Positions 1 through 58,375 of a stretch of 58,375 nt of DNA are shown one piece after another. The stretch lies in IMG/VR virus record IMGVR_UViG_3300011115_000472, positions 1 through 58,375 of that record, one strand, 5' to 3'. Position numbers and translations under genes: made by a program. Origin of the DNA: a virus. Under the pieces are notes generated by a model. That model saw only the letters and a program-made list of their open reading frames with translations, did no database searches and had not been told where the DNA came from. Each line of letters opens with the position of its first letter. Within the stretch, counting starts at the first letter, position 1.

Positions 1-127
1 CAGTAGGAATGTCGTCTTCTTCGGTGACGGGATCTTCGTCTTCGTCAGAAACGCACATGCTCCCATTCCAATGGAATCCTTCTGCGCAAACAGGTTCTTC
101 CTCTTCAACAACAGGTTCTTCCTCTTC
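1..127. repeat. 127-bp terminal direct repeat (assembly overlap), left copy
   Basis: Bases 1-127 are identical to 58249-58375. About the first 90 bases are unique sequence and the rest enters a 21-bp tandem repeat. The giant minus-strand frame passes through the join without a shift (5635 + 1016 = 6651 bases, divisible by three). An overlap of exactly 127 bases is the largest k-mer size commonly used by de Bruijn assemblers. I therefore read it as the signature of a circular assembly graph, not as a biological terminal repeat. Confidence 0.95.
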
Positions 128-3100
128 AACAACAGGTTCTTCCTCTTCGACAACAGGCTCTTCTTCTTCGACAACAGGCTCTTCTTCTTCAACAACAGGC
201 TCTTCCTCTTCTGCCTCTTCCTCAACAACAGGCGTTTCAGTTACAGGTAGGCCACCAGTAATTGGCTCTTCTGTTTCTTCTTGCTCTTCTTCTTTGACAA
301 CAGGGTCAACAGGATCAACTCGGTCTATGCCATCTTCGCCGTCATCAATAACAACAGGATCTTTGACCACAGGTTCTTGAACAATGGGCTCTTCGGTATA
401 AGGCTCTTCACGATAAGAAATTGACCCATCAGAGTACGTGTCTTTATACATGCCATAACCAAGCGGCTCTGAAGACACAAGGGCTGGCTCTTTTGGCGTG
501 TCAGTCACAGGTGGCTCTTCTGTTTCAACTAAAGGCGGCTCAACTGGTTTTTCAACGACAGGTTCTTCAGGAGGATTGACAGGCAATGGGCTTACTGTCT
601 CTTGAGAAGGAGTTTCAACCGTAGGCAATCCGCCCGTAGTTGGAACTTCTTCTACTGGCTCTGGCACAACAGGCTTTTCAACAGGCGGCGGAACAACTTC
701 GACAGGTTTTTCGGCAGGCGTTTCTACCACGGGCAACCCGCCAACAGGTTCAGTTGTGGCAGGTGGCTGTACAGGTTCTGTAACAGGCAAGCCACCCGTA
801 GGCGGCTGTACCACTTCAACAGGCGGCTCTACAGGCGGCTCTACAGGCGTTGTTACGGGCGTTGTTACAGGCAGTCCGCCCGTAGTTGTTTGCTCTGGTG
901 GAGTAACTGGTGCCGCAGGCTCTTCAACTTTAGTGAGTGGAGGCGCAACTACTTGTGGCGGTTCTTCTGCGGGTGGTGTAGTCGTGGGCAGGCCACCAGC
1001 AGGCTGTTCTTGTTTTACCTCTTCTGTGGGCGTAGTCACAGGCAAGCCGCCAGCAGGTTGCTCTGGCTGTACTGGGACTACTTCCGCAGGAGTTGGTGTT
1101 ACCTCTGGCTCTGTCTTAGTAACGGGAAGGGCACCTGCGTCTGACGGCTGTGTGCCTGTAGGCGCATTTGTGTCCGTGCCAATAGATGTGCCGCCAGTAG
1201 TACCGCCTAAACCCGTACTTGTGTCTGTAGACGTCTCTGTGTCTTCTTGTTTATCCAATGAGGTAAACGAATAACCATCGCTACCCATCATCCAATAACC
1301 ATTGTTGGCCGCATCAACCCAAACACCACGATCCGCGTTCCATACAGCACCACGGTCTGGTGGGAATACTTTGCTTACAGTACCGCTAGTCAAACCAGTG
1401 TTTGGCAACGTACCATCGTTAGACGCAACGTCCGTCCCTTTGTAATCTGCCGCTATATCCACACCAGTCTTGTACTTGTCCATGATGTCTTTGACATCGT
1501 CTGGTGCAAGTGGGTTAAATGTTGTTGCTGGATTTTCCAATACCTGTACAACAGGATTTGGGTTCAATACTTGAACAACAGGGTTGTTGGCCAACTTGTC
1601 TTCCGCCGCTTTATCGGCCACCAGTTTGTCAGCCGCCGCTTGGTCAGCCACCAGTTTGTCCGCCGCGGCTTGATCAGCCGTTGCCTTGTCAGCTAACCTA
1701 ACAATTTCTGCTTGGCGCGTTTCTTCTGCAAGACGTGTTTGTTCAACTTCTGCAAGGCGTTTCTGTTCAATATCTGCAAGACGTGTCTGCTCGGCCTCTG
1801 CGGCAATCCTATCCTCATCTGCTTTTCTAACAATTTCCGCCTGACGAGTTGCTTCTTCTTGAGCTTCTCTTAATGCTTTTTCTGCCTTTACCTGATCAGC
1901 GACTTGTTGCGCTTGTTTAGCGGCTTCGGCAATTTCAAATTGTTTTTTGGCTTCAGCAATAGCCGCCGCTTGTGCAATTTCAGCATCTGCTTTAATTTGT
2001 GCCTGACGATCAACTTCTTCTTGAGCCAATTTAGCTTCGTCTGCCGCTTTTTGTGCCGCAACTTTGTCTAACTCTGCTTGTGCTTTAGCGTCAGCTTCAG
2101 CCTTGGCGTCCGCTTCCGCTTTGGCTTGAGTTTCTGCCTGAGCCCTTGCCTCAGCGTCTGCCTTTGTTCTAGCCTCTTCTTCTACTCTGGCTTGCTCTTG
2201 CGCTTGTTGTTCAGCAAATGCTTTGGCGTCAGCTAATTCTTTTTCCCGCACAATTTGCTCTTCAGCCAAACGCTTTGCTTCCGCATCTGCAACGATGCGC
2301 GCTTCTTCAGCTTTCTTAGCAATAAGTGCTTGGCGATCAGATTCTTCTTTAGCCGCCTGCGCCGCCGCCTCTGCCCTTGCTTGATCCTCTGCCTCTTTGG
2401 CGCGACGAGCGGCTTCGGCAAGTTCAGTTTGACGTTTTGCTTCTGCGTCAGCGGCGGCTTTTGCGGCGTCCGCATCCGCTTTAATTTGCGCCTGTCTGTC
2501 AGCTTCTTCTTGAGCCACCTTGGCGTCCTCTGCCGCCTTTTGTGCCGCCGCGTTAGCTTCGTCTGTTGCTTTTTGCGCCGCTATTCTGTCTGCTTCTGCT
2601 TTATCTGCCGCGGCTTGGTCAGCTACCAGCTTATCAGCCGCGGCTTGATCAGCAATTGCCTTATCAGCGGCCAATTTATCTTCAGCGGCTTTATCTTCCG
2701 CCAATTTCTTTTCTGTGGCAATTTTTTCTGCGGCAAGACGAGTTTGTTCAGCTTCTGCGGCAAGCCTGTCTTCTTCTTCTTTCCTGACAATTTCCGCTTG
2801 ACGAGCTTGTTCGGCTTCTACAATACGTTTTTGTTCGGCTTCTGAAGCAATTCTGTCTTCTTCTGCTTTTCTAGAAATTTCTGCCTGACGAGTTGCCTCC
2901 TCTTGGGCCGCTTTTACCGCCGCCTCCGCTTTTACTTGATCAGCAACTTGTTGTGCTTTTTCAGCGGCTTCGGCAATTTCAGCTTGCTTTTTAGCCTCGG
3001 CAATAGCCGCCGCCGCCTGCGCATCTGCTTGTATTTTAATTTGCTCTTGACGATATGCTTGCGCTCTGGCCGTGTTAGCGGCATCCATTGCTGTCCACGC

Positions 3101-5635
3101 CGCTAATTTTTCATCTGCCGCTTTTTTCGCCGCTATTTTTTCTTCTTCTATTTTGCCAAGATAACTTTTATATTCATCAAAATCTTTTACGTTACCACCT
3201 TGTTGTATGAATTTATCAATATCTTTTGTTGCATAACTAAGACCACCCCTCCAAGCCTTATTAGCCAAATCAGTTCTAGCAACAGACAACTCGTATGCAG
3301 TTAGATTTGCTTGATTTGCTTTGGCTTTGGCTTCGTCTGCGGCTTGTTTTTGAGCCGCCGCCGCCAAGGCTTCTGGTGTTGATGCTAAATCTGCGGCTTC
3401 TTTAATTTTTGCTAAACGATCTTCTTCTGCTTTAGCCGCCTTGGCATCAGCAATCGTTTGTTGCTCCGCTAATTTTTCATTATTTACAAAATCTTTGTAT
3501 GCATTAAAACCATAACCGTTACCCTGAGCAATAAACTTGTCAATTTTTGCTATATCTAATATGCCACTCATGGCGGCAGAACTAATTAAATTATTTCTGC
3601 CATCAATAGCTTCTTGTTTTTTATACGCATCTAAATCACCGTTATATTTTTGGTAATTATAAAGATCTGGAAATCCTGCGGTTTTTGCTTTTTCTTCATT
3701 AGTTGCGTTTGTAGCTTTTTCTTGCAAAGCTCTATCAGCATAGTATGCGGCTTGATCACCACCGTACTTGTTATATGTTGCTAAATCAGGAAACCCATAA
3801 TTCAAAGCATTACTTGTGTCTATTGCTAATTGTTTTTTTGCAACGACTTCTGGGGCATCTATAGATTTCCAATTTTCTGCATAATAATTTTGGTAATTCC
3901 ACCCATACTTTATGGCAGTTTCAGAATCAGGAAAACCTCGTTCTTTGGCTATTGGATCGTAATATGCTTTATCAGAGGCTTCTTTTTGAACTCTTGCGTC
4001 TTCTGCATTTTTTTCTGCAATTGCTTTTTGTTCATTGGCGTATAAGTCAGATCGTGCATACTCATCCCAACTACCAAATCCTCTTTGTTTGCGCGCATAA
4101 AAACGCAAGGGATCTTCTCCTTTTGATCCCGCGTCTTGCAAATCATCAAAGTTTTTAAATCCTGCATCAGTAGCTTTTTGGTAATTTGTCCAATCTGTTT
4201 TATTGGTGATGCCGTTTAATTCTGCATCTTGTTTTTCAGATGCATTTTTCCAGCCATCTTGCCAAGCGTAATAGTCAGCGCCATTTTTAATATTTTTATT
4301 AAAAGAACCTTGTTCATCGCCTAGTAGCTTATCTGCGTAAGATTTGTATCCTTCATTAACAGCACTAAGTTCTTTATCAATTCTTATTTGTTCTTTTTCA
4401 ATGATTTCTTCTAATGCTTGATTACTAATTGAGTCGGCCAGTTCCTCAGCATTTTTTTCAAGCGCATCACGATATGACACCAAATCTTTTACGTTATCCT
4501 CAACCAACAAATTGGTATTGTCATTAATATCAGAAATTTGTTTATTTAAATCTGATAATTTAATAGTAAAATCTTTTTCATAATTTTCAGATGCTGTTTT
4601 AAGTTCACCAGCAATATCTTCGTATAAAGATTTTGCAGTGTCTACGTATTTTTTAGAAGATTCTATATATGGTATTAATTCTTCAAGATTTTTGGCACTG
4701 CCTGTAGCCCAAAGATAATCCGATTGATTTGGGTTTGCTTCGTAAGCTGATTTATGAAAATTGTAATTTTTATATTCAGTTTCAAATTTGTTTTGCCAAA
4801 AGTTGTAGGTATTTATTTGTTTACTATAATGATTGTATGCATTAGTTACTTTTTCAAGTACGGGTTTGTAATCATAATAATAAGTGTCAGAAGCGTCTTT
4901 ATACAATTTGCTGGCTTGTTTAGTTAACGATTGCCCCAATTCATTGTTTTTATTTATTTGATCTGCACGACCAGATATGGCCGCTTGCAATGATGTAGTT
5001 ACTACAGAATTGGTAATTGCATACGCTATATCTTTACCAGACATGATTGCGGAAGTGGCGCTACTTACGGCACCCCTAATCAATTGATTGTCTACTGCGG
5101 TGTATCCCTTATCTGTTAACCCAGAGCTAACATAACTAGACACGGCTCCTTGAACACCTGCCGCAATTATTTTGTCGAGGCTACCGCCGCGAAGTGCCGC
5201 AATTGCGGCTGACCCAGACGAACTAATAATTACTTCTTTTATAGTTGCCTGCATTGCCGCTGGCATTTGCGCAAATGAAGCGGAAGTTCCTGCGCCTACT
5301 GCATCACCTATTTTTCCGCCTGCATATGATGCCGCCATTGAAAGAGCAATGTCTTCCATCTTTCCGCCATTGGCGGCTGTTACTGCGGCACTGGCTATCG
5401 TGGCGGCATATTGCTCTGATGCAATTGCCAACCCTTCTGGGCCAAGAAAATACGTTAACGCTACCGTTGCAATGACTGGTAATGGATCGCGAATGATTGC
5501 GTCTAGCGCTTTATTGGCGCTAGTGGCAATACTTTCAATACCCTTGCCTAATGACGTAACGGTATGTGCCCCTGCGTCCCAAGTATCTTGTACGGCTTTC
5601 CCGGCATTGTTTAGTTCTTGTTCTGGGTTAGACAT
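1..5635 (-). CDS. Giant virion protein, N-terminal and central part (2216 aa when joined)
   Basis: The frame opens at ATG 5635 behind AGGGG and has no stop down to base 1. It continues in frame at 58248 and stops at 57233, giving a protein of 2216 residues. I read, in order: an Ala/Gly-rich N-terminal region of about 200 residues with hydrophobic stretches; a Tyr/Asn/Lys-rich helical region; three repeats built on GFPD-x(6)-KYG-x(3)-YY; some 600 residues of Ala/Lys/Glu/Gln coiled coil resembling TolA; a Pro/Thr/Glu-rich part with many GGLPVTTP-like units; and a run of PVVEEEE heptads. The start overlaps the upstream gene by 8 bases. It is followed by two internal-protein genes and a transglycosylase. 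I infer an internal or ejection protein, or a long filamentous virion component. No named family is recognised for the whole. Confidence 0.85.
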   Translation of the reverse strand, partial: MSNPEQELNNAGKAVQDTWDAGAHTVTSLGKGIESIATSANKALDAIIRDPLPVIATVALTYFLGPEGLAIASEQYAATIASAAVTAANGGKMEDIALSMAASYAGGKIGDAVGAGTSASFAQMPAAMQATIKEVIISSSGSAAIAALRGGSLDKIIAAGVQGAVSSYVSSGLTDKGYTAVDNQLIRGAVSSATSAIMSGKDIAYAITNSVVTTSLQAAISGRADQINKNNELGQSLTKQASKLYKDASDTYYYDYKPVLEKVTNAYNHYSKQINTYNFWQNKFETEYKNYNFHKSAYEANPNQSDYLWATGSAKNLEELIPYIESSKKYVDTAKSLYEDIAGELKTASENYEKDFTIKLSDLNKQISDINDNTNLLVEDNVKDLVSYRDALEKNAEELADSISNQALEEIIEKEQIRIDKELSAVNEGYKSYADKLLGDEQGSFNKNIKNGADYYAWQDGWKNASEKQDAELNGITNKTDWTNYQKATDAGFKNFDDLQDAGSKGEDPLRFYARKQRGFGSWDEYARSDLYANEQKAIAEKNAEDARVQKEASDKAYYDPIAKERGFPDSETAIKYGWNYQNYYAENWKSIDAPEVVAKKQLAIDTSNALNYGFPDLATYNKYGGDQAAYYADRALQEKATNATNEEKAKTAGFPDLYNYQKYNGDLDAYKKQEAIDGRNNLISSAAMSGILDIAKIDKFIAQGNGYGFNAYKDFVNNEKLAEQQTIADAKAAKAEEDRLAKIKEAADLASTPEALAAAAQKQAADEAKAKANQANLTAYELSVARTDLANKAWRGGLSYATKDIDKFIQQGGNVKDFDEYKSYLGKIEEEKIAAKKAADEKLAAWTAMDAANTARAQAYRQEQIKIQADAQAAAAIAEAKKQAEIAEAAEKAQQVADQVKAEAAVKAAQEEATRQAEISRKAEEDRIASEAEQKRIVEAEQARQAEIVRKEEEDRLAAEAEQTRLAAEKIATEKKLAEDKAAEDKLAADKAIADQAAADKLVADQAAADKAEADRIAAQKATDEANAAAQKAAEDAKVAQEEADRQAQIKADADAAKAAADAEAKRQTELAEAARRAKEAEDQARAEAAAQAAKEESDRQALIAKKAEEARIVADAEAKRLAEEQIVREKELADAKAFAEQQAQEQARVEEEARTKADAEARAQAETQAKAEADAKAEADAKAQAELDKVAAQKAADEAKLAQEEVDRQAQIKADAEIAQAAAIAEAKKQFEIAEAAKQAQQVADQVKAEKALREAQEEATRQAEIVRKADEDRIAAEAEQTRLADIEQKRLAEVEQTRLAEETRQAEIVRLADKATADQAAADKLVADQAAADKLVADKAAEDKLANNPVVQVLNPNPVVQVLENPATTFNPLAPDDVKDIMDKYKTGVDIAADYKGTDVASNDGTLPNTGLTSGTVSKVFPPDRGAVWNADRGVWVDAANNGYWMMGSDGYSFTSLDKQEDTETSTDTSTGLGGTTGGTSIGTDTNAPTGTQPSDAGALPVTKTEPEVTPTPAEVVPVQPEQPAGGLPVTTPTEEVKQEQPAGGLPTTTPPAEEPPQVVAPPLTKVEEPAAPVTPPEQTTTGGLPVTTPVTTPVEPPVEPPVEVVQPPTGGLPVTEPVQPPATTEPVGGLPVVETPAEKPVEVVPPPVEKPVVPEPVEEVPTTGGLPTVETPSQETVSPLPVNPPEEPVVEKPVEPPLVETEEPPVTDTPKEPALVSSEPLGYGMYKDTYSDGSISYREEPYTEEPIVQEPVVKDPVVIDDGEDGIDRVDPVDPVVKEEEQEETEEPITGGLPVTETPVVEEEAEEEEPVVEEEEPVVEEEEPVVEEEEPVVEEEEPVVEEEEPVCAEGFHWNGSMCVSDEDEDPVTEEDDIPT
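91..216. repeat. 21-bp tandem repeat (six copies) encoding PVVEEEE
   Basis: The plus-strand unit begins CAGGTTC or CAGGCTC at 91, 112, 133, 154, 175 and 196, exactly 21 bases apart, and then degenerates to about 240. Read on the minus strand it encodes a Pro-Val-Val-(Glu)4 heptad in the giant protein. The assembly break falls inside it. Confidence 0.9.
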
Positions 5636-6032
5636 TTACCGTACCCCTGTACTGCGTAATCCCATCTTGGTCAACGCCTAAGTTTTCTATCTTGATGGGA
5701 TAGCCAAACCGTTCAATTAATTGCAATGTAGGCAAGTTATCTGTTTTGCCAGTAACACTTGTATATCCCGCCAACTTCATTGCTTTTGCAAACTCTCGAA
5801 AATTGCGCGCAAATTTGTTGGGTGGGTCAGCGTTGAACATGGCAACTTCTGCTTGATGAGGCGCTTTGATAAAAATAATAAACAACGAATTTCCAGAGCG
5901 CATCATGCGGCAAGTATTTGTCTTTAGCAAGGACGCCGTTTGCGCGTACACTTTTTTCCAATCATGCCCAAATCTGTTAATTTCTGGACATTTTTGAAAT
6001 ATCTCTTGCGTAGTCATTTCTTTTTTATCCAT
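5628..6032 (-). CDS. Conserved phage protein, possibly acetyltransferase-like (134 aa)
   Basis: Starts 3 bases after the preceding gene's stop and overlaps the giant gene by 8 bases, so translation is probably coupled. The C-terminal half, with FAKAMKLAGYTSVTGKTDN followed by IERFGYPI, resembles the last strand-helix part of GNAT acetyltransferases, where an ageing-distance 'GY/GF' segment ends the fold. T7-like phages carry an acetyltransferase-like internal virion protein in a comparable place. The family assignment is an inference from pattern only; no acetyl-CoA loop is clear. An alternative start is the Met six residues in. Confidence 0.65.
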   Translation of the reverse strand: MDKKEMTTQEIFQKCPEINRFGHDWKKVYAQTASLLKTNTCRMMRSGNSLFIIFIKAPHQAEVAMFNADPPNKFARNFREFAKAMKLAGYTSVTGKTDNLPTLQLIERFGYPIKIENLGVDQDGITQYRGTVNV

Positions 6033-6035
6033 GAT

Positions 6036-6269
6036 TTACGCCTGTAAATTCATTATGCCAACCATTTGCTGAGCCCAATCTTGCCAATTGTCAAACAATC
6101 TTTGATCTGGAATAGCGGATTGTGCAAAGAAGCCAATGCCGTTCATTCCATCTACCCAGTCCCTCCAGCGCTCCTCTGGCACTGTACCAATATCGTTGGC
6201 TGAAAACAATTCAGCCATCAAATTGCAGTACAGGGGCCACTCCATGTCGCGTGGGTCATAAACTATCAT
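6036..6269 (-). CDS. Small conserved phage protein (77 aa)
   Basis: Starts MIVYDPRD and is rich in Trp. Its start overlaps the stop of the P22 gp10-like gene by 4 bases (ATGA), which indicates translational coupling. Lies between the tail hub gene and the 134-residue unknown. Small acidic, Trp-rich proteins of this type accompany tail genes in related podophages, but no function is known to me. No membrane segment or cysteine cluster is present. Confidence 0.75.
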   Translation of the reverse strand: MIVYDPRDMEWPLYCNLMAELFSANDIGTVPEERWRDWVDGMNGIGFFAQSAIPDQRLFDNWQDWAQQMVGIMNLQA

Positions 6270-8305
6270 GGGTTGCCAGTTCCGCGAACGTCGCCAGTAT
6301 CAAGGCTCAATAGCACCTTACCCATAAAGTAATCTCCATTGAACGTATTTGATCCAAAACGCAAGCGCATTTGACGTCTTTGCTCCCTCATGTCCACTTT
6401 CAAAGTGTCTGGGTCAAAATAGTACGGGTCAGATGGATTGTCTATATCGTCCGCATAGCCCTTACCAGTCACGACCAAATACATTTCACCCGACTGCACA
6501 AAGTCAGGCTCTACACGCTCACAGCGCGTCCACAAGTTATCACCTGCTTGCTGAGTCGATCCAACCAAACCTGAATACGAGCCAAGTGCAGGCGTCTCAA
6601 AGTATGAGTCTATTGCGTTAACAAAGTTGAGGTAGATTGAGTTGGTGCCCGTCTCGTGTTGCCACAAGGTATAGGTGCCAACAGTGTTTTCCTCGTTGCC
6701 AGCCCAAATTGGGTGTGGAAAAACTTCAGAGAATACGCCCGCAGAACGGTAAGAGCCGGGAGACTGGCCAGCGTCGTACCACGTCTTTTCCCTTACGTTG
6801 TAGATGATCGCGTCATTGCACTCCGTTGCATCACCGCGTGGGTAGAAAAACCAAATCTCACCCCACCGCGGAACTTTGCTTACCCAAACTTTTTGACGTT
6901 GCACATAGTTCAAGTTGTCAAAGAACCAATTCATGTTCTGCGTGTTTGGCACTTCTTGCACAACACCGTTGTACATCAAGAATCTATCAGTACCAATCCA
7001 GTAGAAAATACCGTCATACTCAATTACGCACGACGATGACATGATCGAGCTTTGGCTTGTAATCAGGTCATACTTCCAAAAATAGTTGATGCCGTTTACA
7101 GTTGATGGCGCGTAAGTGACCCGTACCACGGAATCCGTAGTCCAAAACAGACCTGCCGGCGATGTTGTGCCGCCACGCAATGGCAGTCCCCTGATTACCT
7201 TACCAGTTGATATGTTGGTGGCGTTAGAGTCTGCGCTTGTCCAATTGTTGAAATCCCCAGCAGAACAATTTTGAATCAACCCATAGTTGCCGTACACAAA
7301 CAAGTAGGGGTGAAGCACAACGACGCCACCCGATATCGAGATGTTGTTGTCGAAGGTCAACGTTACTGTTGCAGATGCTGTTGCCGCGTTACTTAAAAAC
7401 GCTGTCCAAAGCTGTGCTGTGGTTGATGCCAACGATGTGATTGATCCTAAAAATCCACTGCCAGTTCCGCCAATAGACGCCGCTGGAATACTGAATGTTT
7501 CTTGAGCAACAAAGTTTGCGCCGCCATTAGTGATGGTGACAGACGACACAACAGTGCCGCTTACAACTACTGTGGCCGCGGAGCCTGAGCTAATTCCATA
7601 TTCATCTACCAAAGCAACGCTTGTGTACGTCCCGTTGGTATAACCTGATCCAACGGTACTTATTGATACCGTACCAACTGGGCCATACGACAAAAGCTGT
7701 GACGCTGTTACGGTGGTGCTCACTGGGATGCCACTACCAGTAACCGTTACGCCTGCGCCTACAGCCGCAATGGTTGTGGCAAACCTAATCAACTTAGAGC
7801 CTGACACAGTGGTTGCAGAGGCTGTAAACACGCCAACTTCAGTGAGCGTAGTGTTTGGCCATGCACCTACCAAGGGCCTTGTGTTAACAGTAGAGGAAAT
7901 GTCATTAAGATTTTGACCGGGGTGCGCAATTAAATTATTTACACCAGCACCCGAAGAGTCATACCCAATGTCAAATTGCCATAAATTGTTGTCATTTGCG
8001 GTAAAGCCAGTCAACGTATAGTCCGTTGGGCCTGAGCCAATACCATCATCGTTATCAGTAACCCATTGCTGAAGTTTGTTGTTTGTGCCTGAAACAACGT
8101 AGTTCAACCCGTCTGTTGAATTCATTGTCATGCCACGAGAGATACCAGAGGCGTTCAAAAAGATGCCCCTATATCCACCCATCTTGCGCGGCAACGCGTT
8201 TTGAAAACGAACCCACTTTCCGTTTACATAGGAAGGGGCATTAAAAACGGTGCCATCCCGCTGGATGCCCGGTTTAATTTGTAGCGCAACAACCTTTGTT
8301 GTCAT
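6266..8305 (-). CDS. P22 gp10-like tail hub / packaged-DNA stabilisation protein (679 aa)
   Basis: The N-terminus, with SYVNGKWVRFQNALPRKMGG around residues 25-45, is the recognisable opening of the P22 gp10 (packaged DNA stabilisation) family. That protein forms the hub between the portal-adaptor stack and the tail needle and fibres. The C-terminal third has many Trp/Tyr-rich beta segments typical of the family. Residues roughly 155-330 look like an insertion of Ser/Thr/Val-rich Ig- or beta-sandwich-like repeats, making the protein longer than P22 gp10. Start and stop overlap both neighbours by 4 bases. With the two adaptor proteins it indicates a short-tail machine. Confidence 0.8.
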   Translation of the reverse strand: MTTKVVALQIKPGIQRDGTVFNAPSYVNGKWVRFQNALPRKMGGYRGIFLNASGISRGMTMNSTDGLNYVVSGTNNKLQQWVTDNDDGIGSGPTDYTLTGFTANDNNLWQFDIGYDSSGAGVNNLIAHPGQNLNDISSTVNTRPLVGAWPNTTLTEVGVFTASATTVSGSKLIRFATTIAAVGAGVTVTGSGIPVSTTVTASQLLSYGPVGTVSISTVGSGYTNGTYTSVALVDEYGISSGSAATVVVSGTVVSSVTITNGGANFVAQETFSIPAASIGGTGSGFLGSITSLASTTAQLWTAFLSNAATASATVTLTFDNNISISGGVVVLHPYLFVYGNYGLIQNCSAGDFNNWTSADSNATNISTGKVIRGLPLRGGTTSPAGLFWTTDSVVRVTYAPSTVNGINYFWKYDLITSQSSIMSSSCVIEYDGIFYWIGTDRFLMYNGVVQEVPNTQNMNWFFDNLNYVQRQKVWVSKVPRWGEIWFFYPRGDATECNDAIIYNVREKTWYDAGQSPGSYRSAGVFSEVFPHPIWAGNEENTVGTYTLWQHETGTNSIYLNFVNAIDSYFETPALGSYSGLVGSTQQAGDNLWTRCERVEPDFVQSGEMYLVVTGKGYADDIDNPSDPYYFDPDTLKVDMREQRRQMRLRFGSNTFNGDYFMGKVLLSLDTGDVRGTGNP

Positions 8306-9525
8306 GTAAACGTCCCACCAGCGATGCCCACTGGAATTGCAAATCCTGATGCTGACAATGTGGCCCTATTCACGCCCCCTGCTGTAAATCCTAGTTGGCC
8401 ACTAGCCGCCAAATACAAACCAGTATTTGCATCGCCAGCAAATAACAGCGATGGGGAGGCGGCAGAACCATTGCCCAAAGTCAAAGCCGTAATAGCACTT
8501 GATGTAGATGTTTGAGCGTTAAATACATTTGTTCCATCACAAATACCAATGATGGTTTGAGTTTGAGGCAAAACAACTGTAGTTGCACCAATAGCCGTTG
8601 TTTTAAACGTCAATGTAAATGCGCCAGTAGTACTGTTTTGCAATGAATACAATTGGACTGTGGATGGAAGAATAACAGTACAGTTTGACGTTAATACACC
8701 CGTATATGACTGGATGGTGCTAGAAGCCTCAACAACGCTCAAAGTAACTGTGCCGCCAGTAACTGCCTTACTTAACTGGGTATAAACAAATGTGGCTGAT
8801 TGTCCATAACCATACGTATTGAACCCACTCGAGCCATTAGAAACAATTACAAAAGACTCGGCTAATTGCAATTGTGCTTGTGCATTTCCATCGATGGTAT
8901 CAGTACCTGAAGGCGTAATGGTCAATATACCCGTACCGTTATTGCGAACCATTACAAACCAATTATTTCCAATAGTTGCTGAAGATGGCAACGTCATACT
9001 TCCAGCGCCTGATTGCCACACTAAAAATTGCGCCCTATCTGCATCTAACATTGCATAATTTGAAAATATGTCTGTTAGCGGATACGATTGATTTAAGGTT
9101 GAATTGACGGCAAGCAAACCATACCCGGCAAGCGCAGAAGCATTTGCCGCAGATGTGCCGGCACCAAAAGTTAAAGTTGACCAAGTTCCGTTTATTGTGT
9201 TGTTGTCCGTCAAGTAGATGTATTGGACAACTCCAGAGGCAATAGAAACAATTGTGTTGCCGCCTGTGTCAACTACCGTAAAAGTGTTAGCTCCAGCATT
9301 ACGAATAATGGCGCTTGTGCCCGTAGACACTTGAGTTGCGGGTGGCAAATACAGTTTTAAACTGCCAACCGTGGCCGTCACGTCAATTTGATTGGCTACA
9401 ACATCTGCCGTATTGCCATTAATAGGCCATTGCAGTACCGTATCAGTGCTGATGGTTAGCGCTTCATACCCAACCTGCGATGGGTTGATAGTTACGCCTG
9501 TGTAAGGATCTACGTATGTTGCCAT
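8302..9525 (-). CDS. Fibre-like virion protein (407 aa)
   Basis: The N-terminus (VDPYTGVTINPSQVGYEALTI) introduces a Ser/Thr/Ala/Gly-rich chain of short beta strands with no cysteine-rich or catalytic motif, a composition typical of phage tail fibres or head fibres. The C-terminus (FAGDANTGLY followed by a Gly-rich strand) is like the 'DxNTGLY' segment often seen before the tip of phage fibres. ATGA overlap with the gp10-like gene suggests the two are made together. Receptor binding or head decoration are both possible. Confidence 0.7.
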   Translation of the reverse strand: MATYVDPYTGVTINPSQVGYEALTISTDTVLQWPINGNTADVVANQIDVTATVGSLKLYLPPATQVSTGTSAIIRNAGANTFTVVDTGGNTIVSIASGVVQYIYLTDNNTINGTWSTLTFGAGTSAANASALAGYGLLAVNSTLNQSYPLTDIFSNYAMLDADRAQFLVWQSGAGSMTLPSSATIGNNWFVMVRNNGTGILTITPSGTDTIDGNAQAQLQLAESFVIVSNGSSGFNTYGYGQSATFVYTQLSKAVTGGTVTLSVVEASSTIQSYTGVLTSNCTVILPSTVQLYSLQNSTTGAFTLTFKTTAIGATTVVLPQTQTIIGICDGTNVFNAQTSTSSAITALTLGNGSAASPSLLFAGDANTGLYLAASGQLGFTAGGVNRATLSASGFAIPVGIAGGTFT

Positions 9526-9527
9526 GA

Positions 9528-10166
9528 TTAGGAGTCCACTGCTATTGCCTGACGATCACCAACACGAGCGACGTCTTCCGTCTTCAGTGCAGTGATCGAT
9601 TCGGTGTATTTTTGCTGAAAAATTGCACGCGCATCGTTTTTAAGAAACGGCATCGCTTGCAATAGGGTTCCGTACAGCATCGCATTGGGCGCGTACTGGG
9701 TAAGCCAATTGGTTTGATTAGTCGAGCTAAGGGGCGCTATACGCTCGTAGTACAGCACTTCAAAGCTGTATGCTTGATCTGGAGTAGGCGCAAAATACCA
9801 GTGCTGATAATCGGTGTCTGCGTAATACAAGGGCACATCCGTCAATGACGAGTTTGGCCAATAGTTCATCAAATACTCAAACTTGCGCAACAGCACTGGC
9901 TGTGTCGTTGTCCCAGTGTTAACCGTCATAGAGACTGTTTTTCGCCAGCGCGCAGGTTTGGCAAGAACTGGGTTACTTGCAGTCATGGTGGATGTGGCCA
10001 CCTGAAGTTGCCCTAAAGTTTTGATTTCCTGAGCAATTTCAAACTCAGCAAGGGTAATAAATGTGGGAATGGCGGCAATTGTTGCGGCGTCATTGCGTTC
10101 CAGATATTGCAGAACAATAGACGTCAAGCTGTCGTATGTCATCACCCATGATGGTGTCGTTGCCAT
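9528..10166 (-). CDS. Head-tail adaptor protein, gp11/T7 tail-tube-A-like (212 aa)
   Basis: The pattern (DSLTSIVLQYLERND then IPTFITLAEFEIAQEIKTL, and a Trp/Tyr-rich YYADTDYQHWYFAPTPDQAY centre) matches the phage adaptor family that attaches below the portal ring in podophages. A clear AAAGGA site precedes ATG 10166. It sits next to the lysis genes and directly before fibre and hub genes. The name depends on family resemblance that I recognise but cannot search. Confidence 0.7.
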   Translation of the reverse strand: MATTPSWVMTYDSLTSIVLQYLERNDAATIAAIPTFITLAEFEIAQEIKTLGQLQVATSTMTASNPVLAKPARWRKTVSMTVNTGTTTQPVLLRKFEYLMNYWPNSSLTDVPLYYADTDYQHWYFAPTPDQAYSFEVLYYERIAPLSSTNQTNWLTQYAPNAMLYGTLLQAMPFLKNDARAIFQQKYTESITALKTEDVARVGDRQAIAVDS

Positions 10167-10178
10167 TGCATTGTCCTT

Positions 10179-10520
10179 TTATCCAACATTGCGCTCAAAA
10201 TGAGGGCAGTCCACCAGTGATTTAAAGTTGCCACCCCAGCGGTTCTTAGGGTTCAAACTTTCCCAGTAAGCCCCCAGAGGCGCAAGAATGCCCTTGTCCC
10301 ATATTATCTGCCCATCCTTGAAGAAGTTCAAGTCGATGGCGCACCGCTTCAGGTGGATTGAATTCAGGGTCTTGGAGCGGCCTGTTTTGACGTAGATGGC
10401 TTGTTGCTCGGGTGTACGGGCCAACTCCCCGCCAGTGACCACAAAACCCTGTTCCGTGGCGTACTGAATCAGCTTACAGGCATCCAGCAGAAATGCGGCT
10501 TGTTCTTGGCTGAGACTCAT
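10179..10520 (-). CDS. Endolysin, peptidase M15-type (113 aa)
   Basis: Contains the M15 zinc peptidase signature: SIHLKRCAIDLNFF gives His56 and Asp63, and VDCPHFER gives His107, the three metal ligands of the D-Ala-D-Ala carboxypeptidase or L-Ala-D-Glu endopeptidase fold. The GELARTPEQQ segment near residue 31 is also typical of these small phage endolysins. There is no signal peptide, so export depends on the holin encoded just upstream, whose stop overlaps this start by 4 bases. Predicted role: cleavage of peptidoglycan peptides at the end of infection. Confidence 0.88.
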   Translation of the reverse strand: MSLSQEQAAFLLDACKLIQYATEQGFVVTGGELARTPEQQAIYVKTGRSKTLNSIHLKRCAIDLNFFKDGQIIWDKGILAPLGAYWESLNPKNRWGGNFKSLVDCPHFERNVG

Positions 10521-11035
10521 TCTTTGCCCCCTTTACGCATTTCCATGACCTTCTCAACGGTACGACCACCGAAATATGCGGTCATCACTATGAGGCCCCA
10601 TTGGCCCAGCAAAGTTATATAAGTTTCGCTTATCTTGTATCCAGCGCCATCAAGCAATGCAAATAGCAAATAGGCGGTCAGAATGTAGACCAAAGTGCCG
10701 GGTCGAACATTTTTCGACAGCCACGAGTCGGAGGCCATATCAGCCTTCCATCGGTCGGTCACGTTGTTGTCTTGGCTGGCTTGCGCGGCGAGAAGGGCTT
10801 TGAGTTCTTCCTGCTCAATTCTGGCCTTTTCAATGCCCAACTCAAGCAAGCGCTCCTCGTGGTCAAACTGCAACTGACGCAATTTGCTGACCTCTTCGGG
10901 GCTGGGGTTGTCAGAAATCTTTACGCCCAAAGTGTTTTCAACGACTTCTTTGCCCTTTGCTTGGAGTGCAGAAGACAAAAGACCCAAGCCGTTGGAGGCA
11001 AGGGTCGTAAGGAGAGATGCAACTATTGGAATCAT
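10517..11035 (-). CDS. Holin, GTA-type three-transmembrane family (172 aa)
   Basis: An N-terminal hydrophobic segment (about residues 2-24) is followed by a charged helical middle. The block SDSWLSKNVRPGTLVYILTA then leads into two further hydrophobic segments (about 115-135 and 140-160). The 'SWLSKxxRP' motif and three-segment layout are those of the 3-TM holin family first described for gene-transfer-agent release. Directly coupled to the M15 endolysin by ATGA overlap, forming the core lysis pair. The basic tail (MRKGGKE) would be cytoplasmic. Confidence 0.85.
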   Translation of the reverse strand: MIPIVASLLTTLASNGLGLLSSALQAKGKEVVENTLGVKISDNPSPEEVSKLRQLQFDHEERLLELGIEKARIEQEELKALLAAQASQDNNVTDRWKADMASDSWLSKNVRPGTLVYILTAYLLFALLDGAGYKISETYITLLGQWGLIVMTAYFGGRTVEKVMEMRKGGKE

Positions 11036-11037
11036 AA

Positions 11038-11493
11038 TTACCCTTTCAATTCAAAACTTAAATTTGGGTGGCGTGGATACTGCACAACGCGTTCACCCTC
11101 GGGGCATTTGTACTTGATCGTTGCCAGCAAGGTGGCTTTTCCGTCAGCAATTTTATCTTTTTGCACCATCGTTAATTGGTACGTAAATGTATCAATTTCT
11201 GGCCCTGCTGGGCCGCTAAATTTGCTGGCGGTGGTAGTTGCTTCATGCACCATGCCGGCGGCATCACGAATGCTTGGAGTAAAGCTTTCAACGGAGCAGT
11301 CGTCACGTTTTTTAATCCTTGCCACGGTGACATTGATAGGCTGTCCAGCCTCTGCCACAATTTTAAAATGCTCTGGCGACCACTCCAAAATAGCCCGATC
11401 AAACCAGCCAAATTTATCGGCTAACGTGTAACTGCCCCCTAATGCGGCAACGCTTGCGGCAACGGCTCCAATGGCTTTGGTAAGGTCAATCAT
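11038..11493 (-). CDS. Membrane-anchored or exported protein of lysis cassette (151 aa)
   Basis: A weakly hydrophobic N-terminus (about residues 6-25) precedes a soluble domain of beta-strand character with two cysteines, suggesting an inner-membrane-anchored periplasmic protein. It abuts the holin gene (2-base gap) and shares a base with the gene upstream, so it belongs to the lysis unit. It could be a lysis accessory or spanin-like component, but no Rz/Rz1 hallmark such as a coiled coil or Pro-rich lipoprotein is visible. Function unknown. Confidence 0.65.
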   Translation of the reverse strand: MIDLTKAIGAVAASVAALGGSYTLADKFGWFDRAILEWSPEHFKIVAEAGQPINVTVARIKKRDDCSVESFTPSIRDAAGMVHEATTTASKFSGPAGPEIDTFTYQLTMVQKDKIADGKATLLATIKYKCPEGERVVQYPRHPNLSFELKG

Positions 11494-11687
11494 TACAGTC
11501 CCAGCACTTTTTTGATAAGCTCCCCAGCGACACCCGGCCCAAACAACACGCAGACAATTACCGCATACAAGATGTACTCGATGCGTTGCATACGATCACT
11601 GCCGCTCATCAGGCGATCAGAGATGACCCGGTACCGCTCTGAGCACACAGCTTCGTGAACGGCAAAATCTTTTTCTATGTCACTCAT
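11493..11687 (-). CDS. Small membrane protein of lysis cassette (64 aa)
   Basis: The start at ATG 11687 (MSDIEKDFAVHEAVC) is chosen over a longer frame because it overlaps the end of the upstream gene at an AATGAGTGA junction and matches the usual start of such proteins. Charged helical N-terminal half, then one transmembrane segment at about residues 37-58 (YILYAVIVCVLFGPGVAG). The topology suits a second holin or a holin regulator. This is an inference from position and hydrophobicity. Confidence 0.7.
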   Translation of the reverse strand: MSDIEKDFAVHEAVCSERYRVISDRLMSGSDRMQRIEYILYAVIVCVLFGPGVAGELIKKVLGL

Positions 11688-11850
11688 TTGGCGTTTGCTC
11701 TGTTGATTTAGGAGCAATTTGCATTGTGCCTTGGACTCTAATTTTGTTGAATAGATCAAGCACTTCTACCAACGGCTGTTTTGCAATCATCACTAGGATT
11801 GCATCAATTTCTTTAACGCTCAGCGTTAGTGTAATTTCTTTGTCTTGCAT
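11680..11850 (-). CDS. Very small conserved phage protein (56 aa)
   Basis: Reads MQDKEITLTLSVKEIDAIL onward from ATG 11850 behind a strong AAGGAGACATAA site, stopping at 11680. It overlaps the next start by 8 bases. Mostly a single amphipathic helix with a Gln/Pro-rich tail and no membrane segment. Small proteins with this 'ITLTLSVKE-x-AIL' opening are frequent beside phage lysis genes. Function unknown. Confidence 0.75.
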   Translation of the reverse strand: MQDKEITLTLSVKEIDAILVMIAKQPLVEVLDLFNKIRVQGTMQIAPKSTEQTPNE

Positions 11851-11860
11851 TTATGTCTCC

Positions 11861-14788
11861 TTAAAAGAATTGAAAAAATCTACCTTTTCCCGTGCTTCCA
11901 AAAGTCCAGCCTGTGTTATTTAATGCATTAACGTTTGTTGCCGAAGTTGCATCCCAAGTTGCCCCGCCAGTAGCGGCAGAATCTTGGATGGATAGATACG
12001 TCACAGTATTTGTGCCGCTTGCATCCGATATAGTCGCCTGTGTTCCCGGCGTTGTGCTTTTTAAGTATTTCAGCGTTGTGCCTGATGTGACAAATGACCC
12101 CACGGTGCTAGTAGCCCCCGCCGCCAATTTCAAAGTTCCAAGGCTAAATGTCAATGCTCGAGTTGAGCCAAGGGTCAAAGCATCTGCACAAGTTACTGTT
12201 GTTGCACTATTCCCATTAATGGTGATGGGAAAATCCATCGTCTTGGCATTGCTGGTAATTGTTTGCGTACCGCTTGTTGCGCTAAACGACATTGCACTTG
12301 CACTAGCAGTAAGCGTCATTCCTGAGGCAAGCGTTAGGTTGCCATAGATCACCCCTGTAGATGTCGCCCCCCACGTTCCAGCATATCCTGTAAAGTTTAC
12401 ATTTCTGGCTGAATAGCTGGCTGTTCCTAAAAACGTCAGCGCATAAGTTCCACCCGTAAAGTTATAACTGATGGAATTGGCTTCTGATAATGCGCCTGTG
12501 GATGCAGTAATAGCAGTAGAGCCTGCAGACGTTACGTTAACTACTTGTGTCCCTGTTGTTGTAAGCCCTGTAACTGTTGTTGTATCCCACACAGTACCTG
12601 TACCTGTACAAGTAATATTTCCTGTACCAAAAGCAATTGTTCTTGTGTTTGTGTAGTTACTGTTAAATGAACCTGTGCTTAACGTAAATGATTGAAGGTC
12701 TAAAGTGGAAAAAATTAAATATGCAGTTTTTGTGGCTCCTACGGTCATATTATCAAGAAGCTGAATTGTGGCAACAAAAACACCCAACCCCACATTAAAA
12801 TCCATTACCTTTCCATTTGAAGTAATCTGCTGAGTTCCAGTAAATGCACTAAAATAAAGTGTTCTTGTGCTTGCAGTTAGCGACATCCCTGTGGATAACG
12901 TTAGATTTCCATAAATTACTGGAGAAGTTAATCCAATCTGTTGCCATGTACCAGCATAACCAGTGAAGTTAACATTTTTTGCGGCATGTTGAGAAGTTCC
13001 AAGAAACGTCAACGCATAAGTACCACCAGTAAAGTTAAAACTGATAGAGTTGGACTCTGACATTATGCCGGGCAATACTGTAATAGCAGTAGAGCCAGTA
13101 GAGGTGACGTTAACTACTTTAGTCCCTGTTGTGGTTAAGCTTGAAGCAGTTGACGTAGACCACGCAGTACCTACACCAGTACAAGTAATGTTGCCCGTAC
13201 CAAAAGCAATTGTTCTTGTGGATGAGCCGCTTGAACTAAATAAGCCTGTGCTTAGCGTAAATGATTGAAGGTCTAAAGTGCCTCTGGTTAATGTTGTTGT
13301 AATTGTTGCTCCTACTGTAAAAGCATCTTGTAATTGAACAGTTGAACTTGGTGCGTCAATTGTTATAGGTCTACCAAATGATATTCCAGCACTTGTTATT
13401 TGTTGTGTAGTGCGCCCTGAAAAAGTCATTATTCCAGTGCCAGTATTTGTAATGCCTGTGCCATTTGTCCAATTTCCGTAGATTGTTGGATAATTTGTAC
13501 TTGTTGCCAGCGTCATCGTGTTTGACGTTCTCAAAGACATATCTATCGTGCCAATGTTGTAATCGGCATTAATAGTTGTCGTAGAACCACTGGCAGGATA
13601 TGTAGCCGCAGGAAATACCGCAGTATCTTGCGGCAATGGAAACTGAGTTGCATCTAACGCACCACCTGATGTGGCAGACCAAGACCCTGAACCTGACGCA
13701 CCCCAATTAGCAGAACCTGTTTGACCATAATAAACAGTCTTAGCCGAAGGAAAAGTAATATTGGTGTTCCCGCCACAATTACCCAATCTAGTGCCTGACA
13801 ACGTGCCATGCGCCCCTGCTATTGTGATGTCTCTAAAATCAACATCAGTCATAGCGGCAATAGATGCACAAGTTAATGTGCGTGTAGTTCCAATAACGGA
13901 AGAAGCGAACCCTGTGCGATAAGGTGCGCCAAGAGACGCAGTAACCGTTAATGTTCCGTTGATTGTTTGGTTGGATTCAAAAGTAAACGTACTTATAAAA
14001 TCAAGGCTAGTCTTACTTGCTACAGTGAAATTATTAAATGTGTTTGCGCCTGTAATTGGTGCGCCTGAATTAGCAAGAGGCCACGCCACATTGTAAAAAG
14101 TAAGCCCACCGCCTGACGCATCTATTCCAGTAGACGTGCCATTGAAATTTATTGTTGATGTCCCAGCGTTAAATGCCCAATTTGTAGGAGTGCATTGGAT
14201 GCCGGGCGTAAAACTGCCTGTATTACAAGTAGAAGCATTTAAATTCAACGTTCTTACGTTTGAGTTTGCCGACGACAATTGACCCCAAGTAAAAGCGTAA
14301 TTTCCTACTGATGATGTATCAATAGTTCCATTTGTATGGGTAACAAAATTGCTACAGTTGAAAGCACTTCCAAACGTCCATACTCCGCCAATACCGTTAA
14401 AAGTAACTGCGCTGGTAAAAGTTTTGCCGTTGGCTGTTATAGTTTTGCCAGCCGTCGTAGCGTTAAATGTAGTTGTGCCGCTGTATGTAATGGTTAAGTT
14501 TGTGGCTGGAAATAAAAGACTGCCAGATATTGTCAATCCAATGCTTGTACCATCAAGCGTCATTACTCCATCTAAACCTGACGCTGTAAAGTCATTACAG
14601 ACTCTTGGGTCATTTGCCATAGTGACTGTGAATGCACCAGTTCCTACGTTTGAATTGACATCAAAAAAAACGTTATCTGCCGCCGTAGGGACAGATGCAC
14701 CTGTACCACCACCTGATGATGCAGACCAGTTGGCTGTGCTTGTGGCATCCCAAGTACCTGTACCACCCACCCAATATCTATCAGCCAT
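11861..14788 (-). CDS. Large beta-repeat adhesin/tail-fibre protein, paralogue 1 (975 aa)
   Basis: Opens ADRYWVGGTGTWDATSTANW, then an almost uninterrupted Ser/Thr/Gly/Ala/Asn chain of short strands, as in beta-solenoid adhesins and phage spikes. A unit of about 135 residues, with TRTIAFGTGNITCTG, TTGTxVVNVTSTGSTAIT, SISFNFTGGTYALTFLG and NVNFTGYAGT, occurs twice in tandem and a related version occurs elsewhere. Paralogous to 16741-19605 (same N-terminus, and a shared SLRTSNTMTLA block), with which it flanks a different fibre gene. It ends in the aromatic run GKGRFFQFF. Likely a receptor-binding or surface-displayed virion protein. Confidence 0.75.
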   Translation of the reverse strand: MADRYWVGGTGTWDATSTANWSASSGGGTGASVPTAADNVFFDVNSNVGTGAFTVTMANDPRVCNDFTASGLDGVMTLDGTSIGLTISGSLLFPATNLTITYSGTTTFNATTAGKTITANGKTFTSAVTFNGIGGVWTFGSAFNCSNFVTHTNGTIDTSSVGNYAFTWGQLSSANSNVRTLNLNASTCNTGSFTPGIQCTPTNWAFNAGTSTINFNGTSTGIDASGGGLTFYNVAWPLANSGAPITGANTFNNFTVASKTSLDFISTFTFESNQTINGTLTVTASLGAPYRTGFASSVIGTTRTLTCASIAAMTDVDFRDITIAGAHGTLSGTRLGNCGGNTNITFPSAKTVYYGQTGSANWGASGSGSWSATSGGALDATQFPLPQDTAVFPAATYPASGSTTTINADYNIGTIDMSLRTSNTMTLATSTNYPTIYGNWTNGTGITNTGTGIMTFSGRTTQQITSAGISFGRPITIDAPSSTVQLQDAFTVGATITTTLTRGTLDLQSFTLSTGLFSSSGSSTRTIAFGTGNITCTGVGTAWSTSTASSLTTTGTKVVNVTSTGSTAITVLPGIMSESNSISFNFTGGTYALTFLGTSQHAAKNVNFTGYAGTWQQIGLTSPVIYGNLTLSTGMSLTASTRTLYFSAFTGTQQITSNGKVMDFNVGLGVFVATIQLLDNMTVGATKTAYLIFSTLDLQSFTLSTGSFNSNYTNTRTIAFGTGNITCTGTGTVWDTTTVTGLTTTGTQVVNVTSAGSTAITASTGALSEANSISYNFTGGTYALTFLGTASYSARNVNFTGYAGTWGATSTGVIYGNLTLASGMTLTASASAMSFSATSGTQTITSNAKTMDFPITINGNSATTVTCADALTLGSTRALTFSLGTLKLAAGATSTVGSFVTSGTTLKYLKSTTPGTQATISDASGTNTVTYLSIQDSAATGGATWDATSATNVNALNNTGWTFGSTGKGRFFQFF

Positions 14789-14800
14789 GTCAACTCCCTA

Positions 14801-16717
14801 TTAAAAACCAAAGTTGCTGGCAACCAATTGCCATTTTGAATTGACAGAGTTGTACATAAACCCCATGTAATCATACTTGCCACCACTGCTAGATACAGTA
14901 GGCAATGCAACGTCATTAGAGCCTTGAAAAATAGCATTCCATGAGAACGTTTGTACAGCAGTAGAAGACATTCTAAAAATCAATTTTTGCCCGTTTGTAG
15001 GCGTTCCTGTAGGCGCGTTAACAGTAAATGTTGCCGCACCTTGGGTATTAGGCATTGTGGCTATATCTGTTGTGTCACCGTTTATTGTGATAGATGCGGC
15101 TGTAGCAGTGTTTACAACACGAGCCTGAATGGTCTTGTTGCTCAATGTTTCAGTACCAGCCAACGTAGCCAACGTTCCAGTCGTTGGCAAAGTCACCCCC
15201 GTGGTTCCAGAAACCGTAAAAGTTGTGGCAAAGTTTCCTGTAATGGTTAGGGTACTAGCGGCGTTGTTTGCCACGCCAGTGCCACCATAAGCAGGCCCAA
15301 TAACGCTTCCATTCCACGTACCTGAAGTGATGGTTCCAATACTTGCCAAACTAGACAATGTTGTAACAGCAGTGTTTACCAAAGTGCCGCTTGTTGGCAA
15401 CGTAACGCTCGTAAGAGCAGTGGTGGTGAGGGTAAGTCCAAACGCTCCAGCGGTCGTAAAAGCTCCTGCTGTAGAAACATTTCCACCAACAGTAATGGTA
15501 TTTGCACCGTTGTTAACTCCAGTGCCACCGTAGGTTGCGCCAATAACGGTAGCATTCCAAGTTCCAGAGGTAACTGTGCCAATACTAGCAAGGCTCGACA
15601 ATGTCGTTACAGCAGTGTTTACCAGCGTTCCAGAGGTTGGCAAAGTAACACTGGTAAGAGCAGTTGTGGTCAAAGTCAGACCAAAAGCACCAGCGGTTGT
15701 AAATGCCCCAGCAGTTGTGAGCGCTCCAGCAGTGGAAACATTACCACCCACAGTAATTGTGTTAGCGCCATTATTTACGCCCGTTCCACCATAAGTAGCG
15801 CCAATAATGGTGGCATTCCAAGTCCCCGCGGTAATGGTGCCAACGCTTACAAGACTAGATAAGGTGGTTACAGCCGAATTGACCAATGTTCCAGTTGTTG
15901 GGAATGTCACGCTTGTGTTAGCGCTTAAATTACCCGTGAACGTGTAAGCCCCTGACATGGTGACGTTGCCACCAATGGTGATGGTGTTTGCTCCGTTGTT
16001 GACGCCTGTGCCACCGTTTGTGCCACCTAACGTACCAGAGACGTGTGTTGTAAGCCCGATCTTTCCCCAAGCTGGGGCCGTGGTAACTCCGCCTGATATC
16101 AATGCATTACCAGTGGCCACATCAGCAAGTTTTGCAAAAGTTGTGGTGGTGTCGGCATAAAGCAAATCGCCCACCGCATACGACGCATAACCTGTACCGC
16201 CGTTTGCGGCCACAAGGGTTCCCGCCACCGTTACCGCGCCCGAAGTCGCGCTTGATGGGGTCAGACCAGTCGTGCCAAACGAAATTGTGGTCACCGCCAC
16301 GCCAGACAATGTAGACCACTGGGGTGCCGTACCCGTAGAGGTCAGAATCTGTCCCGCCGTACCGATTCCCAACTTGGTCAGAATAGTGCCCGAAGCATAG
16401 TAGGACAGGTCACCAGCGGTGTAAGAAGTCAGCCCAGTACCGCCAGAAGACGTATCTAACGTGCCTGCAAGGGTCACTACTCCAGTTGTTGCAGTTGACG
16501 GTGTCAAGCCACCCAAAGATGTCTGGAAGGACAGAACTGGCGCAGAGGTGGCGTTTGATGCCAACAACTTGACGGTTCCAGCCGCATTCTTGAAGTACAA
16601 CTTCTCATCTTGAATGTTGATTGCCAACTCGCCGCTGGCAAGATTTGTATTTAACGGCACGGCTAACGCTGTTGTGCTGTAGTACAACGAAATTGGGGTA
16701 TAGCCTGATGCTGACAT
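14801..16717 (-). CDS. Tail-fibre-like repeat protein (638 aa)
   Basis: Strong AAGGAGG site before ATG 16717. The N-terminus (ISLYYSTTALAVPLNTNLASGEL then AINIQDEKLYFKNAAG) is the fibre-attachment type seen in many phage fibres. The centre has repeats of 81-86 residues with YGGTGVNNGANTITVGGN and TSVTLPTSGTLVNTAVTTLS. The last 75 residues (VNAPTGTPTNGQKLIFR onward) form a globular tip module shared with 19796-21400. Ends in NFGF. I infer a trimeric side fibre. Confidence 0.75.
   Translation of the reverse strand: MSASGYTPISLYYSTTALAVPLNTNLASGELAINIQDEKLYFKNAAGTVKLLASNATSAPVLSFQTSLGGLTPSTATTGVVTLAGTLDTSSGGTGLTSYTAGDLSYYASGTILTKLGIGTAGQILTSTGTAPQWSTLSGVAVTTISFGTTGLTPSSATSGAVTVAGTLVAANGGTGYASYAVGDLLYADTTTTFAKLADVATGNALISGGVTTAPAWGKIGLTTHVSGTLGGTNGGTGVNNGANTITIGGNVTMSGAYTFTGNLSANTSVTFPTTGTLVNSAVTTLSSLVSVGTITAGTWNATIIGATYGGTGVNNGANTITVGGNVSTAGALTTAGAFTTAGAFGLTLTTTALTSVTLPTSGTLVNTAVTTLSSLASIGTVTSGTWNATVIGATYGGTGVNNGANTITVGGNVSTAGAFTTAGAFGLTLTTTALTSVTLPTSGTLVNTAVTTLSSLASIGTITSGTWNGSVIGPAYGGTGVANNAASTLTITGNFATTFTVSGTTGVTLPTTGTLATLAGTETLSNKTIQARVVNTATAASITINGDTTDIATMPNTQGAATFTVNAPTGTPTNGQKLIFRMSSTAVQTFSWNAIFQGSNDVALPTVSSSGGKYDYMGFMYNSVNSKWQLVASNFGF
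15338..15840. repeat. Direct repeats of about 243-258 bp within fibre gene
   Basis: The block beginning AATACTTGCC at 15338 recurs at 15581 (AATACTAGC) and again, more diverged, near 15839. Between copies the DNA is clearly similar, including conserved segments encoding GTLVNTAVTTLSSLASIGT and YGGTGVNNGANTITVGG. Spacings are multiples of three, so the fibre shaft length could change by recombination without a frameshift. Confidence 0.75.
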
Positions 16718-16740
16718 GGGTTTGTCCTCCTTGCTTGATT

Positions 16741-19605
16741 TTATCGATATCTTAGTAACATTAGGAAGTTACCGCTTGACGCAGAGGTAATAAAATTCCA
16801 CCCCGAGTTATTGCCCCCGTCTGTCGAATTTATGGCATTCCAAGTAGCTCCACCAGTAGCCGTCGATCTACTGATAGACAAATAGTTTGAATTGACAGTT
16901 CCACTTGATTTTGACAGCGTGTGGCTTGCGGCAGTTGCAGAGCCAATCGTCACCAAGTTACCCGCAGTTCCGTTGACGTTCCAGTTGGTTACTGTGGTAG
17001 TTGTTGCCGCAGTAAACGTGAAAGTAGTAGGTTGAACAGAGTTAGAAATGCTTGTAAATGTGTTTGACCCTGTTATGGTCAATGCGCCAGCACCAGCGTT
17101 TTGTAATGTGCAGTTAAAGGTAGAGCCACCACCCACAAATGTCTTAGCAGTTGCGGCAGTCATTGAAATTGTGCCTGTGCCTGTGCCTGCGGTAGTTGTA
17201 AAACCTGCGGGAACAACGTTATAAAAAGCAGTTGTAGAGGCTGTTGGGCAGACTAATGTGCCACCGTTAAAAGTTAAGTTTTTTGTTCCTGCTACAGTTT
17301 GCAATGTTAAGCCAACAGTTAATGTTTGTCCATTTAAATTTAAAGTTCCAGCGGTTAAAAAACAAGTTCTTGTAGAACCCATTGTCAAGGCATCTTGCAG
17401 TTGGAATGTCCCACCAACTCCATTAAAATTAAGCGGGAAATCTATTGTTTTGGTGTTTGTTGTTATTTGCTGAGTGCCACTAGTTGCCCCAAATAACATT
17501 GCGTTTGTACTAGCAGTAAGCGTCATGCCTGTAGAAAATTTTAAATTTCCATATATTGTGGCATTAACGCCTGTTGCACCTAATGTTCCAGCATAACCAG
17601 TAAAGTCTACGTTTCTTGCTGTGTGGCTGGTTCCTGATAAAAACGTCAAGGCATAAATCCCACCAGTAAAGTTAAAACTGATAGAGTTTGCTTGTGATAA
17701 TGCACCGGGTGCAACAGTAATAAGAGTAGAACCCGTACTTGTGACGTTAACGACTTGTGTGCCTGTTGTTGTTAAGTTTGAGGCTGTTGATGTAGACCAC
17801 ACCGTACCTGTACCAGTACAAGATATTTGACCTGTACCAAACGCAATTGTTCTAGTGTTTGTATTGCTTGAACTAAATAAACCTATGGATAACGTAAAAT
17901 TGTTTAGGTTTAATGTGCCAGTTGTAAGCACAATTGTTGCTGTTGCTGTTGTTGTCAATGCATCTTGCAAAGCAACAGAACCACTTGGGCTGTCAATAAA
18001 AATAGCTTGAGTAAATGTTCTGCCAGCACTTGTAATAGTTTGTGTTGTACGCCCTGAAAAATATATGTTGTTTACGCTCGATAATGTAATACCAGTACCA
18101 TTAATCCAATTGCCATATATGACTGGGTTACTTGAGGTATTTGCCAACGTCATAGTATTTGACGTTCGCAACGACATGTCTATTGTTCCTATGTTGTAAT
18201 TGCCATTAATGGTTGTCGTAGAACCGCTTGCAGGGTAAGTAGCCGCAGGAAATACTGCAGTATCTTGTGCTAATGGGAACTGAGTGGCATCTAATGCGCC
18301 GCCTGATGTTGCAGACCATGAGCCTGATCCTGCACCGCCCCAGTTATTACTACCAGTTTGACCATAATAAACAGTCTTAGCCGCAGGGAAAGTAATGTTG
18401 CTATTTCCCTTACAATTACCTAACCTAGTTCCTGACCAAGTACCTGATGCGCCAGCGGCAACAATATCTCTAAAATCAATATCAGTTAAAGACGCAACAG
18501 TTGCAACTGTTAATGTACGTGAAGTTGCCACAGTGTCAGAGGCAATCATTGTGCGATATGCCGCCGCAGTGCCTGCGCTTATAGTTAATGTGCCACTTAT
18601 TGTTTGGTTTGCGCCAAAATTATATTGACTAATGCCAAGACTAGTTCTGCTGGCCAGAGATAAATTGGTAAATGTATTTGTGCCTGTAATTGTTGCCGCA
18701 GAGGTTAAACCACCTGATGTATACGCTACATTGTAATAAGTTAATCCACCACCATTAAAAACTGGCCCAGAAGCACTTGTAATGTTAATTGTTGATGTTC
18801 CAGCATTAAGTGTTGCACTGGTGCTGGTTGCCATATTCCAAGCATTACTATTAGAGCTTAATGTTAATGTAGATGCATTTAAATTAATTGTTCTTGCGGT
18901 TGCGACACTTGAGCTAAAAGCAGTAGCAGTTACCGCATAATTTCCCGAGGAAGAAGTACTAAATGTTCCACTTGTTACAACAACTGTTACACTAGATAAA
19001 GCACTACCAAGCGTCCATCCTCCGCCAACGCCATTAAAATCAACATTTGCACCAAAAGCAACGCCATTGGTAGTTACTGTTTTTCCAGTTGTTGTTGCGT
19101 TAAATGTGGTTGCTCCGTTATATGTTATAGTAAAGTTTGTGGCTTGAAATGTGAGACTGCCTGATACTGTTAATCCAATAGCAGAACCAGCAAGCGTCAT
19201 CGTTCCATCAAGCCCTGACGCTGTAAAGTCATTACATAGTCTTGGCGTAACCGACATGGTGACTGTAAATGCCGTTGTGCCACTATTTGAATTGGCATCA
19301 AAAAATACAGAGTCTGCCGCTGTTGGTACAGACGCGCCAACAGTCGCCGCGCTCATGCTTTGCGATGCGTAAGTGCCACCAACAGACACAACCCACGTAT
19401 TAACTGCACCGCTGACAATTGTGCCAAGTGAAACATGGGCGCTTGACCATACAGTCATCCCCGCCACAAGTGCGGGTGATCCAGTAGTCGTTAAAGCAGT
19501 ACCAGTGCAAGTGGCAGTAAAAGACAAACCTGTGGCTGTAGACCAATTAGCTGTGCTTACGTCACTCCAAGCGCCAGTTCCACCTACCCAATAGCGATTG
19601 GCCAT
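16741..19605 (-). CDS. Large beta-repeat adhesin/tail-fibre protein, paralogue 2 (954 aa)
   Basis: Same opening (ANRYWVGGTGAW) and architecture as the 975-residue protein at 11861-14788. It has an extra insertion after the first 25 residues (about 26-90) before the shared VGASVPTAADSVFFDANSN segment, and a different last quarter. Shared internal blocks such as KTVYYGQTGSNNWGGAGS and GALDATQFPLAQDTAVFPA are similar even at DNA level, showing a duplication. Ends in a hydrophobic GNFLMLLRYR. The start abuts the 58-residue gene's stop. Predicted surface adhesin or fibre. Confidence 0.75.
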   Translation of the reverse strand: MANRYWVGGTGAWSDVSTANWSTATGLSFTATCTGTALTTTGSPALVAGMTVWSSAHVSLGTIVSGAVNTWVVSVGGTYASQSMSAATVGASVPTAADSVFFDANSNSGTTAFTVTMSVTPRLCNDFTASGLDGTMTLAGSAIGLTVSGSLTFQATNFTITYNGATTFNATTTGKTVTTNGVAFGANVDFNGVGGGWTLGSALSSVTVVVTSGTFSTSSSGNYAVTATAFSSSVATARTINLNASTLTLSSNSNAWNMATSTSATLNAGTSTINITSASGPVFNGGGLTYYNVAYTSGGLTSAATITGTNTFTNLSLASRTSLGISQYNFGANQTISGTLTISAGTAAAYRTMIASDTVATSRTLTVATVASLTDIDFRDIVAAGASGTWSGTRLGNCKGNSNITFPAAKTVYYGQTGSNNWGGAGSGSWSATSGGALDATQFPLAQDTAVFPAATYPASGSTTTINGNYNIGTIDMSLRTSNTMTLANTSSNPVIYGNWINGTGITLSSVNNIYFSGRTTQTITSAGRTFTQAIFIDSPSGSVALQDALTTTATATIVLTTGTLNLNNFTLSIGLFSSSNTNTRTIAFGTGQISCTGTGTVWSTSTASNLTTTGTQVVNVTSTGSTLITVAPGALSQANSISFNFTGGIYALTFLSGTSHTARNVDFTGYAGTLGATGVNATIYGNLKFSTGMTLTASTNAMLFGATSGTQQITTNTKTIDFPLNFNGVGGTFQLQDALTMGSTRTCFLTAGTLNLNGQTLTVGLTLQTVAGTKNLTFNGGTLVCPTASTTAFYNVVPAGFTTTAGTGTGTISMTAATAKTFVGGGSTFNCTLQNAGAGALTITGSNTFTSISNSVQPTTFTFTAATTTTVTNWNVNGTAGNLVTIGSATAASHTLSKSSGTVNSNYLSISRSTATGGATWNAINSTDGGNNSGWNFITSASSGNFLMLLRYR

Positions 19606-19608
19606 TTG

Positions 19609-19785
19609 TTACTCTGTAGAAGTTTCTTCAGCAGGGGGTGCGTTCACAATAGCCCACCAATTGTCAAATCGTTGTTGCTTCATCGCTTCAATTTCAGCAT
19701 CTGTAAGCGTGTGGTCTTCTGGCAAATGAATTGCATCAGAAAATACGCCGCAAGGTGAATCAAATTTAAAATCAATTTTAATCAT
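19609..19785 (-). CDS. Small conserved phage protein (58 aa)
   Basis: ATG 19785 is preceded by AAGGAAAACACA. The protein reads MIKIDFKFDSPCGVFSDAIH, then LPEDHTLTDAEIEAMKQQRF and DNWWAIVNAP before an acidic tail. The HTxTxxEIExMKxxRxDNW pattern is familiar from small proteins encoded beside fibre genes in many phages, so I am confident it is translated. Function unknown; it may be a fibre-assembly helper given its place between two fibre genes. Confidence 0.8.
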   Translation of the reverse strand: MIKIDFKFDSPCGVFSDAIHLPEDHTLTDAEIEAMKQQRFDNWWAIVNAPPAEETSTE

Positions 19786-19795
19786 TGTGTTTTCC

Positions 19796-21400
19796 TTACA
19801 GTTGAGTTGTTACCGCAATCACGTCCCAACGTGTGTTGTTTGCGTTGTAGATGCATCCCACATACGTTGTTTTATTTGCTGTTGTAGCCGTTGGAAGTGT
19901 TACTCCAATTACCACATAAGTCGCATCCCACGTCAATGTGCGGGTTGTTCCATTATCTAAAAACCTAAAAATTAAAGAATTTCCATCGACAGGAGTTCCA
20001 GTAGGGGCATTAATTGTTAGGGTCGCCGCTAAGGCTGTAAAAGCATATTCGTCATAGGAAGCAATTGTGGGTGTCACTGACGACGCAGAAGCCACAGACA
20101 ACACCCTAGGATCAATCCTTTTGTTAGTCAGGGTATCTGTTGTTGCTCGACCAACTAGGGTGTCGGTGCTGGTGGGCAGAGTCAGCGTACCAGTGTTGAC
20201 GATGGTTCCGATGACAGGCGATGTCAGCGTCTTATTGGTCAAAGTGTCGGTGGTCGCACGGCCAACCAAGGTGTCGGTGCTGGTGGGCAAAGTCAACGTG
20301 CCAGTATTAACAATTGTCGAGATGACAGGGCTGGTTAGTGTCTTGTTAGTCAGGGTCTGGGTAGCCGTCAAGGTCACCACATTTATGCCGCCCACGGTCA
20401 CCGCAGTGGCATTAAACGTCCCATCAGTCACTGTCTTTCCAGTGAAGGTTAAAGCCGTAGGCAAAGACAGCGTGACAGTCGTTGTGCCTGTCGAGGTGAT
20501 TTCATTTGCCGTGCCATTGACGGCAGTCACCGCGCCAATTGATGCGGCACTAATTGTCACGTTGGCGGCGGCAGTCAATTGACCTTGAGCGTTAACCGTA
20601 AAGGTTCCGACCTCAGTTGTAGAGCCGTAAGACCCAGCAGTGACAGCGGTGCTGGCAATTGAAATTGTGCCAGTACTAGTGATTGGGCCACCAGTCAGAC
20701 CAGTGCCAGTATTAATTTGAGTAACCGTACCACCCGCTAATGCTGGCTGAGTAGTAATTGAAGTAATTCGACCAAATACATCAACTGTAACTACTGGAAT
20801 TGCACTTGCCGAACCGTAATTTCCAGCAGAAATACCAGTTGCAATTAAATTTATAGTAGGGTTACCCGTTGACCCATCAGGATTTACAACGCTAATATTT
20901 CCAAGCGTTCCAGCAATTGCCAAAGCGCTAACCAGCCCAGCATTTACACCAACCAAACCAGTCGAGCCAGACATGGATTGAAAGTTAGCAAGGAAGGCAC
21001 CAAGCGTTATTTGAGGGTTTGCAGACACCCCAGTACCATTGACAACACCTAACCCTGTACCAACCGTAATTTGACGCGCTGTGAGCGTGTTTGCGTCGGT
21101 TTTAACTTGTATTCCAACACCAGATGCATTTAAACTTGATGCCGCACCAGTTAAATTGATTTGTACGGTGCCTTGAGCACCAGTATCAACTGTCTGGAGC
21201 CCACTTCCAACTGCCAAATAACGTGAATTTGGCAACCCAGCTTGCTGTGTAACAGTCAAAAACGTGTATTGCAAGTTTGGTTGTGCCGCAATATCGCCAG
21301 TTGTAGTCTGAACAGTTACTCCGTTTTGGACAATAGGTACCGATTCACTGCCAGTTAAAGCAAGTGCCGTGGGTAAATCAGTTATTTTTACTTGTGCCAT
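19796..21400 (-). CDS. Tail-fibre-like protein with shared tip domain (534 aa)
   Basis: N-terminus [20 protein letters not shown] is the fibre-type 'KITDLPxAxxLxGxExVPVVQ' anchor. The shaft is Gly/Thr/Val-rich with two near-identical units containing [30 protein letters not shown]. The C-terminal 90 residues ([20 protein letters not shown] onward) match the tip of the 638-residue fibre. The start overlaps the upstream small gene by one base. Likely the principal side fibre or an anchor for it. Confidence 0.75.
20120..20350. repeat. Two direct DNA repeats of about 114 bp in fibre gene
   Basis: The segments around 20140-20230 and 20250-20345 are near-identical, each encoding [36 protein letters not shown]. 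The unit length is divisible by three. A third, partial unit lies towards 20345-20360. Confidence 0.7.
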
Positions 21401-21735
21401 TACGGTTGTAGATCAATTATGTCAATGTTTCCATCATTTTCAATGAGATTGGTGTTTTGTTCCGTACTGAGTATGGAACTAGAAGCCACAACAATGTCGT
21501 TTGGATCAGTTGCCACGCTGACATCAGGACGCGGAAAACGCAAAGCAATTTTTTCAGTCTTTCTTGCCGGCAAGCGATATGGGTCAATTTGATCGGCGCA
21601 GTTTTGTTGGCAGACTTTAAGACCGGGAAAATTGGGATCTGGCATTGCCTCATCAATAGCTCTTTTCATGCGACATCTATCGCATATAAAGATCGCTACC
21701 GATGCGTTACCTACTGTATCAAGGAAACGAGGCAT
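21400..21735 (-). CDS. Small Cys-containing virion-region protein (111 aa)
   Basis: ATG 21735 follows GAGGTAATTT. The first half has a likely metal site: ICDRC near residue 18, then VCQQNC near residue 42, with [11 protein letters not shown] and [20 protein letters not shown] between and after. The second half is acidic and disordered. Small proteins with CDxC, 'PGLxVC' and 'DPYRLPxR' are recurrent in the adaptor-fibre region of podophages. Function unknown; a small zinc-binding tail or assembly protein is plausible. The gene also contains one of three 21-bp dyad sites (21459-21479). Confidence 0.75.
21459..21479. promoter_or_regulatory. 21-bp dyad site C
   Basis: Arms GTTCCGTAC and GTATGGAAC around TGA, inside the 111-residue protein gene. 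Matches sites A and B in all sixteen defining positions. Confidence 0.6.
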
Positions 21736-21738
21736 AAA

Positions 21739-22809
21739 TTACCTCGTATAAACAGAAATATTTGGAGCGTAATAAATGGGTGATTTGTCGCGGTTTTCGC
21801 TCTCAGCCATTTGGAAGTATTTTTCTGCTTGCGCCTCCAAATATTGAATTCTTGGCATGTCTACACTGGGCAACAACAAGCTCATTTGATGGCTCAGCAT
21901 CATTTGTATTGCTTGGTAAAAATACTGGGGAATTTCCAGTTCGCCATTTAGGTCGCCCACATCCATAACTTGGCGCGAGTACCAAATGGTCATTTGCACA
22001 AATGGATCTGATGGTGTTGGCCACAACACAATCTTAGACTGCGGCAAAGTGCGGTTAAACCAATATTGATACGGTTGGTTGGCTGTAAAGTTTTTGTTTG
22101 GCAAATTGGTGTAGTCGTCGCGGTTCAGGCGCGCCATAGTGACTTCTGTCGAATTGTTGCCAATGTAGAACTCGGACACGTCGAGCGTGCCGCCGCCAGT
22201 CTCGCGCATGCGGTAATACTGCGCAGTAACGCCGGGGTCAATGTCGTACCACAACCACTGGCCACTTACCCATGTTGTTACGCCCGTATCTTCAAGCAAA
22301 TTCCACGTTACATTATCCGAAGACCATTCCAGCAAAATGTGAAAACTTCCAGACGTTGCAGGCAATATACCAATCGAGCCAGCATAGATTGGATAATCTA
22401 CACCAAAATCTACGCCAATATTTCCGTTTGGACTTGTCTGTGCAGTAGATGTCAATACGTTGTTGTCAAACGCCAATCCAGTTACGCCAGACGACGAAAA
22501 ATATGACCCGCCTGCCGCAGGCGTTGGACGCGTCATCCAACGGTACAAGGCGTTCAAAACGTCATTGCCACCCAATGGAAGCAGGTATTCAAACTGGTCA
22601 GGCTGGAGGCCGTAAACTTTTTTGTCAATCGCCCAATAATTGATGCCCTGATTAATCAGGTTAGACAAAATGAAAAACAACGCCTGCTTAGACGCCTGCA
22701 CTTGTTCAACCGTCAGTTCCTCAGCCAACTTGCCCGAATGACGAGCGCCTTGGTCAATAAACTGCTGAACGGTAACAACTGTCTGACCGACGGTGCCGCT
22801 GTATGCCAT
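21739..22809 (-). CDS. P22 gp4-like head-tail adaptor with inserted beta-sandwich domain (356 aa)
   Basis: The helical N-terminus (TVVTVQQFIDQGARHSGKLA, SKQALFFILSNLINQGINYW) and C-terminal half (WFNRTLPQSKIVLWPTPSDP, WYSRQVMDVGD, PQYFYQAIQMMLSHQ) match the tail accessory factor family related to P22 gp4, which docks under the portal and lengthens the tail. Between them, about residues 100-215, is a Trp-rich beta domain (LEWSSDNVTWNLLEDTGVTT, QYYRMRETGG) like a discoidin/carbohydrate-binding sandwich. Head-proximal adaptors usually lack this insertion. Confidence 0.75.
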   Translation of the reverse strand: MAYSGTVGQTVVTVQQFIDQGARHSGKLAEELTVEQVQASKQALFFILSNLINQGINYWAIDKKVYGLQPDQFEYLLPLGGNDVLNALYRWMTRPTPAAGGSYFSSSGVTGLAFDNNVLTSTAQTSPNGNIGVDFGVDYPIYAGSIGILPATSGSFHILLEWSSDNVTWNLLEDTGVTTWVSGQWLWYDIDPGVTAQYYRMRETGGGTLDVSEFYIGNNSTEVTMARLNRDDYTNLPNKNFTANQPYQYWFNRTLPQSKIVLWPTPSDPFVQMTIWYSRQVMDVGDLNGELEIPQYFYQAIQMMLSHQMSLLLPSVDMPRIQYLEAQAEKYFQMAESENRDKSPIYYAPNISVYTR

Positions 22810-22818
22810 TTTATTCCT

Positions 22819-23214
22819 TTACCATCCAGAGCAGTTCCAACGCTTCAAAGAGGCTTTTGCCCTTGGTGCATCGCCCTTAGCGTGCTCCACAACTCCACTC
22901 ATTCGGGCACAAAAAGAATCTTTACGTGCGCCGCCTTGAGGTTGAGGTGCCTTGAGGTTAGAACCTGTTTCTCGATTGTACTTTTCTCTGCCTTTTTTTG
23001 TAAGTCCTGCGCCTTGTTTTACGGAAAGTTTTTCACCGCGGCCAACCGCAAGACTTACGCCGCCTTCTTTTAATTTGGCGGTTTTTGCTGACTCTCGGAA
23101 GGCTTCAGCCGTTGGCGCACCTTTGCTACCAACTCGGCGCATCTTTTCGCCAGAGCCTTCAGCAATTCTTTCGCGTTTTGCATTAAGGTTTGCATACAAG
23201 CCCTTCTTAGTCAT
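22819..23214 (-). CDS. DUF6321-like small basic protein (131 aa)
   Basis: Start chosen at ATG 23214 (MTKKGLYANLNAKRERIAEG), three bases past the upstream stop. The C-terminal part, GAGLTKKGREKYNRETGSNL, KAPQPQGG and SFCARMSG, is the signature of the DUF6321 family, found in many phages and of unknown function. Very basic, which would suit nucleic-acid or packaged-DNA contact. Contains LKEGGVSL, a version of the GG motif shared with its neighbours, and ends in SGW. Confidence 0.75.
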   Translation of the reverse strand: MTKKGLYANLNAKRERIAEGSGEKMRRVGSKGAPTAEAFRESAKTAKLKEGGVSLAVGRGEKLSVKQGAGLTKKGREKYNRETGSNLKAPQPQGGARKDSFCARMSGVVEHAKGDAPRAKASLKRWNCSGW

Positions 23215-23216
23215 AT

Positions 23217-23567
23217 TTACCAATCAGAATTCTTTTTGCCCTTTGATGTTGTAGAAACACCGCAAGCATTGAGATTGATTTTTCCACCAGTGGTATAGCT
23301 TTTTTTAACTTCTCCACCTTTTTTATACATTGTTGGGTTTGGGTTGCCACCACCGCCACCAAGTGCGCTTTGGGCCGTACCAATAGCCGATCCCACAGTA
23401 GCGGCACCAGAATTGATTTGTCCCAATCCGTCTTGCGCGCTACCGCCTCCACCGCCTAAACCTTTGCCACCAATTGGGCCTGAAGGCATTTGAGGTGTGT
23501 CAGTAGGACGTGGTGCATCGCCATTAGCAGGCGTCATCATTGACCCAAGTTGTGCTATTGATGCCAT
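23217..23567 (-). CDS. Gly-rich small protein with GG-x-V motif and SxW end (116 aa)
   Basis: AAAGGAAAAATT precedes ATG 23567. The N-terminal 80 residues are Gly/Ser/Pro/Ala-rich and probably disordered. Then comes MYKKGGEVKKSYTTGGKINL with two copies of the motif recurring in this cluster, and the protein ends KKNSDW. No enzyme motif. Found in a row of small proteins between the head genes and the adaptor, so possibly an internal or tethering virion component; this is an inference. Confidence 0.7.
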   Translation of the reverse strand: MASIAQLGSMMTPANGDAPRPTDTPQMPSGPIGGKGLGGGGGSAQDGLGQINSGAATVGSAIGTAQSALGGGGGNPNPTMYKKGGEVKKSYTTGGKINLNACGVSTTSKGKKNSDW

Positions 23568-23577
23568 AATTTTTCCT

Positions 23578-24015
23578 TTACCAGTTAGACTTTACTTTTC
23601 CGCCATCTTTAAATGGCGCAACTTTGCCCTTGCCAATTTTTTCTGACCACTCTTTGCGATGACTCGCGGCCTTGTCGGATGCGCCACTTTTTTCAGCATG
23701 TTCAGTAAAATTGCGCAGTCGGTTTGACTCACCGCGGCGTTGCAAACGGCCCAATTGCTTTTCAGACTCTGCAGTTTTCCCAGAGGCTTTTGCAATGTCA
23801 AACATTTTGCGATTGGCAGTTAGTTTATTTACAAGTTGTTTGCTTTTGTGTTGTTGCGTGCGAGTCATTCGACTAGCAGTGTCATCGCCATCATCGTCCT
23901 CATTACCACGAGGGTCGCCAATAGCTTTGTAATAATCCACATCACTGTCGTAGTCCATTGGATTTGTGGACATTGCACGTCCACCCATGGCTTTTTTAGA
24001 TTTGATGTGTGTCAT
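23578..24015 (-). CDS. Charged helical protein with GG-x-V motif and SxW end (145 aa)
   Basis: Start taken at ATG 24015 (MTHIKSKKAMGGRAMSTNPM), two bases after the upstream stop. An acidic stretch (GNEDDDGDD) is followed by a long Lys/Arg/Glu/Gln helical region, and the end is APFKDGGKVKSNW, combining the FKDGG-x-V motif and the C-terminal SNW. Highly charged and probably extended. No recognised family. Confidence 0.7.
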   Translation of the reverse strand: MTHIKSKKAMGGRAMSTNPMDYDSDVDYYKAIGDPRGNEDDDGDDTASRMTRTQQHKSKQLVNKLTANRKMFDIAKASGKTAESEKQLGRLQRRGESNRLRNFTEHAEKSGASDKAASHRKEWSEKIGKGKVAPFKDGGKVKSNW

Positions 24016-24017
24016 GA

Positions 24018-24422
24018 TTAGTTGTACCCTTTGGTCATCTCCAATATGCACCAGTAAGTGTCGCCTGAAGATGCGTCAGCCGTGCTAAAAACAATATTGC
24101 CAGTAACGCCAGCCCCGCCGTTGTTGGTGATACCGCCAAAAGCGCTCATGTCAAGTGTCTGCGTAGCAGTGGGAGATGAAAGAAAGAACGGCACATCCGT
24201 TGTAGCGTCCCAAAACATTCTGACTTCCATGCCATGATTGGAAATGTAGATTTTGGTAACCGTTACTCTGGTACAAGTTTGCCCAGAAGCGCTAGGGGTT
24301 AACGCAGAAACGTCTACCTTCAAAACCGCACTTTCACCAGTGCCATCACTGATGTTTGTAAATTTCATAATGACCGTGCGCTCACCATCAATAAGCGTTT
24401 GGCTCGTAACTGCATCAGCCAT
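24018..24422 (-). CDS. Conserved virion protein (134 aa)
   Basis: GGAGAAAAAT precedes ATG 24422. Starts MADAVTSQTLIDGERTVIMK with FTNISDGTGESAVLKVDVSA, a compact beta-rich protein type seen in the virion modules of many podophages and cyanophages. The composition (hydrophobic strands, Gly-rich C-terminal loop GGITNNGGAGVTGN) suits a small decoration or tail-associated protein. Position between head and adaptor genes agrees. Precise role unknown. Confidence 0.75.
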   Translation of the reverse strand: MADAVTSQTLIDGERTVIMKFTNISDGTGESAVLKVDVSALTPSASGQTCTRVTVTKIYISNHGMEVRMFWDATTDVPFFLSSPTATQTLDMSAFGGITNNGGAGVTGNIVFSTADASSGDTYWCILEMTKGYN

Positions 24423-24442
24423 ATTTTTCTCCAATTAAAAGC

Positions 24443-24458
24443 AGGGGCCGAAGCCCCT
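24443..24458 (-). terminator. UUCG-loop hairpin after 442-aa gene
   Basis: The six-base arms AGGGGC and GCCCCT enclose CGAA on the plus strand (TTCG in the leftward transcript). It lies between the stop at 24466 and the next ribosome site and is followed leftward by TGCTTTTAATT. The same core hairpin occurs at 43978-43991. Weak terminator or mRNA 3'-end stabiliser. Confidence 0.6.
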
Positions 24459-24465
24459 ACTCAGT

Positions 24466-25794
24466 TCAGCACATTGCTCTTCCGCCGCTCCGTTTAGGCG
24501 CTACAGTAACTGATTTTTCAGTTTTTGTAACGCTACCCGCTGGTGCTGGCTTGCTAGTAAAGTAATCCTTCATCTTTTGATAACCCTCTTTGGCCATACT
24601 CAAAGGATTCAGCGCCTCTTCAAGCTCACGGCTTGCTTTGTCTGTAATCACTTTGGGATCGCCAGATGGGGTAACACGAGATTCATTTTCATACTTTTTT
24701 GCTTCGCCACCATTTTGGTAACGGTTTAATTGACCCTTTGCGGTGTCATGCGCGTCTCCTTTGTCATCCGTGTGGTAGTCGGCATCTTTGTAATGCTTAC
24801 CCTCTGGATCAAAGAATTTGACTCGATGCTCACCGTAATCTACGTCTTTATAAACCTTGGCAACGTGACCCTTCGGGCCTGTATGGGTCTTCAATAAACG
24901 CAAAGGAGTGGAACCTCCCCAAGTGCTGGTTCCACCCTTAGCCTTTTTTGAGACTTCTCCGCCATCCTTAAAGGTGCCAGATTGCATGCTGTTTGCCACA
25001 GGGCGGCTGACAGGTTTCTTCGGCATCGCGACGGGTTTGCCTGTATCAACAGTTCCCCCCGTCGCGTAGGCTTTTTTTGTTGAACCACCCATCTTGTAGC
25101 CGCCGCCGTTGGCTTTTTTTACGCCACCAGTGGTGGTGTTGGTCACGCCGGGTTTGGCCGTATCAGCAGGGCGGTTTTCCCAATTGACGTTTCCGCCATC
25201 TTTAAAACCCGCGCCGTTACCCATTCTGACGCCACCAGTGCCGCCTTTGGCTTTAGAACCATGTTCAGCGGTTCCTATGTCACCATTTAAATACTTGCCT
25301 GCGTTGCCTTTGATAGTGCCGCCGTTGGCATAGCCACCTGCATTACCCATCTTGACATCGCCAGTACCTTTTTTAGACTTGGAGCCGTGTTCAGCAGTTC
25401 CCATGTCACCATTTAAATACTTGCCAGCATTGCCCTTGACAGTAGTTTTTGCCATGGATGCAGTAACACCGCCGCCATCAGCAAACTTCTTACCAGCCAT
25501 AGCCTTCTTGATCATTTTGCGATCTTGAGCGGCGTCGTCATGCATTTCAGCTTTGCCACCTTTTTTGGCCATCATCATAGGGTTCATCGCTTTACGACGA
25601 GCCATCATTGACGGACGCTTAGGTGCCATGCCCATTGGGGCACTTGCCATTGCTGGTGCTTGAGCAGGCATAGTGGACTGCATAGGCATGTAACCGCCGT
25701 CTGCTTTTTTCTCAACTTTGCCGCCCTTTTTAAGCTTCAGAATTACTGAAGGCTCCGTGGTCATCATTTTGACCATTGGTTTAAATTGACCCAT
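24466..25794 (-). CDS. Gly/Lys-rich repeat protein with many GG motifs (442 aa)
   Basis: Start at ATG 25794 (MGQFKPMVKMMTTEPSVILK) behind AAGGAGAACAAC; it overlaps nothing downstream but follows the decoration gene by 10 bases. At least eight copies of an (F/Y/K)-x-(K/D/N)-GG-x-(V/I/A/Y) motif occur, including KKGGKVEKKADGG, FKDGGNV, FKDGGEV and YQNGGEA. Two tandem units KGNAGKYLNGD(M/I)GTAEHG lie near residues 115-185. Met-rich segment at 45-80. Apparently low-complexity and basic, except for a compact segment (THTGPKGHVAKVYKDVDYGE). No enzyme motif; probably virion-internal. Confidence 0.75.
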   Translation of the reverse strand: MGQFKPMVKMMTTEPSVILKLKKGGKVEKKADGGYMPMQSTMPAQAPAMASAPMGMAPKRPSMMARRKAMNPMMMAKKGGKAEMHDDAAQDRKMIKKAMAGKKFADGGGVTASMAKTTVKGNAGKYLNGDMGTAEHGSKSKKGTGDVKMGNAGGYANGGTIKGNAGKYLNGDIGTAEHGSKAKGGTGGVRMGNGAGFKDGGNVNWENRPADTAKPGVTNTTTGGVKKANGGGYKMGGSTKKAYATGGTVDTGKPVAMPKKPVSRPVANSMQSGTFKDGGEVSKKAKGGTSTWGGSTPLRLLKTHTGPKGHVAKVYKDVDYGEHRVKFFDPEGKHYKDADYHTDDKGDAHDTAKGQLNRYQNGGEAKKYENESRVTPSGDPKVITDKASRELEEALNPLSMAKEGYQKMKDYFTSKPAPAGSVTKTEKSVTVAPKRSGGRAMC

Positions 25795-25804
25795 GTTGTT
25801 CTCC

Positions 25805-26782
25805 TTATGCTTGTGTGACGCCAAGAGCGCCAGCACGGGTTGCATTCGGGCCTGCCGCAATTGCTGGCAGGGCTATTCCCATCACAAGACGCTTGATACC
25901 GTCACAAGCAGACGAGGGCAAATAAGTACCCCTCACATCACCAGTGGTTGTGGTTGCTGTGGCGGTAGCGGCAACAGTCATAGTTCCAGCATCTTCAGCC
26001 AAAGTATTGTCCCAACCAGCGCGGGTAACGTAGCCTCTATCAATGATACGCAATGGTGCGCCCAAGATGTCAGTTGTACCTACCGCAACAGTTACCACAC
26101 TTCCGCCAGATGCAGTAACACTAGCAATTTGGTAAAAGGCTTTCTTACCACTGACAGTAGTAGACGCCACTATTCCTGTTGCAATTACCTCGCTCATGGC
26201 TTGACCGTAGTAGTCGTAACCAGAAACAGTAATGTTGACAGAAGTCGGAGTGCCAGCACCAGTGGTTGTAGAAACCGCACGAGGGCAATCAAGTTGCAAG
26301 CCTGTTGCACCACCAGTAATGGTTGTTGATGTAACACCAGCACCTGCGGCAAGCGTGAGCGTGGTAGCAGTTGTGATAACAGCGGCAACAATGTTGGTTG
26401 TCACTTTTGCTTGTGGTACAGCGTCCCAAATATAAACGCGCCCTAATGGGCCAACGCCTACGCTCATTGGAGATGGGTTTTGCAAAAAAGCATTACCAGA
26501 ACCAACGATGGTGGAGCTTGCTACAGTTTGTGAGGCGCTTACGGTGTAAGTGCCTGTACCGCCAGAACCCGTACCAAAAGCGGTAATGTAGGTTCCATTG
26601 GTAAGTGAAGTTGAACTGTCAATAAACATACCCACAGTAATTGGGTCACCCGAAAGCATCGCGGTAACGGTCAATGTAGTGGTAGCAATTGAACCAGTAA
26701 AAGTTGCAACAGCAGGGTATTGATCTGTACCCTGAGTCGTAATAGCAGTACCTAAAAATAGGTCGTCGGAAAATTGAGGCAT
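25805..26782 (-). CDS. Capsid-associated structural protein, probable decoration protein (325 aa)
   Basis: Start at ATG 26782 ([13 protein letters not shown]) behind AAGGAGAAGATCA. A Thr/Val/Ala/Gly-rich beta protein with one Cys pair region. It follows the major capsid gene after a terminator, and DDLFLGTA with [16 protein letters not shown] are seen at the starts of phage structural proteins in this position. Likely on the head surface or at the head vertex. The function is inferred only from place and composition. Confidence 0.7.
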
Positions 26783-26813
26783 TTGATCTTCTCCTTGAAA
26801 AGCTTGATCAGTT

Positions 26814-26845
26814 AAAAAAAAGGGCTGGCTTTTTAGACCAGCCCT
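26814..26845 (-). terminator. Rho-independent terminator after major capsid gene
   Basis: Eight-base perfect arms AGGGCTGG (26821-26828) and CCAGCCCT (26838-26845), with a nine-base loop, are followed in the leftward direction by a run of T residues (26820-26814). It lies 8 bases downstream of the capsid gene stop. Such partial terminators commonly keep capsid transcript levels above those of downstream genes. Confidence 0.9.
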
Positions 26846-26852
26846 GTTTGCT

Positions 26853-27767
26853 TTAGACGCCAGCAGTGCCGTAAACGGCACGCGGGTCAGTGAAGCCAAC
26901 TGTATAACGCTCCGTAGCCTTGTAACGCATGGAGTCGGTTTCAAAGTCACCTTCCATGGTTTTCTCAAGACGACGACGCATCAACAATTTCAACCCTTCT
27001 GGGGCGTCAGTCTGCACCCAAAATGCAGTAGATGAGGTCAAGCGACTGATAACAGCGGCACCTTCGTCCAACAAGCCAATTGACTTGACGGGGTTGATGT
27101 CGTTGTTTGCATTACCAGTACGCAAAACGCTCTTTAACAACACTTCGGCTTGGAAAATATTGCCGGGTGCCACAATCAATTGACGTGGAACCAAACGAAT
27201 TTTCTTACCGTTGTTGTCAACTGCTTGACGGACTTGAATCAGCATTTGCTCTAGTGAAGTCTGCGACAAGTTAGCGGCAGTTGCCAACTGGTTGCTAAAC
27301 GTACCATTCACAATTGGGTGAGCAGTGTTGACCAAAGAAACGCCATCGCCACCGGGGAAGCTAGAGTTAAACGCAGTGTTCAGCACGTTAGCCGACAACA
27401 GTTCTTTGGTTTCCACCAAAGACTGTGCCAAATGGCGCGCATAAACTTGACCGATACGAATATGGTCACCGTCTTCAACAAGCACTTTGGTCAAAGCGAA
27501 GGCCAAGCCATACACTCGGTACACATAGCGTTGCAAGAAGAGTACGCCACCTTGCTGATAGGTCACCGGGGTGCCATCGGGCAATTGGGGCGCGGCTCCA
27601 AATCCATAAAGGACGGGCTCTTCGTGATAGTTACGGGGAATGCCGTCTTCTTCGCGGAACACACGGCTCCACTCGTCGGCTCTTTGGTCATAGACTCCGT
27701 CAAAACACTCGTTGAGAATTGGCTCAACGATGGAACGGAAGTCCGTACTTCGCATTGGTGCGGCCAT
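26853..27767 (-). CDS. Major capsid protein (304 aa)
   Basis: Strong TAAGGAGTAAATTACT before ATG 27767. The order portal, scaffold, this gene, followed by a strong terminator is that of a major capsid gene. The sequence has HK97-fold character: a helical N-terminal arm, a central [13 protein letters not shown] loop, [15 protein letters not shown] (strand plus 'P-domain' turn), and an end rich in strands ([20 protein letters not shown], typical of 'xSxxxRxxxRxxxGxxDPR'). The length is normal for a podophage capsid protein. Confidence 0.85.
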
Positions 27768-27780
27768 AGTAATTTACTCC

Positions 27781-28413
27781 TTAAACGACAGCAGTAGTTG
27801 CCGCAACAAATTGCACATATGGCAATGTTACGCGAACAATCACGTATGCATCACCCCAGTTGTTGTCCACATATGGTGCAATATCAACAACGCGCATTTG
27901 ACCTTGAGCACCGTTCGTTTGAGCGGATGCAACAGCCAAAGTTGCTTGCGACAAACCAGTGGTTGTGGAACCAGCGGTAATGTTGCTGAAGTTGTACTCG
28001 TTACCAATTGAGGTTTGAGCCAAAGTACCATCACCTTGAATTTCATAAACGATGTTTTGGTCGTTGTAAAAATAAGCGATGCAGGAACCCGTTTGGAATG
28101 CGGTACCACTTGGCCAATAATTGGATATGCGACGACGGCCCGTGGTATCAGTCCACTCAGTACCAGCAAATGCACCTGCGACTTGATAGCCAGAAGATGC
28201 GGCGCTGTTACCGGGGGTACCCGCTGGGATGATAGTGCCGTTGGCGGCACCAGTAGCACCGACTGTGGCGGCGGTTGTATATACAACAGGCTGACCCTTC
28301 AAAATATTGACGGCCAAACCTGACGTGATACCGTTAGCAAGCGCCTGAGCACGATCCAGACCAGAGGGATGGAACGCAGGACGCAAGCCAAACGGAGCAG
28401 AGGTAGAACTCAT
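27781..28413 (-). CDS. Head protein upstream of capsid gene (210 aa)
   Basis: TAAGGAGTTTTC before ATG 28413. Opens MSSTSAPFGLRPAFHPSGLD, a start seen repeatedly in small head proteins next to phage capsid genes. Then a beta-rich Thr/Gly/Ala body with WTDTTGRRRISNYWPSGT. Could be a decoration or capsid-cementing protein. No catalytic motif. Spacing to the capsid gene is 13 bases, implying joint expression. Confidence 0.7.
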   Translation of the reverse strand: MSSTSAPFGLRPAFHPSGLDRAQALANGITSGLAVNILKGQPVVYTTAATVGATGAANGTIIPAGTPGNSAASSGYQVAGAFAGTEWTDTTGRRRISNYWPSGTAFQTGSCIAYFYNDQNIVYEIQGDGTLAQTSIGNEYNFSNITAGSTTTGLSQATLAVASAQTNGAQGQMRVVDIAPYVDNNWGDAYVIVRVTLPYVQFVAATTAVV

Positions 28414-28433
28414 GAAAACTCCTTAGTTAAAGA

Positions 28434-28979
28434 TTACCCAGAAAAAACTGGGACTTTGCTTGGTTGCTGATCAAAAGAGCCAAGACCTTCGCCTTCAACA
28501 TTTACTAGCGACTTGCCATTGCTATCTCTTTGCCCTTGAAGATTTTCGATCTGAACGCGAACTTTGTCGCTTTCCTCACGAGGTTTATCATGGTGGTGAT
28601 ACAACATGAGATCCTGATAAATATCCATTGGCAATTTAAATAGCAACATTTCGTTGCAGGAAATATGCCCAATATGCTCTCCAGATTTGACTCGATAGTC
28701 TTCATAGCCCGGTAACTCTTCAGATTTAACTGGAACGTACCCATTGCGTATCCGCTTATCGATTGAATCGTAGCTATTGGTTGTCGAAAGCCAGCAAAGG
28801 TGCCACCCATCTAAATTGGGCAGTTTCGGCAATGCTGATTGCGTCCATTCCTCGTCCCACATCTTGCGACGTTCTTGCGTAGAAATGAACTTTGTCTCTG
28901 GGGCTGAACGGGTTGCGTCCTCACTTGCGCGATCATCGCGTCCACCAGCTTTGAGAGATTTTTTTAAACGTGAATCCAT
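28434..28979 (-). CDS. Conserved phage protein of head module (181 aa)
   Basis: GGAGCAACTAAC precedes ATG 28979. Basic N-terminus (MDSRLKKSLKAGGRDDR), then a compact Trp/Tyr-rich core (WHLCWLSTTNSYDSIDKRIR, GYVPVKSEELPGYEDY) with a Glu/Lys-rich helix after it. Sits between scaffold and head protein. Similar proteins occupy this place in related podophage genomes. Assembly or minor capsid role inferred. Confidence 0.65.
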   Translation of the reverse strand: MDSRLKKSLKAGGRDDRASEDATRSAPETKFISTQERRKMWDEEWTQSALPKLPNLDGWHLCWLSTTNSYDSIDKRIRNGYVPVKSEELPGYEDYRVKSGEHIGHISCNEMLLFKLPMDIYQDLMLYHHHDKPREESDKVRVQIENLQGQRDSNGKSLVNVEGEGLGSFDQQPSKVPVFSG

Positions 28980-28996
28980 GTTAGTTGCTCCAAGTA

Positions 28997-29971
28997 TTAG
29001 TTACGGGTTTGGTTCTGACGATCATATTTTCTGAATTCGTCAATCATTCGCTTCTTGCGGTCTGGGTTATCCCATGCGCCTACTTCCTTCATCGCCTTAA
29101 CCCTTTCAGGAGAAAGAATGAATTGAGAACTGTTACGTCCTCCGTATGCCGCCGAAGCTTCACGACCTGAACTTCCCACAACGTTCCTCGGTTTTCTAAC
29201 AGCAAAATCGCCGTTCGATGTTTGATTGTAACGGTGTGGCAATGATTTTTGCAAGCGGCTGTCAAGTTCATCCCAATAATCGGGATCAGAAGGATTCCAT
29301 CCCTCTGTAACCAACAGTTCGTCCACCTTCTTTGCAACTTTGCTATCACTGTCACTTGCGTCTGGGTTATACCAAGAATTGCGCTTCATCCAATCCGCCG
29401 CATTACGCTGAACAGTTGGATTAGGCATCTCTTGATGAGCAGGTGCTTGCGCTTCTTGCGATGCGCGGTGCTTCATTCCCTGCAATTTGTTGATTTGATC
29501 TTCAGCTTGACGCCATAACGTCTGGGCTTCGACCATTGCTTCGCCGTCACTGTTATCCGCGGCCTCTTTAAGCTTCATTTTGGCGTATTCCAAGCGTACT
29601 TGGCTGTCCTCAATGTTCTTGTCGATGCGCGAGATCTGACCTTGCTTGGTTTCACGCTCAACATTTGACAAGCGGCGCTTAAATTCTTCGTTTTCGCGCT
29701 GTAGAACTTGCAAACGAACGTCTTTTTCCTTGTTTTCAGCCCTAAAAGCTTGTCTTTTGGCCTTACGACGGTTGCGTTTGGCCTCTCTAAGCTCTTGATC
29801 GTCGTCTGGATGGTCTAGATCCTCACGATCTAAGCCCTCATTGTCTGCTTTAGCAGGCGGATTTTGGTCAAGATCGTCATCAATCATGCTTTCTGGTAAA
29901 TCGACAACTGCGGAGCCGTCTTTTTCCTCTTGCACCATTAATTCAATCTTTTCTTTGGTATCTGTGCTCAT
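28997..29971 (-). CDS. Scaffolding protein (324 aa)
   Basis: AAGGGATAAAAA before ATG 29971. Very acidic N-terminus (SMIDDDLDQ, HPDDDQELRE), then a long Arg/Lys/Glu/Gln coiled coil (residues about 60-165) and a basic C-terminal end, the classic layout of internal scaffolds that bind the capsid shell by their C-terminus. Placed between portal/GroES-like and capsid genes. Residues 18-26 (DGSAVVDLP) match a stretch in the portal N-terminus. Confidence 0.82.
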   Translation of the reverse strand: MSTDTKEKIELMVQEEKDGSAVVDLPESMIDDDLDQNPPAKADNEGLDREDLDHPDDDQELREAKRNRRKAKRQAFRAENKEKDVRLQVLQRENEEFKRRLSNVERETKQGQISRIDKNIEDSQVRLEYAKMKLKEAADNSDGEAMVEAQTLWRQAEDQINKLQGMKHRASQEAQAPAHQEMPNPTVQRNAADWMKRNSWYNPDASDSDSKVAKKVDELLVTEGWNPSDPDYWDELDSRLQKSLPHRYNQTSNGDFAVRKPRNVVGSSGREASAAYGGRNSSQFILSPERVKAMKEVGAWDNPDRKKRMIDEFRKYDRQNQTRN

Positions 29972-29981
29972 TTTTTATCCC

Positions 29982-30437
29982 TTAAACATAGGCTTTGAAC
30001 GACAACGGATCGTCAGTGATTTTTGCTATCACCTCGTGATCATTAATCGTCATGAATAACACTTGGTCTTCGTTAGATTCCTCGCTAGGAACATTGCGCT
30101 CCCAACGATCGCCGCCCCATCGAGGTACACGAACAAAATCTCCAACCTGTGCCCAAGTTCCCTCTGGCCAAGACTCCATGGTTTCACGGTTCTTGTACGC
30201 CAAAGGCCCAAGTGCCACGACCCTACCGATCATGTTGTTCCACTTTTCGTTTTCTTTGGTTTCATCCACGATGATGATCATTCCAGCCTTCTTTTTGATG
30301 CGACGTAATTGAACTATCACGCGCCCTCCAAGAGGTGCCTGCCCCGGATTTACATCAGGGAACGCCCATGCCAACTCTTGAGGATTAGACGCTTGCGCGC
30401 TTCCCCCGATCGTTGGGATCTTTTCTCTTTCACTCAT
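29982..30437 (-). CDS. groES-like: GroES-like co-chaperonin (151 aa)
   Basis: Residues about 35-110 follow the chaperonin-10 pattern: PLGGRVIVQLRRIKKKAG gives the first strand with Arg-Val (as in 'PLxDRVxVKxxE'), MIIIVDETKENEKWNNM is the mobile-loop region, GRVVALGP is the hallmark 'GxVxAVGxG' strand, and VGDFVRVPRWGGD parallels 'GDxVxFxxYxG'. N-terminal 30 residues are extra. Phages such as T4 (gp31) carry their own co-chaperonin so host GroEL can fold the capsid protein; a place between portal and scaffold fits that. Confidence 0.8.
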   Translation of the reverse strand: MSEREKIPTIGGSAQASNPQELAWAFPDVNPGQAPLGGRVIVQLRRIKKKAGMIIIVDETKENEKWNNMIGRVVALGPLAYKNRETMESWPEGTWAQVGDFVRVPRWGGDRWERNVPSEESNEDQVLFMTINDHEVIAKITDDPLSFKAYV

Positions 30438-30515
30438 ACTAACTCCTAAAACACACCATATTTCAGGTGCAACATTTAAGCGCTTTTCAGCGCGGCCTCA
30501 GTCCTTTAGGGGGAC
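30438..30515 (-). other. Short intergenic gap with two small hairpins
   Basis: Between the 59-residue gene and the GroES-like gene are two dyads: arms of five bases at 30500-30504/30512-30516 and GCGCT/AGCGC at 30480-30484/30489-30493. In the leftward direction the second is followed by TTAAATG, not a real T run. It may slow polymerase or protect mRNA ends. TTTAGGAGTTAGT, the ribosome site of the next gene, follows. Confidence 0.4.
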
Positions 30516-30695
30516 TTATTCTTGATTCTTTTCTTCGTCTAACATTCTGTTAATGGAGTCAAGGACATATTGAATTCCTTGATTCTCACCAACCATGCGT
30601 TGGTACGCTTCCCACGTATTTGCGTTGCCATTAGCAAGAGATAAGGCGATCTCTCCTTGTCGCAACCTGATTACGTGCAATATTGCTCCAATCAT
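30516..30695 (-). CDS. Very small conserved protein (59 aa)
   Basis: Reads MIGAILHVIRLRQGEIALSL, then ANGNANTWEAYQRMVGENQG and a final acidic helix. ATG 30695 overlaps the upstream stop by 4 bases (ATGA), giving tight coupling. Helical throughout, no membrane segment. Placed between portal and co-chaperonin; genes of this size and sequence type are common there in related phages. Function unknown. Confidence 0.75.
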   Translation of the reverse strand: MIGAILHVIRLRQGEIALSLANGNANTWEAYQRMVGENQGIQYVLDSINRMLDEEKNQE

Positions 30696-30850
30696 TTTTT
30701 CTTTGCTTGTGACAAACCGCCAACAGGCTTCTTGGAATTGTTACTTCCGCCTTTGGGTTGCATTGCGGTGCCATCAAGTTTTTCGCCCATGGCGATGCGC
30801 TTGTGTTGTGGCACGTTGATGGTTCTTTGTTCGTATTCACTGGTTGACAT
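30692..30850 (-). CDS. Very small basic protein (52 aa)
   Basis: ATG 30850 (MSTSEYEQRTINVPQHKRIA) lies right after the portal stop, and its AAGGAG site overlaps the last portal codons. The second half is Lys/Asn/Gly-rich (GGSNNSKKPVGGLSQAKKK) and probably disordered. Longer readings of this frame run into portal sequence and are not supported. Role unknown; perhaps portal- or DNA-associated. Confidence 0.75.
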   Translation of the reverse strand: MSTSEYEQRTINVPQHKRIAMGEKLDGTAMQPKGGSNNSKKPVGGLSQAKKK

Positions 30851-30851
30851 T

Positions 30852-33353
30852 TCATACTCCTTGGGGTCGAGGCATTGGCTCGGGTGGTGGTGGTGGCGCT
30901 GACATCGCAGGCGGTGCCTTTGGTGCGGGTGGTAGCGCAGGGGGTTGTTGTGGAGTTGCCGCCACATCATTCGCATGTTGAATCGTTTCGTGAGTCAACT
31001 TTGAATTTTCGATATCAATCTTGGTTTGATTGTCCATTGCATGCTTCTGGATGTCAGCTTGCAATTTGGCTTGATCGTATTGGATATCCGATTGGTCTTT
31101 TTGCGTCTTGCGTTGAGTTTCAGCCATACTCGTATCGTGGACGACTTGTGCATCAGGCGGCAATGTTTGCTTGGCTTGTTGTTGACGTTTCTGAGCTTGC
31201 TGAATCAATTGCTGGAATGCAGGCGCAAACTGTTGGAACGTATCTTGTACATCTAAGTTTACATGGGCACCAACCGTTGCATACAACTGGTCAATCGTTG
31301 CCGTCAGCCTTGGATCATCATAGTTATCCACAGGTTTTCCACCGCGGGTTTGAGCCACATAACCATTAGAACGGTTCAAGTACCACAACGTCATGTGTTG
31401 CTTGATGTGCTCGATTAAATGGTTGAGGTAACTTGGATCTGCAAATGGCGACTGGCCCAAGAATGGGTTTAAGCCAAATTGCAAGTGATCCTGAATGTGC
31501 GCAATGTGATCTTGTTGCATGTACGCATACGCAGGCTGGCCAATCAGCATGGCCGCGTTTTCATCAGCAGAGGTGCGTTGTTCAGGCGCAGGCACGTCCT
31601 TCATCAATTCATTGATGTTGGGCACCTTCATTTGCTTGAGTGAGCGAGACAACACAGCGCCCATGTTGAACTGGTCAGGGTGCTTTTCCGCCAACTGCAT
31701 CACAGCCTGCATCTGAGCCATGCGTTGTGTCTCAGAGAAGATGTGCGGGTCAGACACTGGCACAACATCCGTGTTCTTGGCAAAGTCTTGGCGATTGATA
31801 TCCAAGTCAGCCACCACATCAGACTTGCGCATCTCGTCAAAGTGCCAACGGTTCAATCGGCAAAGAATTCGCAAAACGCGTGCTTGGCTTTCGTGCAGTC
31901 GCGCATGAATAGCGCTAAACACCGCGGCCCCTTGTTCAATCAGAGCCTGCGTGGTGCCCACAGGAGCCTGTGCAGACACGTCAGCGATCTTTTCTTCGCT
32001 CGTGGTCACTACCCCCTTAGCCGCGGTATCAAGCCAGCCTAGGAGCTTAAATAAGACCTCGCTGGGTGGGTTGAACGGCATGGGCATGGCGATCTGTCGG
32101 ATATCGGAAACGCCGGGTGCGCCTTCGATCTCCACAATCTGCGTCACTTCCACTTGCTGGCTCTGGCCGCTGATCTTTGCTCCCTTGAGCTTTAGCATCG
32201 TGGCCGCGTTGTTAATGTGAGCCGAATCCATCAAGGCGCGCAAAGCACCCGTCAAAGCCGCACTGAGTCCACCAATCAAGTGGGGGAGGCCAATTGCATA
32301 TGCACCACGCCACGGGATAAATTTAAACTCCACAATCCAATCTAACTTGGTCATCGTGTCGTCTGTCTCTTCCCAATTGCGATACAGGCCAATAACCTCG
32401 TTGTCCAACTCGTCAATCATCAGGATGTACGGAGCCATCTCGCCTTTGCTGTACTCGTCCTCTTCCAATTCCAAGAACGTGTAGATGTGATACACCTTGC
32501 GCAGGCCATCGCTGTTGTCTTCGTACTTCTTGCCTTCAATCTTGTCGTTGGCTTTTTGCGCCTTGGTTGGCTCGACTTCCGTCGTTGCCTTTACTAGCGT
32601 AACGTCACGGTACATGCCAGTGGAAATACGACGATTGAACTCCCAGTGCGTGATCTCGTGCATTTCAGCGGCACGCTCTGCGGTGTAGAAGTTACTGGCC
32701 GCAAATGGCAGGATCACACGGTCGATTGGCAAGAACTCCACGCATGGGCGCTTCTTCTGCTCGTCAAACCATAATTTAAAGTATTGCGATCCACCTAAAG
32801 GCAATTGCGTCAGCATCTGCTCTTGCTCGTCACGGAACTCTTGTATCTGCTCCGTAATCTGCCAGTTCAAATAGTCACGCTTGCGCTCAGCACGATCAGC
32901 TTTAACGTCGTCCATCTTGCCCAAGATTTTTGTACGTACAGGGCCATCAGGTGGAAACATCTCTTTGATTGCACGAGCGGCAAAGTCAACACAGCCCTCA
33001 GCCATGGCCGGGTGCACAACTTTGCTGGCACCCATAAACGTTGCACCACCGGGGGCGTCGTTGCCCATACCAGTGCGCTTGATGCCCTCTTCGTATTGTT
33101 TGTCACGCTGTTCGCGTGCATCCTTATCGCTCTTTAGCAAATCGATATAACGACCCGACATCGACGTCAATTCCATAGGGTCATACGACTCTGCCATGTT
33201 GGCGTAGAAATCTGGATTGACTTCGGGGCCATCATCCTCAACAGTAACAATGGCACTGCCGTCAGGCTGTTCTTCCGTCTGCATCTCAGGCAGATCTACA
33301 ACCGCGCTACCGTCTTCGTTTTCAGTAATCTGTGGGTCTAATTCATCCATCAT
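30852..33353 (-). CDS. Portal protein (833 aa)
   Basis: A large protein with the podophage portal pattern: a helical clip/wing region, MEITHWEFNRRISTGMYRDV, an IEGAPGVSDIRQIAMPMPFN segment, TQALIEQGAAVFSAIHARLH near the crown-stem, and a long Gln-rich coiled-coil tail (residues about 690-800) ending in a Pro-rich stretch. Two acidic repeats (DGSAVVDLPE at 14-23, DGSAIVTVED at 31-40) open the protein. It follows the 1217-codon gene with ATGA overlap and is the DNA gateway of the head and assembly nucleator. Confidence 0.85.
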   Translation of the reverse strand: MMDELDPQITENEDGSAVVDLPEMQTEEQPDGSAIVTVEDDGPEVNPDFYANMAESYDPMELTSMSGRYIDLLKSDKDAREQRDKQYEEGIKRTGMGNDAPGGATFMGASKVVHPAMAEGCVDFAARAIKEMFPPDGPVRTKILGKMDDVKADRAERKRDYLNWQITEQIQEFRDEQEQMLTQLPLGGSQYFKLWFDEQKKRPCVEFLPIDRVILPFAASNFYTAERAAEMHEITHWEFNRRISTGMYRDVTLVKATTEVEPTKAQKANDKIEGKKYEDNSDGLRKVYHIYTFLELEEDEYSKGEMAPYILMIDELDNEVIGLYRNWEETDDTMTKLDWIVEFKFIPWRGAYAIGLPHLIGGLSAALTGALRALMDSAHINNAATMLKLKGAKISGQSQQVEVTQIVEIEGAPGVSDIRQIAMPMPFNPPSEVLFKLLGWLDTAAKGVVTTSEEKIADVSAQAPVGTTQALIEQGAAVFSAIHARLHESQARVLRILCRLNRWHFDEMRKSDVVADLDINRQDFAKNTDVVPVSDPHIFSETQRMAQMQAVMQLAEKHPDQFNMGAVLSRSLKQMKVPNINELMKDVPAPEQRTSADENAAMLIGQPAYAYMQQDHIAHIQDHLQFGLNPFLGQSPFADPSYLNHLIEHIKQHMTLWYLNRSNGYVAQTRGGKPVDNYDDPRLTATIDQLYATVGAHVNLDVQDTFQQFAPAFQQLIQQAQKRQQQAKQTLPPDAQVVHDTSMAETQRKTQKDQSDIQYDQAKLQADIQKHAMDNQTKIDIENSKLTHETIQHANDVAATPQQPPALPPAPKAPPAMSAPPPPPEPMPRPQGV

Positions 33354-36300
33354 TTAGCCTTCTTTGATTTGCGGCTTAATTCTAAGTTCATGATATCCAT
33401 ATTTGTGGATAGGTTCACTTTGCCGCCTTTTTTGTAGCCCAAGCGCTTCTTCATTGCAAGCTCGTATTCGCCCATCTGATTGATGTATTGCTCATCGATT
33501 GGCTCACGAATAATGTTCATCTTCGCTTGGTTGAACGGAACAACTTTCTTGCCCATCCGCGCAATCTCTTGTCTAGCATTGTGCATTGAACGTGGTGCCA
33601 AAATATCAGCAGGCGTAGTGTAACGAGTACGTCCCACTAATTTTGATGGTATGTCGTGACCATACGTCGGGTGAGGGGAAATGCTTTCCTTCAAGCTACG
33701 GTTTGGATCAAATTTAATGATTGACGATCCGCCTGCACCAGTCTCAATGTCGCGCAACTCAGGATGGCTAATTGCATAGATGATGTCATCTAGCTTTTGC
33801 TTACCGCCAGCCATGTACTTCTCTTTGCCCAGCATGCTAATAATCTTCTTGCGCATGCCTGAATTAAATGGCGCTTGCAATCTAATGTCCGACGGATTTT
33901 CAAAACCGGGAAAGTCAGGATAGGGCTTGTCATTCTTGTTGGTAGTCAACTTTACATTGCGCATTAAATGGTTGAGTTGCTCAATCTGCTCTTTAGGCAA
34001 CTTGTGCGGCTGATGGTGCGCTAACACTGAGTCCAGCATATGCACTGCGTGATACAACGCCTCTGGTGACATCTTGTGGTAGTGGCCATAGACATCCATC
34101 TCAGGATTATCTTTGGCCAAACGCTTCACAACGTTAAACATACCGCGGCTGGCACCCAAGTCACTTGCCCAGCCAGCAGGATGGCCATAGGCACCATAGT
34201 CTTTGCCACCGTACAAACCAACGGGTTGCTCCAAAGTTTCAAAGCCAATTGATTTAAGGTACTCGCCTGCTTCAGGTGAGTCCATGTTTGAATTGTTGGT
34301 GGGCATTACACCACCGCGGCTTGTGTCACCGGGTACGCCTACTGAGTACGAACCCTTCAGGTTTCCGTAATCAATAATTGGCGTCTCATTCTTCTTTGAG
34401 CTTTCAATTCCAACTTGCAAATCTTTCTCACGCGCCATCTGTTGCAGTGTCTTGCCCGTTGGGTTTTCTTGCCCCGACACTTGACGCGCCATACGCTCAG
34501 CATGCGCCTCAATGTCCGCCTTGCTTAATGTTGGCGATGGGCCGTAGTACAGGGGCTTCTTTGGCTTAGCAGACCCACCCTTGGCATACACCTCACGCTT
34601 GCCGTACTTGGGCTTCTTGGCCAGCACCAACGGGCCAATCTGCACCACATGTTCAGCATGGGTGATGGGCTCCATCGTCTCGCGGTCATAGAAGTCACCA
34701 TGACGGCGTGGGTCGTAGCCCACCTGACGATAATCAGGGTGATTAAAATACTTCTGAAAATGCTTGACAGCCTGATCTTCAGTCATGTGCTCGAGATCAC
34801 CCATGATCTTGGCAAATGGCGCTTTGTTCTGCTCACCAGTAGCCACGCGAACCGCTTTGTGTGGCGAGCCTTGAAACTCAGCATTGCGCACTGAGGAGAC
34901 GGGGCCGTAGGACGTTGCAAGTTTTTTCTCGCCGCCTGACTCATCATGTATTGAATTTACCCACACGCCATGATCTTCATATGCCGGGATGTCCAACCGC
35001 AGTCCTACGCGGTGGCCAGCAGGCCATGACTCATGACCACGCCATTTTGCTTTCTTCGGCTCATGTAGTGCGCGCATTGCGTCTTTATCAGTGGCAGGCT
35101 TGGGAATGAACTCATAAGGCTTGACGGGCTTTTCTTTGGCCACAACCTTGGCATACGCCTTTTGCTTCATGTCGCCTTCCATCAAAGCACGAGCCGCGGC
35201 TTCAATCTTTGGGTTACGACGTGATGCCTTGTCATCAAACACGGTAGGGCGCACCTCAACTTTAGGCGGTTGTCCACCATCTTTTAACAAGTTGATGTCA
35301 TTGATGTCAAATGGCGCATTGTTGTCAGGCATCCAAGATGAAGACACCGAACCACCATCAGCCATTTGAGGCGGCGCTTTGGGTGGCGTCATGGCGTTCA
35401 TAGCCTGCCCTTGTGGCGTCATCTGTAAGATGTTGCTTGGCGCTTGCTGAGGAGGCGCTCCACCACCCAATGGGGAAGGCATGCCCTGTTGCTCTGCGCC
35501 CTGCGGTGGCTGGCCTTCAGGCGGTTGCTTGGGCACCAAGCTCTGAGGTAGCAACTGATCGCCAGTCTGTTGTGGGCTCATGTCAACACCGCCAACTGGC
35601 ATTGGAGTGCCATCATTCTTGGGCGGCAGATATTCCTTGACATTCATGTTGGGAGCTTCCATAGCCCCGATCTTTGTCATATCTGAAAGTGATGTGGGCC
35701 TTTTGGTGGCCAACTCAGCGCGCATTTCATTGACTGATGGCACAGCACCGCCAACCGCCTTCTTGATCACATTGGGCGTCAATGGGTGCATCTTTTTGCC
35801 AGTCTTCTCTTGCACGTAGTAAGCGTTGTGGCCAGCCTTGCGCATGCCCTGCTGGACGCGGGGGTCTTCCAAATACTTGTGGTTACCCGCTGACAGCATC
35901 TCGCCCATGTGCTTGTGCACGTCAGGGATCTTGTTAAAGTCTTTGTGCTTGGAAATGTGGCCAGCAACATTGGTGACGTGCTCAGGGTTCTCATAGTCGA
36001 ATGGGTTCACATCGCCTCCTTCAGCGTATCCGCGCATGGCTTTAATAATGTCATTGTGCGTTGTTTGATTATTACCCGAAGCATCCCATACTGCATGGTG
36101 TGCCAAGTGTTGGTAGTGCGGTTGCATGGCCGGGTCTATCTTTAGATTCATGGCCGACTGCCTTGACGCTAATCGATCCACGGCTTCACGAGCCCCTTGA
36201 CCTTTGCCTCGATTCATGATAGAGCCAATGCCAACATTTGCAGGCAATGAATGCAGATTTAATTGGCGCGCATCGAGCGTCGGCAAATCACCGCGGCCAA

Positions 36301-37003
36301 GCATCGATCCAATGAAGCCAGACTTCGCCCCGGCCACACCCTTCATCTTCTCCGCAAAATCGCGGTAGTCATCCTTCGACCCGGTAATCGCTTGGTTTAG
36401 GTTCTGCGACATGGCAGGCATGTTCTGCGCCGCATAGATCATCTGGTCTGTCAATTGATTGTGCTTGCCAAACGGCGAGAATTTCTGTCGCACGTCATTG
36501 AGTGCAGGCTGATGCACCATACCGCGCTCTGCCGCGTTCAAATAGCTCTGCCCCATGGGTGACCCCAGCCACTCAGCAAAGGCCCCTTCTGGCCTCACCT
36601 CGTCGCCCGTGTTGGGGAGCTTCATGCCAGTCTTGGTGGCCGTAGCATGAGACAACCCACCGCGGCCAATGCTCGATTGAGTGATGGTGAATGCCTTCAG
36701 CAAGTCTCGTGTGGTCAGCCCTGCCGCCTGTGCTCGGGCCAATTGCTGGTTCATGAACTCGCCATAGTTCTTTTGAACGTAGTCGGGCACCTCGATGATA
36801 GGCATGTCCTTGCGGACGTCCTGCATCTTGCGCCACTTCCAATCTTCGATCTTTGTCGTCTTAGGATCGCGGTACTTAGAGACGTCGCCACCACCCTTCA
36901 TCAGCTCAAGGCGCATCCTGTCCATGTCTATTGGTGTTTCCACGGCTACTCTTTCATTGTGGTATGCATGGATTATGCCTTCGGTAATGCGGTAAGTCCA
37001 CAA
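33350..37003 (-). CDS. Very large multidomain virion-region protein between terminase and portal (up to 1217 aa)
   Basis: No single family recognised. An N-terminal helical region is followed by segments with the recurrent GG motif (YAEGGDVNPFDYENP, MADGGSVSSSW, LLKDGGQPP, YAKGGSAKPKK, YKKGGKVNL). Residues about 680-800 contain YDPRRHGDFYDRETMEPITH and VVQIGPLVLAKKPKYGKREV, a pattern I associate with modules of phage large polyvalent proteins. Residues 890-1160 hold a second compact domain (GHPAGWASDLGASRGMFNVV, PYPDFPGFENPSDI, HPTYGHDIPSKLVGRTRY). The 5' limit is uncertain: the longest frame uses TTG, while GTG 36943 or ATG 36925 are alternatives. Perhaps injected with DNA. Confidence 0.65.
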   Translation of the reverse strand: MWTYRITEGIIHAYHNERVAVETPIDMDRMRLELMKGGGDVSKYRDPKTTKIEDWKWRKMQDVRKDMPIIEVPDYVQKNYGEFMNQQLARAQAAGLTTRDLLKAFTITQSSIGRGGLSHATATKTGMKLPNTGDEVRPEGAFAEWLGSPMGQSYLNAAERGMVHQPALNDVRQKFSPFGKHNQLTDQMIYAAQNMPAMSQNLNQAITGSKDDYRDFAEKMKGVAGAKSGFIGSMLGRGDLPTLDARQLNLHSLPANVGIGSIMNRGKGQGAREAVDRLASRQSAMNLKIDPAMQPHYQHLAHHAVWDASGNNQTTHNDIIKAMRGYAEGGDVNPFDYENPEHVTNVAGHISKHKDFNKIPDVHKHMGEMLSAGNHKYLEDPRVQQGMRKAGHNAYYVQEKTGKKMHPLTPNVIKKAVGGAVPSVNEMRAELATKRPTSLSDMTKIGAMEAPNMNVKEYLPPKNDGTPMPVGGVDMSPQQTGDQLLPQSLVPKQPPEGQPPQGAEQQGMPSPLGGGAPPQQAPSNILQMTPQGQAMNAMTPPKAPPQMADGGSVSSSWMPDNNAPFDINDINLLKDGGQPPKVEVRPTVFDDKASRRNPKIEAAARALMEGDMKQKAYAKVVAKEKPVKPYEFIPKPATDKDAMRALHEPKKAKWRGHESWPAGHRVGLRLDIPAYEDHGVWVNSIHDESGGEKKLATSYGPVSSVRNAEFQGSPHKAVRVATGEQNKAPFAKIMGDLEHMTEDQAVKHFQKYFNHPDYRQVGYDPRRHGDFYDRETMEPITHAEHVVQIGPLVLAKKPKYGKREVYAKGGSAKPKKPLYYGPSPTLSKADIEAHAERMARQVSGQENPTGKTLQQMAREKDLQVGIESSKKNETPIIDYGNLKGSYSVGVPGDTSRGGVMPTNNSNMDSPEAGEYLKSIGFETLEQPVGLYGGKDYGAYGHPAGWASDLGASRGMFNVVKRLAKDNPEMDVYGHYHKMSPEALYHAVHMLDSVLAHHQPHKLPKEQIEQLNHLMRNVKLTTNKNDKPYPDFPGFENPSDIRLQAPFNSGMRKKIISMLGKEKYMAGGKQKLDDIIYAISHPELRDIETGAGGSSIIKFDPNRSLKESISPHPTYGHDIPSKLVGRTRYTTPADILAPRSMHNARQEIARMGKKVVPFNQAKMNIIREPIDEQYINQMGEYELAMKKRLGYKKGGKVNLSTNMDIMNLELSRKSKKAK

Positions 37004-37010
37004 CCTGCTA

Positions 37011-37031
37011 GTTCCCTACCCGGTATGGAAC
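37011..37031. promoter_or_regulatory. 21-bp dyad site A
   Basis: Arms GTTCCCTAC and GTATGGAAC around three bases, right at the terminase stop codon. The same interrupted palindrome is found at 21459-21479 and 49453-49473. Probably a protein-binding site; the protein is not known. Confidence 0.6.
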
Positions 37032-38461
37032 TAAGCCGCATATGGATTTACTTTGCGCTTCTTGTTGTGCTCGTCGGCATCAAAGATGTCATCGTCGTCG
37101 TAGTCTTCCCTTGGTGGGATATCAATGCTGATCCAGCCATAGTCGCGCAGGTATCTAAGCCCTTGGCTGATGCAGTCAACGAACTCGTCGTGCGCCGTCT
37201 CAGGGAACGAGCAGATCTGCGACACCATGCCCTCAGCCCAGTCACGCACGTAGCCCCGCTTCTTGCCGTGCTCTGGCACCCACACTCTTCCAGCTTTGAT
37301 AATGTTAGCAACAATGCTAAGTCTCTGAGTCTTGTCGGCCCTGCCGGGGTTGTACCCGAACACTGGCAAGTGAGCGCGCTCCAAGTCCTGAATGAGCGAG
37401 ATACCCGCGGCTTTGTCCTCCACCAGCAGTAAGTCCACGCGCTTCTTTTCCTTGCCTTCGCCGTACACCACCTCGTACTCTTCAATGATCTTGGGCCGCA
37501 GGTCTGGATACGTTAGCTTGTCCTGCCAGCAATCGATCACCATGACGCACATACCGCCGTCTAGGGGCTTGAAAGCACCAAGGGTGATACATCCAGTAGG
37601 GTCGTTCTCTTTGCCGTCCTTGTAGCCGCAATCGTAGCTCTGGATGATGTACTCAAAGCGTGGGAATGGCTTGCCGTCTGGCCACAGTCTGAACCAGTCA
37701 CGCTTGACAATGCCGAACTCCTCACCGTCCAGAATTTCTGCGTGGATCTCTTGCCTGCCCAAGCGGGTGCCTTCGTACTGAAGGATCTGCTTCTGGAAGC
37801 TCACCGCCAAGTTTTTCAAATTGTCATACGTGCTGGCGCGTGTGATCACCACATCGTCGCCCTCACGCTCAATTAGATTGAGCACCACTTCCTTTGGCTT
37901 GGGCGTGGTGGAGCATATGAGCTTAGTGCGCTTACCCAATCGGATGCCGAATTGAATCATGTCCCACGATTCCTGCAGGTAGTCCCAAGCGGCCAACTCA
38001 TCGAGCCACCCACCATGGAACTGTGGGCCGCGGAAGCGATCGGGCTCACTGGCCGGGATACCCTTAATAAACGAGCCATTGATCAGCTTGATCTCGTGCA
38101 GTGCCTTGTTGTAGTCCGCCACCAATTCTTTGGGGATTACATTGAGGAGCCCTGAGTCGCCCTCAAAGCAGGTGCCCTTGACGTCACCGCTAGTAGGCGC
38201 GCTAACGAGCCAGCGTGTGTTGGGTTGCTCCCATGCCCACATGGCCAGCGTCTCAGCCGCCGCTCTGGTCTTGCCGGCACCGCGGCCAGCCAGCATCAGC
38301 CAAACATTCCACCACTCGCCGGCAGGCTCGATCTGGTGCTTGTGCGCCTCACTGCTGAGCCAGCGTAACTGCCAGTTGATGACAATCTGGTCTATCAGCG
38401 GACTGTTAGCGAACTCCTCACTGATCTGTGGGTCAGCAAGGATCTCGTCGAGGACACTCAT
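37031..38461 (-). CDS. terL: Terminase large subunit (476 aa)
   Basis: ATPase domain: Walker A GRGAGKT at 59-65, Walker B with catalytic acid GGWLDE at 150-155, coupling-type STTP near 184-187. Nuclease domain: SYDCGY with Asp277, LLVEDKA with Glu348/Asp349, and HDEFVD near the end, the three acidic clusters of the RNase-H-like fold. Acidic/basic tail. ATGA overlap with the small subunit. Packages DNA into the prohead and cuts concatemers; a permuted genome end, as the assembly suggests, agrees with headful packaging. Confidence 0.95.
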   Translation of the reverse strand: MSVLDEILADPQISEEFANSPLIDQIVINWQLRWLSSEAHKHQIEPAGEWWNVWLMLAGRGAGKTRAAAETLAMWAWEQPNTRWLVSAPTSGDVKGTCFEGDSGLLNVIPKELVADYNKALHEIKLINGSFIKGIPASEPDRFRGPQFHGGWLDELAAWDYLQESWDMIQFGIRLGKRTKLICSTTPKPKEVVLNLIEREGDDVVITRASTYDNLKNLAVSFQKQILQYEGTRLGRQEIHAEILDGEEFGIVKRDWFRLWPDGKPFPRFEYIIQSYDCGYKDGKENDPTGCITLGAFKPLDGGMCVMVIDCWQDKLTYPDLRPKIIEEYEVVYGEGKEKKRVDLLLVEDKAAGISLIQDLERAHLPVFGYNPGRADKTQRLSIVANIIKAGRVWVPEHGKKRGYVRDWAEGMVSQICSFPETAHDEFVDCISQGLRYLRDYGWISIDIPPREDYDDDDIFDADEHNKKRKVNPYAA

Positions 38462-38763
38462 TCCGCTTGTCGCTGTAACTTAATGCTCTTGAGCAACTCG
38501 CCAAACACATTGACGTTGTTCTCTACCACCAGTGGCTGTGTATCGTCACCACTGATTTGTATGCTACTCAGGTCAGGTAATGACTTGCTTAGCAGTATCT
38601 GTATTGCTCTCATCTTGCTCGATGATATTTCTGTGTCATCTGAATCGTTAAGTGCATGATCTTCTAGTTTTTTTATCAATAGACTAACTTGGATCTTTTT
38701 GCGCACGTCGTCCTGATGGAGTTTGCCCATTGGGCGTCCAACTTTCTTTTTGTCTTCGGTCAT
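38458..38763 (-). CDS. terS: Terminase small subunit (101 aa)
   Basis: AAAGGACTGCAAC before ATG 38763. Starts with basic KKKVGRPMGK, then a helical region (DDVRKKIQVSLLIKKLEDHA), ISSSKMRAIQILLSKSLPDL and a short C-terminal helix. The 'GRP...KIQ...LI..L...S..QM.A..ILL.K.LPDL' pattern is that of small terminase subunits next to this type of large subunit. It recognises phage DNA and regulates cutting. Its stop overlaps the large subunit start by 4 bases. Confidence 0.82.
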   Translation of the reverse strand: MTEDKKKVGRPMGKLHQDDVRKKIQVSLLIKKLEDHALNDSDDTEISSSKMRAIQILLSKSLPDLSSIQISGDDTQPLVVENNVNVFGELLKSIKLQRQAE

Positions 38764-38794
38764 GTTGCAGTCCTTTCGCGCATACTTACAGCGC

Positions 38795-38980
38795 TTACAG
38801 GTCTAAGTTTAACAACATGTTTATAAGATTGTCTAGCTCTGGCTGTACCAGCAATGCTTGGTGCTCTTTGTCTTCGACTACCAGTGCCCATGCCTTCATG
38901 CTCTTGCACCAGTACAGCCCAGCGTTGTCATAGCCCATCATTAGGCTTTGTAGCTGGGTGTAGTTGTCTAGATTACTCAA
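38795..38980 (-). CDS. Small hypothetical protein with TTG start (61 aa)
   Basis: The frame opens at TTG 38980, overlapping the upstream gene's stop by 8 bases, and reads MSNLDNYTQLQSLMMGYDNA, GLYWCKSMKAWALVVEDKEH and a Leu-rich end. An internal ATG pair (residues 15-16) is the alternative. The ordered, non-repetitive composition and tight packing with neighbours make it probably real, but the start is weak. Function unknown. Confidence 0.55.
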   Translation of the reverse strand: MSNLDNYTQLQSLMMGYDNAGLYWCKSMKAWALVVEDKEHQALLVQPELDNLINMLLNLDL

Positions 38981-39176
38981 GGCTCATGCCCATGACGCGT
39001 TGCTCCATGAGTTTGTGTGAGCGGCGCAGTTGCTTGTTCTCTTCTTTGAGGCGATCGATCTCTGAGCGCATGTGGTTCATGCGGCTTGATGCTTGGTCGA
39101 TCCAGTCCTTTACTTCTACGGGCATAGCAAATGTTTGTTCTTCTTTCTTTGCCGCGGGTTTTTTAGCTGTGGCCAT
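38973..39176 (-). CDS. Small coiled-coil protein (67 aa)
   Basis: AGGATCATC precedes ATG 39176. Lys/Ala-rich start (MATAKKPAAKKEEQ), then a helix with heptad-like spacing (IDQASSRMNHMRSEIDRLKE, ENKQLRRSHKLMEQRV). Probably dimeric. Adjacent to terminase genes but not similar to a known packaging factor. Function unknown. Confidence 0.7.
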   Translation of the reverse strand: MATAKKPAAKKEEQTFAMPVEVKDWIDQASSRMNHMRSEIDRLKEENKQLRRSHKLMEQRVMGMSLE

Positions 39177-39183
39177 GATGATC

Positions 39184-39405
39184 CTAGTAGTGACGGTGGT
39201 GGGTGACGGCAACTTCTTGTGCGCGCTTGAACTGAGAACGGTTTAACTCGTAGGTCAGATTCTCTTCGCCATTGAAAATGTACACGTCGAAGTATTCGCC
39301 CTGATTGTGCTCAGGGTCGGGCTCGATGCGATCATATGCCACAGTCACTGGGCCGAAGCCCAGATCTGTTGGCACACAGTGTTGGAATTGTTCTTGTGTG
39401 ACCAT
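39184..39405 (-). CDS. Small hypothetical protein (73 aa)
   Basis: ATG 39405 is preceded by GAGGAGACACCC; longer readings of the frame extend antisense through neighbouring genes and are rejected. The protein is acidic in the middle (DRIEPDPEHNQGEYFDVYIF) and has beta character, with a His-rich end (VTHHRHY). No family recognised. Confidence 0.7.
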   Translation of the reverse strand: MVTQEQFQHCVPTDLGFGPVTVAYDRIEPDPEHNQGEYFDVYIFNGEENLTYELNRSQFKRAQEVAVTHHRHY

Positions 39406-39415
39406 GGGTGTCTCC

Positions 39416-39574
39416 TCAGCAAATGATGATTTCGTCGTCGGTGTGGATCTCGCGCACGTCGTAGCTGATCTTGTCCAGCATCTTGTCAATGGCGGCATCC
39501 AACGTGGCGGCGTACACCACAAAGTCGTGGGTGTGGCCAGTTTTGCTGATGACGGTGAGTGTGTAGTCTTGCAT
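39416..39574 (-). CDS. Very small hypothetical protein (52 aa)
   Basis: Starts at ATG 39574 behind GAAGGAAAACATC and reads MQDYTLTVISKTGHTHDFVV, then YAATLDAAIDKMLDKISYDV and a short acidic end. A beta hairpin plus helix arrangement with regular spacing to both neighbours (10-base gap downstream). Function unknown. Confidence 0.7.
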   Translation of the reverse strand: MQDYTLTVISKTGHTHDFVVYAATLDAAIDKMLDKISYDVREIHTDDEIIIC

Positions 39575-39613
39575 GATGTTTTCCTTCGTTGTGTGTTTAA
39601 TGATGGTGCCAAT

Positions 39614-40000
39614 TTAAAACGAAAAGTCGTGATACTTCTCGCGCTCACCAACACGCAAGCCACCAACACCTGAGTAGACAAGGCGTCCGTTTTCATTGAA
39701 ACGCATGCCACGCCATTGGCCATTTTTGTCTTTGCGGAAGTAACGCTTGTAACCGTCTGGGTTGGTGGTGTACTCGTAGTCTTGTGACTCGCTCATGCCG
39801 TTGTCATCAGTGCGCTTGTATGTGTCATCAGTGGCCACGATGTAGCGCTTCTTCATGTTGACCTCAACAATGGTGCCGGGGCTACGGTCAGTCCACGACA
39901 AGAAAGTCACGCCCATGCCTACAAACAATTCTGGTTCTCCCACCGTCATGCGGCTGTAGAGATGGTTCATTACGCTACCAGTTTGTGATCCGAGTTTCAT
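39614..40000 (-). CDS. Conserved small phage protein (128 aa)
   Basis: Start set at ATG 40000 (MKLGSQTGSVMNHLYSRMTV), which is 9 bases from AAAGG; a preceding ATG touches the ribosome site. The core GVTFLSWTDRSPGTIVEVN, then YKRTDDNGMSESQDYEY and a C-terminal GLRVGEREKYHDFSF, are familiar from unnamed phage proteins. First gene after a putative promoter (40042-40049). Beta-rich. Function unknown, probably early or middle expressed. Confidence 0.8.
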   Translation of the reverse strand: MKLGSQTGSVMNHLYSRMTVGEPELFVGMGVTFLSWTDRSPGTIVEVNMKKRYIVATDDTYKRTDDNGMSESQDYEYTTNPDGYKRYFRKDKNGQWRGMRFNENGRLVYSGVGGLRVGEREKYHDFSF

Positions 40001-40041
40001 TTTCATTTCCTTTAATAAACCTGCTTGATTGCAGTGGTGTC

Positions 40042-40049
40042 AGTATAAC
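40042..40049 (-). promoter_or_regulatory. Extended -10 promoter before 128-aa gene
   Basis: The leftward strand reads ACTCTAATTTTTTGTTATACTG, of which TG-T-TATACT is an extended -10. The preceding CTCTAATTT block is shared with the promoter-like site at 44332-44340. It lies 40-odd bases before the start codon and just after the stop of the 33-residue membrane gene. Confidence 0.6.
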
Positions 40050-40080
40050 AAAAAATTAGAGTATTTTATAGGTGTTTGCC

Positions 40081-40182
40081 CTAATAATCGTTGTCCAGCA
40101 AGATCATGATCACAATGACGCCCATGAATATGATTCCACCCAAAGTCATTAGCAACACAACCCAAGCGATTGTTTCAAACAT
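40081..40182 (-). CDS. Tiny membrane protein (33 aa)
   Basis: TAGGAGCATTAC precedes ATG 40182. Reads MFETIAWVVLLMTLGGIIFM, then GVIVIMILLDNDY: a single long transmembrane helix with a short acidic C-terminus. It ends immediately before the next promoter. A perfect ribosome site and hydrophobic composition argue for a genuine gene. Possibly an early membrane or host-interaction peptide. Confidence 0.7.
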   Translation of the reverse strand: MFETIAWVVLLMTLGGIIFMGVIVIMILLDNDY

Positions 40183-40191
40183 GTAATGCTC

Positions 40192-40596
40192 CTAGAGTTG
40201 CAGTTCCAACTGCCTACTTTGCACAGGGTTCTTTTGCCACCAGCAGATGCGTGTTTTAAGAGCGCTAACGTCCCTCTGGCTAAGATACTGAGTCTTGGCC
40301 TGTTTCGACTTCCTGACGCCATTAAGCTCAAATTCACGCCTTTCCATTGCCCTTACAAAGCTGTTTGCGTCAATTCCAATAAAGCTTGCGTACACAGGAA
40401 AAATTGACTTTGAACTGAAAAAGAATCTCAACGAGTTAATAGCGTTGTTGTTCAAGTTGCAATTGTTTTTGATTTCTTCTTCTGTAGGCTTCATGCACAG
40501 GTCTTCGACGGCCATCGCAATTACACCTGCAATCAAATGTGCCGCACACCTTACTTCTTCTTCTACGCCTTCATGTGTGCTTATTAAATCAATCAT
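40192..40596 (-). CDS. Hypothetical protein (134 aa)
   Basis: ATG 40596 overlaps the upstream gene's stop by 4 bases. Helical N-terminal half with two cysteines (EVRCAAHLIAGVIAMAVEDLC), then Asn-rich linker and a basic C-terminal third (SFVRAMERREFELNGVRKSK, VSALKTRICWW). No recognised family; not obviously membrane-embedded. The base composition matches neighbours. Confidence 0.65.
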   Translation of the reverse strand: MIDLISTHEGVEEEVRCAAHLIAGVIAMAVEDLCMKPTEEEIKNNCNLNNNAINSLRFFFSSKSIFPVYASFIGIDANSFVRAMERREFELNGVRKSKQAKTQYLSQRDVSALKTRICWWQKNPVQSRQLELQL

Positions 40597-40895
40597 GTGT
40601 TCTTCTCCTCTGTGCGCTGTGGTGGGTGGGTGTAGAGAGCGATTGGCTTATATATGCTTGTTGGCTTTTTCCATCGGAAATATTTATGCCCTACTGCGTT
40701 CTCGCACAAATACGCCACAGGCTCTTGCTCTGTGCGCTGTGGTGCTGGGTAAACATCACGCACAGGTATTCCAGCACGCTCTGTGTTTGCTCTGTGGTTG
40801 TTTGTTTCCATGCCGTTGTGCCACTTACCATCTTGGTAAAACTGCCAACCGCAAGGCTCTTGCTCTGGCTGTGCCAAGGATTCTTTGTCAGTCAT
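40593..40895 (-). CDS. Small protein with QEPVAYLCEN / ALYTHPPQRT motifs (100 aa)
   Basis: Start at ATG 40895 (MTDKESLAQPEQEPCGWQFY), inside the end of the upstream gene (8-base overlap). The repeated phrases APQRTEQEPVAYLCENA and PIALYTHPPQRTEEKN belong to a widespread group of phage accessory proteins in which 'EPVA(Y/W)' and 'LYTHPP' punctuate the chain. Function of that group is unknown to me. No membrane segment. Confidence 0.75.
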   Translation of the reverse strand: MTDKESLAQPEQEPCGWQFYQDGKWHNGMETNNHRANTERAGIPVRDVYPAPQRTEQEPVAYLCENAVGHKYFRWKKPTSIYKPIALYTHPPQRTEEKNT

Positions 40896-41100
40896 TTGGA
40901 ATCCATACAGCGGTGCCGCCAGTAAATTCAAATTCATCAAATTTCAGCCTGATGTACTGCTGTCCCGGCACACCAGCAGATTGGACATAGCCTTGAATTC
41001 CAAAGCTCTTTAGCTCTGTCACCACTACCATGCAAGCACCAAACGTTTCTTTGGTCGGTGTAACCTGCACAATGTCTCCAATTTTTAAATCTTGTGTCAT
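40888..41100 (-). CDS. Small hypothetical beta protein (70 aa)
   Basis: ATG 41100 overlaps the previous stop by 4 bases after a GCAAGGGGACAAGC ribosome site. The start MTQDLKIGDIVQVTPTKETF suggests a small beta barrel of KOW/SH3-like type ('GDxVxV'), with VTELKSFGIQGYVQ after it. Function unknown. Confidence 0.75.
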   Translation of the reverse strand: MTQDLKIGDIVQVTPTKETFGACMVVVTELKSFGIQGYVQSAGVPGQQYIRLKFDEFEFTGGTAVWIPND

Positions 41101-41819
41101 GCTTGTCCCCTTGCTCGGATGTCGTTAATAACATAGTCGTGAAACACAGTGCCTTTGGTTACGTCTCCAACTTTGTGTGCTTTAACCCAACAAGTTTTGC
41201 CCGTTTTTAACCGCCTTAAATGGCCTCTGCGGTCATGTAATCTTGGACTTGCGTGTGTACCACCTTGATGCTCACTTTTAGGCTTAGAGGGTTCTACCAC
41301 CACCGTAGTCCAATCGTAAGTTGGCATCTTTCCATTTTTAATTTTTCGCTGGTTTGTAAATGTAGGCTTGGCAATTGGCTTATGCGACTGCGTTGCCTGA
41401 GACAATGATTCCAACCAGTTGCCACAAAAACCCAGCAACGTCTCCGCCATCTCTTTGGATATTTTTTGACCCTCGTCTACAGGGCCATAACGCAACATAT
41501 CCCCTTCAATTAAATACACCATTGGCGGAAATTTGGTTGGCATCTGGCCTGTCACGCCTTTCCATGTAGAAATAACAATTCCTTCTTCGGGGTCAGTACC
41601 AACCACCATAAAAATGGTGTCATAGGAAACATGACTTTTTGTTTTTCCTCGCCAAACCACAATATTTTTCTCAAATGGTGGGCGGTATTTCATCAATGGT
41701 TCGGTAACAGCATGGCTTCTATCGTCTACATAACCCGATAAATCAAACCATTGAATTTCGGTAGGGTCTATGCCACCATCAAAAGCCATTTTGATAGTTT
41801 CACGAATTAAAGGCGTCAT
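41097..41819 (-). CDS. Conserved phage protein with basic C-terminal motif (240 aa)
   Basis: ATGA coupling at both ends. The first 145 residues are a beta/alpha domain (WFDLSGYVDDRSHAVTEPLM, PPFEKNIVVWRGKTKSHVSY, IFMVVGTDPEEGIVIS). After a basic linker comes HASPRLHDRRGHLRRLKTGK with CWVKAHKVGDVTKGTVFHDY, a recognisable C-terminal element of unnamed phage proteins that looks nucleic-acid binding. Ends in IRARGQA, as does the upstream neighbour. Confidence 0.75.
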   Translation of the reverse strand: MTPLIRETIKMAFDGGIDPTEIQWFDLSGYVDDRSHAVTEPLMKYRPPFEKNIVVWRGKTKSHVSYDTIFMVVGTDPEEGIVISTWKGVTGQMPTKFPPMVYLIEGDMLRYGPVDEGQKISKEMAETLLGFCGNWLESLSQATQSHKPIAKPTFTNQRKIKNGKMPTYDWTTVVVEPSKPKSEHQGGTHASPRLHDRRGHLRRLKTGKTCWVKAHKVGDVTKGTVFHDYVINDIRARGQA

Positions 41820-42073
41820 GCTTGCCCCCTTGCTCGGATTGCTTTAGCCGCCAGTTTTGGTGTGAACCCGCATATTAGGCAACCGCCTTGGTCATTCTGC
41901 GCAAACGGCACAAGCGGCATTACTTCATCAAATATCTTTGCACATGCCTCACGCTCATGCTGTGCTACTAGCTTGGCAAAGCGTTCAAGACAATCCCTCA
42001 AATATTGGCTTTTTTTATCAACAGAAGTAAGGCCAGCCTGTTTAGCCATCTCAATGATTTCATCTTGTGTCAT
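41816..42073 (-). CDS. Small hypothetical protein ending IRARGQA (85 aa)
   Basis: Reads MTQDEIIEMAKQAGLTSVDK and then a helical LERFAKLVAQHEREACAKIF segment; the 'LxxFAxLVAxHEREACAKI' phrase is very common in small phage accessory proteins. GGCLICGFTP provides a Cys pair. Coupled by ATGA to both neighbours, with the end sequence duplicated in the next gene. Function unknown. Confidence 0.78.
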   Translation of the reverse strand: MTQDEIIEMAKQAGLTSVDKKSQYLRDCLERFAKLVAQHEREACAKIFDEVMPLVPFAQNDQGGCLICGFTPKLAAKAIRARGQA

Positions 42074-42288
42074 GCTTGTTGTTCCAATGGAATATCACGC
42101 CATTCGCCATCAAGAATGTTGTTGTGCACAGCATCGGTAATATTTTCAACTTCCCACCATTGCTGGAGGATGCGGACTTTTTTGGGGCTATAGCAAACCT
42201 CTGTGCCGTGACGCTCAGTTACCTTAACATCGTATTGCTCAAACCCATCCACGCGCTCGACAAAGCGCAGTTTTGGTGTCGGTGTCAT
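42070..42288 (-). CDS. Small hypothetical protein (72 aa)
   Basis: ATGA overlap at both ends (with 42285 and 42073). Beta-rich with KLRFVERVDGFEQYDVKVTE and VRILQQWWEVENITDAVHNN. Ends LEQQA at an AAGCATGAC junction like those of its neighbours. No recognised family. Confidence 0.72.
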   Translation of the reverse strand: MTPTPKLRFVERVDGFEQYDVKVTERHGTEVCYSPKKVRILQQWWEVENITDAVHNNILDGEWRDIPLEQQA

Positions 42289-42467
42289 GCTTCCCTCGCT
42301 TTCAGCATTGCGTCTGCCATTTTGTAAGCGACTCCTGCTATTGCATCCATGTCTTCGTAAGCAGACATCAAAAATGGTAGCGCCTTTGCCGCAAAGTAAT
42401 CCCTCAACGACATACCACCCATATCAGTCCTGTGTGGGTTGGGGAATGCTTGTTCTATTTTGTCCAT
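42285..42467 (-). CDS. Small conserved phage protein with MSLRDYFAAKAL motif (60 aa)
   Basis: ATG 42467 follows GGAGAAAGAGACAAATC; a longer frame lacks a ribosome site. Contains GGMSLRDYFAAKALPF, the centre of a common small phage protein family of unknown role, followed by a helix with AYKMADAMLKAREA. Coupled by ATGA to the next gene. Confidence 0.78.
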   Translation of the reverse strand: MDKIEQAFPNPHRTDMGGMSLRDYFAAKALPFLMSAYEDMDAIAGVAYKMADAMLKAREA

Positions 42468-42496
42468 GATTTGTCTCTTTCTCCATCCTGATTGCA

Positions 42497-42742
42497 TTAC
42501 TGCCTTTGCGTTGGTATACGGTTGCGGATGGCGTCGCCCAGCTTCTCAATGTCTACACATTCATCTGCCAGTTTTGCGCACTCTTCACGCTCGATCATGA
42601 TGGCGCGCTTGGTCGTCTCAATGGCCACCGTCATGATCTCCGCCTTTGCAATGGCCAATGAACTATCAAATTCCTGTTGGGTGAAAAACTTCACATGCTC
42701 TTGACCAAGCAATAGCCGTGCGAGTTGACTTGGTTCTTTCAT
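42497..42742 (-). CDS. Small helical hypothetical protein (81 aa)
   Basis: The start ATG shares one base with the previous stop (TAATG). Helical, with AETTKRAIMIEREECAKLAD, the 'EREECAKLAD' variant of the phrase seen in the 85-residue protein and in the plus-strand 66-residue protein. Probably part of a family of small helical accessory proteins. Function unknown. Confidence 0.75.
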   Translation of the reverse strand: MKEPSQLARLLLGQEHVKFFTQQEFDSSLAIAKAEIMTVAIETTKRAIMIEREECAKLADECVDIEKLGDAIRNRIPTQRQ

Positions 42743-42906
42743 TAGGGCCTCCAGATAAATACATCAAGCACAACAACAACAAACGCAATAACCGCAATGA
42801 TCGCCATCAAAATGGCAAACTCAGATGGCTGTTTATGGAACGGGCCTTCGATCACCGGGTGTTCTTCTACGGTGCGCCGAAATACTTTGGTGGTTTGGTT
42901 AAGCAT
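42742..42906 (-). CDS. Small membrane protein (54 aa)
   Basis: A very strong AAAGGAGGAAACCC site precedes ATG 42906. After a soluble stretch (MLNQTTKVFRRTVEEHPVIE) comes a transmembrane helix at about residues 30-50 (FAILMAIIAVIAFVVVVLDV) and a short IWRP end. N-in or N-out orientation cannot be decided. Possibly acts on the host membrane early in infection. Confidence 0.72.
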   Translation of the reverse strand: MLNQTTKVFRRTVEEHPVIEGPFHKQPSEFAILMAIIAVIAFVVVVLDVFIWRP

Positions 42907-43258
42907 GGGTTTCCTCCTTTGCTTTGATGTTTCCAAGTGCAACTTGCTCTTTATACGCGAGTAAAACGTACTCGTCCATGGTGATATCGATAGCGCGCCG
43001 GGTGCCGTCGCTCAATTCACCGTAGCGCATTACTTCACGCAACCCGTAAAACTTAAACAGATTGGCAAACTCACGAGCCCGGTTCCACAGCCCGTTGTTG
43101 TACAGGTCGTAGTAAGCGTTCATAGCCTTACGAAACCGCTCTAGGTGCTTGTTTTTTGAACGGGGGTAGGCTACGGAGCCAGAGCGCGGAATAAGCTCTT
43201 GTAGGGCGTTAATTTCCTCGTTGTAACGGCCCTTGTCGTCCCAGTATGTATCAGACAT
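42899..43258 (-). CDS. Conserved hypothetical protein (119 aa)
   Basis: Start at ATG 43258 (MSDTYWDDKGRYNEEINALQ), overlapping the upstream stop by 8 bases. A helical bundle-like sequence with KHLERFRKAMNAYYDLYNNG and FANLFKFYGLREVMR, then SDGTRRAIDITMDEYVLLAY. Similar proteins are known in phages without assigned role. No catalytic signature. Confidence 0.72.
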   Translation of the reverse strand: MSDTYWDDKGRYNEEINALQELIPRSGSVAYPRSKNKHLERFRKAMNAYYDLYNNGLWNRAREFANLFKFYGLREVMRYGELSDGTRRAIDITMDEYVLLAYKEQVALGNIKAKEETHA

Positions 43259-43523
43259 ATTCAACCCCATAAAAATTAGAAAGAATCTTGTTGAGCACAT
43301 GCATTGGCTCAGTGTCGGTGGCACCCACATGGGACATGCGCTTCATGAACGAATAGCACAGGTCGTATGCCTCAGATGCCTCGTCTGTTGTGTTGAGCAC
43401 CGTGGCAATGTTTAAGTTAAGAAAGTTAGCGCAATTGCTAAGGTTTTTTGCACTGGAATACAAGTCCCAGTCTTCGCCAGTTAACTCGAGTTTGATGTTT
43501 TTTGTGATGATTACGTTTTTCAT
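43251..43523 (-). CDS. Small hypothetical protein (90 aa)
   Basis: GAGGCTTAAT precedes ATG 43523 (MKNVIITKNIKLELTGEDWD). Residues 14-90 are mostly helical with two cysteines. The stop of the upstream gene is 2 bases away. No recognised family. Confidence 0.7.
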   Translation of the reverse strand: MKNVIITKNIKLELTGEDWDLYSSAKNLSNCANFLNLNIATVLNTTDEASEAYDLCYSFMKRMSHVGATDTEPMHVLNKILSNFYGVEYV

Positions 43524-43524
43524 A

Positions 43525-43782
43525 TTAAGCCTCGTATACGCCAAGTTCACCGGGGTTGATCCACTCGCAAAACAATTTAGACTTGCGCAATGTTTCATCT
43601 ATTTTTGGGTTCACGCCAAAGATCCAATCTTTGTGCACGTCACCGTCGTAGTAGTCAGCCCACCGATAAGACTCTGGATCTTCTGCGCTGATCTGAAACC
43701 GTCCATCCATGTCATCACGGACGTAGACAGGTACCCCCATCTTTTTTAAAGCGTTGTACGCTTTGATGTACATGCGTTTCAT
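43525..43782 (-). CDS. Conserved small phage protein (85 aa)
   Basis: AAAAGGAAACAGC before ATG 43782, which overlaps the previous stop by 4 bases. Alpha/beta with AYNALKKMGVPVYVRDDMDG and ISAEDPESYRWADYYDG, ending FGVNPKIDETLRKSKLFCEW-INPGELGVYEA. The 'GVNPKI...L..EW.NPG.LGV' end is familiar in unnamed small phage proteins. Function unknown. Confidence 0.78.
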   Translation of the reverse strand: MKRMYIKAYNALKKMGVPVYVRDDMDGRFQISAEDPESYRWADYYDGDVHKDWIFGVNPKIDETLRKSKLFCEWINPGELGVYEA

Positions 43783-43961
43783 GCTGTTTCCTTTTCTTTG
43801 GCTGGTTTTTTGAAATGGGCGTAACGCTCAGGCCACCACAGATACATCCCAACTTCTGCCACGTCTCCAAACTGCGCGTTGGCGGTGCTGTTGATGACAT
43901 CCAGTGCCAACTTCAAACCTGCATCCAAGCCGCGTGCGTAATCGCTTTTGTTGTTTTCCAT
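43779..43961 (-). CDS. Small hypothetical protein (60 aa)
   Basis: CTAGGAGCACTTC before ATG 43961. Reads MENNKSDYARGLDAGLKLAL, then DVINSTANAQFGDVAEVGMY and a basic end. Coupled to the next gene by ATGA. Follows a stable UUCG hairpin. Function unknown. Confidence 0.72.
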   Translation of the reverse strand: MENNKSDYARGLDAGLKLALDVINSTANAQFGDVAEVGMYLWWPERYAHFKKPAKEKETA

Positions 43962-43977
43962 GAAGTGCTCCTAGTGG

Positions 43978-43991
43978 GGGGCCGAAGCCCC
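43978..43991 (-). terminator. UUCG-loop hairpin after 96-aa gene
   Basis: Arms GGGGC and GCCCC around CGAA (TTCG leftward), seven bases past the stop at 43998 and overlapping no gene. The T run needed for a classical terminator is absent. Same core as 24443-24458. Confidence 0.5.
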
Positions 43992-43997
43992 GTGGGT

Positions 43998-44288
43998 TTA
44001 GTTGGACAATGGTTCTGTCGTGGCAGACAAAATGTCTTTGGTGATCTTGGTGTGCTTAGCAACCAAATCAGCAGGAGCATTCAACTCCTTGGCCACAGCA
44101 GACCATGCTGTGCTTTTCTTTTCTGGGGTGTGCTTGATGATGGTCACGTACATGGTGCCAGCGTAGGTGCCTGCGCCTAACAATTTGATCTGGTCTTTTA
44201 AAGACTCTGCTTGCTCATTCAAGGCGTCGATCTGGTCTTGGATCAAGCCGAGTTGGTCAACGATCTTGAGGGTGGTGGCTACTGTCAT
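43998..44288 (-). CDS. Small hypothetical protein, first of a promoter-led unit (96 aa)
   Basis: AAAGGAAATCATC before ATG 44288. Coiled-coil N-terminal half (QLGLIQDQIDALNEQAESLK) then AGTYAGTMYVTIIKHTPEKK and STAWSAVAKELNAPADLVAK. The second half resembles small proteins with 'TWxxIAxxLxxSxxLxxxHT' which are frequent in phages. Located 40 bases after a TGTTATGAT extended -10. Function unknown. Confidence 0.75.
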   Translation of the reverse strand: MTVATTLKIVDQLGLIQDQIDALNEQAESLKDQIKLLGAGTYAGTMYVTIIKHTPEKKSTAWSAVAKELNAPADLVAKHTKITKDILSATTEPLSN

Positions 44289-44331
44289 GATGATTTCCTT
44301 TGAGTTAAACCCGCTTTGTTGCGGTAGAAGA

Positions 44332-44340
44332 ATCATAACA
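44332..44340 (-). promoter_or_regulatory. Extended -10 promoter before 96-aa gene
   Basis: The leftward strand reads ACTCTAATTTCTTGTTATGATT with TG-T-TATGAT as extended -10. The CTCTAATTT block and its distance to TGTTAT are the same as at 40042. It falls in a gap without coding frames (44289-44425), about 45 bases before the start codon. Confidence 0.6.
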
Positions 44341-44425
44341 AGAAATTAGAGTTTCAAACACCCTAAACAGACTATTTTTCTAAGGAAAACCCTAATACGC
44401 CACCCCTGTATGAATACTTGTGTTT

Positions 44426-44701
44426 TCAAATATTGCCGCCAATATATTCTAAGACGTTTTTAATGGTGACATTTAGAGCATCAATCTCATCCATTTTTTT
44501 GAGCTTCCACATCTGGCGTTGGCCATGCCACCCGTTACGTGAGCCTTGGTGGCAGTCTTTGCATAGAGCAACGCATGTGTACTGCCTATGCTGTTTGACG
44601 TGGTGTGCATCGCTTGGGCCTTCGGCGTCGCACACAGCGCAGGGCATAAGTTTCACAAGCCCTACGTATGCGCGCTCCTGCGCGGTCATGGTGTTGTTCA
44701 C
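44426..44701 (-). CDS. HNH-type nuclease-like protein, possibly Ref-like (91 aa)
   Basis: GTG 44701 overlaps the upstream stop (GTGA) and follows ATAAGGC; ATG 44689 is the alternative. Zinc/HNH layout: CAVCDAEGPSDAHHVKQHRQ, then VALCKDCHQGSRNGWHGQRQ, giving two Cys pairs and the DAHH centre. This resembles the small RecA-dependent Ref-type or NinG-like recombination nucleases of phages. Adjacent to a RuvC-like resolvase, so a recombination or DNA processing role is plausible. Ends with a helix. Confidence 0.7.
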   Translation of the reverse strand: MNNTMTAQERAYVGLVKLMPCAVCDAEGPSDAHHVKQHRQYTCVALCKDCHQGSRNGWHGQRQMWKLKKMDEIDALNVTIKNVLEYIGGNI

Positions 44702-45036
44702 GCCACTGCCTTATCCATTGTGCGATTGGACGCCTCTAGCGAACGCCAGACGTCTACACGGGCCTGCGCAGATACCAACCCCCACCGATACCCTTCAGAC
44801 TGCTCCACAGCCGTTCTGAGGGACTCTAAGTGCTTGACGTACTTAGCGTCTGCATAGGCTTCCATCTCGGCCACCACGGCTGATTTAGCGCCATCTGCAA
44901 GGGCTTGCTTCATGAGTATGGCCTTGAGTGTCTTGCGGTACTCTTCCATGTACGTCAGTTCAGCCTTTGCTTGGGCGTACTTTTGTCCGTGGGTGTAGAT
45001 GTAATCTACTGCGTCGTTAATTTCTTTTTGACTCAT
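44698..45036 (-). CDS. Conserved helical phage protein next to resolvase (112 aa)
   Basis: ATGA overlap with the resolvase gene. Entirely helical: YTHGQKYAQAKAELTYMEEY, RKTLKAILMKQALADGAKSA, EMEAYADAKYVKHLESLRTA. This sequence type is common beside phage recombination and replication genes and often lacks a name. Perhaps a partner of the resolvase or the HNH protein. Confidence 0.75.
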   Translation of the reverse strand: MSQKEINDAVDYIYTHGQKYAQAKAELTYMEEYRKTLKAILMKQALADGAKSAVVAEMEAYADAKYVKHLESLRTAVEQSEGYRWGLVSAQARVDVWRSLEASNRTMDKAVA

Positions 45037-45494
45037 GTTCCGTACCTCGCAATTAGTGCCGCATCCGCCAAGGCTTGGCCCTGACCTTTCTTATCCAACT
45101 CGCGCCAATGTGGCCACGTCTGTATGGCCAATGACCGTGACGCATCTTTGTCTTTGTTTGTCAGGTGTGCGCGTGTCTTCCACATCTGTGGGGTGACGTA
45201 GGTCACAGGTATCTCAAACGCACCCAGCACGCCTGCAATGACACCACACGAATGCCCAAAGCTGTACATGCTAGTAACGCCCTGACCGGGTCGAGCACCC
45301 ACAAGCTCTACATATGCGTGGACTTGTCGGTAGCTGTGCCCGTACACGCGAAGCAATGCCGACAATGCAACAGCATTTACGCGGTTATGCGATCCAATCT
45401 TCATGGTGGGCATCAAAGCCCACTCGACGGGCGTGTCGTCTTCTAACATCACGACAGCCCCCTTGATACCGGGGTCAATTCCTATGCGTCTCAT
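45033..45494 (-). CDS. RuvC-like Holliday-junction resolvase (153 aa)
   Basis: Start ATG 45494 is chosen because it overlaps the upstream stop (ATGA) and begins MRRIGIDPGIKGAVV, the first RNase-H strand with Asp7. AYVELVGARPGQGVTSMYSF gives Glu63; GQALADAALIARYGT at the end gives Asp144. These match the RuvC catalytic set (D, E, D). VTYVTPQMWK sits at the usual 'P..WK' position. Expected to cut branched DNA formed in replication before packaging. Confidence 0.88.
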   Translation of the reverse strand: MRRIGIDPGIKGAVVMLEDDTPVEWALMPTMKIGSHNRVNAVALSALLRVYGHSYRQVHAYVELVGARPGQGVTSMYSFGHSCGVIAGVLGAFEIPVTYVTPQMWKTRAHLTNKDKDASRSLAIQTWPHWRELDKKGQGQALADAALIARYGT

Positions 45495-45775
45495 TTTTTT
45501 CCTTTCAGTTGTATCCAATCACATCTTTGCAAAATAAATCTCGCTGGTATTTGTGGCTTACCCTTGCGATCAACAATTTTGGGACATGTCCCATTTTTGA
45601 CGTCGTACCTCTTGCACTCAAAGCAAAGACGCCTGTCGTCTTGTGGGTCTTCGTCACGGTTGAACAATTTTTCCGCCAAGTCAAAAGCGTCATCCGCCGA
45701 CAAGCCAGCATCTTCAAAAGCTTTGCGCCGTTTGTTGTGCTTGACTATCGCAACATCAAGTTCTTCATCAGTCAT
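45491..45775 (-). CDS. Small Zn-ribbon-like protein (94 aa)
   Basis: ATTCC-region start at 45775 (MTDEELDVAIVKHNKRRKAF). After an acidic helix comes RRLCFECKRYDVKNGTCPKI and FILQRCDWIQ, giving four cysteines (CxxC plus C plus C), the pattern of small phage zinc proteins. First gene of a unit led by a TGTTATAGT promoter and upstream terminator. Related short proteins occur with phage recombination genes. Role unknown. Confidence 0.75.
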   Translation of the reverse strand: MTDEELDVAIVKHNKRRKAFEDAGLSADDAFDLAEKLFNRDEDPQDDRRLCFECKRYDVKNGTCPKIVDRKGKPQIPARFILQRCDWIQLKGKK

Positions 45776-45808
45776 TTCATTCCTTTACCCACAACATCGT
45801 GGTGATTG

Positions 45809-45817
45809 ACTATAACA
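45809..45817 (-). promoter_or_regulatory. Extended -10 promoter before Zn-ribbon gene
   Basis: The leftward strand has CTGTTATAGTC with TG-T-TATAGT, 35 bases before the start codon at 45775 and just after the terminator at 45838-45858. A TAATTTCTTG block also precedes it by about 20 bases. A near-copy of this stretch (TGTTGTAGTCGATCAC) lies at 46176-46191. Confidence 0.55.
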
Positions 45818-45837
45818 GTTTATTACAGCAAGAAATT

Positions 45838-45858
45838 AAAAAAAGGGGCCACCCCCCT
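45838..45858 (-). terminator. Rho-independent terminator ending the primase transcript
   Basis: Leftward: AGGGG (45858-45854), loop GGTGG, CCCCT (45848-45844) and a run of seven T residues (45844-45838). It is immediately followed by the TGTTATAGT promoter of the next unit, a usual operon boundary. Confidence 0.7.
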
Positions 45859-46198
45859 GTACTCCTTATTACCTTACTAATCCCTGTTTGATTGCTTTCT
45901 GGTGGACAGACTCAGCCCTCCCAGAAAGAGATGAGCCTTCACATGTTTTGCTAACTGGAGCCACATGACCCGACAGCCGTTCGATGTTAGGGCGCTATCT
46001 TCGCCACCCTTGCCTCTATCTCAACATCTATCCCGTAGTAGAGGTGTCCCCGTATCGCTACCGCCAGTGCGCGTCCAATACAGCGGTTGTAGTCAAAAAA
46101 AAGCCGTTACTACTGCACTGGGTCGATCCCCCCTTTGAAGGAGGCCAATGCATGAGTAACGGCTTTCAGTTTGTTGTGATCGACTACAACAAGTTGGA
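45859..46198. ncRNA. Noncoding, structure-rich stretch (340 bases)
   Basis: No credible gene in either direction. It holds a hairpin with arms CTTTCTGG/CCAGAAAG (45895-45902, 45921-45928), a nested pair of perfect inverted repeats at 46086-46190, and several smaller dyads. A small RNA transcribed with the primase operon, or a replication-origin element, are both possible. This is a call from structure alone. Confidence 0.4.
46086..46190 (-). terminator. Nested inverted repeats after the primase gene
   Basis: Inner arms of 12 perfect bases (46100-46111 and 46155-46166) and outer arms of 9 perfect bases (46086-46094 and 46182-46190). In the leftward transcript the inner stem is followed by five T residues (46099-46095), so it can act as a terminator; its 43-base loop and the outer arms are unusual for one. 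Confidence 0.55.
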
Positions 46199-47083
46199 TT
46201 ATATGGCCAGTTCTAATTTGTTTGTCAATACCTTTTTGCGAAGATCCATAACTTTTTTTACAACGGCCATCAACCCACGTTTTGCATGTAGGTCGTTGGC
46301 GTCGTGTCCCACCTCGTCGGCCATTGTCCAAGGCAACCCGGTACAAATCGCTGATTTTTCTCCAGTCTTGCTTTCGTCGTTGTCCGCAAAGATGTATCGA
46401 TCGCCTTTGACTTGATCTGCCACCTGCACCATGTTGGATGCAGAAAAGCAAACCACCACCGCGGCATTTAAACCAACGCTACGCAAGGCTTTGTGCAGGG
46501 ATAGACCCGTTGCATACCCCTCGACAAACCAAGCCTCTGTAGCCTCGTTAGAGCCCATGTACAGCACTGCATTCTTGGCGCGCATACCGTAGAGCATTTT
46601 CTTCTCATACTTGCGGTTTGGCTCGTCCCAGTAGATCTCCTGAAATCCCTGCAGTTTGCCCGTCACCACGTTGCGCATAGGCACCAACAACTTCCCATCA
46701 AAAACGTAGGCTTGCATGTCCTGAAAACCTTTGATCTCCAAGTACGGGTGGTTTTCCATCTTGGCCGCACGCATGGTGATGTTTGCACGCTCCGCGGCCA
46801 ACTCGTATGCCCGATCCTTGTCAGAGTTAGCCGTCTGCCGCTTCATAGCCCATTCGCGCTTCTCTTGATCCGTCCATGGCTTGGCATTGGGGTCTTCGTA
46901 CCAAATAACTCTGGCTTCATCCGCCCAGTTCATCACCCAGCCACGCTGGCCATCGTAAAAGAATGCGCCATTGGTTGATCTTGGTTTGTCTACCGTCCCA
47001 CAACGACGAATGCGCTCTGAAGCAAACAGTTTGTTTGGGTCAATTTCTACGCCATGGGCGCGTGCAAAGTTAATGAAACTCAT
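46199..47083 (-). CDS. Toprim-domain primase (294 aa)
   Basis: The N-terminal 60 residues (CGTVDKPRSTNGAFFYDGQR, GWVMNWAD) are like the DNA-binding front of phage primases in which a zinc site is often lost. Residues 180-260 are a Toprim domain: AWFVEGYATGLSLHKAL with Glu188, and IFADNDESKTGE with the Asp-x-Asp pair (234-236). There is no helicase domain, which is provided by the separate SF2 gene. Expected to make RNA primers on phage DNA. Followed by strong structure and a terminator. Confidence 0.85.
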   Translation of the reverse strand: MSFINFARAHGVEIDPNKLFASERIRRCGTVDKPRSTNGAFFYDGQRGWVMNWADEARVIWYEDPNAKPWTDQEKREWAMKRQTANSDKDRAYELAAERANITMRAAKMENHPYLEIKGFQDMQAYVFDGKLLVPMRNVVTGKLQGFQEIYWDEPNRKYEKKMLYGMRAKNAVLYMGSNEATEAWFVEGYATGLSLHKALRSVGLNAAVVVCFSASNMVQVADQVKGDRYIFADNDESKTGEKSAICTGLPWTMADEVGHDANDLHAKRGLMAVVKKVMDLRKKVLTNKLELAI

Positions 47084-47085
47084 TT

Positions 47086-47466
47086 TTAAATTCCAAACAA
47101 ATCTTTTTGCATTGCAACTGACCCGTCAAAAATCATGCTTTTCCACAAAGTAACTTCTGGCATGTGGTTGTGGGCCTGTTGAGGAATAACTTTTCCTATC
47201 GGCTGTATCCATCCAATAGTGTGTAAAACAGTCACCCCTGAAACCCACACATTGTGGTGAAGGGTCGATGGGCGATACAGTTTTCTGTCAAGGCAATACC
47301 CCCTAAATTCATCACCCATAACATTTGGCTTTTGGGACAACAATTCTTCAGCGCAAATTAAATATTCAACAACAAAATCTGGTTCAACTCTAACTGCTTT
47401 GTCCCAACATTTACCCGCTAAATCTATAGCGTTTTCCATGCGTTCTGTCATATCAATGCGTTTCAT
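47086..47466 (-). CDS. Hypothetical protein between helicase and primase (126 aa)
   Basis: ATG 47466 overlaps the helicase stop by 4 bases. Helical N-terminal half (MENAIDLAGKCWDKAVRVEP), then GDEFRGYCLDRKLYRPSTLH and WVSGVTVLHTIGWIQPIGKV, which looks like a winged or mixed alpha/beta fold with NHMPEVTLWKSMIF. The conserved 'VMGDxFRxxCxxRGLxxP' type stretch is found in small phage replication-region proteins, perhaps helicase/primase accessory factors. Not named. Confidence 0.72.
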   Translation of the reverse strand: MKRIDMTERMENAIDLAGKCWDKAVRVEPDFVVEYLICAEELLSQKPNVMGDEFRGYCLDRKLYRPSTLHHNVWVSGVTVLHTIGWIQPIGKVIPQQAHNHMPEVTLWKSMIFDGSVAMQKDLFGI

Positions 47467-48986
47467 CTCTTCACCGCTTTCTTGTATGCCATGTTCAACT
47501 GCAAAATTTTGTTCTGTACGTTACGCGTGATCTCTACGTTAGGTGACAAACTAAATTGCCAAAGGGGTTCGTAGCCTGCAATCTTCTTGAACAAGTGGTA
47601 CGCACGCCCCTGCTGGCTGGCAGGCTGACTGTGCTCTCTCGCATACCTCACCACCTGATGCCACAAGTGCTCAGCGTTGTCGGCCAGTTTCTTTTTGTTC
47701 TTACCCTCACCAATAAATATCTCGGCCATGATGCCGTGAGCGGCGTCCTCGAGCGCTTTAGCTGGGCGCTCGTAGCCACAACCCATACAGCGTTTATGGA
47801 ATGGCTTGTAGCCACACTTGGGACACCCCTTCGACTCAATTTCCTCGTCTTTGCGAATCTTCTTGTCGAGCTTCTCGCCGTCGTCGAGCTTCTCTAACCC
47901 ATTAAAAAATATGTCTGTGAAATCTTCAGCAAAGCGAATGATGTTGCCGCTGAAGTCCAGCAAATAGCAATCCTTCTTGCCTTCGTGCGAACGCAGGCCA
48001 CGCCCCCACATTTGAATAGCCGTAGACAACGACTTGCGCAGGGGACGGGCATCACACACACAACCCACGTCAGGCACGTCAAAACCCTTTGCAAGCGCCT
48101 CTACAGAGATCAGCACCCGCAGGTAGCTGTCTGGCTTGCGGTACTCCTTTAACAGGTCTTCACGCTCTTTGTCGGTGGTGTTTGAAGTAAACACCGCGGC
48201 CATGACGCCTTGGTCAATAAATGACTTGGCCAACTCTTCACAGTGCTTGATGGTGGCGCCAAACACAATCGTCTTGCGGTTCTCAGCAAACTTCACCCAC
48301 TCTCTGACAACGTCGCCAACGATGCCCATCTCGCGCTCTTCAGCCGCCCTGTCTGTCCATTCACCGCCTGCGGTGGCCGCACCCGTCATGTCGGGCCGTG
48401 TGCACGAGAAAATCCGCATAGGCACCAGCACCCCTGACTCGGTCAGATCGTGCATTGTGGTGGCGTTTATGAGGTTCGTGAAGATGTTGCCTAAGCCTGC
48501 AGAAAAGGGCGTGGCTGATAGACCAATGATGGCCGCGCCACTCTCCATGGCGTAGTCAGTCCACACCTTGTACTGAGTGTGTGCTTCGTCCACCACCAAC
48601 ACGTCTAACTGTGGCCAATACTCACGCTTGGCAATGGTCTGCGCAGACGCAATCTGCAACAGTAGATCGGGCATGCGACGCCAGTGGTTGGCTTGGATTA
48701 CCCCATGCTCTTTGAGCCCGTAGCCGTCGGCCACAGTTGAGGTCTGATTAATCAGTGTGGTGCGGTCACACAGAAAAACGGCACGCTTGCCTTTTTGCAT
48801 GGCTTCGTTGCAAATACGAAGTCCAAGATACGTTTTTCCAGCACCCGTGGGTGCCATGATTAACTGTCGTTTGTGGCCATCTCTGAACCCCTGTCGAAGG
48901 GCGTCGTGGGCGGATAATTGGAACGGTCGTGGTGCTGGAAAAGTAGTTCCATCATCACACCTACTTGGTGCTAGGACTGTGTTCAT
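47463..48986 (-). CDS. SF2 DEAH-box helicase with zinc finger (507 aa)
   Basis: Walker A APTGAGKT (45-52), motif II DEAH (133-136), motif III SATP (157-160), and motif VI QMWGRGLR (325-332), all intact, as in the type-I-restriction/UvrB-like SF2 helicases of phages. A four-Cys zinc knuckle (Cys388, 391, 400, 403) in CPKCGYKPFHKRCMGCGY follows, then a helical tail. Expected to unwind or remodel DNA or RNA in phage replication. ATGA overlap with the ParB-like gene and with the next gene. Confidence 0.9.
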   Translation of the reverse strand: MNTVLAPSRCDDGTTFPAPRPFQLSAHDALRQGFRDGHKRQLIMAPTGAGKTYLGLRICNEAMQKGKRAVFLCDRTTLINQTSTVADGYGLKEHGVIQANHWRRMPDLLLQIASAQTIAKREYWPQLDVLVVDEAHTQYKVWTDYAMESGAAIIGLSATPFSAGLGNIFTNLINATTMHDLTESGVLVPMRIFSCTRPDMTGAATAGGEWTDRAAEEREMGIVGDVVREWVKFAENRKTIVFGATIKHCEELAKSFIDQGVMAAVFTSNTTDKEREDLLKEYRKPDSYLRVLISVEALAKGFDVPDVGCVCDARPLRKSLSTAIQMWGRGLRSHEGKKDCYLLDFSGNIIRFAEDFTDIFFNGLEKLDDGEKLDKKIRKDEEIESKGCPKCGYKPFHKRCMGCGYERPAKALEDAAHGIMAEIFIGEGKNKKKLADNAEHLWHQVVRYAREHSQPASQQGRAYHLFKKIAGYEPLWQFSLSPNVEITRNVQNKILQLNMAYKKAVKR

Positions 48987-49792
48987 TTTTGTGATTTATA
49001 AAATTTGTCAAGTTGTGTTTGTTGCTTTTTGCAAAGTTTGATGCATTCGCTCTTCTCGCGCATGATGGATGCCAAGCGCACTTCTTGTTGAGCCAACAGA
49101 AAGTTCAATCGCTTGATCTCTGCGTGGGCTACTTTGAGCGGCTCATCAGCCTCTAACAGTTTGTTAAGGGCTTCAAGGTCAGCCTGCATGGCCAAGTCGT
49201 TGGCTTTCAGTTCTTCATCGCTTGGCGCGTTGCCTTCCAAAATAGATGGCTTTGGCTCTTTCGGTGCTGTTATCGCGCCTTTTTGCTTGTCTTTGTCTAG
49301 CTTGGAAATTTCGGCACCACGCTTGACGCTGATCTTGCCAGCCTCTACCGCCTTGACCACATCTTCATTGCCCTTTTTCAAAACAACCTTGGCTTGCTCG
49401 ATGGTGGCGGTGCTAGTCCCAGCCATTTTTGCCAACTCTTTGCCAGTTCTTTGTTCCATACCCAGTAGGGAACTAGCGACTGTTCCCACGGGATACCATT
49501 CATAAACCTTGGTATATGCCATTGCCAACTGGCCTTTGTTGAGGTGCCTGCGGCTTTTATTTTGCGACAAAACAAAATCTCTTGGATTAACGTCTTCAGC
49601 CAAATCCACCTCTGGGCACGGCATACCCATGTCGGTGGCCACCGTGTATCGATGCCACCCATCGATTACTTTATCCTCAAAAATAACTATGGCGTTTTGC
49701 ACACCAATGTCCTCGATGCTGTCTCTCAAGTTTTGCAGTTCCTCCTCCGACATGGGGGGGAATGCTTTGCTCAGCGGATGTTGTTCTCTCAT
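48983..49792 (-). CDS. ParB/Srx-fold protein (269 aa)
   Basis: Start ATG 49792 (MREQHPLSKAFPPMSEEELQ) behind ACTGGAGAAAAAA. Residues 1-90 follow the ParB N-terminal (sulfiredoxin-like) pattern with VQNAIVIFEDKVIDGWHRY, the GWHR box near 44-47. A helix-turn-helix follows (GKELAKMAGTSTATIEQAKV), then KISVKRGAEISK. The C-terminal 90 residues are coiled coil. No ParA gene was found, so it probably acts as a DNA-binding or nucleotide-dependent regulator rather than a partition system. Contains dyad site B. Confidence 0.8.
   Translation of the reverse strand: MREQHPLSKAFPPMSEEELQNLRDSIEDIGVQNAIVIFEDKVIDGWHRYTVATDMGMPCPEVDLAEDVNPRDFVLSQNKSRRHLNKGQLAMAYTKVYEWYPVGTVASSLLGMEQRTGKELAKMAGTSTATIEQAKVVLKKGNEDVVKAVEAGKISVKRGAEISKLDKDKQKGAITAPKEPKPSILEGNAPSDEELKANDLAMQADLEALNKLLEADEPLKVAHAEIKRLNFLLAQQEVRLASIMREKSECIKLCKKQQTQLDKFYKSQK
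49453..49473. promoter_or_regulatory. 21-bp dyad site B
   Basis: Arms GTTCCATAC and GTAGGGAAC around CCA, inside the ParB-like gene. One of three such sites in the genome; a site within a ParB-family gene invites the idea of a parS-like element, but this is inference only. Confidence 0.6.
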
Positions 49793-49805
49793 TTTTTTCT
49801 CCAGT

Positions 49806-49884
49806 AAAAAAGCCCTAGGCGAGACTCTCATCCTTGTGGGATGTTGGCGGACTGGTGGGTACCAGCAGAGTCTCGTCTAGGGCT
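49806..49884 (-). terminator. Structured terminator with 18-base arms between Cro-like and ParB-like genes
   Basis: Arms at 49811-49828 and 49867-49884 pair over 18 positions with one deviation (a G-U pair in the plus-strand RNA, A-C in the minus). The loop contains two further hairpins, CTGGT/ACCAG and CATCC/GGATG, making a three-way junction. In the leftward transcript the stem is followed by TTTTT (49810-49806). More elaborate than an ordinary terminator; it may be an attenuator or a small RNA. Confidence 0.7.
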
Positions 49885-49920
49885 TACCCAAAACACGCCG
49901 CCAAGCGTTAAAAAACTATA

Positions 49921-50121
49921 TCACAAAAACAAATCTGGGCGCAGTTCTTTTTTTGTGACCAGTTGTTGAGTTGCCTCTTCAATCTTCACACACAGCAAAG
50001 GGGAGGCACGCTTACGCCCACTCATCAGAAGCGATAACCATGTTGGGGTGATGCCAAGGTGCTCAGCCATCTCAAGTTTTGCCCCCCGTGGCTCTGTAGA
50101 AAAATATTCTGTCAATGTCAT
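49921..50121 (-). CDS. Cro/YdaS-like helix-turn-helix regulator (66 aa)
   Basis: ATAAGGATAACAAA precedes ATG 50121; the frame can be extended to GTG 50193 but without a ribosome site. EMAEHLGITPTWLSLLMSGR is the helix-turn-helix, and the end EATQQLVTKKELRPDLF is the diagnostic tail of the Cro/YdaS regulator family. Placed at the head of the leftward operon next to divergent promoters, so likely to set the balance between the two early transcripts. No CI-type partner was found. Confidence 0.82.
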   Translation of the reverse strand: MTLTEYFSTEPRGAKLEMAEHLGITPTWLSLLMSGRKRASPLLCVKIEEATQQLVTKKELRPDLFL

Positions 50122-50386
50122 TTTGTTATCCTTATGAGTTGTTGGCGTCTCCCATACGGCAGGGTCGGTCGCAACTGAATATAAAGCTCCCACGGGGCCA
50201 ATCCGTTTACGCCAACACGGCTGGGGACTAAAAAAAGGGTCATAGCGGCACAGCGGCCTACCTTAGTTCAATCCCCATGCGTGTAGGTTGTTGGCAGTGC
50301 ACTCACATAAAGCAGTGGTGTTCGTCTTCCTTGTGCACAGGAATGATACGGCGCTAACCCGCATTACACACTACCAACACGAACAT

Positions 50387-50413
50387 TCTATAGCAACTCT
50401 TTGTTAGATTCAA
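50387..50413 (-). promoter_or_regulatory. Leftward early promoter
   Basis: The minus strand reads TTGAAT (50413-50408), a 15-base spacer, then TG-C-TATAGA (50395-50387), an extended -10. It is back-to-back with the rightward promoter, the two -35 boxes being one base apart. Confidence 0.65.
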
Positions 50414-50414
50414 C

Positions 50415-50445
50415 TTGACACGGTCTTTTAATTATGTGTTATAGT
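50415..50445 (+). promoter_or_regulatory. Rightward early promoter
   Basis: Perfect -35 TTGACA (50415-50420) and extended -10 TG-T-TATAGT (50437-50445), with a spacer of 19 bases, somewhat long but compensated by the TG element. The ribosome site and ATG of the SSB-like gene follow within 35 bases. Confidence 0.8.
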
Positions 50446-50479
50446 TGCTGTGCGGTATGTACCGTTTAAGGAGTTTTAC

Positions 50480-51127
50480 ATGAGTTTTATTGTTGAAGAC
50501 AAGGGTAATTTTGAAGCAACCCCCTCGGGGATGCACCTTGCAAGATGCTACCGAATCATTGATCTCGGAACGCAAAAATCGGAGTACATGGGTCAAATCA
50601 AGTACCTCCACAAAATCATGTTGGGCTGGGAAATCCACGGCACCAATGATGATGGTGCTCTACTCAAAATGCGTGATGGTCGCCCATTTGCCATATTCAA
50701 GAATTACACGCTGTCGTGGTCTGAGAAGGCTACTTTGCGTGGCGACTTGCAATCTTGGCGTGGTAAGCCTTTCACTCAAGAAGAGATGCGTCGCTTTGAC
50801 CTCAAGACCGTGCTCAATGCATGGTGCATGCTGAACGTCATCGAGCGCGCCGGCCAAGACGGCAAGATGTATGTCAACGTCTCTGGCGTAACCCCAGTTC
50901 CATCCATGATCAAAAAAGGCGGACTGCCTGAAGCGATCAACAAGAATGAACTGTTTAACCTGTCAGATCCAGACATGGTGATGTTTGACACGTTTAGCGA
51001 AAACCTCAAGAAGAAGATTCAGTCTTCACCTGAGTGGGAAAAACTGTCTGGCAAAACCAAAACAGTTGACGACATTGTTAAGGCTACAACCGCTGGCCTT
51101 GACGAAGACGACGATATTCCTTTCTAG
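50480..51127 (+). CDS. SSB-like phage protein (215 aa)
   Basis: ATG 50480 follows TAAGGAGTTTTAC; the longer frame start lacks this. The beta-rich middle (GQIKYLHKIMLGWEIHGTND, GRPFAIFKNYTLSWSEKATL) and the C-terminal acidic tail ending DEDDDIPF match single-stranded DNA-binding proteins, whose '-DDDIPF' tip docks host replication partners. The sequence type (GNFEATPSGMHLARCYRIID) is recurrent before an exonuclease in phages. First gene of the rightward operon, so early expression is likely. A role in replication or strand annealing is inferred. Confidence 0.75.
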   Translation: MSFIVEDKGNFEATPSGMHLARCYRIIDLGTQKSEYMGQIKYLHKIMLGWEIHGTNDDGALLKMRDGRPFAIFKNYTLSWSEKATLRGDLQSWRGKPFTQEEMRRFDLKTVLNAWCMLNVIERAGQDGKMYVNVSGVTPVPSMIKKGGLPEAINKNELFNLSDPDMVMFDTFSENLKKKIQSSPEWEKLSGKTKTVDDIVKATTAGLDEDDDIPF

Positions 51128-51135
51128 GAGTTCAC

Positions 51136-51384
51136 ATGAAATGCATAGCACTCTTGGCGGTGGTGCTTGCTGGTTGCTCATCCTCTGGCAATCAGTACCC
51201 CACCCAACAACTAATTATTGATCGACACGTCTCAGCAATGAGTCGTCAAGAGGTCATTAATGCCATCCACGACTGTCAAGACAACGGGTTGCGCGCAGTC
51301 ATGGTAACGGCAAAGAAAAACACCAACGGCCATATTACCGACGTAATCTCTGAGGTGACATGTGCACCTCGTTACAAATTCTAA
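51136..51384 (+). CDS. Small lipoprotein (82 aa)
   Basis: AGGAGTTCAC before ATG 51136. MKCIALLAVVLAGCSSSGNQ is a complete lipoprotein signal, lipobox L-A-G-C with Cys at 14. The mature part is about 68 residues with a central helix (SAMSRQEVINAIHDCQDNGL) and a final beta-hairpin holding one more Cys. Encoded in a replication operon between SSB-like and exonuclease genes. Surface exclusion of other phages or envelope modification are possible; no known family. Confidence 0.78.
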   Translation: MKCIALLAVVLAGCSSSGNQYPTQQLIIDRHVSAMSRQEVINAIHDCQDNGLRAVMVTAKKNTNGHITDVISEVTCAPRYKF

Positions 51385-51393
51385 GGAACAAAA

Positions 51394-51585
51394 ATGTTTA
51401 TCACTCAAGCAGAAAAAACCCAAATCAAAGCACGCCTAACACTTCTTGAAAACGCTTTTGACAACTTCATGGCGCAACAAGCAAACAAAGCACAGGGCAA
51501 GTGGACTGTTGAACAACGCACACGACAGTCAGATCGCATGAAAAAACTTTGGGAACTGAAGAAAACTCAGAAAGAAAACGTATGA
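51394..51585 (+). CDS. Small basic hypothetical protein (63 aa)
   Basis: AAGGAACAAAA before ATG 51394. Helical and basic: KTQIKARLTLLENAFDNFMA then a Gln/Lys/Arg-rich C-terminal half with RTRQSDRMKKLWELKKTQKE. Stop overlaps the exonuclease start (ATGA). May assist or regulate the exonuclease, but this is only from coupling. Confidence 0.7.
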   Translation: MFITQAEKTQIKARLTLLENAFDNFMAQQANKAQGKWTVEQRTRQSDRMKKLWELKKTQKENV

Positions 51586-52364
51586 CAACCATCATTGCCA
51601 GATCTGCCGAATCAGTTCACTGGTACGGGCAAGATGGCTCACCTCAGTACACCGTCAAAGCAAAAGACGGTTCAGACCGTCCTACGACGCTTAGGGACGC
51701 CCGAAAGTTTAACTTGGTACCTTCGGTCACCACCATCTTAAAAGTCTCGGCAAAACCCGCTTTAGACGTTTGGAAGAACGAGCAATTGCTATTGGCGGCG
51801 CTTACTCTTCCAAAGGTGGCCGGGGAGACGGAGAAAGAGTTCATTGCACGCGTTGTGGCGGACTCCAAGGAAACGGGCAAACGTGCCGCAGAAGCTGGTA
51901 CCCGTATCCATGAGGAGATTGAGAGTCATTTCGCAGGCAATAAGTCCCAACGCGGGATCAAGGTGGAGGAGTCGTTGTTTGAGCATTTCAAACTGCACCC
52001 CTTCCAGCCTTGGTTGGTTGAGCGCTCGTTCTCCAGCCGCCTAGGGTTTGGTGGCAAGGTGGACTTGTATTGCAAGCCTGACCTTGCCGCGCCCTATGGC
52101 GTGGTGGCCGACGTCAAGACCAAAGACTTTGGCCCCAACGACAACGTAGAAGCTTATGACGAGCACTTGATGCAACTCTCGGCCTACCGTTATGGCTTGG
52201 AAATTCCCTACGCTCGCTGTGCAAACGTGTTTGTATCACGCACACACGAAGGGTTGGTCAAGATTGTTGAGTGGTCTGAGGAAGACTTAAAACGCGGCTG
52301 GGAGATGTTTCAGCATCTTCTTGGCTATTGGATTTTGAAAAACAAATTTGGAGAAGTAAAGTGA
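51582..52364 (+). CDS. PD-(D/E)XK exonuclease (260 aa)
   Basis: Start ATG 51582 overlaps the previous stop by 4 bases. Motifs of the PD-(D/E)XK nuclease fold: Glu147 in VERSFSS, Asp161 in FGGKVDLYC, and the VADVKTK motif with Asp177 and Lys179, i.e. D-x(15)-D-x-K. This fold is that of Cas4/RecB/lambda-Exo-like exonucleases. Paired with an SSB-like protein, it suggests a recombination or end-processing system without a recognised recombinase. The stop overlaps the next GTG. Confidence 0.85.
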   Translation: MTTIIARSAESVHWYGQDGSPQYTVKAKDGSDRPTTLRDARKFNLVPSVTTILKVSAKPALDVWKNEQLLLAALTLPKVAGETEKEFIARVVADSKETGKRAAEAGTRIHEEIESHFAGNKSQRGIKVEESLFEHFKLHPFQPWLVERSFSSRLGFGGKVDLYCKPDLAAPYGVVADVKTKDFGPNDNVEAYDEHLMQLSAYRYGLEIPYARCANVFVSRTHEGLVKIVEWSEEDLKRGWEMFQHLLGYWILKNKFGEVK

Positions 52365-52561
52365 CACCAGATCGTATTCACGAAATCTTCCGTAGCGTCA
52401 ACTTGGAAGAGAACCACAACTTTTTAGAAGATGATTTGATCAAGTTGGCCATGGCTTATGCAGAGGAAGGCGCTAAGCAAGAGCGCGCAAGCTGTATTGC
52501 GGTGGCCAAGGCGTACAACCACATGGTGGCTGAGCGCATCAGCAAGGTGCGAGATAAATAA
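52361..52561 (+). CDS. Small helical protein (66 aa)
   Basis: GTG 52361 overlaps the exonuclease stop (GTGA) after a GGAGAAGTAAA site. Reads TPDRIHEIFRSVNLEENHNF and AMAYAEEGAKQERASCIAVA, again the 'ERxxCxxxA' helix shared with 41816-42073 and 42497-42742. Ends just before the convergent terminator. Function unknown. Confidence 0.72.
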   Translation: MTPDRIHEIFRSVNLEENHNFLEDDLIKLAMAYAEEGAKQERASCIAVAKAYNHMVAERISKVRDK

Positions 52562-52566
52562 AAAAA

Positions 52567-52586
52567 CCCCCACCACACGGTGGGGG
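52567..52586 (-). terminator. Terminator closing the leftward transcript
   Basis: Eight-base perfect arms CCCCCACC (52567-52574) and GGTGGGGG (52579-52586) with loop ACAC. In the leftward direction a run of six T residues follows (52566-52561); rightward there is none. It closes the leftward series whose last gene stops at 52630, and separates it from the convergent plus-strand block. Confidence 0.88.
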
Positions 52587-52629
52587 AAAAGGGCAACTGC
52601 TTGCCTTCACAGGGGAGACTTCCCAGTGA

Positions 52630-54369
52630 TCATCTATATCCTAATTGTCTACGTTCTTCTGCGTTAGCGTCTGACAGTTTTTGCCTCATAGACCTATTGT
52701 CGGCAGGCTGATCTGGTTGTGATTTGCCAGATTTCCTAGAAATATAATCTTTAATCTCATTGACGAATGGGGCGCCTACAGCGGTGGCAATACCCACTGG
52801 GATACCTACTTGAGGGCCAAAGACAAACGGAGCCGCATAAGGCGCTACAGCGCCTAATAGTGATGTTCCTGCGCCGACATAATCTTTTTCTTGTAGTCTT
52901 CGATCGGCATCAATGAGTGCTGACGCTGTTCCAGCAACAGGCGCGGCTTTAGGGATCAGTGATGCACCACTTGCTACGGCACCAAGAGTTGACTTGGCGG
53001 CACCCACGTAATCTTTGGCTTCGGCTTTGTTATACGCATCTTGTGCGTTGTACCCAGCGCCATAAGCCGCTAACCCGCCCATTACCGGGGGCGATCCAGC
53101 AACAGCGCCCACAACGCGAGACGCTACATTGGGTTTCTTGGTTTGCAGTGGTGCGGCTACTGGTGTAGTTGGAGGGGGCGTGGCGTCTACGGGTTGAGTT
53201 TTTGGCAATGGCGTCATGCCGCCTTGGTTAACCACTTTGCCGTTTTCAATTTCAATTGGTTTATAAGAGAACGACTCTCGTGGGCCACCACCAGCGCTAC
53301 CGCTTGACGTCATAAGGCCACCAAAATTTGGGTTTTCAATATAACCGGGTGCTATTTGATTTACTTTTTGCAGATTTGCTGTTCGCTGGTTTGCAAGGTC
53401 GTGCGCGCCGCCTTTGTTCTTAGTCATATCAAGAGCCTGACCAGCCTCAATATCAGTCAGCCCAACCGACTTTGCATAGTTGTATGGCATGTTGCCAGTC
53501 TGGCCGGGGGCCATTCGACCAGCGTCGCTAGTACCAACTGGTATTGGCTGTTTGGCGGCTGTGGTGGGTGCATTAGTAGCGGCAGTATTTTGTTTAGTCA
53601 CTATTTCAGCAATTTTTGACATGTCCTCCGAAGTAAGATTTTTTTTATTTCTAAAAAAATCAACAACTGGTTTGGCCATTGCAAACGCAGGGTATTTGAT
53701 CGCTCCAACACCCAATCCAATTGCGCCTGTTATTGCGCCAGCTTCGGCTGGAGATCCTCTTACTGGCTTTTCTTCGCCAGAAGAATTAGACGCAGAAGTC
53801 TTATACGGGTTAGGAGCAACATCAGAAGATTCTGAAGCGTCAGCACTCGATACGGTTTCTGGAACATCGGCTTGAACAAATGTTGCACTTGGCAAGTCGC
53901 CGCCATAATGCCCGACAATCTTGTTCATGTGAACAATTGTTTCATCTTTTAAATCAGAAAGATTTCCAGACGCGTAAAATTTATTACGCGTTTCAGTGCT
54001 TGCGTTGTAACCAGCTAAAACCTTGTATGGATCGTCGCCAATCTTTGGATTATCAATTAACTCTCTCAGCAAAGATATGCCGCCACGAATGTTTTGCTCC
54101 ATGTCGGTACGGTCAACTTTCAGTCCTTTGGCGGTGTCCTCCATTAATTGCATAACGCCAAAAGCGCCCTTGCGGGAAACGGCAGTAGGATCAAATTTGC
54201 TTTCCTGATAGACCATTGGCCAAACAAAATCTGGGTTGACCTTTTGACGTCGTGCCTCTTTATCAACAGCAAAAGCAATGGCCAACTGATCGTCATTCAG
54301 TTTATATTTATTAAGAAACTTGAGTTGGTTATCGCTTAAACGAGCGTAATCTTGTGGGTCTACAGCCAT
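52630..54369 (-). CDS. Virion lytic transglycosylase (579 aa)
   Basis: N-terminal lysozyme-like SLT domain: VYQESKFDP with catalytic Glu56, GAFGVMQLM at 69-76, ENIxGG-like EQNIRGGISL, and LAGYNAS at 118-124. Then a disordered Pro/Ser/Thr region. The last 200 residues have hydrophobic segments and two repeats (YNKAEAKDYVGAAKSTLGAV, DRRLQEKDYVGAGTSLLGAV), as in ejection proteins that build a channel. Likely delivered through the envelope at infection to open peptidoglycan. Last gene of the leftward series. Confidence 0.85.
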   Translation of the reverse strand: MAVDPQDYARLSDNQLKFLNKYKLNDDQLAIAFAVDKEARRQKVNPDFVWPMVYQESKFDPTAVSRKGAFGVMQLMEDTAKGLKVDRTDMEQNIRGGISLLRELIDNPKIGDDPYKVLAGYNASTETRNKFYASGNLSDLKDETIVHMNKIVGHYGGDLPSATFVQADVPETVSSADASESSDVAPNPYKTSASNSSGEEKPVRGSPAEAGAITGAIGLGVGAIKYPAFAMAKPVVDFFRNKKNLTSEDMSKIAEIVTKQNTAATNAPTTAAKQPIPVGTSDAGRMAPGQTGNMPYNYAKSVGLTDIEAGQALDMTKNKGGAHDLANQRTANLQKVNQIAPGYIENPNFGGLMTSSGSAGGGPRESFSYKPIEIENGKVVNQGGMTPLPKTQPVDATPPPTTPVAAPLQTKKPNVASRVVGAVAGSPPVMGGLAAYGAGYNAQDAYNKAEAKDYVGAAKSTLGAVASGASLIPKAAPVAGTASALIDADRRLQEKDYVGAGTSLLGAVAPYAAPFVFGPQVGIPVGIATAVGAPFVNEIKDYISRKSGKSQPDQPADNRSMRQKLSDANAEERRQLGYR

Positions 54370-54379
54370 TACCTACCCC

Positions 54380-55972
54380 TTAATTTGTTGGAAGACCGCG
54401 TTTTGCCATTTCTGCCTTAAGCGCTTCATTATTTGTTATTCTGGAAGTGTTTGCAGGCGGATTATTAGAAGATGTTGCTGGAGCTTTTGGTTTGCTGGTA
54501 GTAGTTTCATTCCTGTGCCTGTAGGTGTTTTCCAATCCGTTTCTTATAAAGTCTGGCACTCCGCCGCCAAGAGCAGAATTTTCCAAAACACCCCTTGATC
54601 GCTTTTCCAGATGCGTGCGAAGTCTTCTGTATTCTTGCGAATCTTCCCAGTCATGAATATCTGCATCAGGACGTCGCAAAAATTGTTGCAACACATTTTT
54701 GGCTTCATAGCGTCCAAGTGCAGTAGATCCAATACCAGCTATACCGCGCAAGAAAGCATCTTGCGTGTTTTTCATATCTGGAACTGATGCCGCTTCAAAC
54801 ATAGTGCGCGCATCTGTTGGGTTAATGATGCCCTGTTGCATTTTGGTTTGCAAGTCACCCAATTGAGTTTTCATTATCTGAAGATTTGTTAAGGCGGCTT
54901 GCGTGTCTTTTTCACTCATTCTTGCTTTTAGAATTTGATCACGCATACCAGCCAAAACACCAGAAACAGTTTGGTTTTCCAATGCTTTACCAATTATGCC
55001 CATTGCATCTCCGCCCTCAAAAATAGCAAAGGCTGGAGCCATGTATTTTGGTTGTGCCAAGCGAAACAAGTTTGCAGTAGTTTCAAATATTGGAATAGAT
55101 GTCTCTGCTTGCGTGCGGTATCTGTCTTGCAAAACTTTGGTAGCCGCAACTCGATCATCAATTTGTCCTGTGGTTGCGGCTAAGGTTTGGCCATGCGTTG
55201 CATTTGCCATTAAATTTTCTGGCACACCTAATGGCCTTACTGAAGAACCTGCGTTTGGATTGGTCGGTGCAGGTAACACATCGCTTGCGGATGGCGCTGG
55301 CTGACCAGCAACAGGTGTACCGCTTGGTGCAGGTGGCGGTTTTGCTCCACCAACGGTTGATTGACCGGGAACCAATTTTAGCAAAGTTGGCCACATTTGA
55401 TTTACAAATGATGCACCAAAATCTTTTACCAATTTTGTGTAATCAGATCCCGCTTGGTAAGCCGCCAACATTGAATCAAAAGTAGAGCGTTGATTTTCAA
55501 ACTTTTGTTGCGCTATTGCTCCTATTTCTTTGTCGTACTGGGCAATATCAGCCACGTCTTCAGAGGTCATTCCACCGGGTTTTTTAATACGCTCGTTTAA
55601 CATCTCGTTGCCTTTTTTGCGCTGTTGCAATCCAACCCCCATAACAGCGGCTTGTGCTCGTATTTGCGCAACTGTAGGAGCCACTGCGCGTTGCTGTTCA
55701 GTGTTCTCTCCCATAGCCTCCGCGGCAGATCCAAGAGACGCACCAAAACCACCCAATTGGGGCTTTAAAAAACCAGCAGATACTTTGAACCAATTTGGAT
55801 CTTTGTATCTCATTTCTAAAGATTTTGCTAAATCTTCTTGCCCTTTCTGTGCTTTTTCAAATTCAGACCCAATTGCATCGTCTGTGTTAACTCCAGCAAG
55901 ATTCACTTTGGAAAGGTCAATTGGTTTGACGCCGGGAATCATTGCAAGAGACAGTGGTGATCGTGTTTCCAT
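54380..55972 (-). CDS. Internal virion protein (530 aa)
   Basis: Helical over most of its length, with a Pro/Ala-rich linker in the middle (KPPPAPSGTPVAGQPAPS). N-terminal DPNWFKVSAGFLKPQLGGFG, then AVAPTVAQIRAQAAVMGVGL; second half QAALTNLQIMKTQLGDLQTK and a C-terminal Ser/Thr/Asn-rich tail ending KRGLPTN. It precedes the transglycosylase by 10 bases and follows another internal-type protein. I infer a member of the ejection complex. No enzymatic motif seen. Confidence 0.72.
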   Translation of the reverse strand: METRSPLSLAMIPGVKPIDLSKVNLAGVNTDDAIGSEFEKAQKGQEDLAKSLEMRYKDPNWFKVSAGFLKPQLGGFGASLGSAAEAMGENTEQQRAVAPTVAQIRAQAAVMGVGLQQRKKGNEMLNERIKKPGGMTSEDVADIAQYDKEIGAIAQQKFENQRSTFDSMLAAYQAGSDYTKLVKDFGASFVNQMWPTLLKLVPGQSTVGGAKPPPAPSGTPVAGQPAPSASDVLPAPTNPNAGSSVRPLGVPENLMANATHGQTLAATTGQIDDRVAATKVLQDRYRTQAETSIPIFETTANLFRLAQPKYMAPAFAIFEGGDAMGIIGKALENQTVSGVLAGMRDQILKARMSEKDTQAALTNLQIMKTQLGDLQTKMQQGIINPTDARTMFEAASVPDMKNTQDAFLRGIAGIGSTALGRYEAKNVLQQFLRRPDADIHDWEDSQEYRRLRTHLEKRSRGVLENSALGGGVPDFIRNGLENTYRHRNETTTSKPKAPATSSNNPPANTSRITNNEALKAEMAKRGLPTN

Positions 55973-55985
55973 GATTTTTTCCTTT

Positions 55986-57230
55986 TTAACCTACTGAATC
56001 AATATCTGGATCAAATGCAATATTGTCTAAATTACCGCCGCCGCCGTCGGTGACCACGGTATCGTTGCCACCGCCACCAACCACAGTATCTTCATTTCCA
56101 CCGTTGTCAACCACAGTATTTCCACCGCCATACGGTTTCCCGTCAACATATACTGGATTTCCATCTGAATCAGAATATCCAGTTGGGCTGGCTGGATCAT
56201 TTAAAACTGACAATCCTTCTGGTGTCAATGCACCAGTTACTGGAGTAGTTTGCTGGTCTGTTCCCCTAAACGTCTTGTATGCCTTTGATAACCCACTAGT
56301 TAAACTGTCATAAGGCGTAGAGCCAGAAATAACTTTGCCAGCAGAGTCGTACTGAGGAGTAAAGAACCCAGCGGTACCAGTTGCAATACCAGCAATTGCA
56401 GACAATGGCGACATCTGTGCCGTAGTCTTTGTAGTCGTTGGCACGTTGTAGCCACGAAGCAATTCAGACTGCGTCTTGAGGTTCTGTAGCGGAAACAGTT
56501 CTTTGTTCTGCTCAATGGTCTGCTTTTGCGCGCCTAACGTAGACAACGCATTGATGTCAGCCAAACTCATGTTTTGCTGTTGGCCAGCCAATGTGCCTTG
56601 TGCCTGCCCCGCAGTAGTTAAATTCTGCTGTCCTTGTGACGCCGCGTTTGCCGCCGTGCTACCCATTTGGGCCTGCAATGCATTTTGCTGTCCTGCGGCT
56701 GTCAGCGCTTGACCGTACCCGGTACTAAGGGCTTGGCCTTGAGCGTTGAGAATGTCACGGTCAGCGTTAGAGATTGTTTGCCCAAGCACCTGAGCACCAC
56801 GCAAAGAACCAAATTGTCCAGCCCCTACAGCCCCAGCAGTGGCTTGAGGCGCAAGGTTGTTCATGATGTTGCGTTGTCCCGCCTCACCAAGCGAGTTCAC
56901 CACGTTTGTGATGTACGGATTCATGTACTGCGACGCCAGCTTAGAGGGGTCTGTGCCTGCCGCTGTCAAATAAGGCGTTGCAGAACTTAATGGTGATGCG
57001 GCATTTGTCGCGGAAGTTAGAGTGTTCCCGGCATCAGTAAGAGTCGGCTGATAGCTTGCTGGTACCTTGGTAACGTCAGTGAATGCCTGTGTTTGCAGGG
57101 GATCAGCACCAACATACTTAGCCCCAGTGGCCGCATTTGCTCCGCTCGTAGCCAGACCACTCAAATACGTGTTGTAGTAGTCTGGCGCTGTCGTCGCCTG
57201 CGATTGTGAACTTTCTAATAGATTAGCCAT
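55986..57230 (-). CDS. Ala/Gln-rich internal virion protein (414 aa)
   Basis: N-terminal two thirds are Ala/Gln/Thr helices (QYMNPYITNVVNSLGEAGQR, ATAGAVGAGQFGSLRGAQVL, QGQALSTGYGQALTAAGQQN). A 'YMNPY...VVNS.L' pattern is common in injected phage proteins. The last 100 residues are Gly/Asp/Asn/Val-rich (GGNTVVDNGGNEDTVVGGGG) and resemble calcium-binding Gly-Asp repeats, though not a strict RTX nonamer. Start 57230 immediately follows the giant gene's stop at 57233. Confidence 0.72.
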   Translation of the reverse strand: MANLLESSQSQATTAPDYYNTYLSGLATSGANAATGAKYVGADPLQTQAFTDVTKVPASYQPTLTDAGNTLTSATNAASPLSSATPYLTAAGTDPSKLASQYMNPYITNVVNSLGEAGQRNIMNNLAPQATAGAVGAGQFGSLRGAQVLGQTISNADRDILNAQGQALSTGYGQALTAAGQQNALQAQMGSTAANAASQGQQNLTTAGQAQGTLAGQQQNMSLADINALSTLGAQKQTIEQNKELFPLQNLKTQSELLRGYNVPTTTKTTAQMSPLSAIAGIATGTAGFFTPQYDSAGKVISGSTPYDSLTSGLSKAYKTFRGTDQQTTPVTGALTPEGLSVLNDPASPTGYSDSDGNPVYVDGKPYGGGNTVVDNGGNEDTVVGGGGNDTVVTDGGGGNLDNIAFDPDIDSVG

Positions 57231-57232
57231 TT

Positions 57233-58375
57233 TTAACCTTTCACCATCTTGAGATAGTCAAGCGGGGATTTCGCCTTTGGGGGTATTTTAGATGTAGGAG
57301 CCGATCTTTTGTGGGCTCTTATCTCTTCGCGCATTGCATCGAGCAATTTAGATCCTGCTTTGTTGTCACCCCGCCCTAAAGCAGTCACAAAACTGGCAGG
57401 GAATACGTACTCGCCATCCGCGATCTTGGCAGGCACAACCGTACCGCCTTGAGCCGCATGCTGGTGAGGGATCTGACGACGGAACTTCTCTAACGCTTCC
57501 GCCCCAGCCTTGCTAGAACCGTCTCCAAGCGCCGCAACTAGGTCGGCGTCAGCTACATAGTCACCGTCGTGGAGCATGGCTGGAATGTCGTCTGATTGGC
57601 CTGTGCCCTTACCTTGGGCGTAGTAACCAGTCAATCCTGTTATGAATTCTGGATTGTGGCCATCAGGGGCCGCTTCTGCGTACTTAGATGGCAGTCCGCC
57701 TTTGGCCATCGAATTCAATGGAGACGATGACCCGCCAAGCCCAGTTTTGAGGAACTTGAGTTTGCCCAAACGACTTTCTGTATTCTGACTAGCGGGTGCG
57801 GCGGCTAACATTTGATGCGGCGAGTTTTTGACCGTGGCGCTGAGCTTGCCAATTTCTTCGGTGCCAGTTGTGCTTACAGAACTGCCTGATGCAAAAAATT
57901 GTGATTTGTACATGTCTTTATCTTCATCCTCATTTTTGGGTGGCTCTGGTTCTTCTTGGCGCTTAGGACGCGTAATTCCACGCGAAGCCAGTACAGAAGT
58001 CATTTCAGGTGTCAACGTGTCGTATAACTGATGCAGTTTTTGCAACTCTGACTTATTGTTATACACAGTAGCGCCAGCAAGCATCTGTGGGCTTGAGTCT
58101 AACGGCAATACACCAAACGGGTTGGTATTGCTTGCAGACGCAGTTGCCGGGCTCGTAGGCGATTTTGTTACTGGTCTTGTTACCGGGGTTTTTGGCTTAG
58201 GCGGTTTAGGCAATATAGGAATTTTGGGGATCTTGATTCCACCATCATCAGTAGGAATGTCGTCTTCTTCGGTGACGGGATCTTCGTCTTCGTCAGAAAC
58301 GCACATGCTCCCATTCCAATGGAATCCTTCTGCGCAAACAGGTTCTTCCTCTTCAACAACAGGTTCTTCCTCTTC
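57233..58375 (-). CDS. Giant virion protein, C-terminal part (continues at base 1)
   Basis: This is the 3' end of the 2216-residue frame, open through the right edge. An apparent start at 58306 is only an internal Met. After the PVVEEEE heptads comes a short CAEGFHWNGSMCV element with two cysteines. Acidic and Pro-rich linkers follow, then MAKGGLPSKYAEA. The last 170 residues hold two diverged copies of a module with the core (H/A)DG(D/E)YV, a Val-(V/T)-Ala-Leu-Gly segment and an (S/N)KAG helix. A similar 'DGEYV-ALG-G' module is familiar from phage tail and virion proteins, which supports a virion role. The end is basic (SPLDYLKMVKG). Confidence 0.85.
   Translation of the reverse strand, partial: EEEEPVVEEEEPVCAEGFHWNGSMCVSDEDEDPVTEEDDIPTDDGGIKIPKIPILPKPPKPKTPVTRPVTKSPTSPATASASNTNPFGVLPLDSSPQMLAGATVYNNKSELQKLHQLYDTLTPEMTSVLASRGITRPKRQEEPEPPKNEDEDKDMYKSQFFASGSSVSTTGTEEIGKLSATVKNSPHQMLAAAPASQNTESRLGKLKFLKTGLGGSSSPLNSMAKGGLPSKYAEAAPDGHNPEFITGLTGYYAQGKGTGQSDDIPAMLHDGDYVADADLVAALGDGSSKAGAEALEKFRRQIPHQHAAQGGTVVPAKIADGEYVFPASFVTALGRGDNKAGSKLLDAMREEIRAHKRSAPTSKIPPKAKSPLDYLKMVKG
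58249..58375. repeat. 127-bp terminal direct repeat (assembly overlap), right copy
   Basis: Exact second copy of bases 1-127. Removing one copy leaves a 58,248-base circle. The copy ends inside the 21-bp tandem repeat of the giant gene, so the repeat copy number at the join could be misassembled even though circularity itself is supported by the unique part of the overlap. Confidence 0.95.

What the first reader, a model, noticed from the sequence alone, without database searches (positions are those of the whole stretch)
21459..21479. Three copies of a 21-bp interrupted palindrome of unknown function
Sites at 21459-21479, 37011-37031 and 49453-49473 share arms GTTCCNTAC and GTANGGAAC around a three-base centre: sixteen fixed positions in perfect dyad symmetry. 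Sixteen specified bases three times in 58 kb is far beyond chance. Two sites lie within genes and one at the terminase stop codon, so protein coding does not explain the shared sequence. One is within the ParB-like gene, so a parS-like or repressor-binding role is conceivable.
Basis: partly seen in the sequence, partly recalled or inferred. Interest (0 to 1): 0.7.

Follow-up and report, generated by a model that had tools for sequence, protein, structure and literature searches.

The report
Phage ParB's own scattered binding sites
The three repeated palindromes look like docking sites for the phage's own ParB-like DNA-binding protein, and dozens of related freshwater phages each carry their own version of the protein with a matching, differently spelled set of sites, so the system changes its address code quickly while keeping the addresses' places.

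Summary
In detail: three exact copies, none expected. The window is a virus record with many syntenic relatives. The literal motif is found only in its closest relative, G001, yet each relative with a readable set carries its own dispersed palindrome family (about 3-11 copies per near-full genome). The sets sit at recurring places: inside the parB-like gene and just after the terminase stop. A genome's own parB-located palindrome recurs 5.7 times on average, other genomes' 0.45 times. Across 32 ParB variants, recognition-helix residues 132 and 133 fully account for half-site positions -5 and -3. Residue 133 and the -3 base switch together six times on the helicase tree. The adjacent Cro-like protein does not explain the sites. 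They are best read as parS-like sites for an orphan ParB of the Spo0J/Noc/KorB fold. No ParA or tyrosine integrase was found in 20 records, and no ParB of 53 has the canonical ParA-binding motif, so ordinary partition is unlikely. A KorB-like genome-wide clamp coupled to the overlapping helicase gene is my inference. Binding, CTP use and role are untested.

The parts
21459..21479 (.). site 1, GTTCCGTACTGAGTATGGAAC, inside ORF 21400-21735 (111 aa, unknown function)
   Evidence: equivalent site with 1 mismatch in G001
37011..37031 (.). site 2, GTTCCCTACCCGGTATGGAAC (arms extend to TAGTTCC..GGAACTA, 37009-37033), at the terminase stop codon
   Evidence: G001 has GTTCCATACCCGGTATGGAAC here; most relatives have their own palindrome just after terL
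49453..49473 (.). site 3, GTTCCATACCCAGTAGGGAAC, inside the parB-like gene, encoding about residues 120-127 in or beside a low-confidence loop between the N domain and the HTH
   Evidence: relatives carry their own palindrome inside parB
48983..49831 (-). ParB-like protein, 282 aa, proposed reader of the sites
   Evidence: PHROG ParB-like 7.6e-21; AF2 model matches Spo0J/Noc/KorB structures
49373..49444 (-). predicted helix-turn-helix of the ParB-like protein (helices 130-137 and 141-153; first recognition-helix residues T141-A142)
   Evidence: sub-threshold Pfam HTH_ParB match
48986..49264 (-). C-terminal coiled coil of the ParB-like protein, conserved between phages whose N-terminal/HTH module has been swapped
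47463..48986 (-). SF2-type DNA helicase gene overlapping the parB stop by ATGA, an arrangement kept in 51 of 53 loci
46199..47083 (-). Toprim primase-like gene, same gene block

Best explanation
The three palindromes are dispersed parS-like recognition sites for the phage's own orphan ParB-like protein (48983-49831). Supported by comparative evidence: (1) each phage of the lineage carries a palindrome family that matches its own ParB and not those of its relatives; (2) the two first residues of the ParB recognition helix predict the half-site bases; (3) the sites recur at fixed places, above all inside parB (in sequence coding for a disordered linker or loop) and just after terL. Inferred: ParB dimers nucleate at each site, and by analogy with Spo0J, Noc and KorB may close as NTP-dependent clamps that slide into flanking DNA, so that 3-11 sites per ~55 kb could load protein over much of the phage chromosome. 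Partition with a ParA is unlikely. The conserved C-terminal coiled coil and the translationally coupled helicase suggest a role in phage DNA replication or organisation, with KorB-like regulation, including self-regulation through the site in parB, as an alternative output.
For: Own-site enrichment of 5.7 versus 0.45 copies per genome for other genomes' sites. Palindromes inside parB exceed synonymous-codon shuffles (Fisher p 5e-16 over 41 genes). Recurring places. Residue 133 explains 100% of position -3 (S/T gives G, P/K gives A; z 19.7) and residue 132 explains 100% of position -5. On an independent helicase tree the -3 base and the residue-133 class both change six times, always together; partial Mantel of site with HTH given helicase r=0.38, p=0.0002, while site with helicase given HTH is 0.01. 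For -3 the best helicase column explains 27% and the best Cro-like column 44%. In the class A model, residues 132-133 begin the recognition helix (132-139), and the parB palindromes fall in or beside its disordered linker 168-190. Both models match ParB/Noc/KorB structures. Residue 132 corresponds, by motif, to R173 of Caulobacter ParB, an experimentally proven specificity residue (PMC7383237). A swapped ParB N-terminal module goes with a changed site class: class B sites share an ACYSRGT core (7 of the 8 class B phages seen), including Acidovorax phage AP1 and ctsTn925.
Against: No binding, ChIP or nucleotide-binding data. Class B ParBs like the window's are few, so the residue-base code is shown for class A only; the window's assignment rests on the shared arrangement. 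The window's own parB palindrome is not significant by codon shuffling taken alone (p 0.31). Position -5 is partly confounded by phylogeny: helicase columns reach z 16 with 61% explained. Overall site distance also correlates with the neighbouring Cro-like protein (partial Mantel 0.45), probably through linkage. A few relatives (L139, L153, L176) have no clear matching site, and AP1 has only one copy. Pfam ParB matches are below the curated cut-off.
Confidence: 0.86

Rival explanations
1. Operators or stoperators of the Cro-like repressor encoded next to parB (49921-50193).
For: PHROG transcriptional repressor match; coarse correlation of Cro-like distance with site distance.
Against: Window, L132 and L137 have nearly identical Cro-like proteins (94-96%), yet their sites differ (GTTCCNTAC, GGTGAAC, CCAGTT). 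Phages with ACTAATC, ACTAGTC and AGTAGTC sites share the same Cro-like recognition region. No Cro-like column explains position -3 beyond 44%.
Confidence: 0.04
2. A ParABS partition system of a plasmid-like prophage, with a ParA supplied by the host or not recognised.
For: parS-like sites and a ParB fold; ParB without a phage-encoded ParA could use a host ParA.
Against: No PF13614 ParA and no tyrosine integrase in 20 records, controls positive; canonical ParA-binding motif in 0 of 53 ParBs (P1 ParB also lacks it, PMC12704722, so this alone is not decisive); sites dispersed rather than clustered.
Confidence: 0.08
3. KorB- or VirB-like transcriptional control from a distance, including self-regulation through the site inside parB. 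This shares the ParB-site pair with the best explanation and differs in the output.
For: KorB is a ParB-family sliding clamp acting from distal operators (PMC11790492); KorB chains are among the model's matches; sites lie in parB itself and between genes.
Against: Many sites lie mid-gene in structural genes; promoters were not mapped; no KorA-like partner was sought.
Confidence: 0.3
4. A mobile palindromic element or RNA hairpins (terminators) rather than protein sites.
For: Inverted repeats, sometimes in tandem 28-30 bp apart, common after terL.
Against: The N positions break RNA pairing in two of the three window copies; no T-tract follows the window sites; a hairpin would not explain the link to ParB recognition-helix residues.
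Confidence: 0.02

Closest known systems
KorB-OB of plasmid RK2 (ParB-family sliding-clamp repressor; PMC11790492)
   Same: ParB N domain plus HTH plus C-terminal domain; several operators; long-range action
   Different: KorB has an IncC/ParA-interacting peptide and a KorA partner; here no ParA found, hypervariable sites, a site inside the gene itself, helicase-coupled gene
Chromosomal ParB-parS and Noc-NBS (Spo0J family; PMC7383237)
   Same: Palindrome read by an HTH in which the R173-equivalent residue sets specificity; similar predicted fold
   Different: parS is highly conserved in bacteria, whereas here the half-site differs between close phage relatives; no ParA; mostly odd-length palindromes
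Actinobacteriophage parABS such as RedRock (PMC7157519)
   Same: Phage-encoded ParB with diversified specificity, proposed to be selected to avoid incompatibility
   Different: RedRock has ParA and direct 8-bp repeats in two parS loci beside the cassette, for prophage maintenance
Orphan ParB-CTPase-fold proteins in phages (PMC12704722)
   Same: ParB fold without ParA on mobile elements; some bind CTP
   Different: The parts of that survey read here do not mention cognate DNA sites for phage orphans
N15 dispersed centromere sites (recalled, not tested; originals not held)
   Same: Several inverted-repeat sites spread over a phage genome
   Different: N15 has SopAB with a ParA-type ATPase and a plasmid prophage

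Membership tests
Orphan ParB-CTPase-fold proteins | ParB/Srx N-terminal fold plus HTH, no parA partner | tested here: met
Orphan ParB-CTPase-fold proteins | NTP (CTP) binding through Box II | not testable with these tools
   G[FW]HR present in 52 of 53 proteins; binding needs an assay
ParABS partition system | ParA Walker ATPase | tested here: not met
   0 of 20 records, 14 of 14 control genomes positive
ParABS partition system | canonical ParA-binding motif in ParB | tested here: not met
   0 of 53
ParABS partition system | cognate palindromic sites read by the ParB HTH | tested here: inconclusive
   strong covariation, no binding assay
ParABS partition system | sites clustered at the par locus or origin | tested here: not met
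   dispersed, 3-11 copies per near-full genome
KorB/OB-type clamp repressor | multiple dispersed operators for a ParB-fold protein | tested here: met
   that the protein binds them is inferred
KorB/OB-type clamp repressor | KorA-type partner and action on promoters | not tested
   no promoter mapping or partner search made
Stoperators of a phage immunity repressor | sites bound by the lysogeny repressor | tested here: not met
   the Cro-like protein does not track the sites at fine scale; no tyrosine integrase

The most novel reading that the evidence does not exclude
A ParA-free, genome-wide ParB clamp that marks a phage's own DNA for its coupled helicase/primase, with site specificity diversifying quickly (by single-residue changes and N-terminal module swaps) so that co-infecting relatives do not share each other's loading sites: a self/non-self addressing system for phage replication.
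Probability: 0.2. Interest if true: 0.88.

Novelty: new variant of a known kind. Interest (0 to 1): 0.72.

Why it matters
Bacterial parS is nearly fixed, so how ParB specificity evolves has been studied mainly through the ParB/Noc pair. This lineage offers a natural series of more than a dozen ParB-site pairs with a readable two-residue code, whose sites keep their places while their letters change. It also points to a function for orphan phage ParBs, which are common and unexplained, and gives pairs of proteins and sites that may be useful as mutually exclusive DNA tags.

Tried and rejected
A shared protein motif was rejected: the sites lie in different genes and between genes. A general excess of palindromes in the window was not found. 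The search for related loci with the window ParB alone found no relatives, so the neighbouring helicase was used instead. Of other ParB-bearing phages, MT835519 gave only GC-rich noise. The full text of Dedrick 2016 is not held.

Full report
OBSERVATION. The 21-bp interrupted palindrome is exactly as reported: three copies at 21459, 37011 and 49453, none expected by chance, and no near-copies within three mismatches. The three-base centre is always Y-S-R, which makes the core ACYSRGT, and the window holds no other such core with matching arms. The window is one virus record. Its only named megablast match over 40-58 kb was MW202545 from Manatee Spring, which lacks the literal motif even with three mismatches. 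The close relative G001, a fragment, has two of the sites at the equivalent places.

THE SITES ARE REPLACED, NOT ABSENT, IN RELATIVES. Most relatives found through the terminase carry a short palindrome just after the terminase stop codon, but with different letters. A blind search for repeated palindromes showed that genomes with a readable set have their own family, for example TACTAGTC-N-GACTAGTA eight times in MW202545 and GTGGAAGCGCTTCCAC eleven times in G007. Mapped onto genes, these recur at the same places: inside the parB-like gene, just after terL, and at a few further spots such as the gene at 19796-21400 around residue 167. For 47 relatives the parB gene was extracted beside the conserved helicase; most have such a palindrome within parB, usually with a second copy elsewhere. 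Scanning each genome with every genome's parB-located palindrome gave 5.7 own copies against 0.45 for foreign ones, the latter mostly between closely similar seeds. Codon shuffles that keep the protein confirm an excess of palindromes inside parB (18 of 41 genes at p 0.05 or less, Fisher p 5e-16); the window's gene alone is not significant there.

THE READER OF THE SITES. The ParB-like protein has a conserved C-terminal coiled coil and a variable N-terminal and HTH part. That part comes in at least two clearly different classes, and the site class changes with it: class B phages (the window, L132, L134, L135, L138, AP1, ctsTn925) have ACYSRGT cores (L148 is an exception). Within class A, a scan of protein columns against half-site positions put two neighbouring recognition-helix residues on top: residue 133 accounts for position -3 completely and residue 132 for position -5 completely. 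On a tree of the neighbouring helicase the -3 base and the residue-133 class change six times each and always together, and site similarity follows the HTH after correction for helicase similarity but not the reverse. As a caution, position -5 also tracks phylogeny (helicase columns reach 61%), so -3 is the clean case. The half-sites were taken by me from the outputs. In the AlphaFold2 model of class A these two residues begin the recognition helix, and the parB palindromes fall in or beside its disordered linker; in the window's model the site encodes residues in or beside a low-confidence loop before the HTH. Both models match Spo0J, Noc and KorB structures best. By its motif, residue 132 corresponds to R173 of Caulobacter ParB, one of four residues proven to set parS/Noc-site specificity (PMC7383237); this correspondence is my reading of the motif, not a structural superposition.

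ALTERNATIVES. The Cro-like protein beside parB is nearly identical in phages with different sites. No ParA and no tyrosine integrase were found in 20 records with positive controls, and the canonical ParA-binding motif is absent from all 53 ParBs, so partition by a phage ParABS is unlikely, although a host ParA cannot be excluded.

MECHANISM. Supported by comparison: a ParB-site pair that co-varies. Inferred from the Spo0J, Noc and KorB families: dimer nucleation, NTP-dependent closure and sliding. The parB stop overlaps the helicase start by ATGA in 51 of 53 loci, and the coiled coil stays while the N-terminal part is swapped, which suggests a constant partner, perhaps the helicase. Gene regulation like KorB (PMC11790492) is the main rival for the output. 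Site spacing is dispersed and only weakly more even than chance.

WIDER REACH. Acidovorax phage AP1 and ctsTn925 carry class B ParBs with ACYSRGT palindromes inside parB. The podoviruses P26218 and ctfPj964, whose distantly related ParB-like proteins share the string GISNEVITL in the predicted HTH region, each have four perfect dispersed GATACC-N3-GGTATC palindromes. MAG contigs carrying the lineage's capsid gene are mostly binned as Betaproteobacteria, a weak host hint.

NOVELTY. In the papers searched and read I saw no description of dispersed, hypervariable ParB sites in ParA-less phages; the library is partial. I rate it a new variant of the ParB-parS kind.

Noticed in passing
window 27403-27422: TCTTTGGT-N4-ACCAAAGA palindrome in the major capsid gene; the arms recur in several relatives with different centres (L009 40248, L024 20610, L046 16802). 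It may simply reflect the highly conserved protein.
   Followed up: no
L249 7218-7427: Three copies of TGTGAGTACTCACA within 210 bp near the terminase of podovirus ctfPj964.
   Followed up: no
L247 (3919, 9742, 14123, 25767) and L249 (13982, 20034, 25359, 38190): Dispersed GATACC-N3-GGTATC palindromes in two podoviruses with related ParB-like proteins; perhaps a second case of the same system.
   Followed up: partly
L176 1947-2696: The parB position holds a third, unrelated N-terminal module in front of a similar C-terminal coiled coil, without the G[FW]HR motif.
   Followed up: no
L043-L051, after terL: Palindromes in tandem with about 28-29 bp periods, up to three copies.
   Followed up: partly

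Follow-up and report, generated by a model that had tools for sequence, protein, structure and literature searches.

We found that the 58,375-nucleotide stretch of viral DNA analyzed here (the window) comes from a phage of podovirus type whose assembly closed as a circle and was linearised with one 127-base k-mer duplicated, and that the two ends of the window carry the parts of one minus-strand gene for a protein of 2,216 residues. That the join is genuine and the overlap of assembly origin is, in our view, almost certain. The features on which this rests are:

1 to 5635, minus strand: 5' part of the 2216-aa gene, with the ATG at 5635; residues 1 to about 1878
57233 to 58248, minus strand: 3' part of the 2216-aa gene, residues about 1879-2216, with the conserved C-terminal domain ending KSPLDYLKMVKG and two DG[DE]YV hairpin-helix units
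1 to 127, no strand: left copy of the terminal overlap, identical to 58249-58375; assembler k-mer (k=127), of which one copy is to be removed
58249 to 58375, no strand: right copy of the terminal overlap, identical to the left copy
89 to 211, minus strand: 21-base tandem array encoding VVEEEEP, 5.9 copies, with units 107-127 and 128-148 identical; probable source of the contig break

Comparison of the window ends showed that the first 127 bases equal the last 127 exactly, which is the longest overlap possible, and a search of the whole window placed this 127-mer at positions 1 and 58249 only. Removal of one copy (58375-127) leaves a circular map of 58,248 bases. On this circle, the minus-strand frame that runs from 5635 to 1 and on from 58248 to 57233 is open for 2,216 codons. 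The 1016 nt from 57233 to 58248 and the stretch 1-5635 add up to 6651 nt, or 2217 codons including the final stop, starting with the ATG at 5635. The original prediction had named a stop codon in the joined frame as evidence that would speak against a single gene; we checked the frame and found only the final stop. It had also held that neither end would be annotated correctly alone. Indeed, the halves called separately give an ORF of 1878 aa that runs off the window edge and one of 357 aa with its ATG at 58306. The next longest ORF in the window encodes 1217 aa compared with 2,216 for the joined frame, an excess beyond chance. This 1217-aa minus-strand ORF (33350-37003) has TTG as its first start and is located between the genes for the portal and the large terminase, and its only match is short, weak and to an L5 gp82-like family.

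Homology was found on both sides of the join, which falls at residue 1879 of the protein. The segment directly before the join in the window is PVVEEEEPVCAEGFHWNGSMCVSDEDED, and the motif CxxG[FY]HWNGSMCVxDEDE, present there in the form CAEGFHWNGSMCVSDEDE, precedes the join. In the related locus L077 the gene encodes 921 aa and is internal to a contig of 55 kb; there PPEEGPEDCAPGYHWNGSMCVADEDE continues without interruption into the conserved C-terminal domain, and the motif stands 365 residues from the C-terminus compared with 366 in the window across the join. Related Cys motifs occur 338-369 residues from the end in L050, L053, L054, L062, and L067. Because the pre-join motif and the post-join C-terminus are contiguous in L077 with near-equal spacing, we concluded that both sides of the join belong to one gene. 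The 127-base overlap, the open frame, and the homology on both sides confirm that a 2216-residue gene is split by the window ends, and all numbers given in the original prediction proved correct.

We considered whether the joined frame might be a false fusion, in which a shared repeat had linked two different genes or the sequences of two virus strains. Fusion or fission of the gene did occur in the family, because its N- and C-terminal modules are encoded separately in some relatives: in L147, L148, L155, and L157 (and possibly L008, with 472 aa and 777 aa) they are adjacent genes, the N-terminal module lying just upstream. Against a false fusion in the window, however, the overlap has 88 unique bases before the array, the parts on either side of the join are contiguous in L077 as described above, and both modules lie in a single ORF in L132, L134, L138, L140, L153 and others; we regard it as highly improbable.

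The overlap had been read as an assembly feature and not a terminal repeat, and the closed relatives bear this out. Six of them have exact end overlaps of 127 (G011), 123 (G003 and G016), 77 (G012), 67 (G007), and 36 bases (G014). SPAdes commonly gives overlaps of 127 or 77, and MEGAHIT one of 123. The opening points of the seven circles, that is, the window (1,016) and the six closed relatives, lie 1,016; 6,490; 28,483; 6,027; 11,758; 20,491; and 10,312 bases upstream of the stop of the big gene. Because neither the overlap length nor its map place is conserved among the closed relatives, we concluded that the overlap is an assembly feature. The window thus has what defines a closed circular assembly, an end overlap of assembler-k length and a start position that is not conserved among relatives. 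It shares the exact k overlap, the non-biological start, and the split gene with circularly closed viral contigs in IMG/VR, but differs from them in that the break coincides with the branch point predicted from a change in repeat length. That the 127 bases are a genuine short direct repeat at the ends of a linear virion genome would be conceivable inasmuch as such repeats are frequent in podoviruses and present in the Caulobacter phages RW and GB2A. However, the 127 bases sit within an open, conserved coding frame, and the overlaps of the closed relatives range from 36 to 127 bases at unrelated map positions. A terminal repeat would be expected at a fixed genome position common to relatives; in RW and GB2A it measures 2,940 bases and is placed at the small terminase gene, whereas the overlap in the window lies inside the big gene. 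We therefore rejected a true terminal repeat, which the varying overlaps of the relatives make scarcely credible.

The further claim that the genome is circular can be upheld only for the map, which closes as a circle: the nearest isolates, RW and GB2A, were deposited as linear records, and in both we verified that the two ends carry the same 2,940 bases as a direct repeat, placed at the small terminase gene. In these records (OR260089.1 for GB2A and MK929790.1 for RW) the small terminase gene appears twice, carried by the repeats. A linear genome with long terminal repeats also gives a de Bruijn circle; a genome like those of RW and GB2A assembles as a circle because the terminal repeat collapses. 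'Circular' is hence supported for the map only and not for the genome as a molecule.

The position of the break is probably explained by a repeat-length polymorphism of the 21-base array in the population. The final 39 bases of the overlap fall inside the array, and the unit after 128-148 begins with G instead of A. If the repeat at the overlap end occurred in two lengths in the population, the 127-mer at 1-127 would become a branch vertex and the circle would be cut there. In a k=127 graph simulation, an allele lacking one unit gave rise to a single out-branch vertex, namely the 127-mer at bases 1-127, with branching at base 128; this vertex is both the first and the last of the contig. Only four such vertices (1, 43, 711, and 17057) among the 58,248 positions of the circle can result when one of a pair of identical neighboring units is lost, and 208 positions (0.35%) fit any one-unit loss in any register. 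The contigs of six relatives (L135, L143, L144, L146, L159, and L164) end within repeats of the big gene. L134 and L136 are one 18-base unit apart with no substitution in 3,060 bases, and are possibly assemblies of related samples. An exact-DNA search for near-identical contigs, which might have displayed the two putative repeat alleles, returned none. Because a one-unit loss branches the k=127 graph at this place and contigs of relatives break in the repeats of the gene, the position of the break is probably not arbitrary.

An arbitrary break, in which a simple cycle was opened anywhere and its opening within the repeat is coincidental, or a single-base variant at 128 as the cause, is the less probable account, with an appreciable chance of being right. 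Five of the six closed relatives open where no tandem repeats lie, and an A/G variant at base 128 would produce the identical vertex. Against an arbitrary break stand the few positions of the circle that fit the loss of a unit and the breaks of related contigs within the same gene. With repeat-length polymorphism as the preferred explanation, the frame predicted for the 2216-residue protein is firm, but the exact count is less certain and may vary by sevens, because the true number of 21-base repeats may vary. Since 21-base changes preserve the frame, the agreement of the frame at the array is not independent evidence for the join.

A scan of IMG/VR with the C-terminal 240 residues gave 132 encoding places, of which 80 were kept. 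The fetched loci held 84 complete unbroken genes of 478-2,039 aa (median 825), which further supports the join in the window. All 84 end in the C-terminal domain, at 44-92% identity to that of the window, and all are shorter than the window protein, which at 2,216 aa is the longest family member found. Length varies 4.6-fold in the family between phages of similar genome size. Tandem-array periods were divisible by three in 148 of 149 arrays (73 members), which speaks for coding sequence and lets the protein change in length without loss of the frame. A genome scan gave matches only in Burkholderiales/betaproteobacterial MAG contigs. Contigs L114-L117 are binned with genomes of this kind, a weak host hint, as bins may hold stray phage contigs.

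The N-terminal 300 residues are predicted to be helical with low confidence (N-terminal model, mean pLDDT 56, too poor for a fold search). The N-terminal module has a hydrophobic stretch around residues 43-73 and the motif NPLPxIxT, which recurs in about 50 other loci. The NPLPxIxT module is also found alone, as a gene of 260-416 aa, in L160, L162, L163, L165, L167, L168, L169-L173, L176, and L177; these stand-alone genes lie on other phage contigs, lack the nozzle and 414-aa genes as neighbors, and have different C-terminal ends (DPEGTTALK..., WNVESLRYMG...). Across 524 residues (828-1351) neither Pro nor Gly occurs, and Ala, Glu, Lys, and Gln are abundant, a composition that would suit a long helix. 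Pro/Glu/Val-rich repeats follow at about 1480-1860. The last 290 residues are conserved, with the two hairpin-helix units around DG[DE]YV, and were modeled with a mean pLDDT of 69. The C-terminal model had no significant fold match in the PDB (Foldseek) and matched only uncultured-phage proteins in BFVD. The N-terminal 540 aa had no match in a PDB sequence search, the left part of the gene none in Pfam or PHROGs, and the N-terminal module none among isolated phages (tblastn). Single-linkage clustering of the N-terminal parts was swamped by low-complexity sequence.

The genes around the big gene are:

9528 to 10166, minus strand: 212-aa head-to-tail adaptor (9nwi, E 2.8e-4; 7z47, E 0.027)
6266 to 8305, minus strand: 679-aa tail nozzle protein (podovirus), upstream neighbor of the big gene
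55986 to 57230, minus strand: 414-aa gene, starting 2 bases past the stop of the big gene; weak DNA-ejection-protein match
54380 to 55972, minus strand: 530-aa gene, second downstream ejection-type gene, so placed by position only
52630 to 54369, minus strand: 579-aa protein with an SLT lytic transglycosylase domain (E 2.3e-17), T7 gp16-like in position and domain

The order nozzle, big gene, 414-aa, 530-aa, and SLT transglycosylase gene is kept wherever it was found; the fuller conserved order is a 407-aa tail-fibre-like gene, the 679-aa gene, small genes, the big gene, and the 414-aa, 530-aa, and SLT transglycosylase genes. In every one of the 84 loci that contain it, the 414-aa gene adjoins the big gene downstream, at a median distance of 3 bases, and four of 24 members of its family match a DNA ejection protein family (best 8e-6). 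Against solved structures, the 679-aa family gave matches to podovirus nozzles (PDB 8zkk, E 1.8e-9; 9nwi, E 3.7e-16). With both a nozzle homologue and a head-to-tail adaptor match, the genes that mark a podovirus, we concluded that the phage is short-tailed.

The nearest isolated relatives are the Caulobacter phages RW, RLK, KcrB, and GB2A, of the proposed genus Riverwalkvirus (PMC11053796). Their gene order around the homologous gene is as in the window, and their TerL is 41% identical. They differ in having only distant similarity and a big gene about a quarter as long (the GB2A homologue has 580 aa, with 36% C-terminal identity to the window protein), and RW and GB2A in being linear records with the long direct terminal repeats described above. 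Closer to the window is Caudoviricetes sp. MW202545.1 (Manatee Spring), with 77% identity in TerL, 76% in the C-terminal domain, the same gene order, and a circular map of 57,457; it differs in its big gene of 639 aa and in being annotated as a siphovirus. This record (L017, L185, and L186) is titled Siphoviridae, and its 414-aa homologue is named 'coronavirus S2 glycoprotein'. This annotation seems mistaken, as the 679-aa homologue in the record is a member of the podovirus nozzle family.

We propose that the big gene encodes a virion protein of the DNA-ejection operon; both this function and its presence in the virion are probable from the gene context. Podovirus ejection proteins are encoded by three clustered genes of widely varying lengths, and in T7 the third of these has a domain that cuts peptidoglycan (PMC8954989). 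SU10 shows that five ejection proteins are possible in such phages (PMC9509320). The big gene clusters with the gene of a transglycosylase-bearing protein beside tail genes, as expected of an ejection gene. Like the operons of T7 (gp14-gp15-gp16) and P22 (gp7-gp20-gp16), the window has three consecutive genes beside the tail genes, with length variation, the last of them encoding a lytic transglycosylase like T7 gp16. In contrast to them, it has a fourth, very long, repeat-rich protein ahead, and no sequence match to solved ejection proteins; neither the N-terminal 540 aa nor the C-terminal domain matched a known ejection protein by sequence or fold in the PDB.

It is possible, if rather doubtful, that the product is instead a tape-measure-type or a fibre/surface protein. 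The C-terminal motif is common to tape measure proteins and not to known ejection proteins: the tape measure family phrog_6090 matches 64 of 64 C-termini, the solved tape measure 8zdo (gp16) matches with E 4e-5 over 48 residues, and the GB2A homologue is annotated as a tape measure (PMC11053796). However, the similarity covers about 50 residues, the DG[DE]YV-type segment, with nothing further in common, whereas a tape measure would call for homology along the protein and a long tail. The nozzle homologue and the adaptor imply that the tail is short and has no need of a tape measure, and the 4.6-fold variation in length between phages of similar genome size also speaks against it. Taken together, a genuine join, a repeat-caused break, and a role in the ejection operon form the best overall explanation, which we hold to be likely.

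As an ejection protein, the product would be the first, length-variable protein of the operon. Its N-terminal module, helical and in part hydrophobic, would be followed by a long, extended linker and then by the conserved C-terminal domain. The linker (the 524-residue Pro/Gly-free stretch and then the Pro/Glu repeats) would grow and shrink by in-frame repeat changes and act as a spacer, and the C-terminal domain might be the part by which the protein docks onto an invariant component of the head or tail. The protein would be packaged with the three downstream proteins, released before the DNA, and help to cross the cell envelope. More speculatively, and with no great likelihood, the linker length of this virion protein heading the ejection operon (total 478-2,216 residues) may be tuned by rapid in-frame expansion and contraction of repeats, perhaps to match host envelope or surface layers, with a length that varies within one natural population and thereby opened the circle here.

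The finding is thus correct and mostly ordinary: a gene split at contig ends is routine, yet the protein concealed by the split is the phage's longest. The added value of the finding lies in the explanation of the break point and in the recognition of a protein family of variable length whose gene precedes the ejection genes. Several related contigs show assembly breaks that accompany the repeat-driven length variation of the family, and this variation points to a protein that evolves fast, is probably carried in the virion, and is encoded next to the ejection genes.
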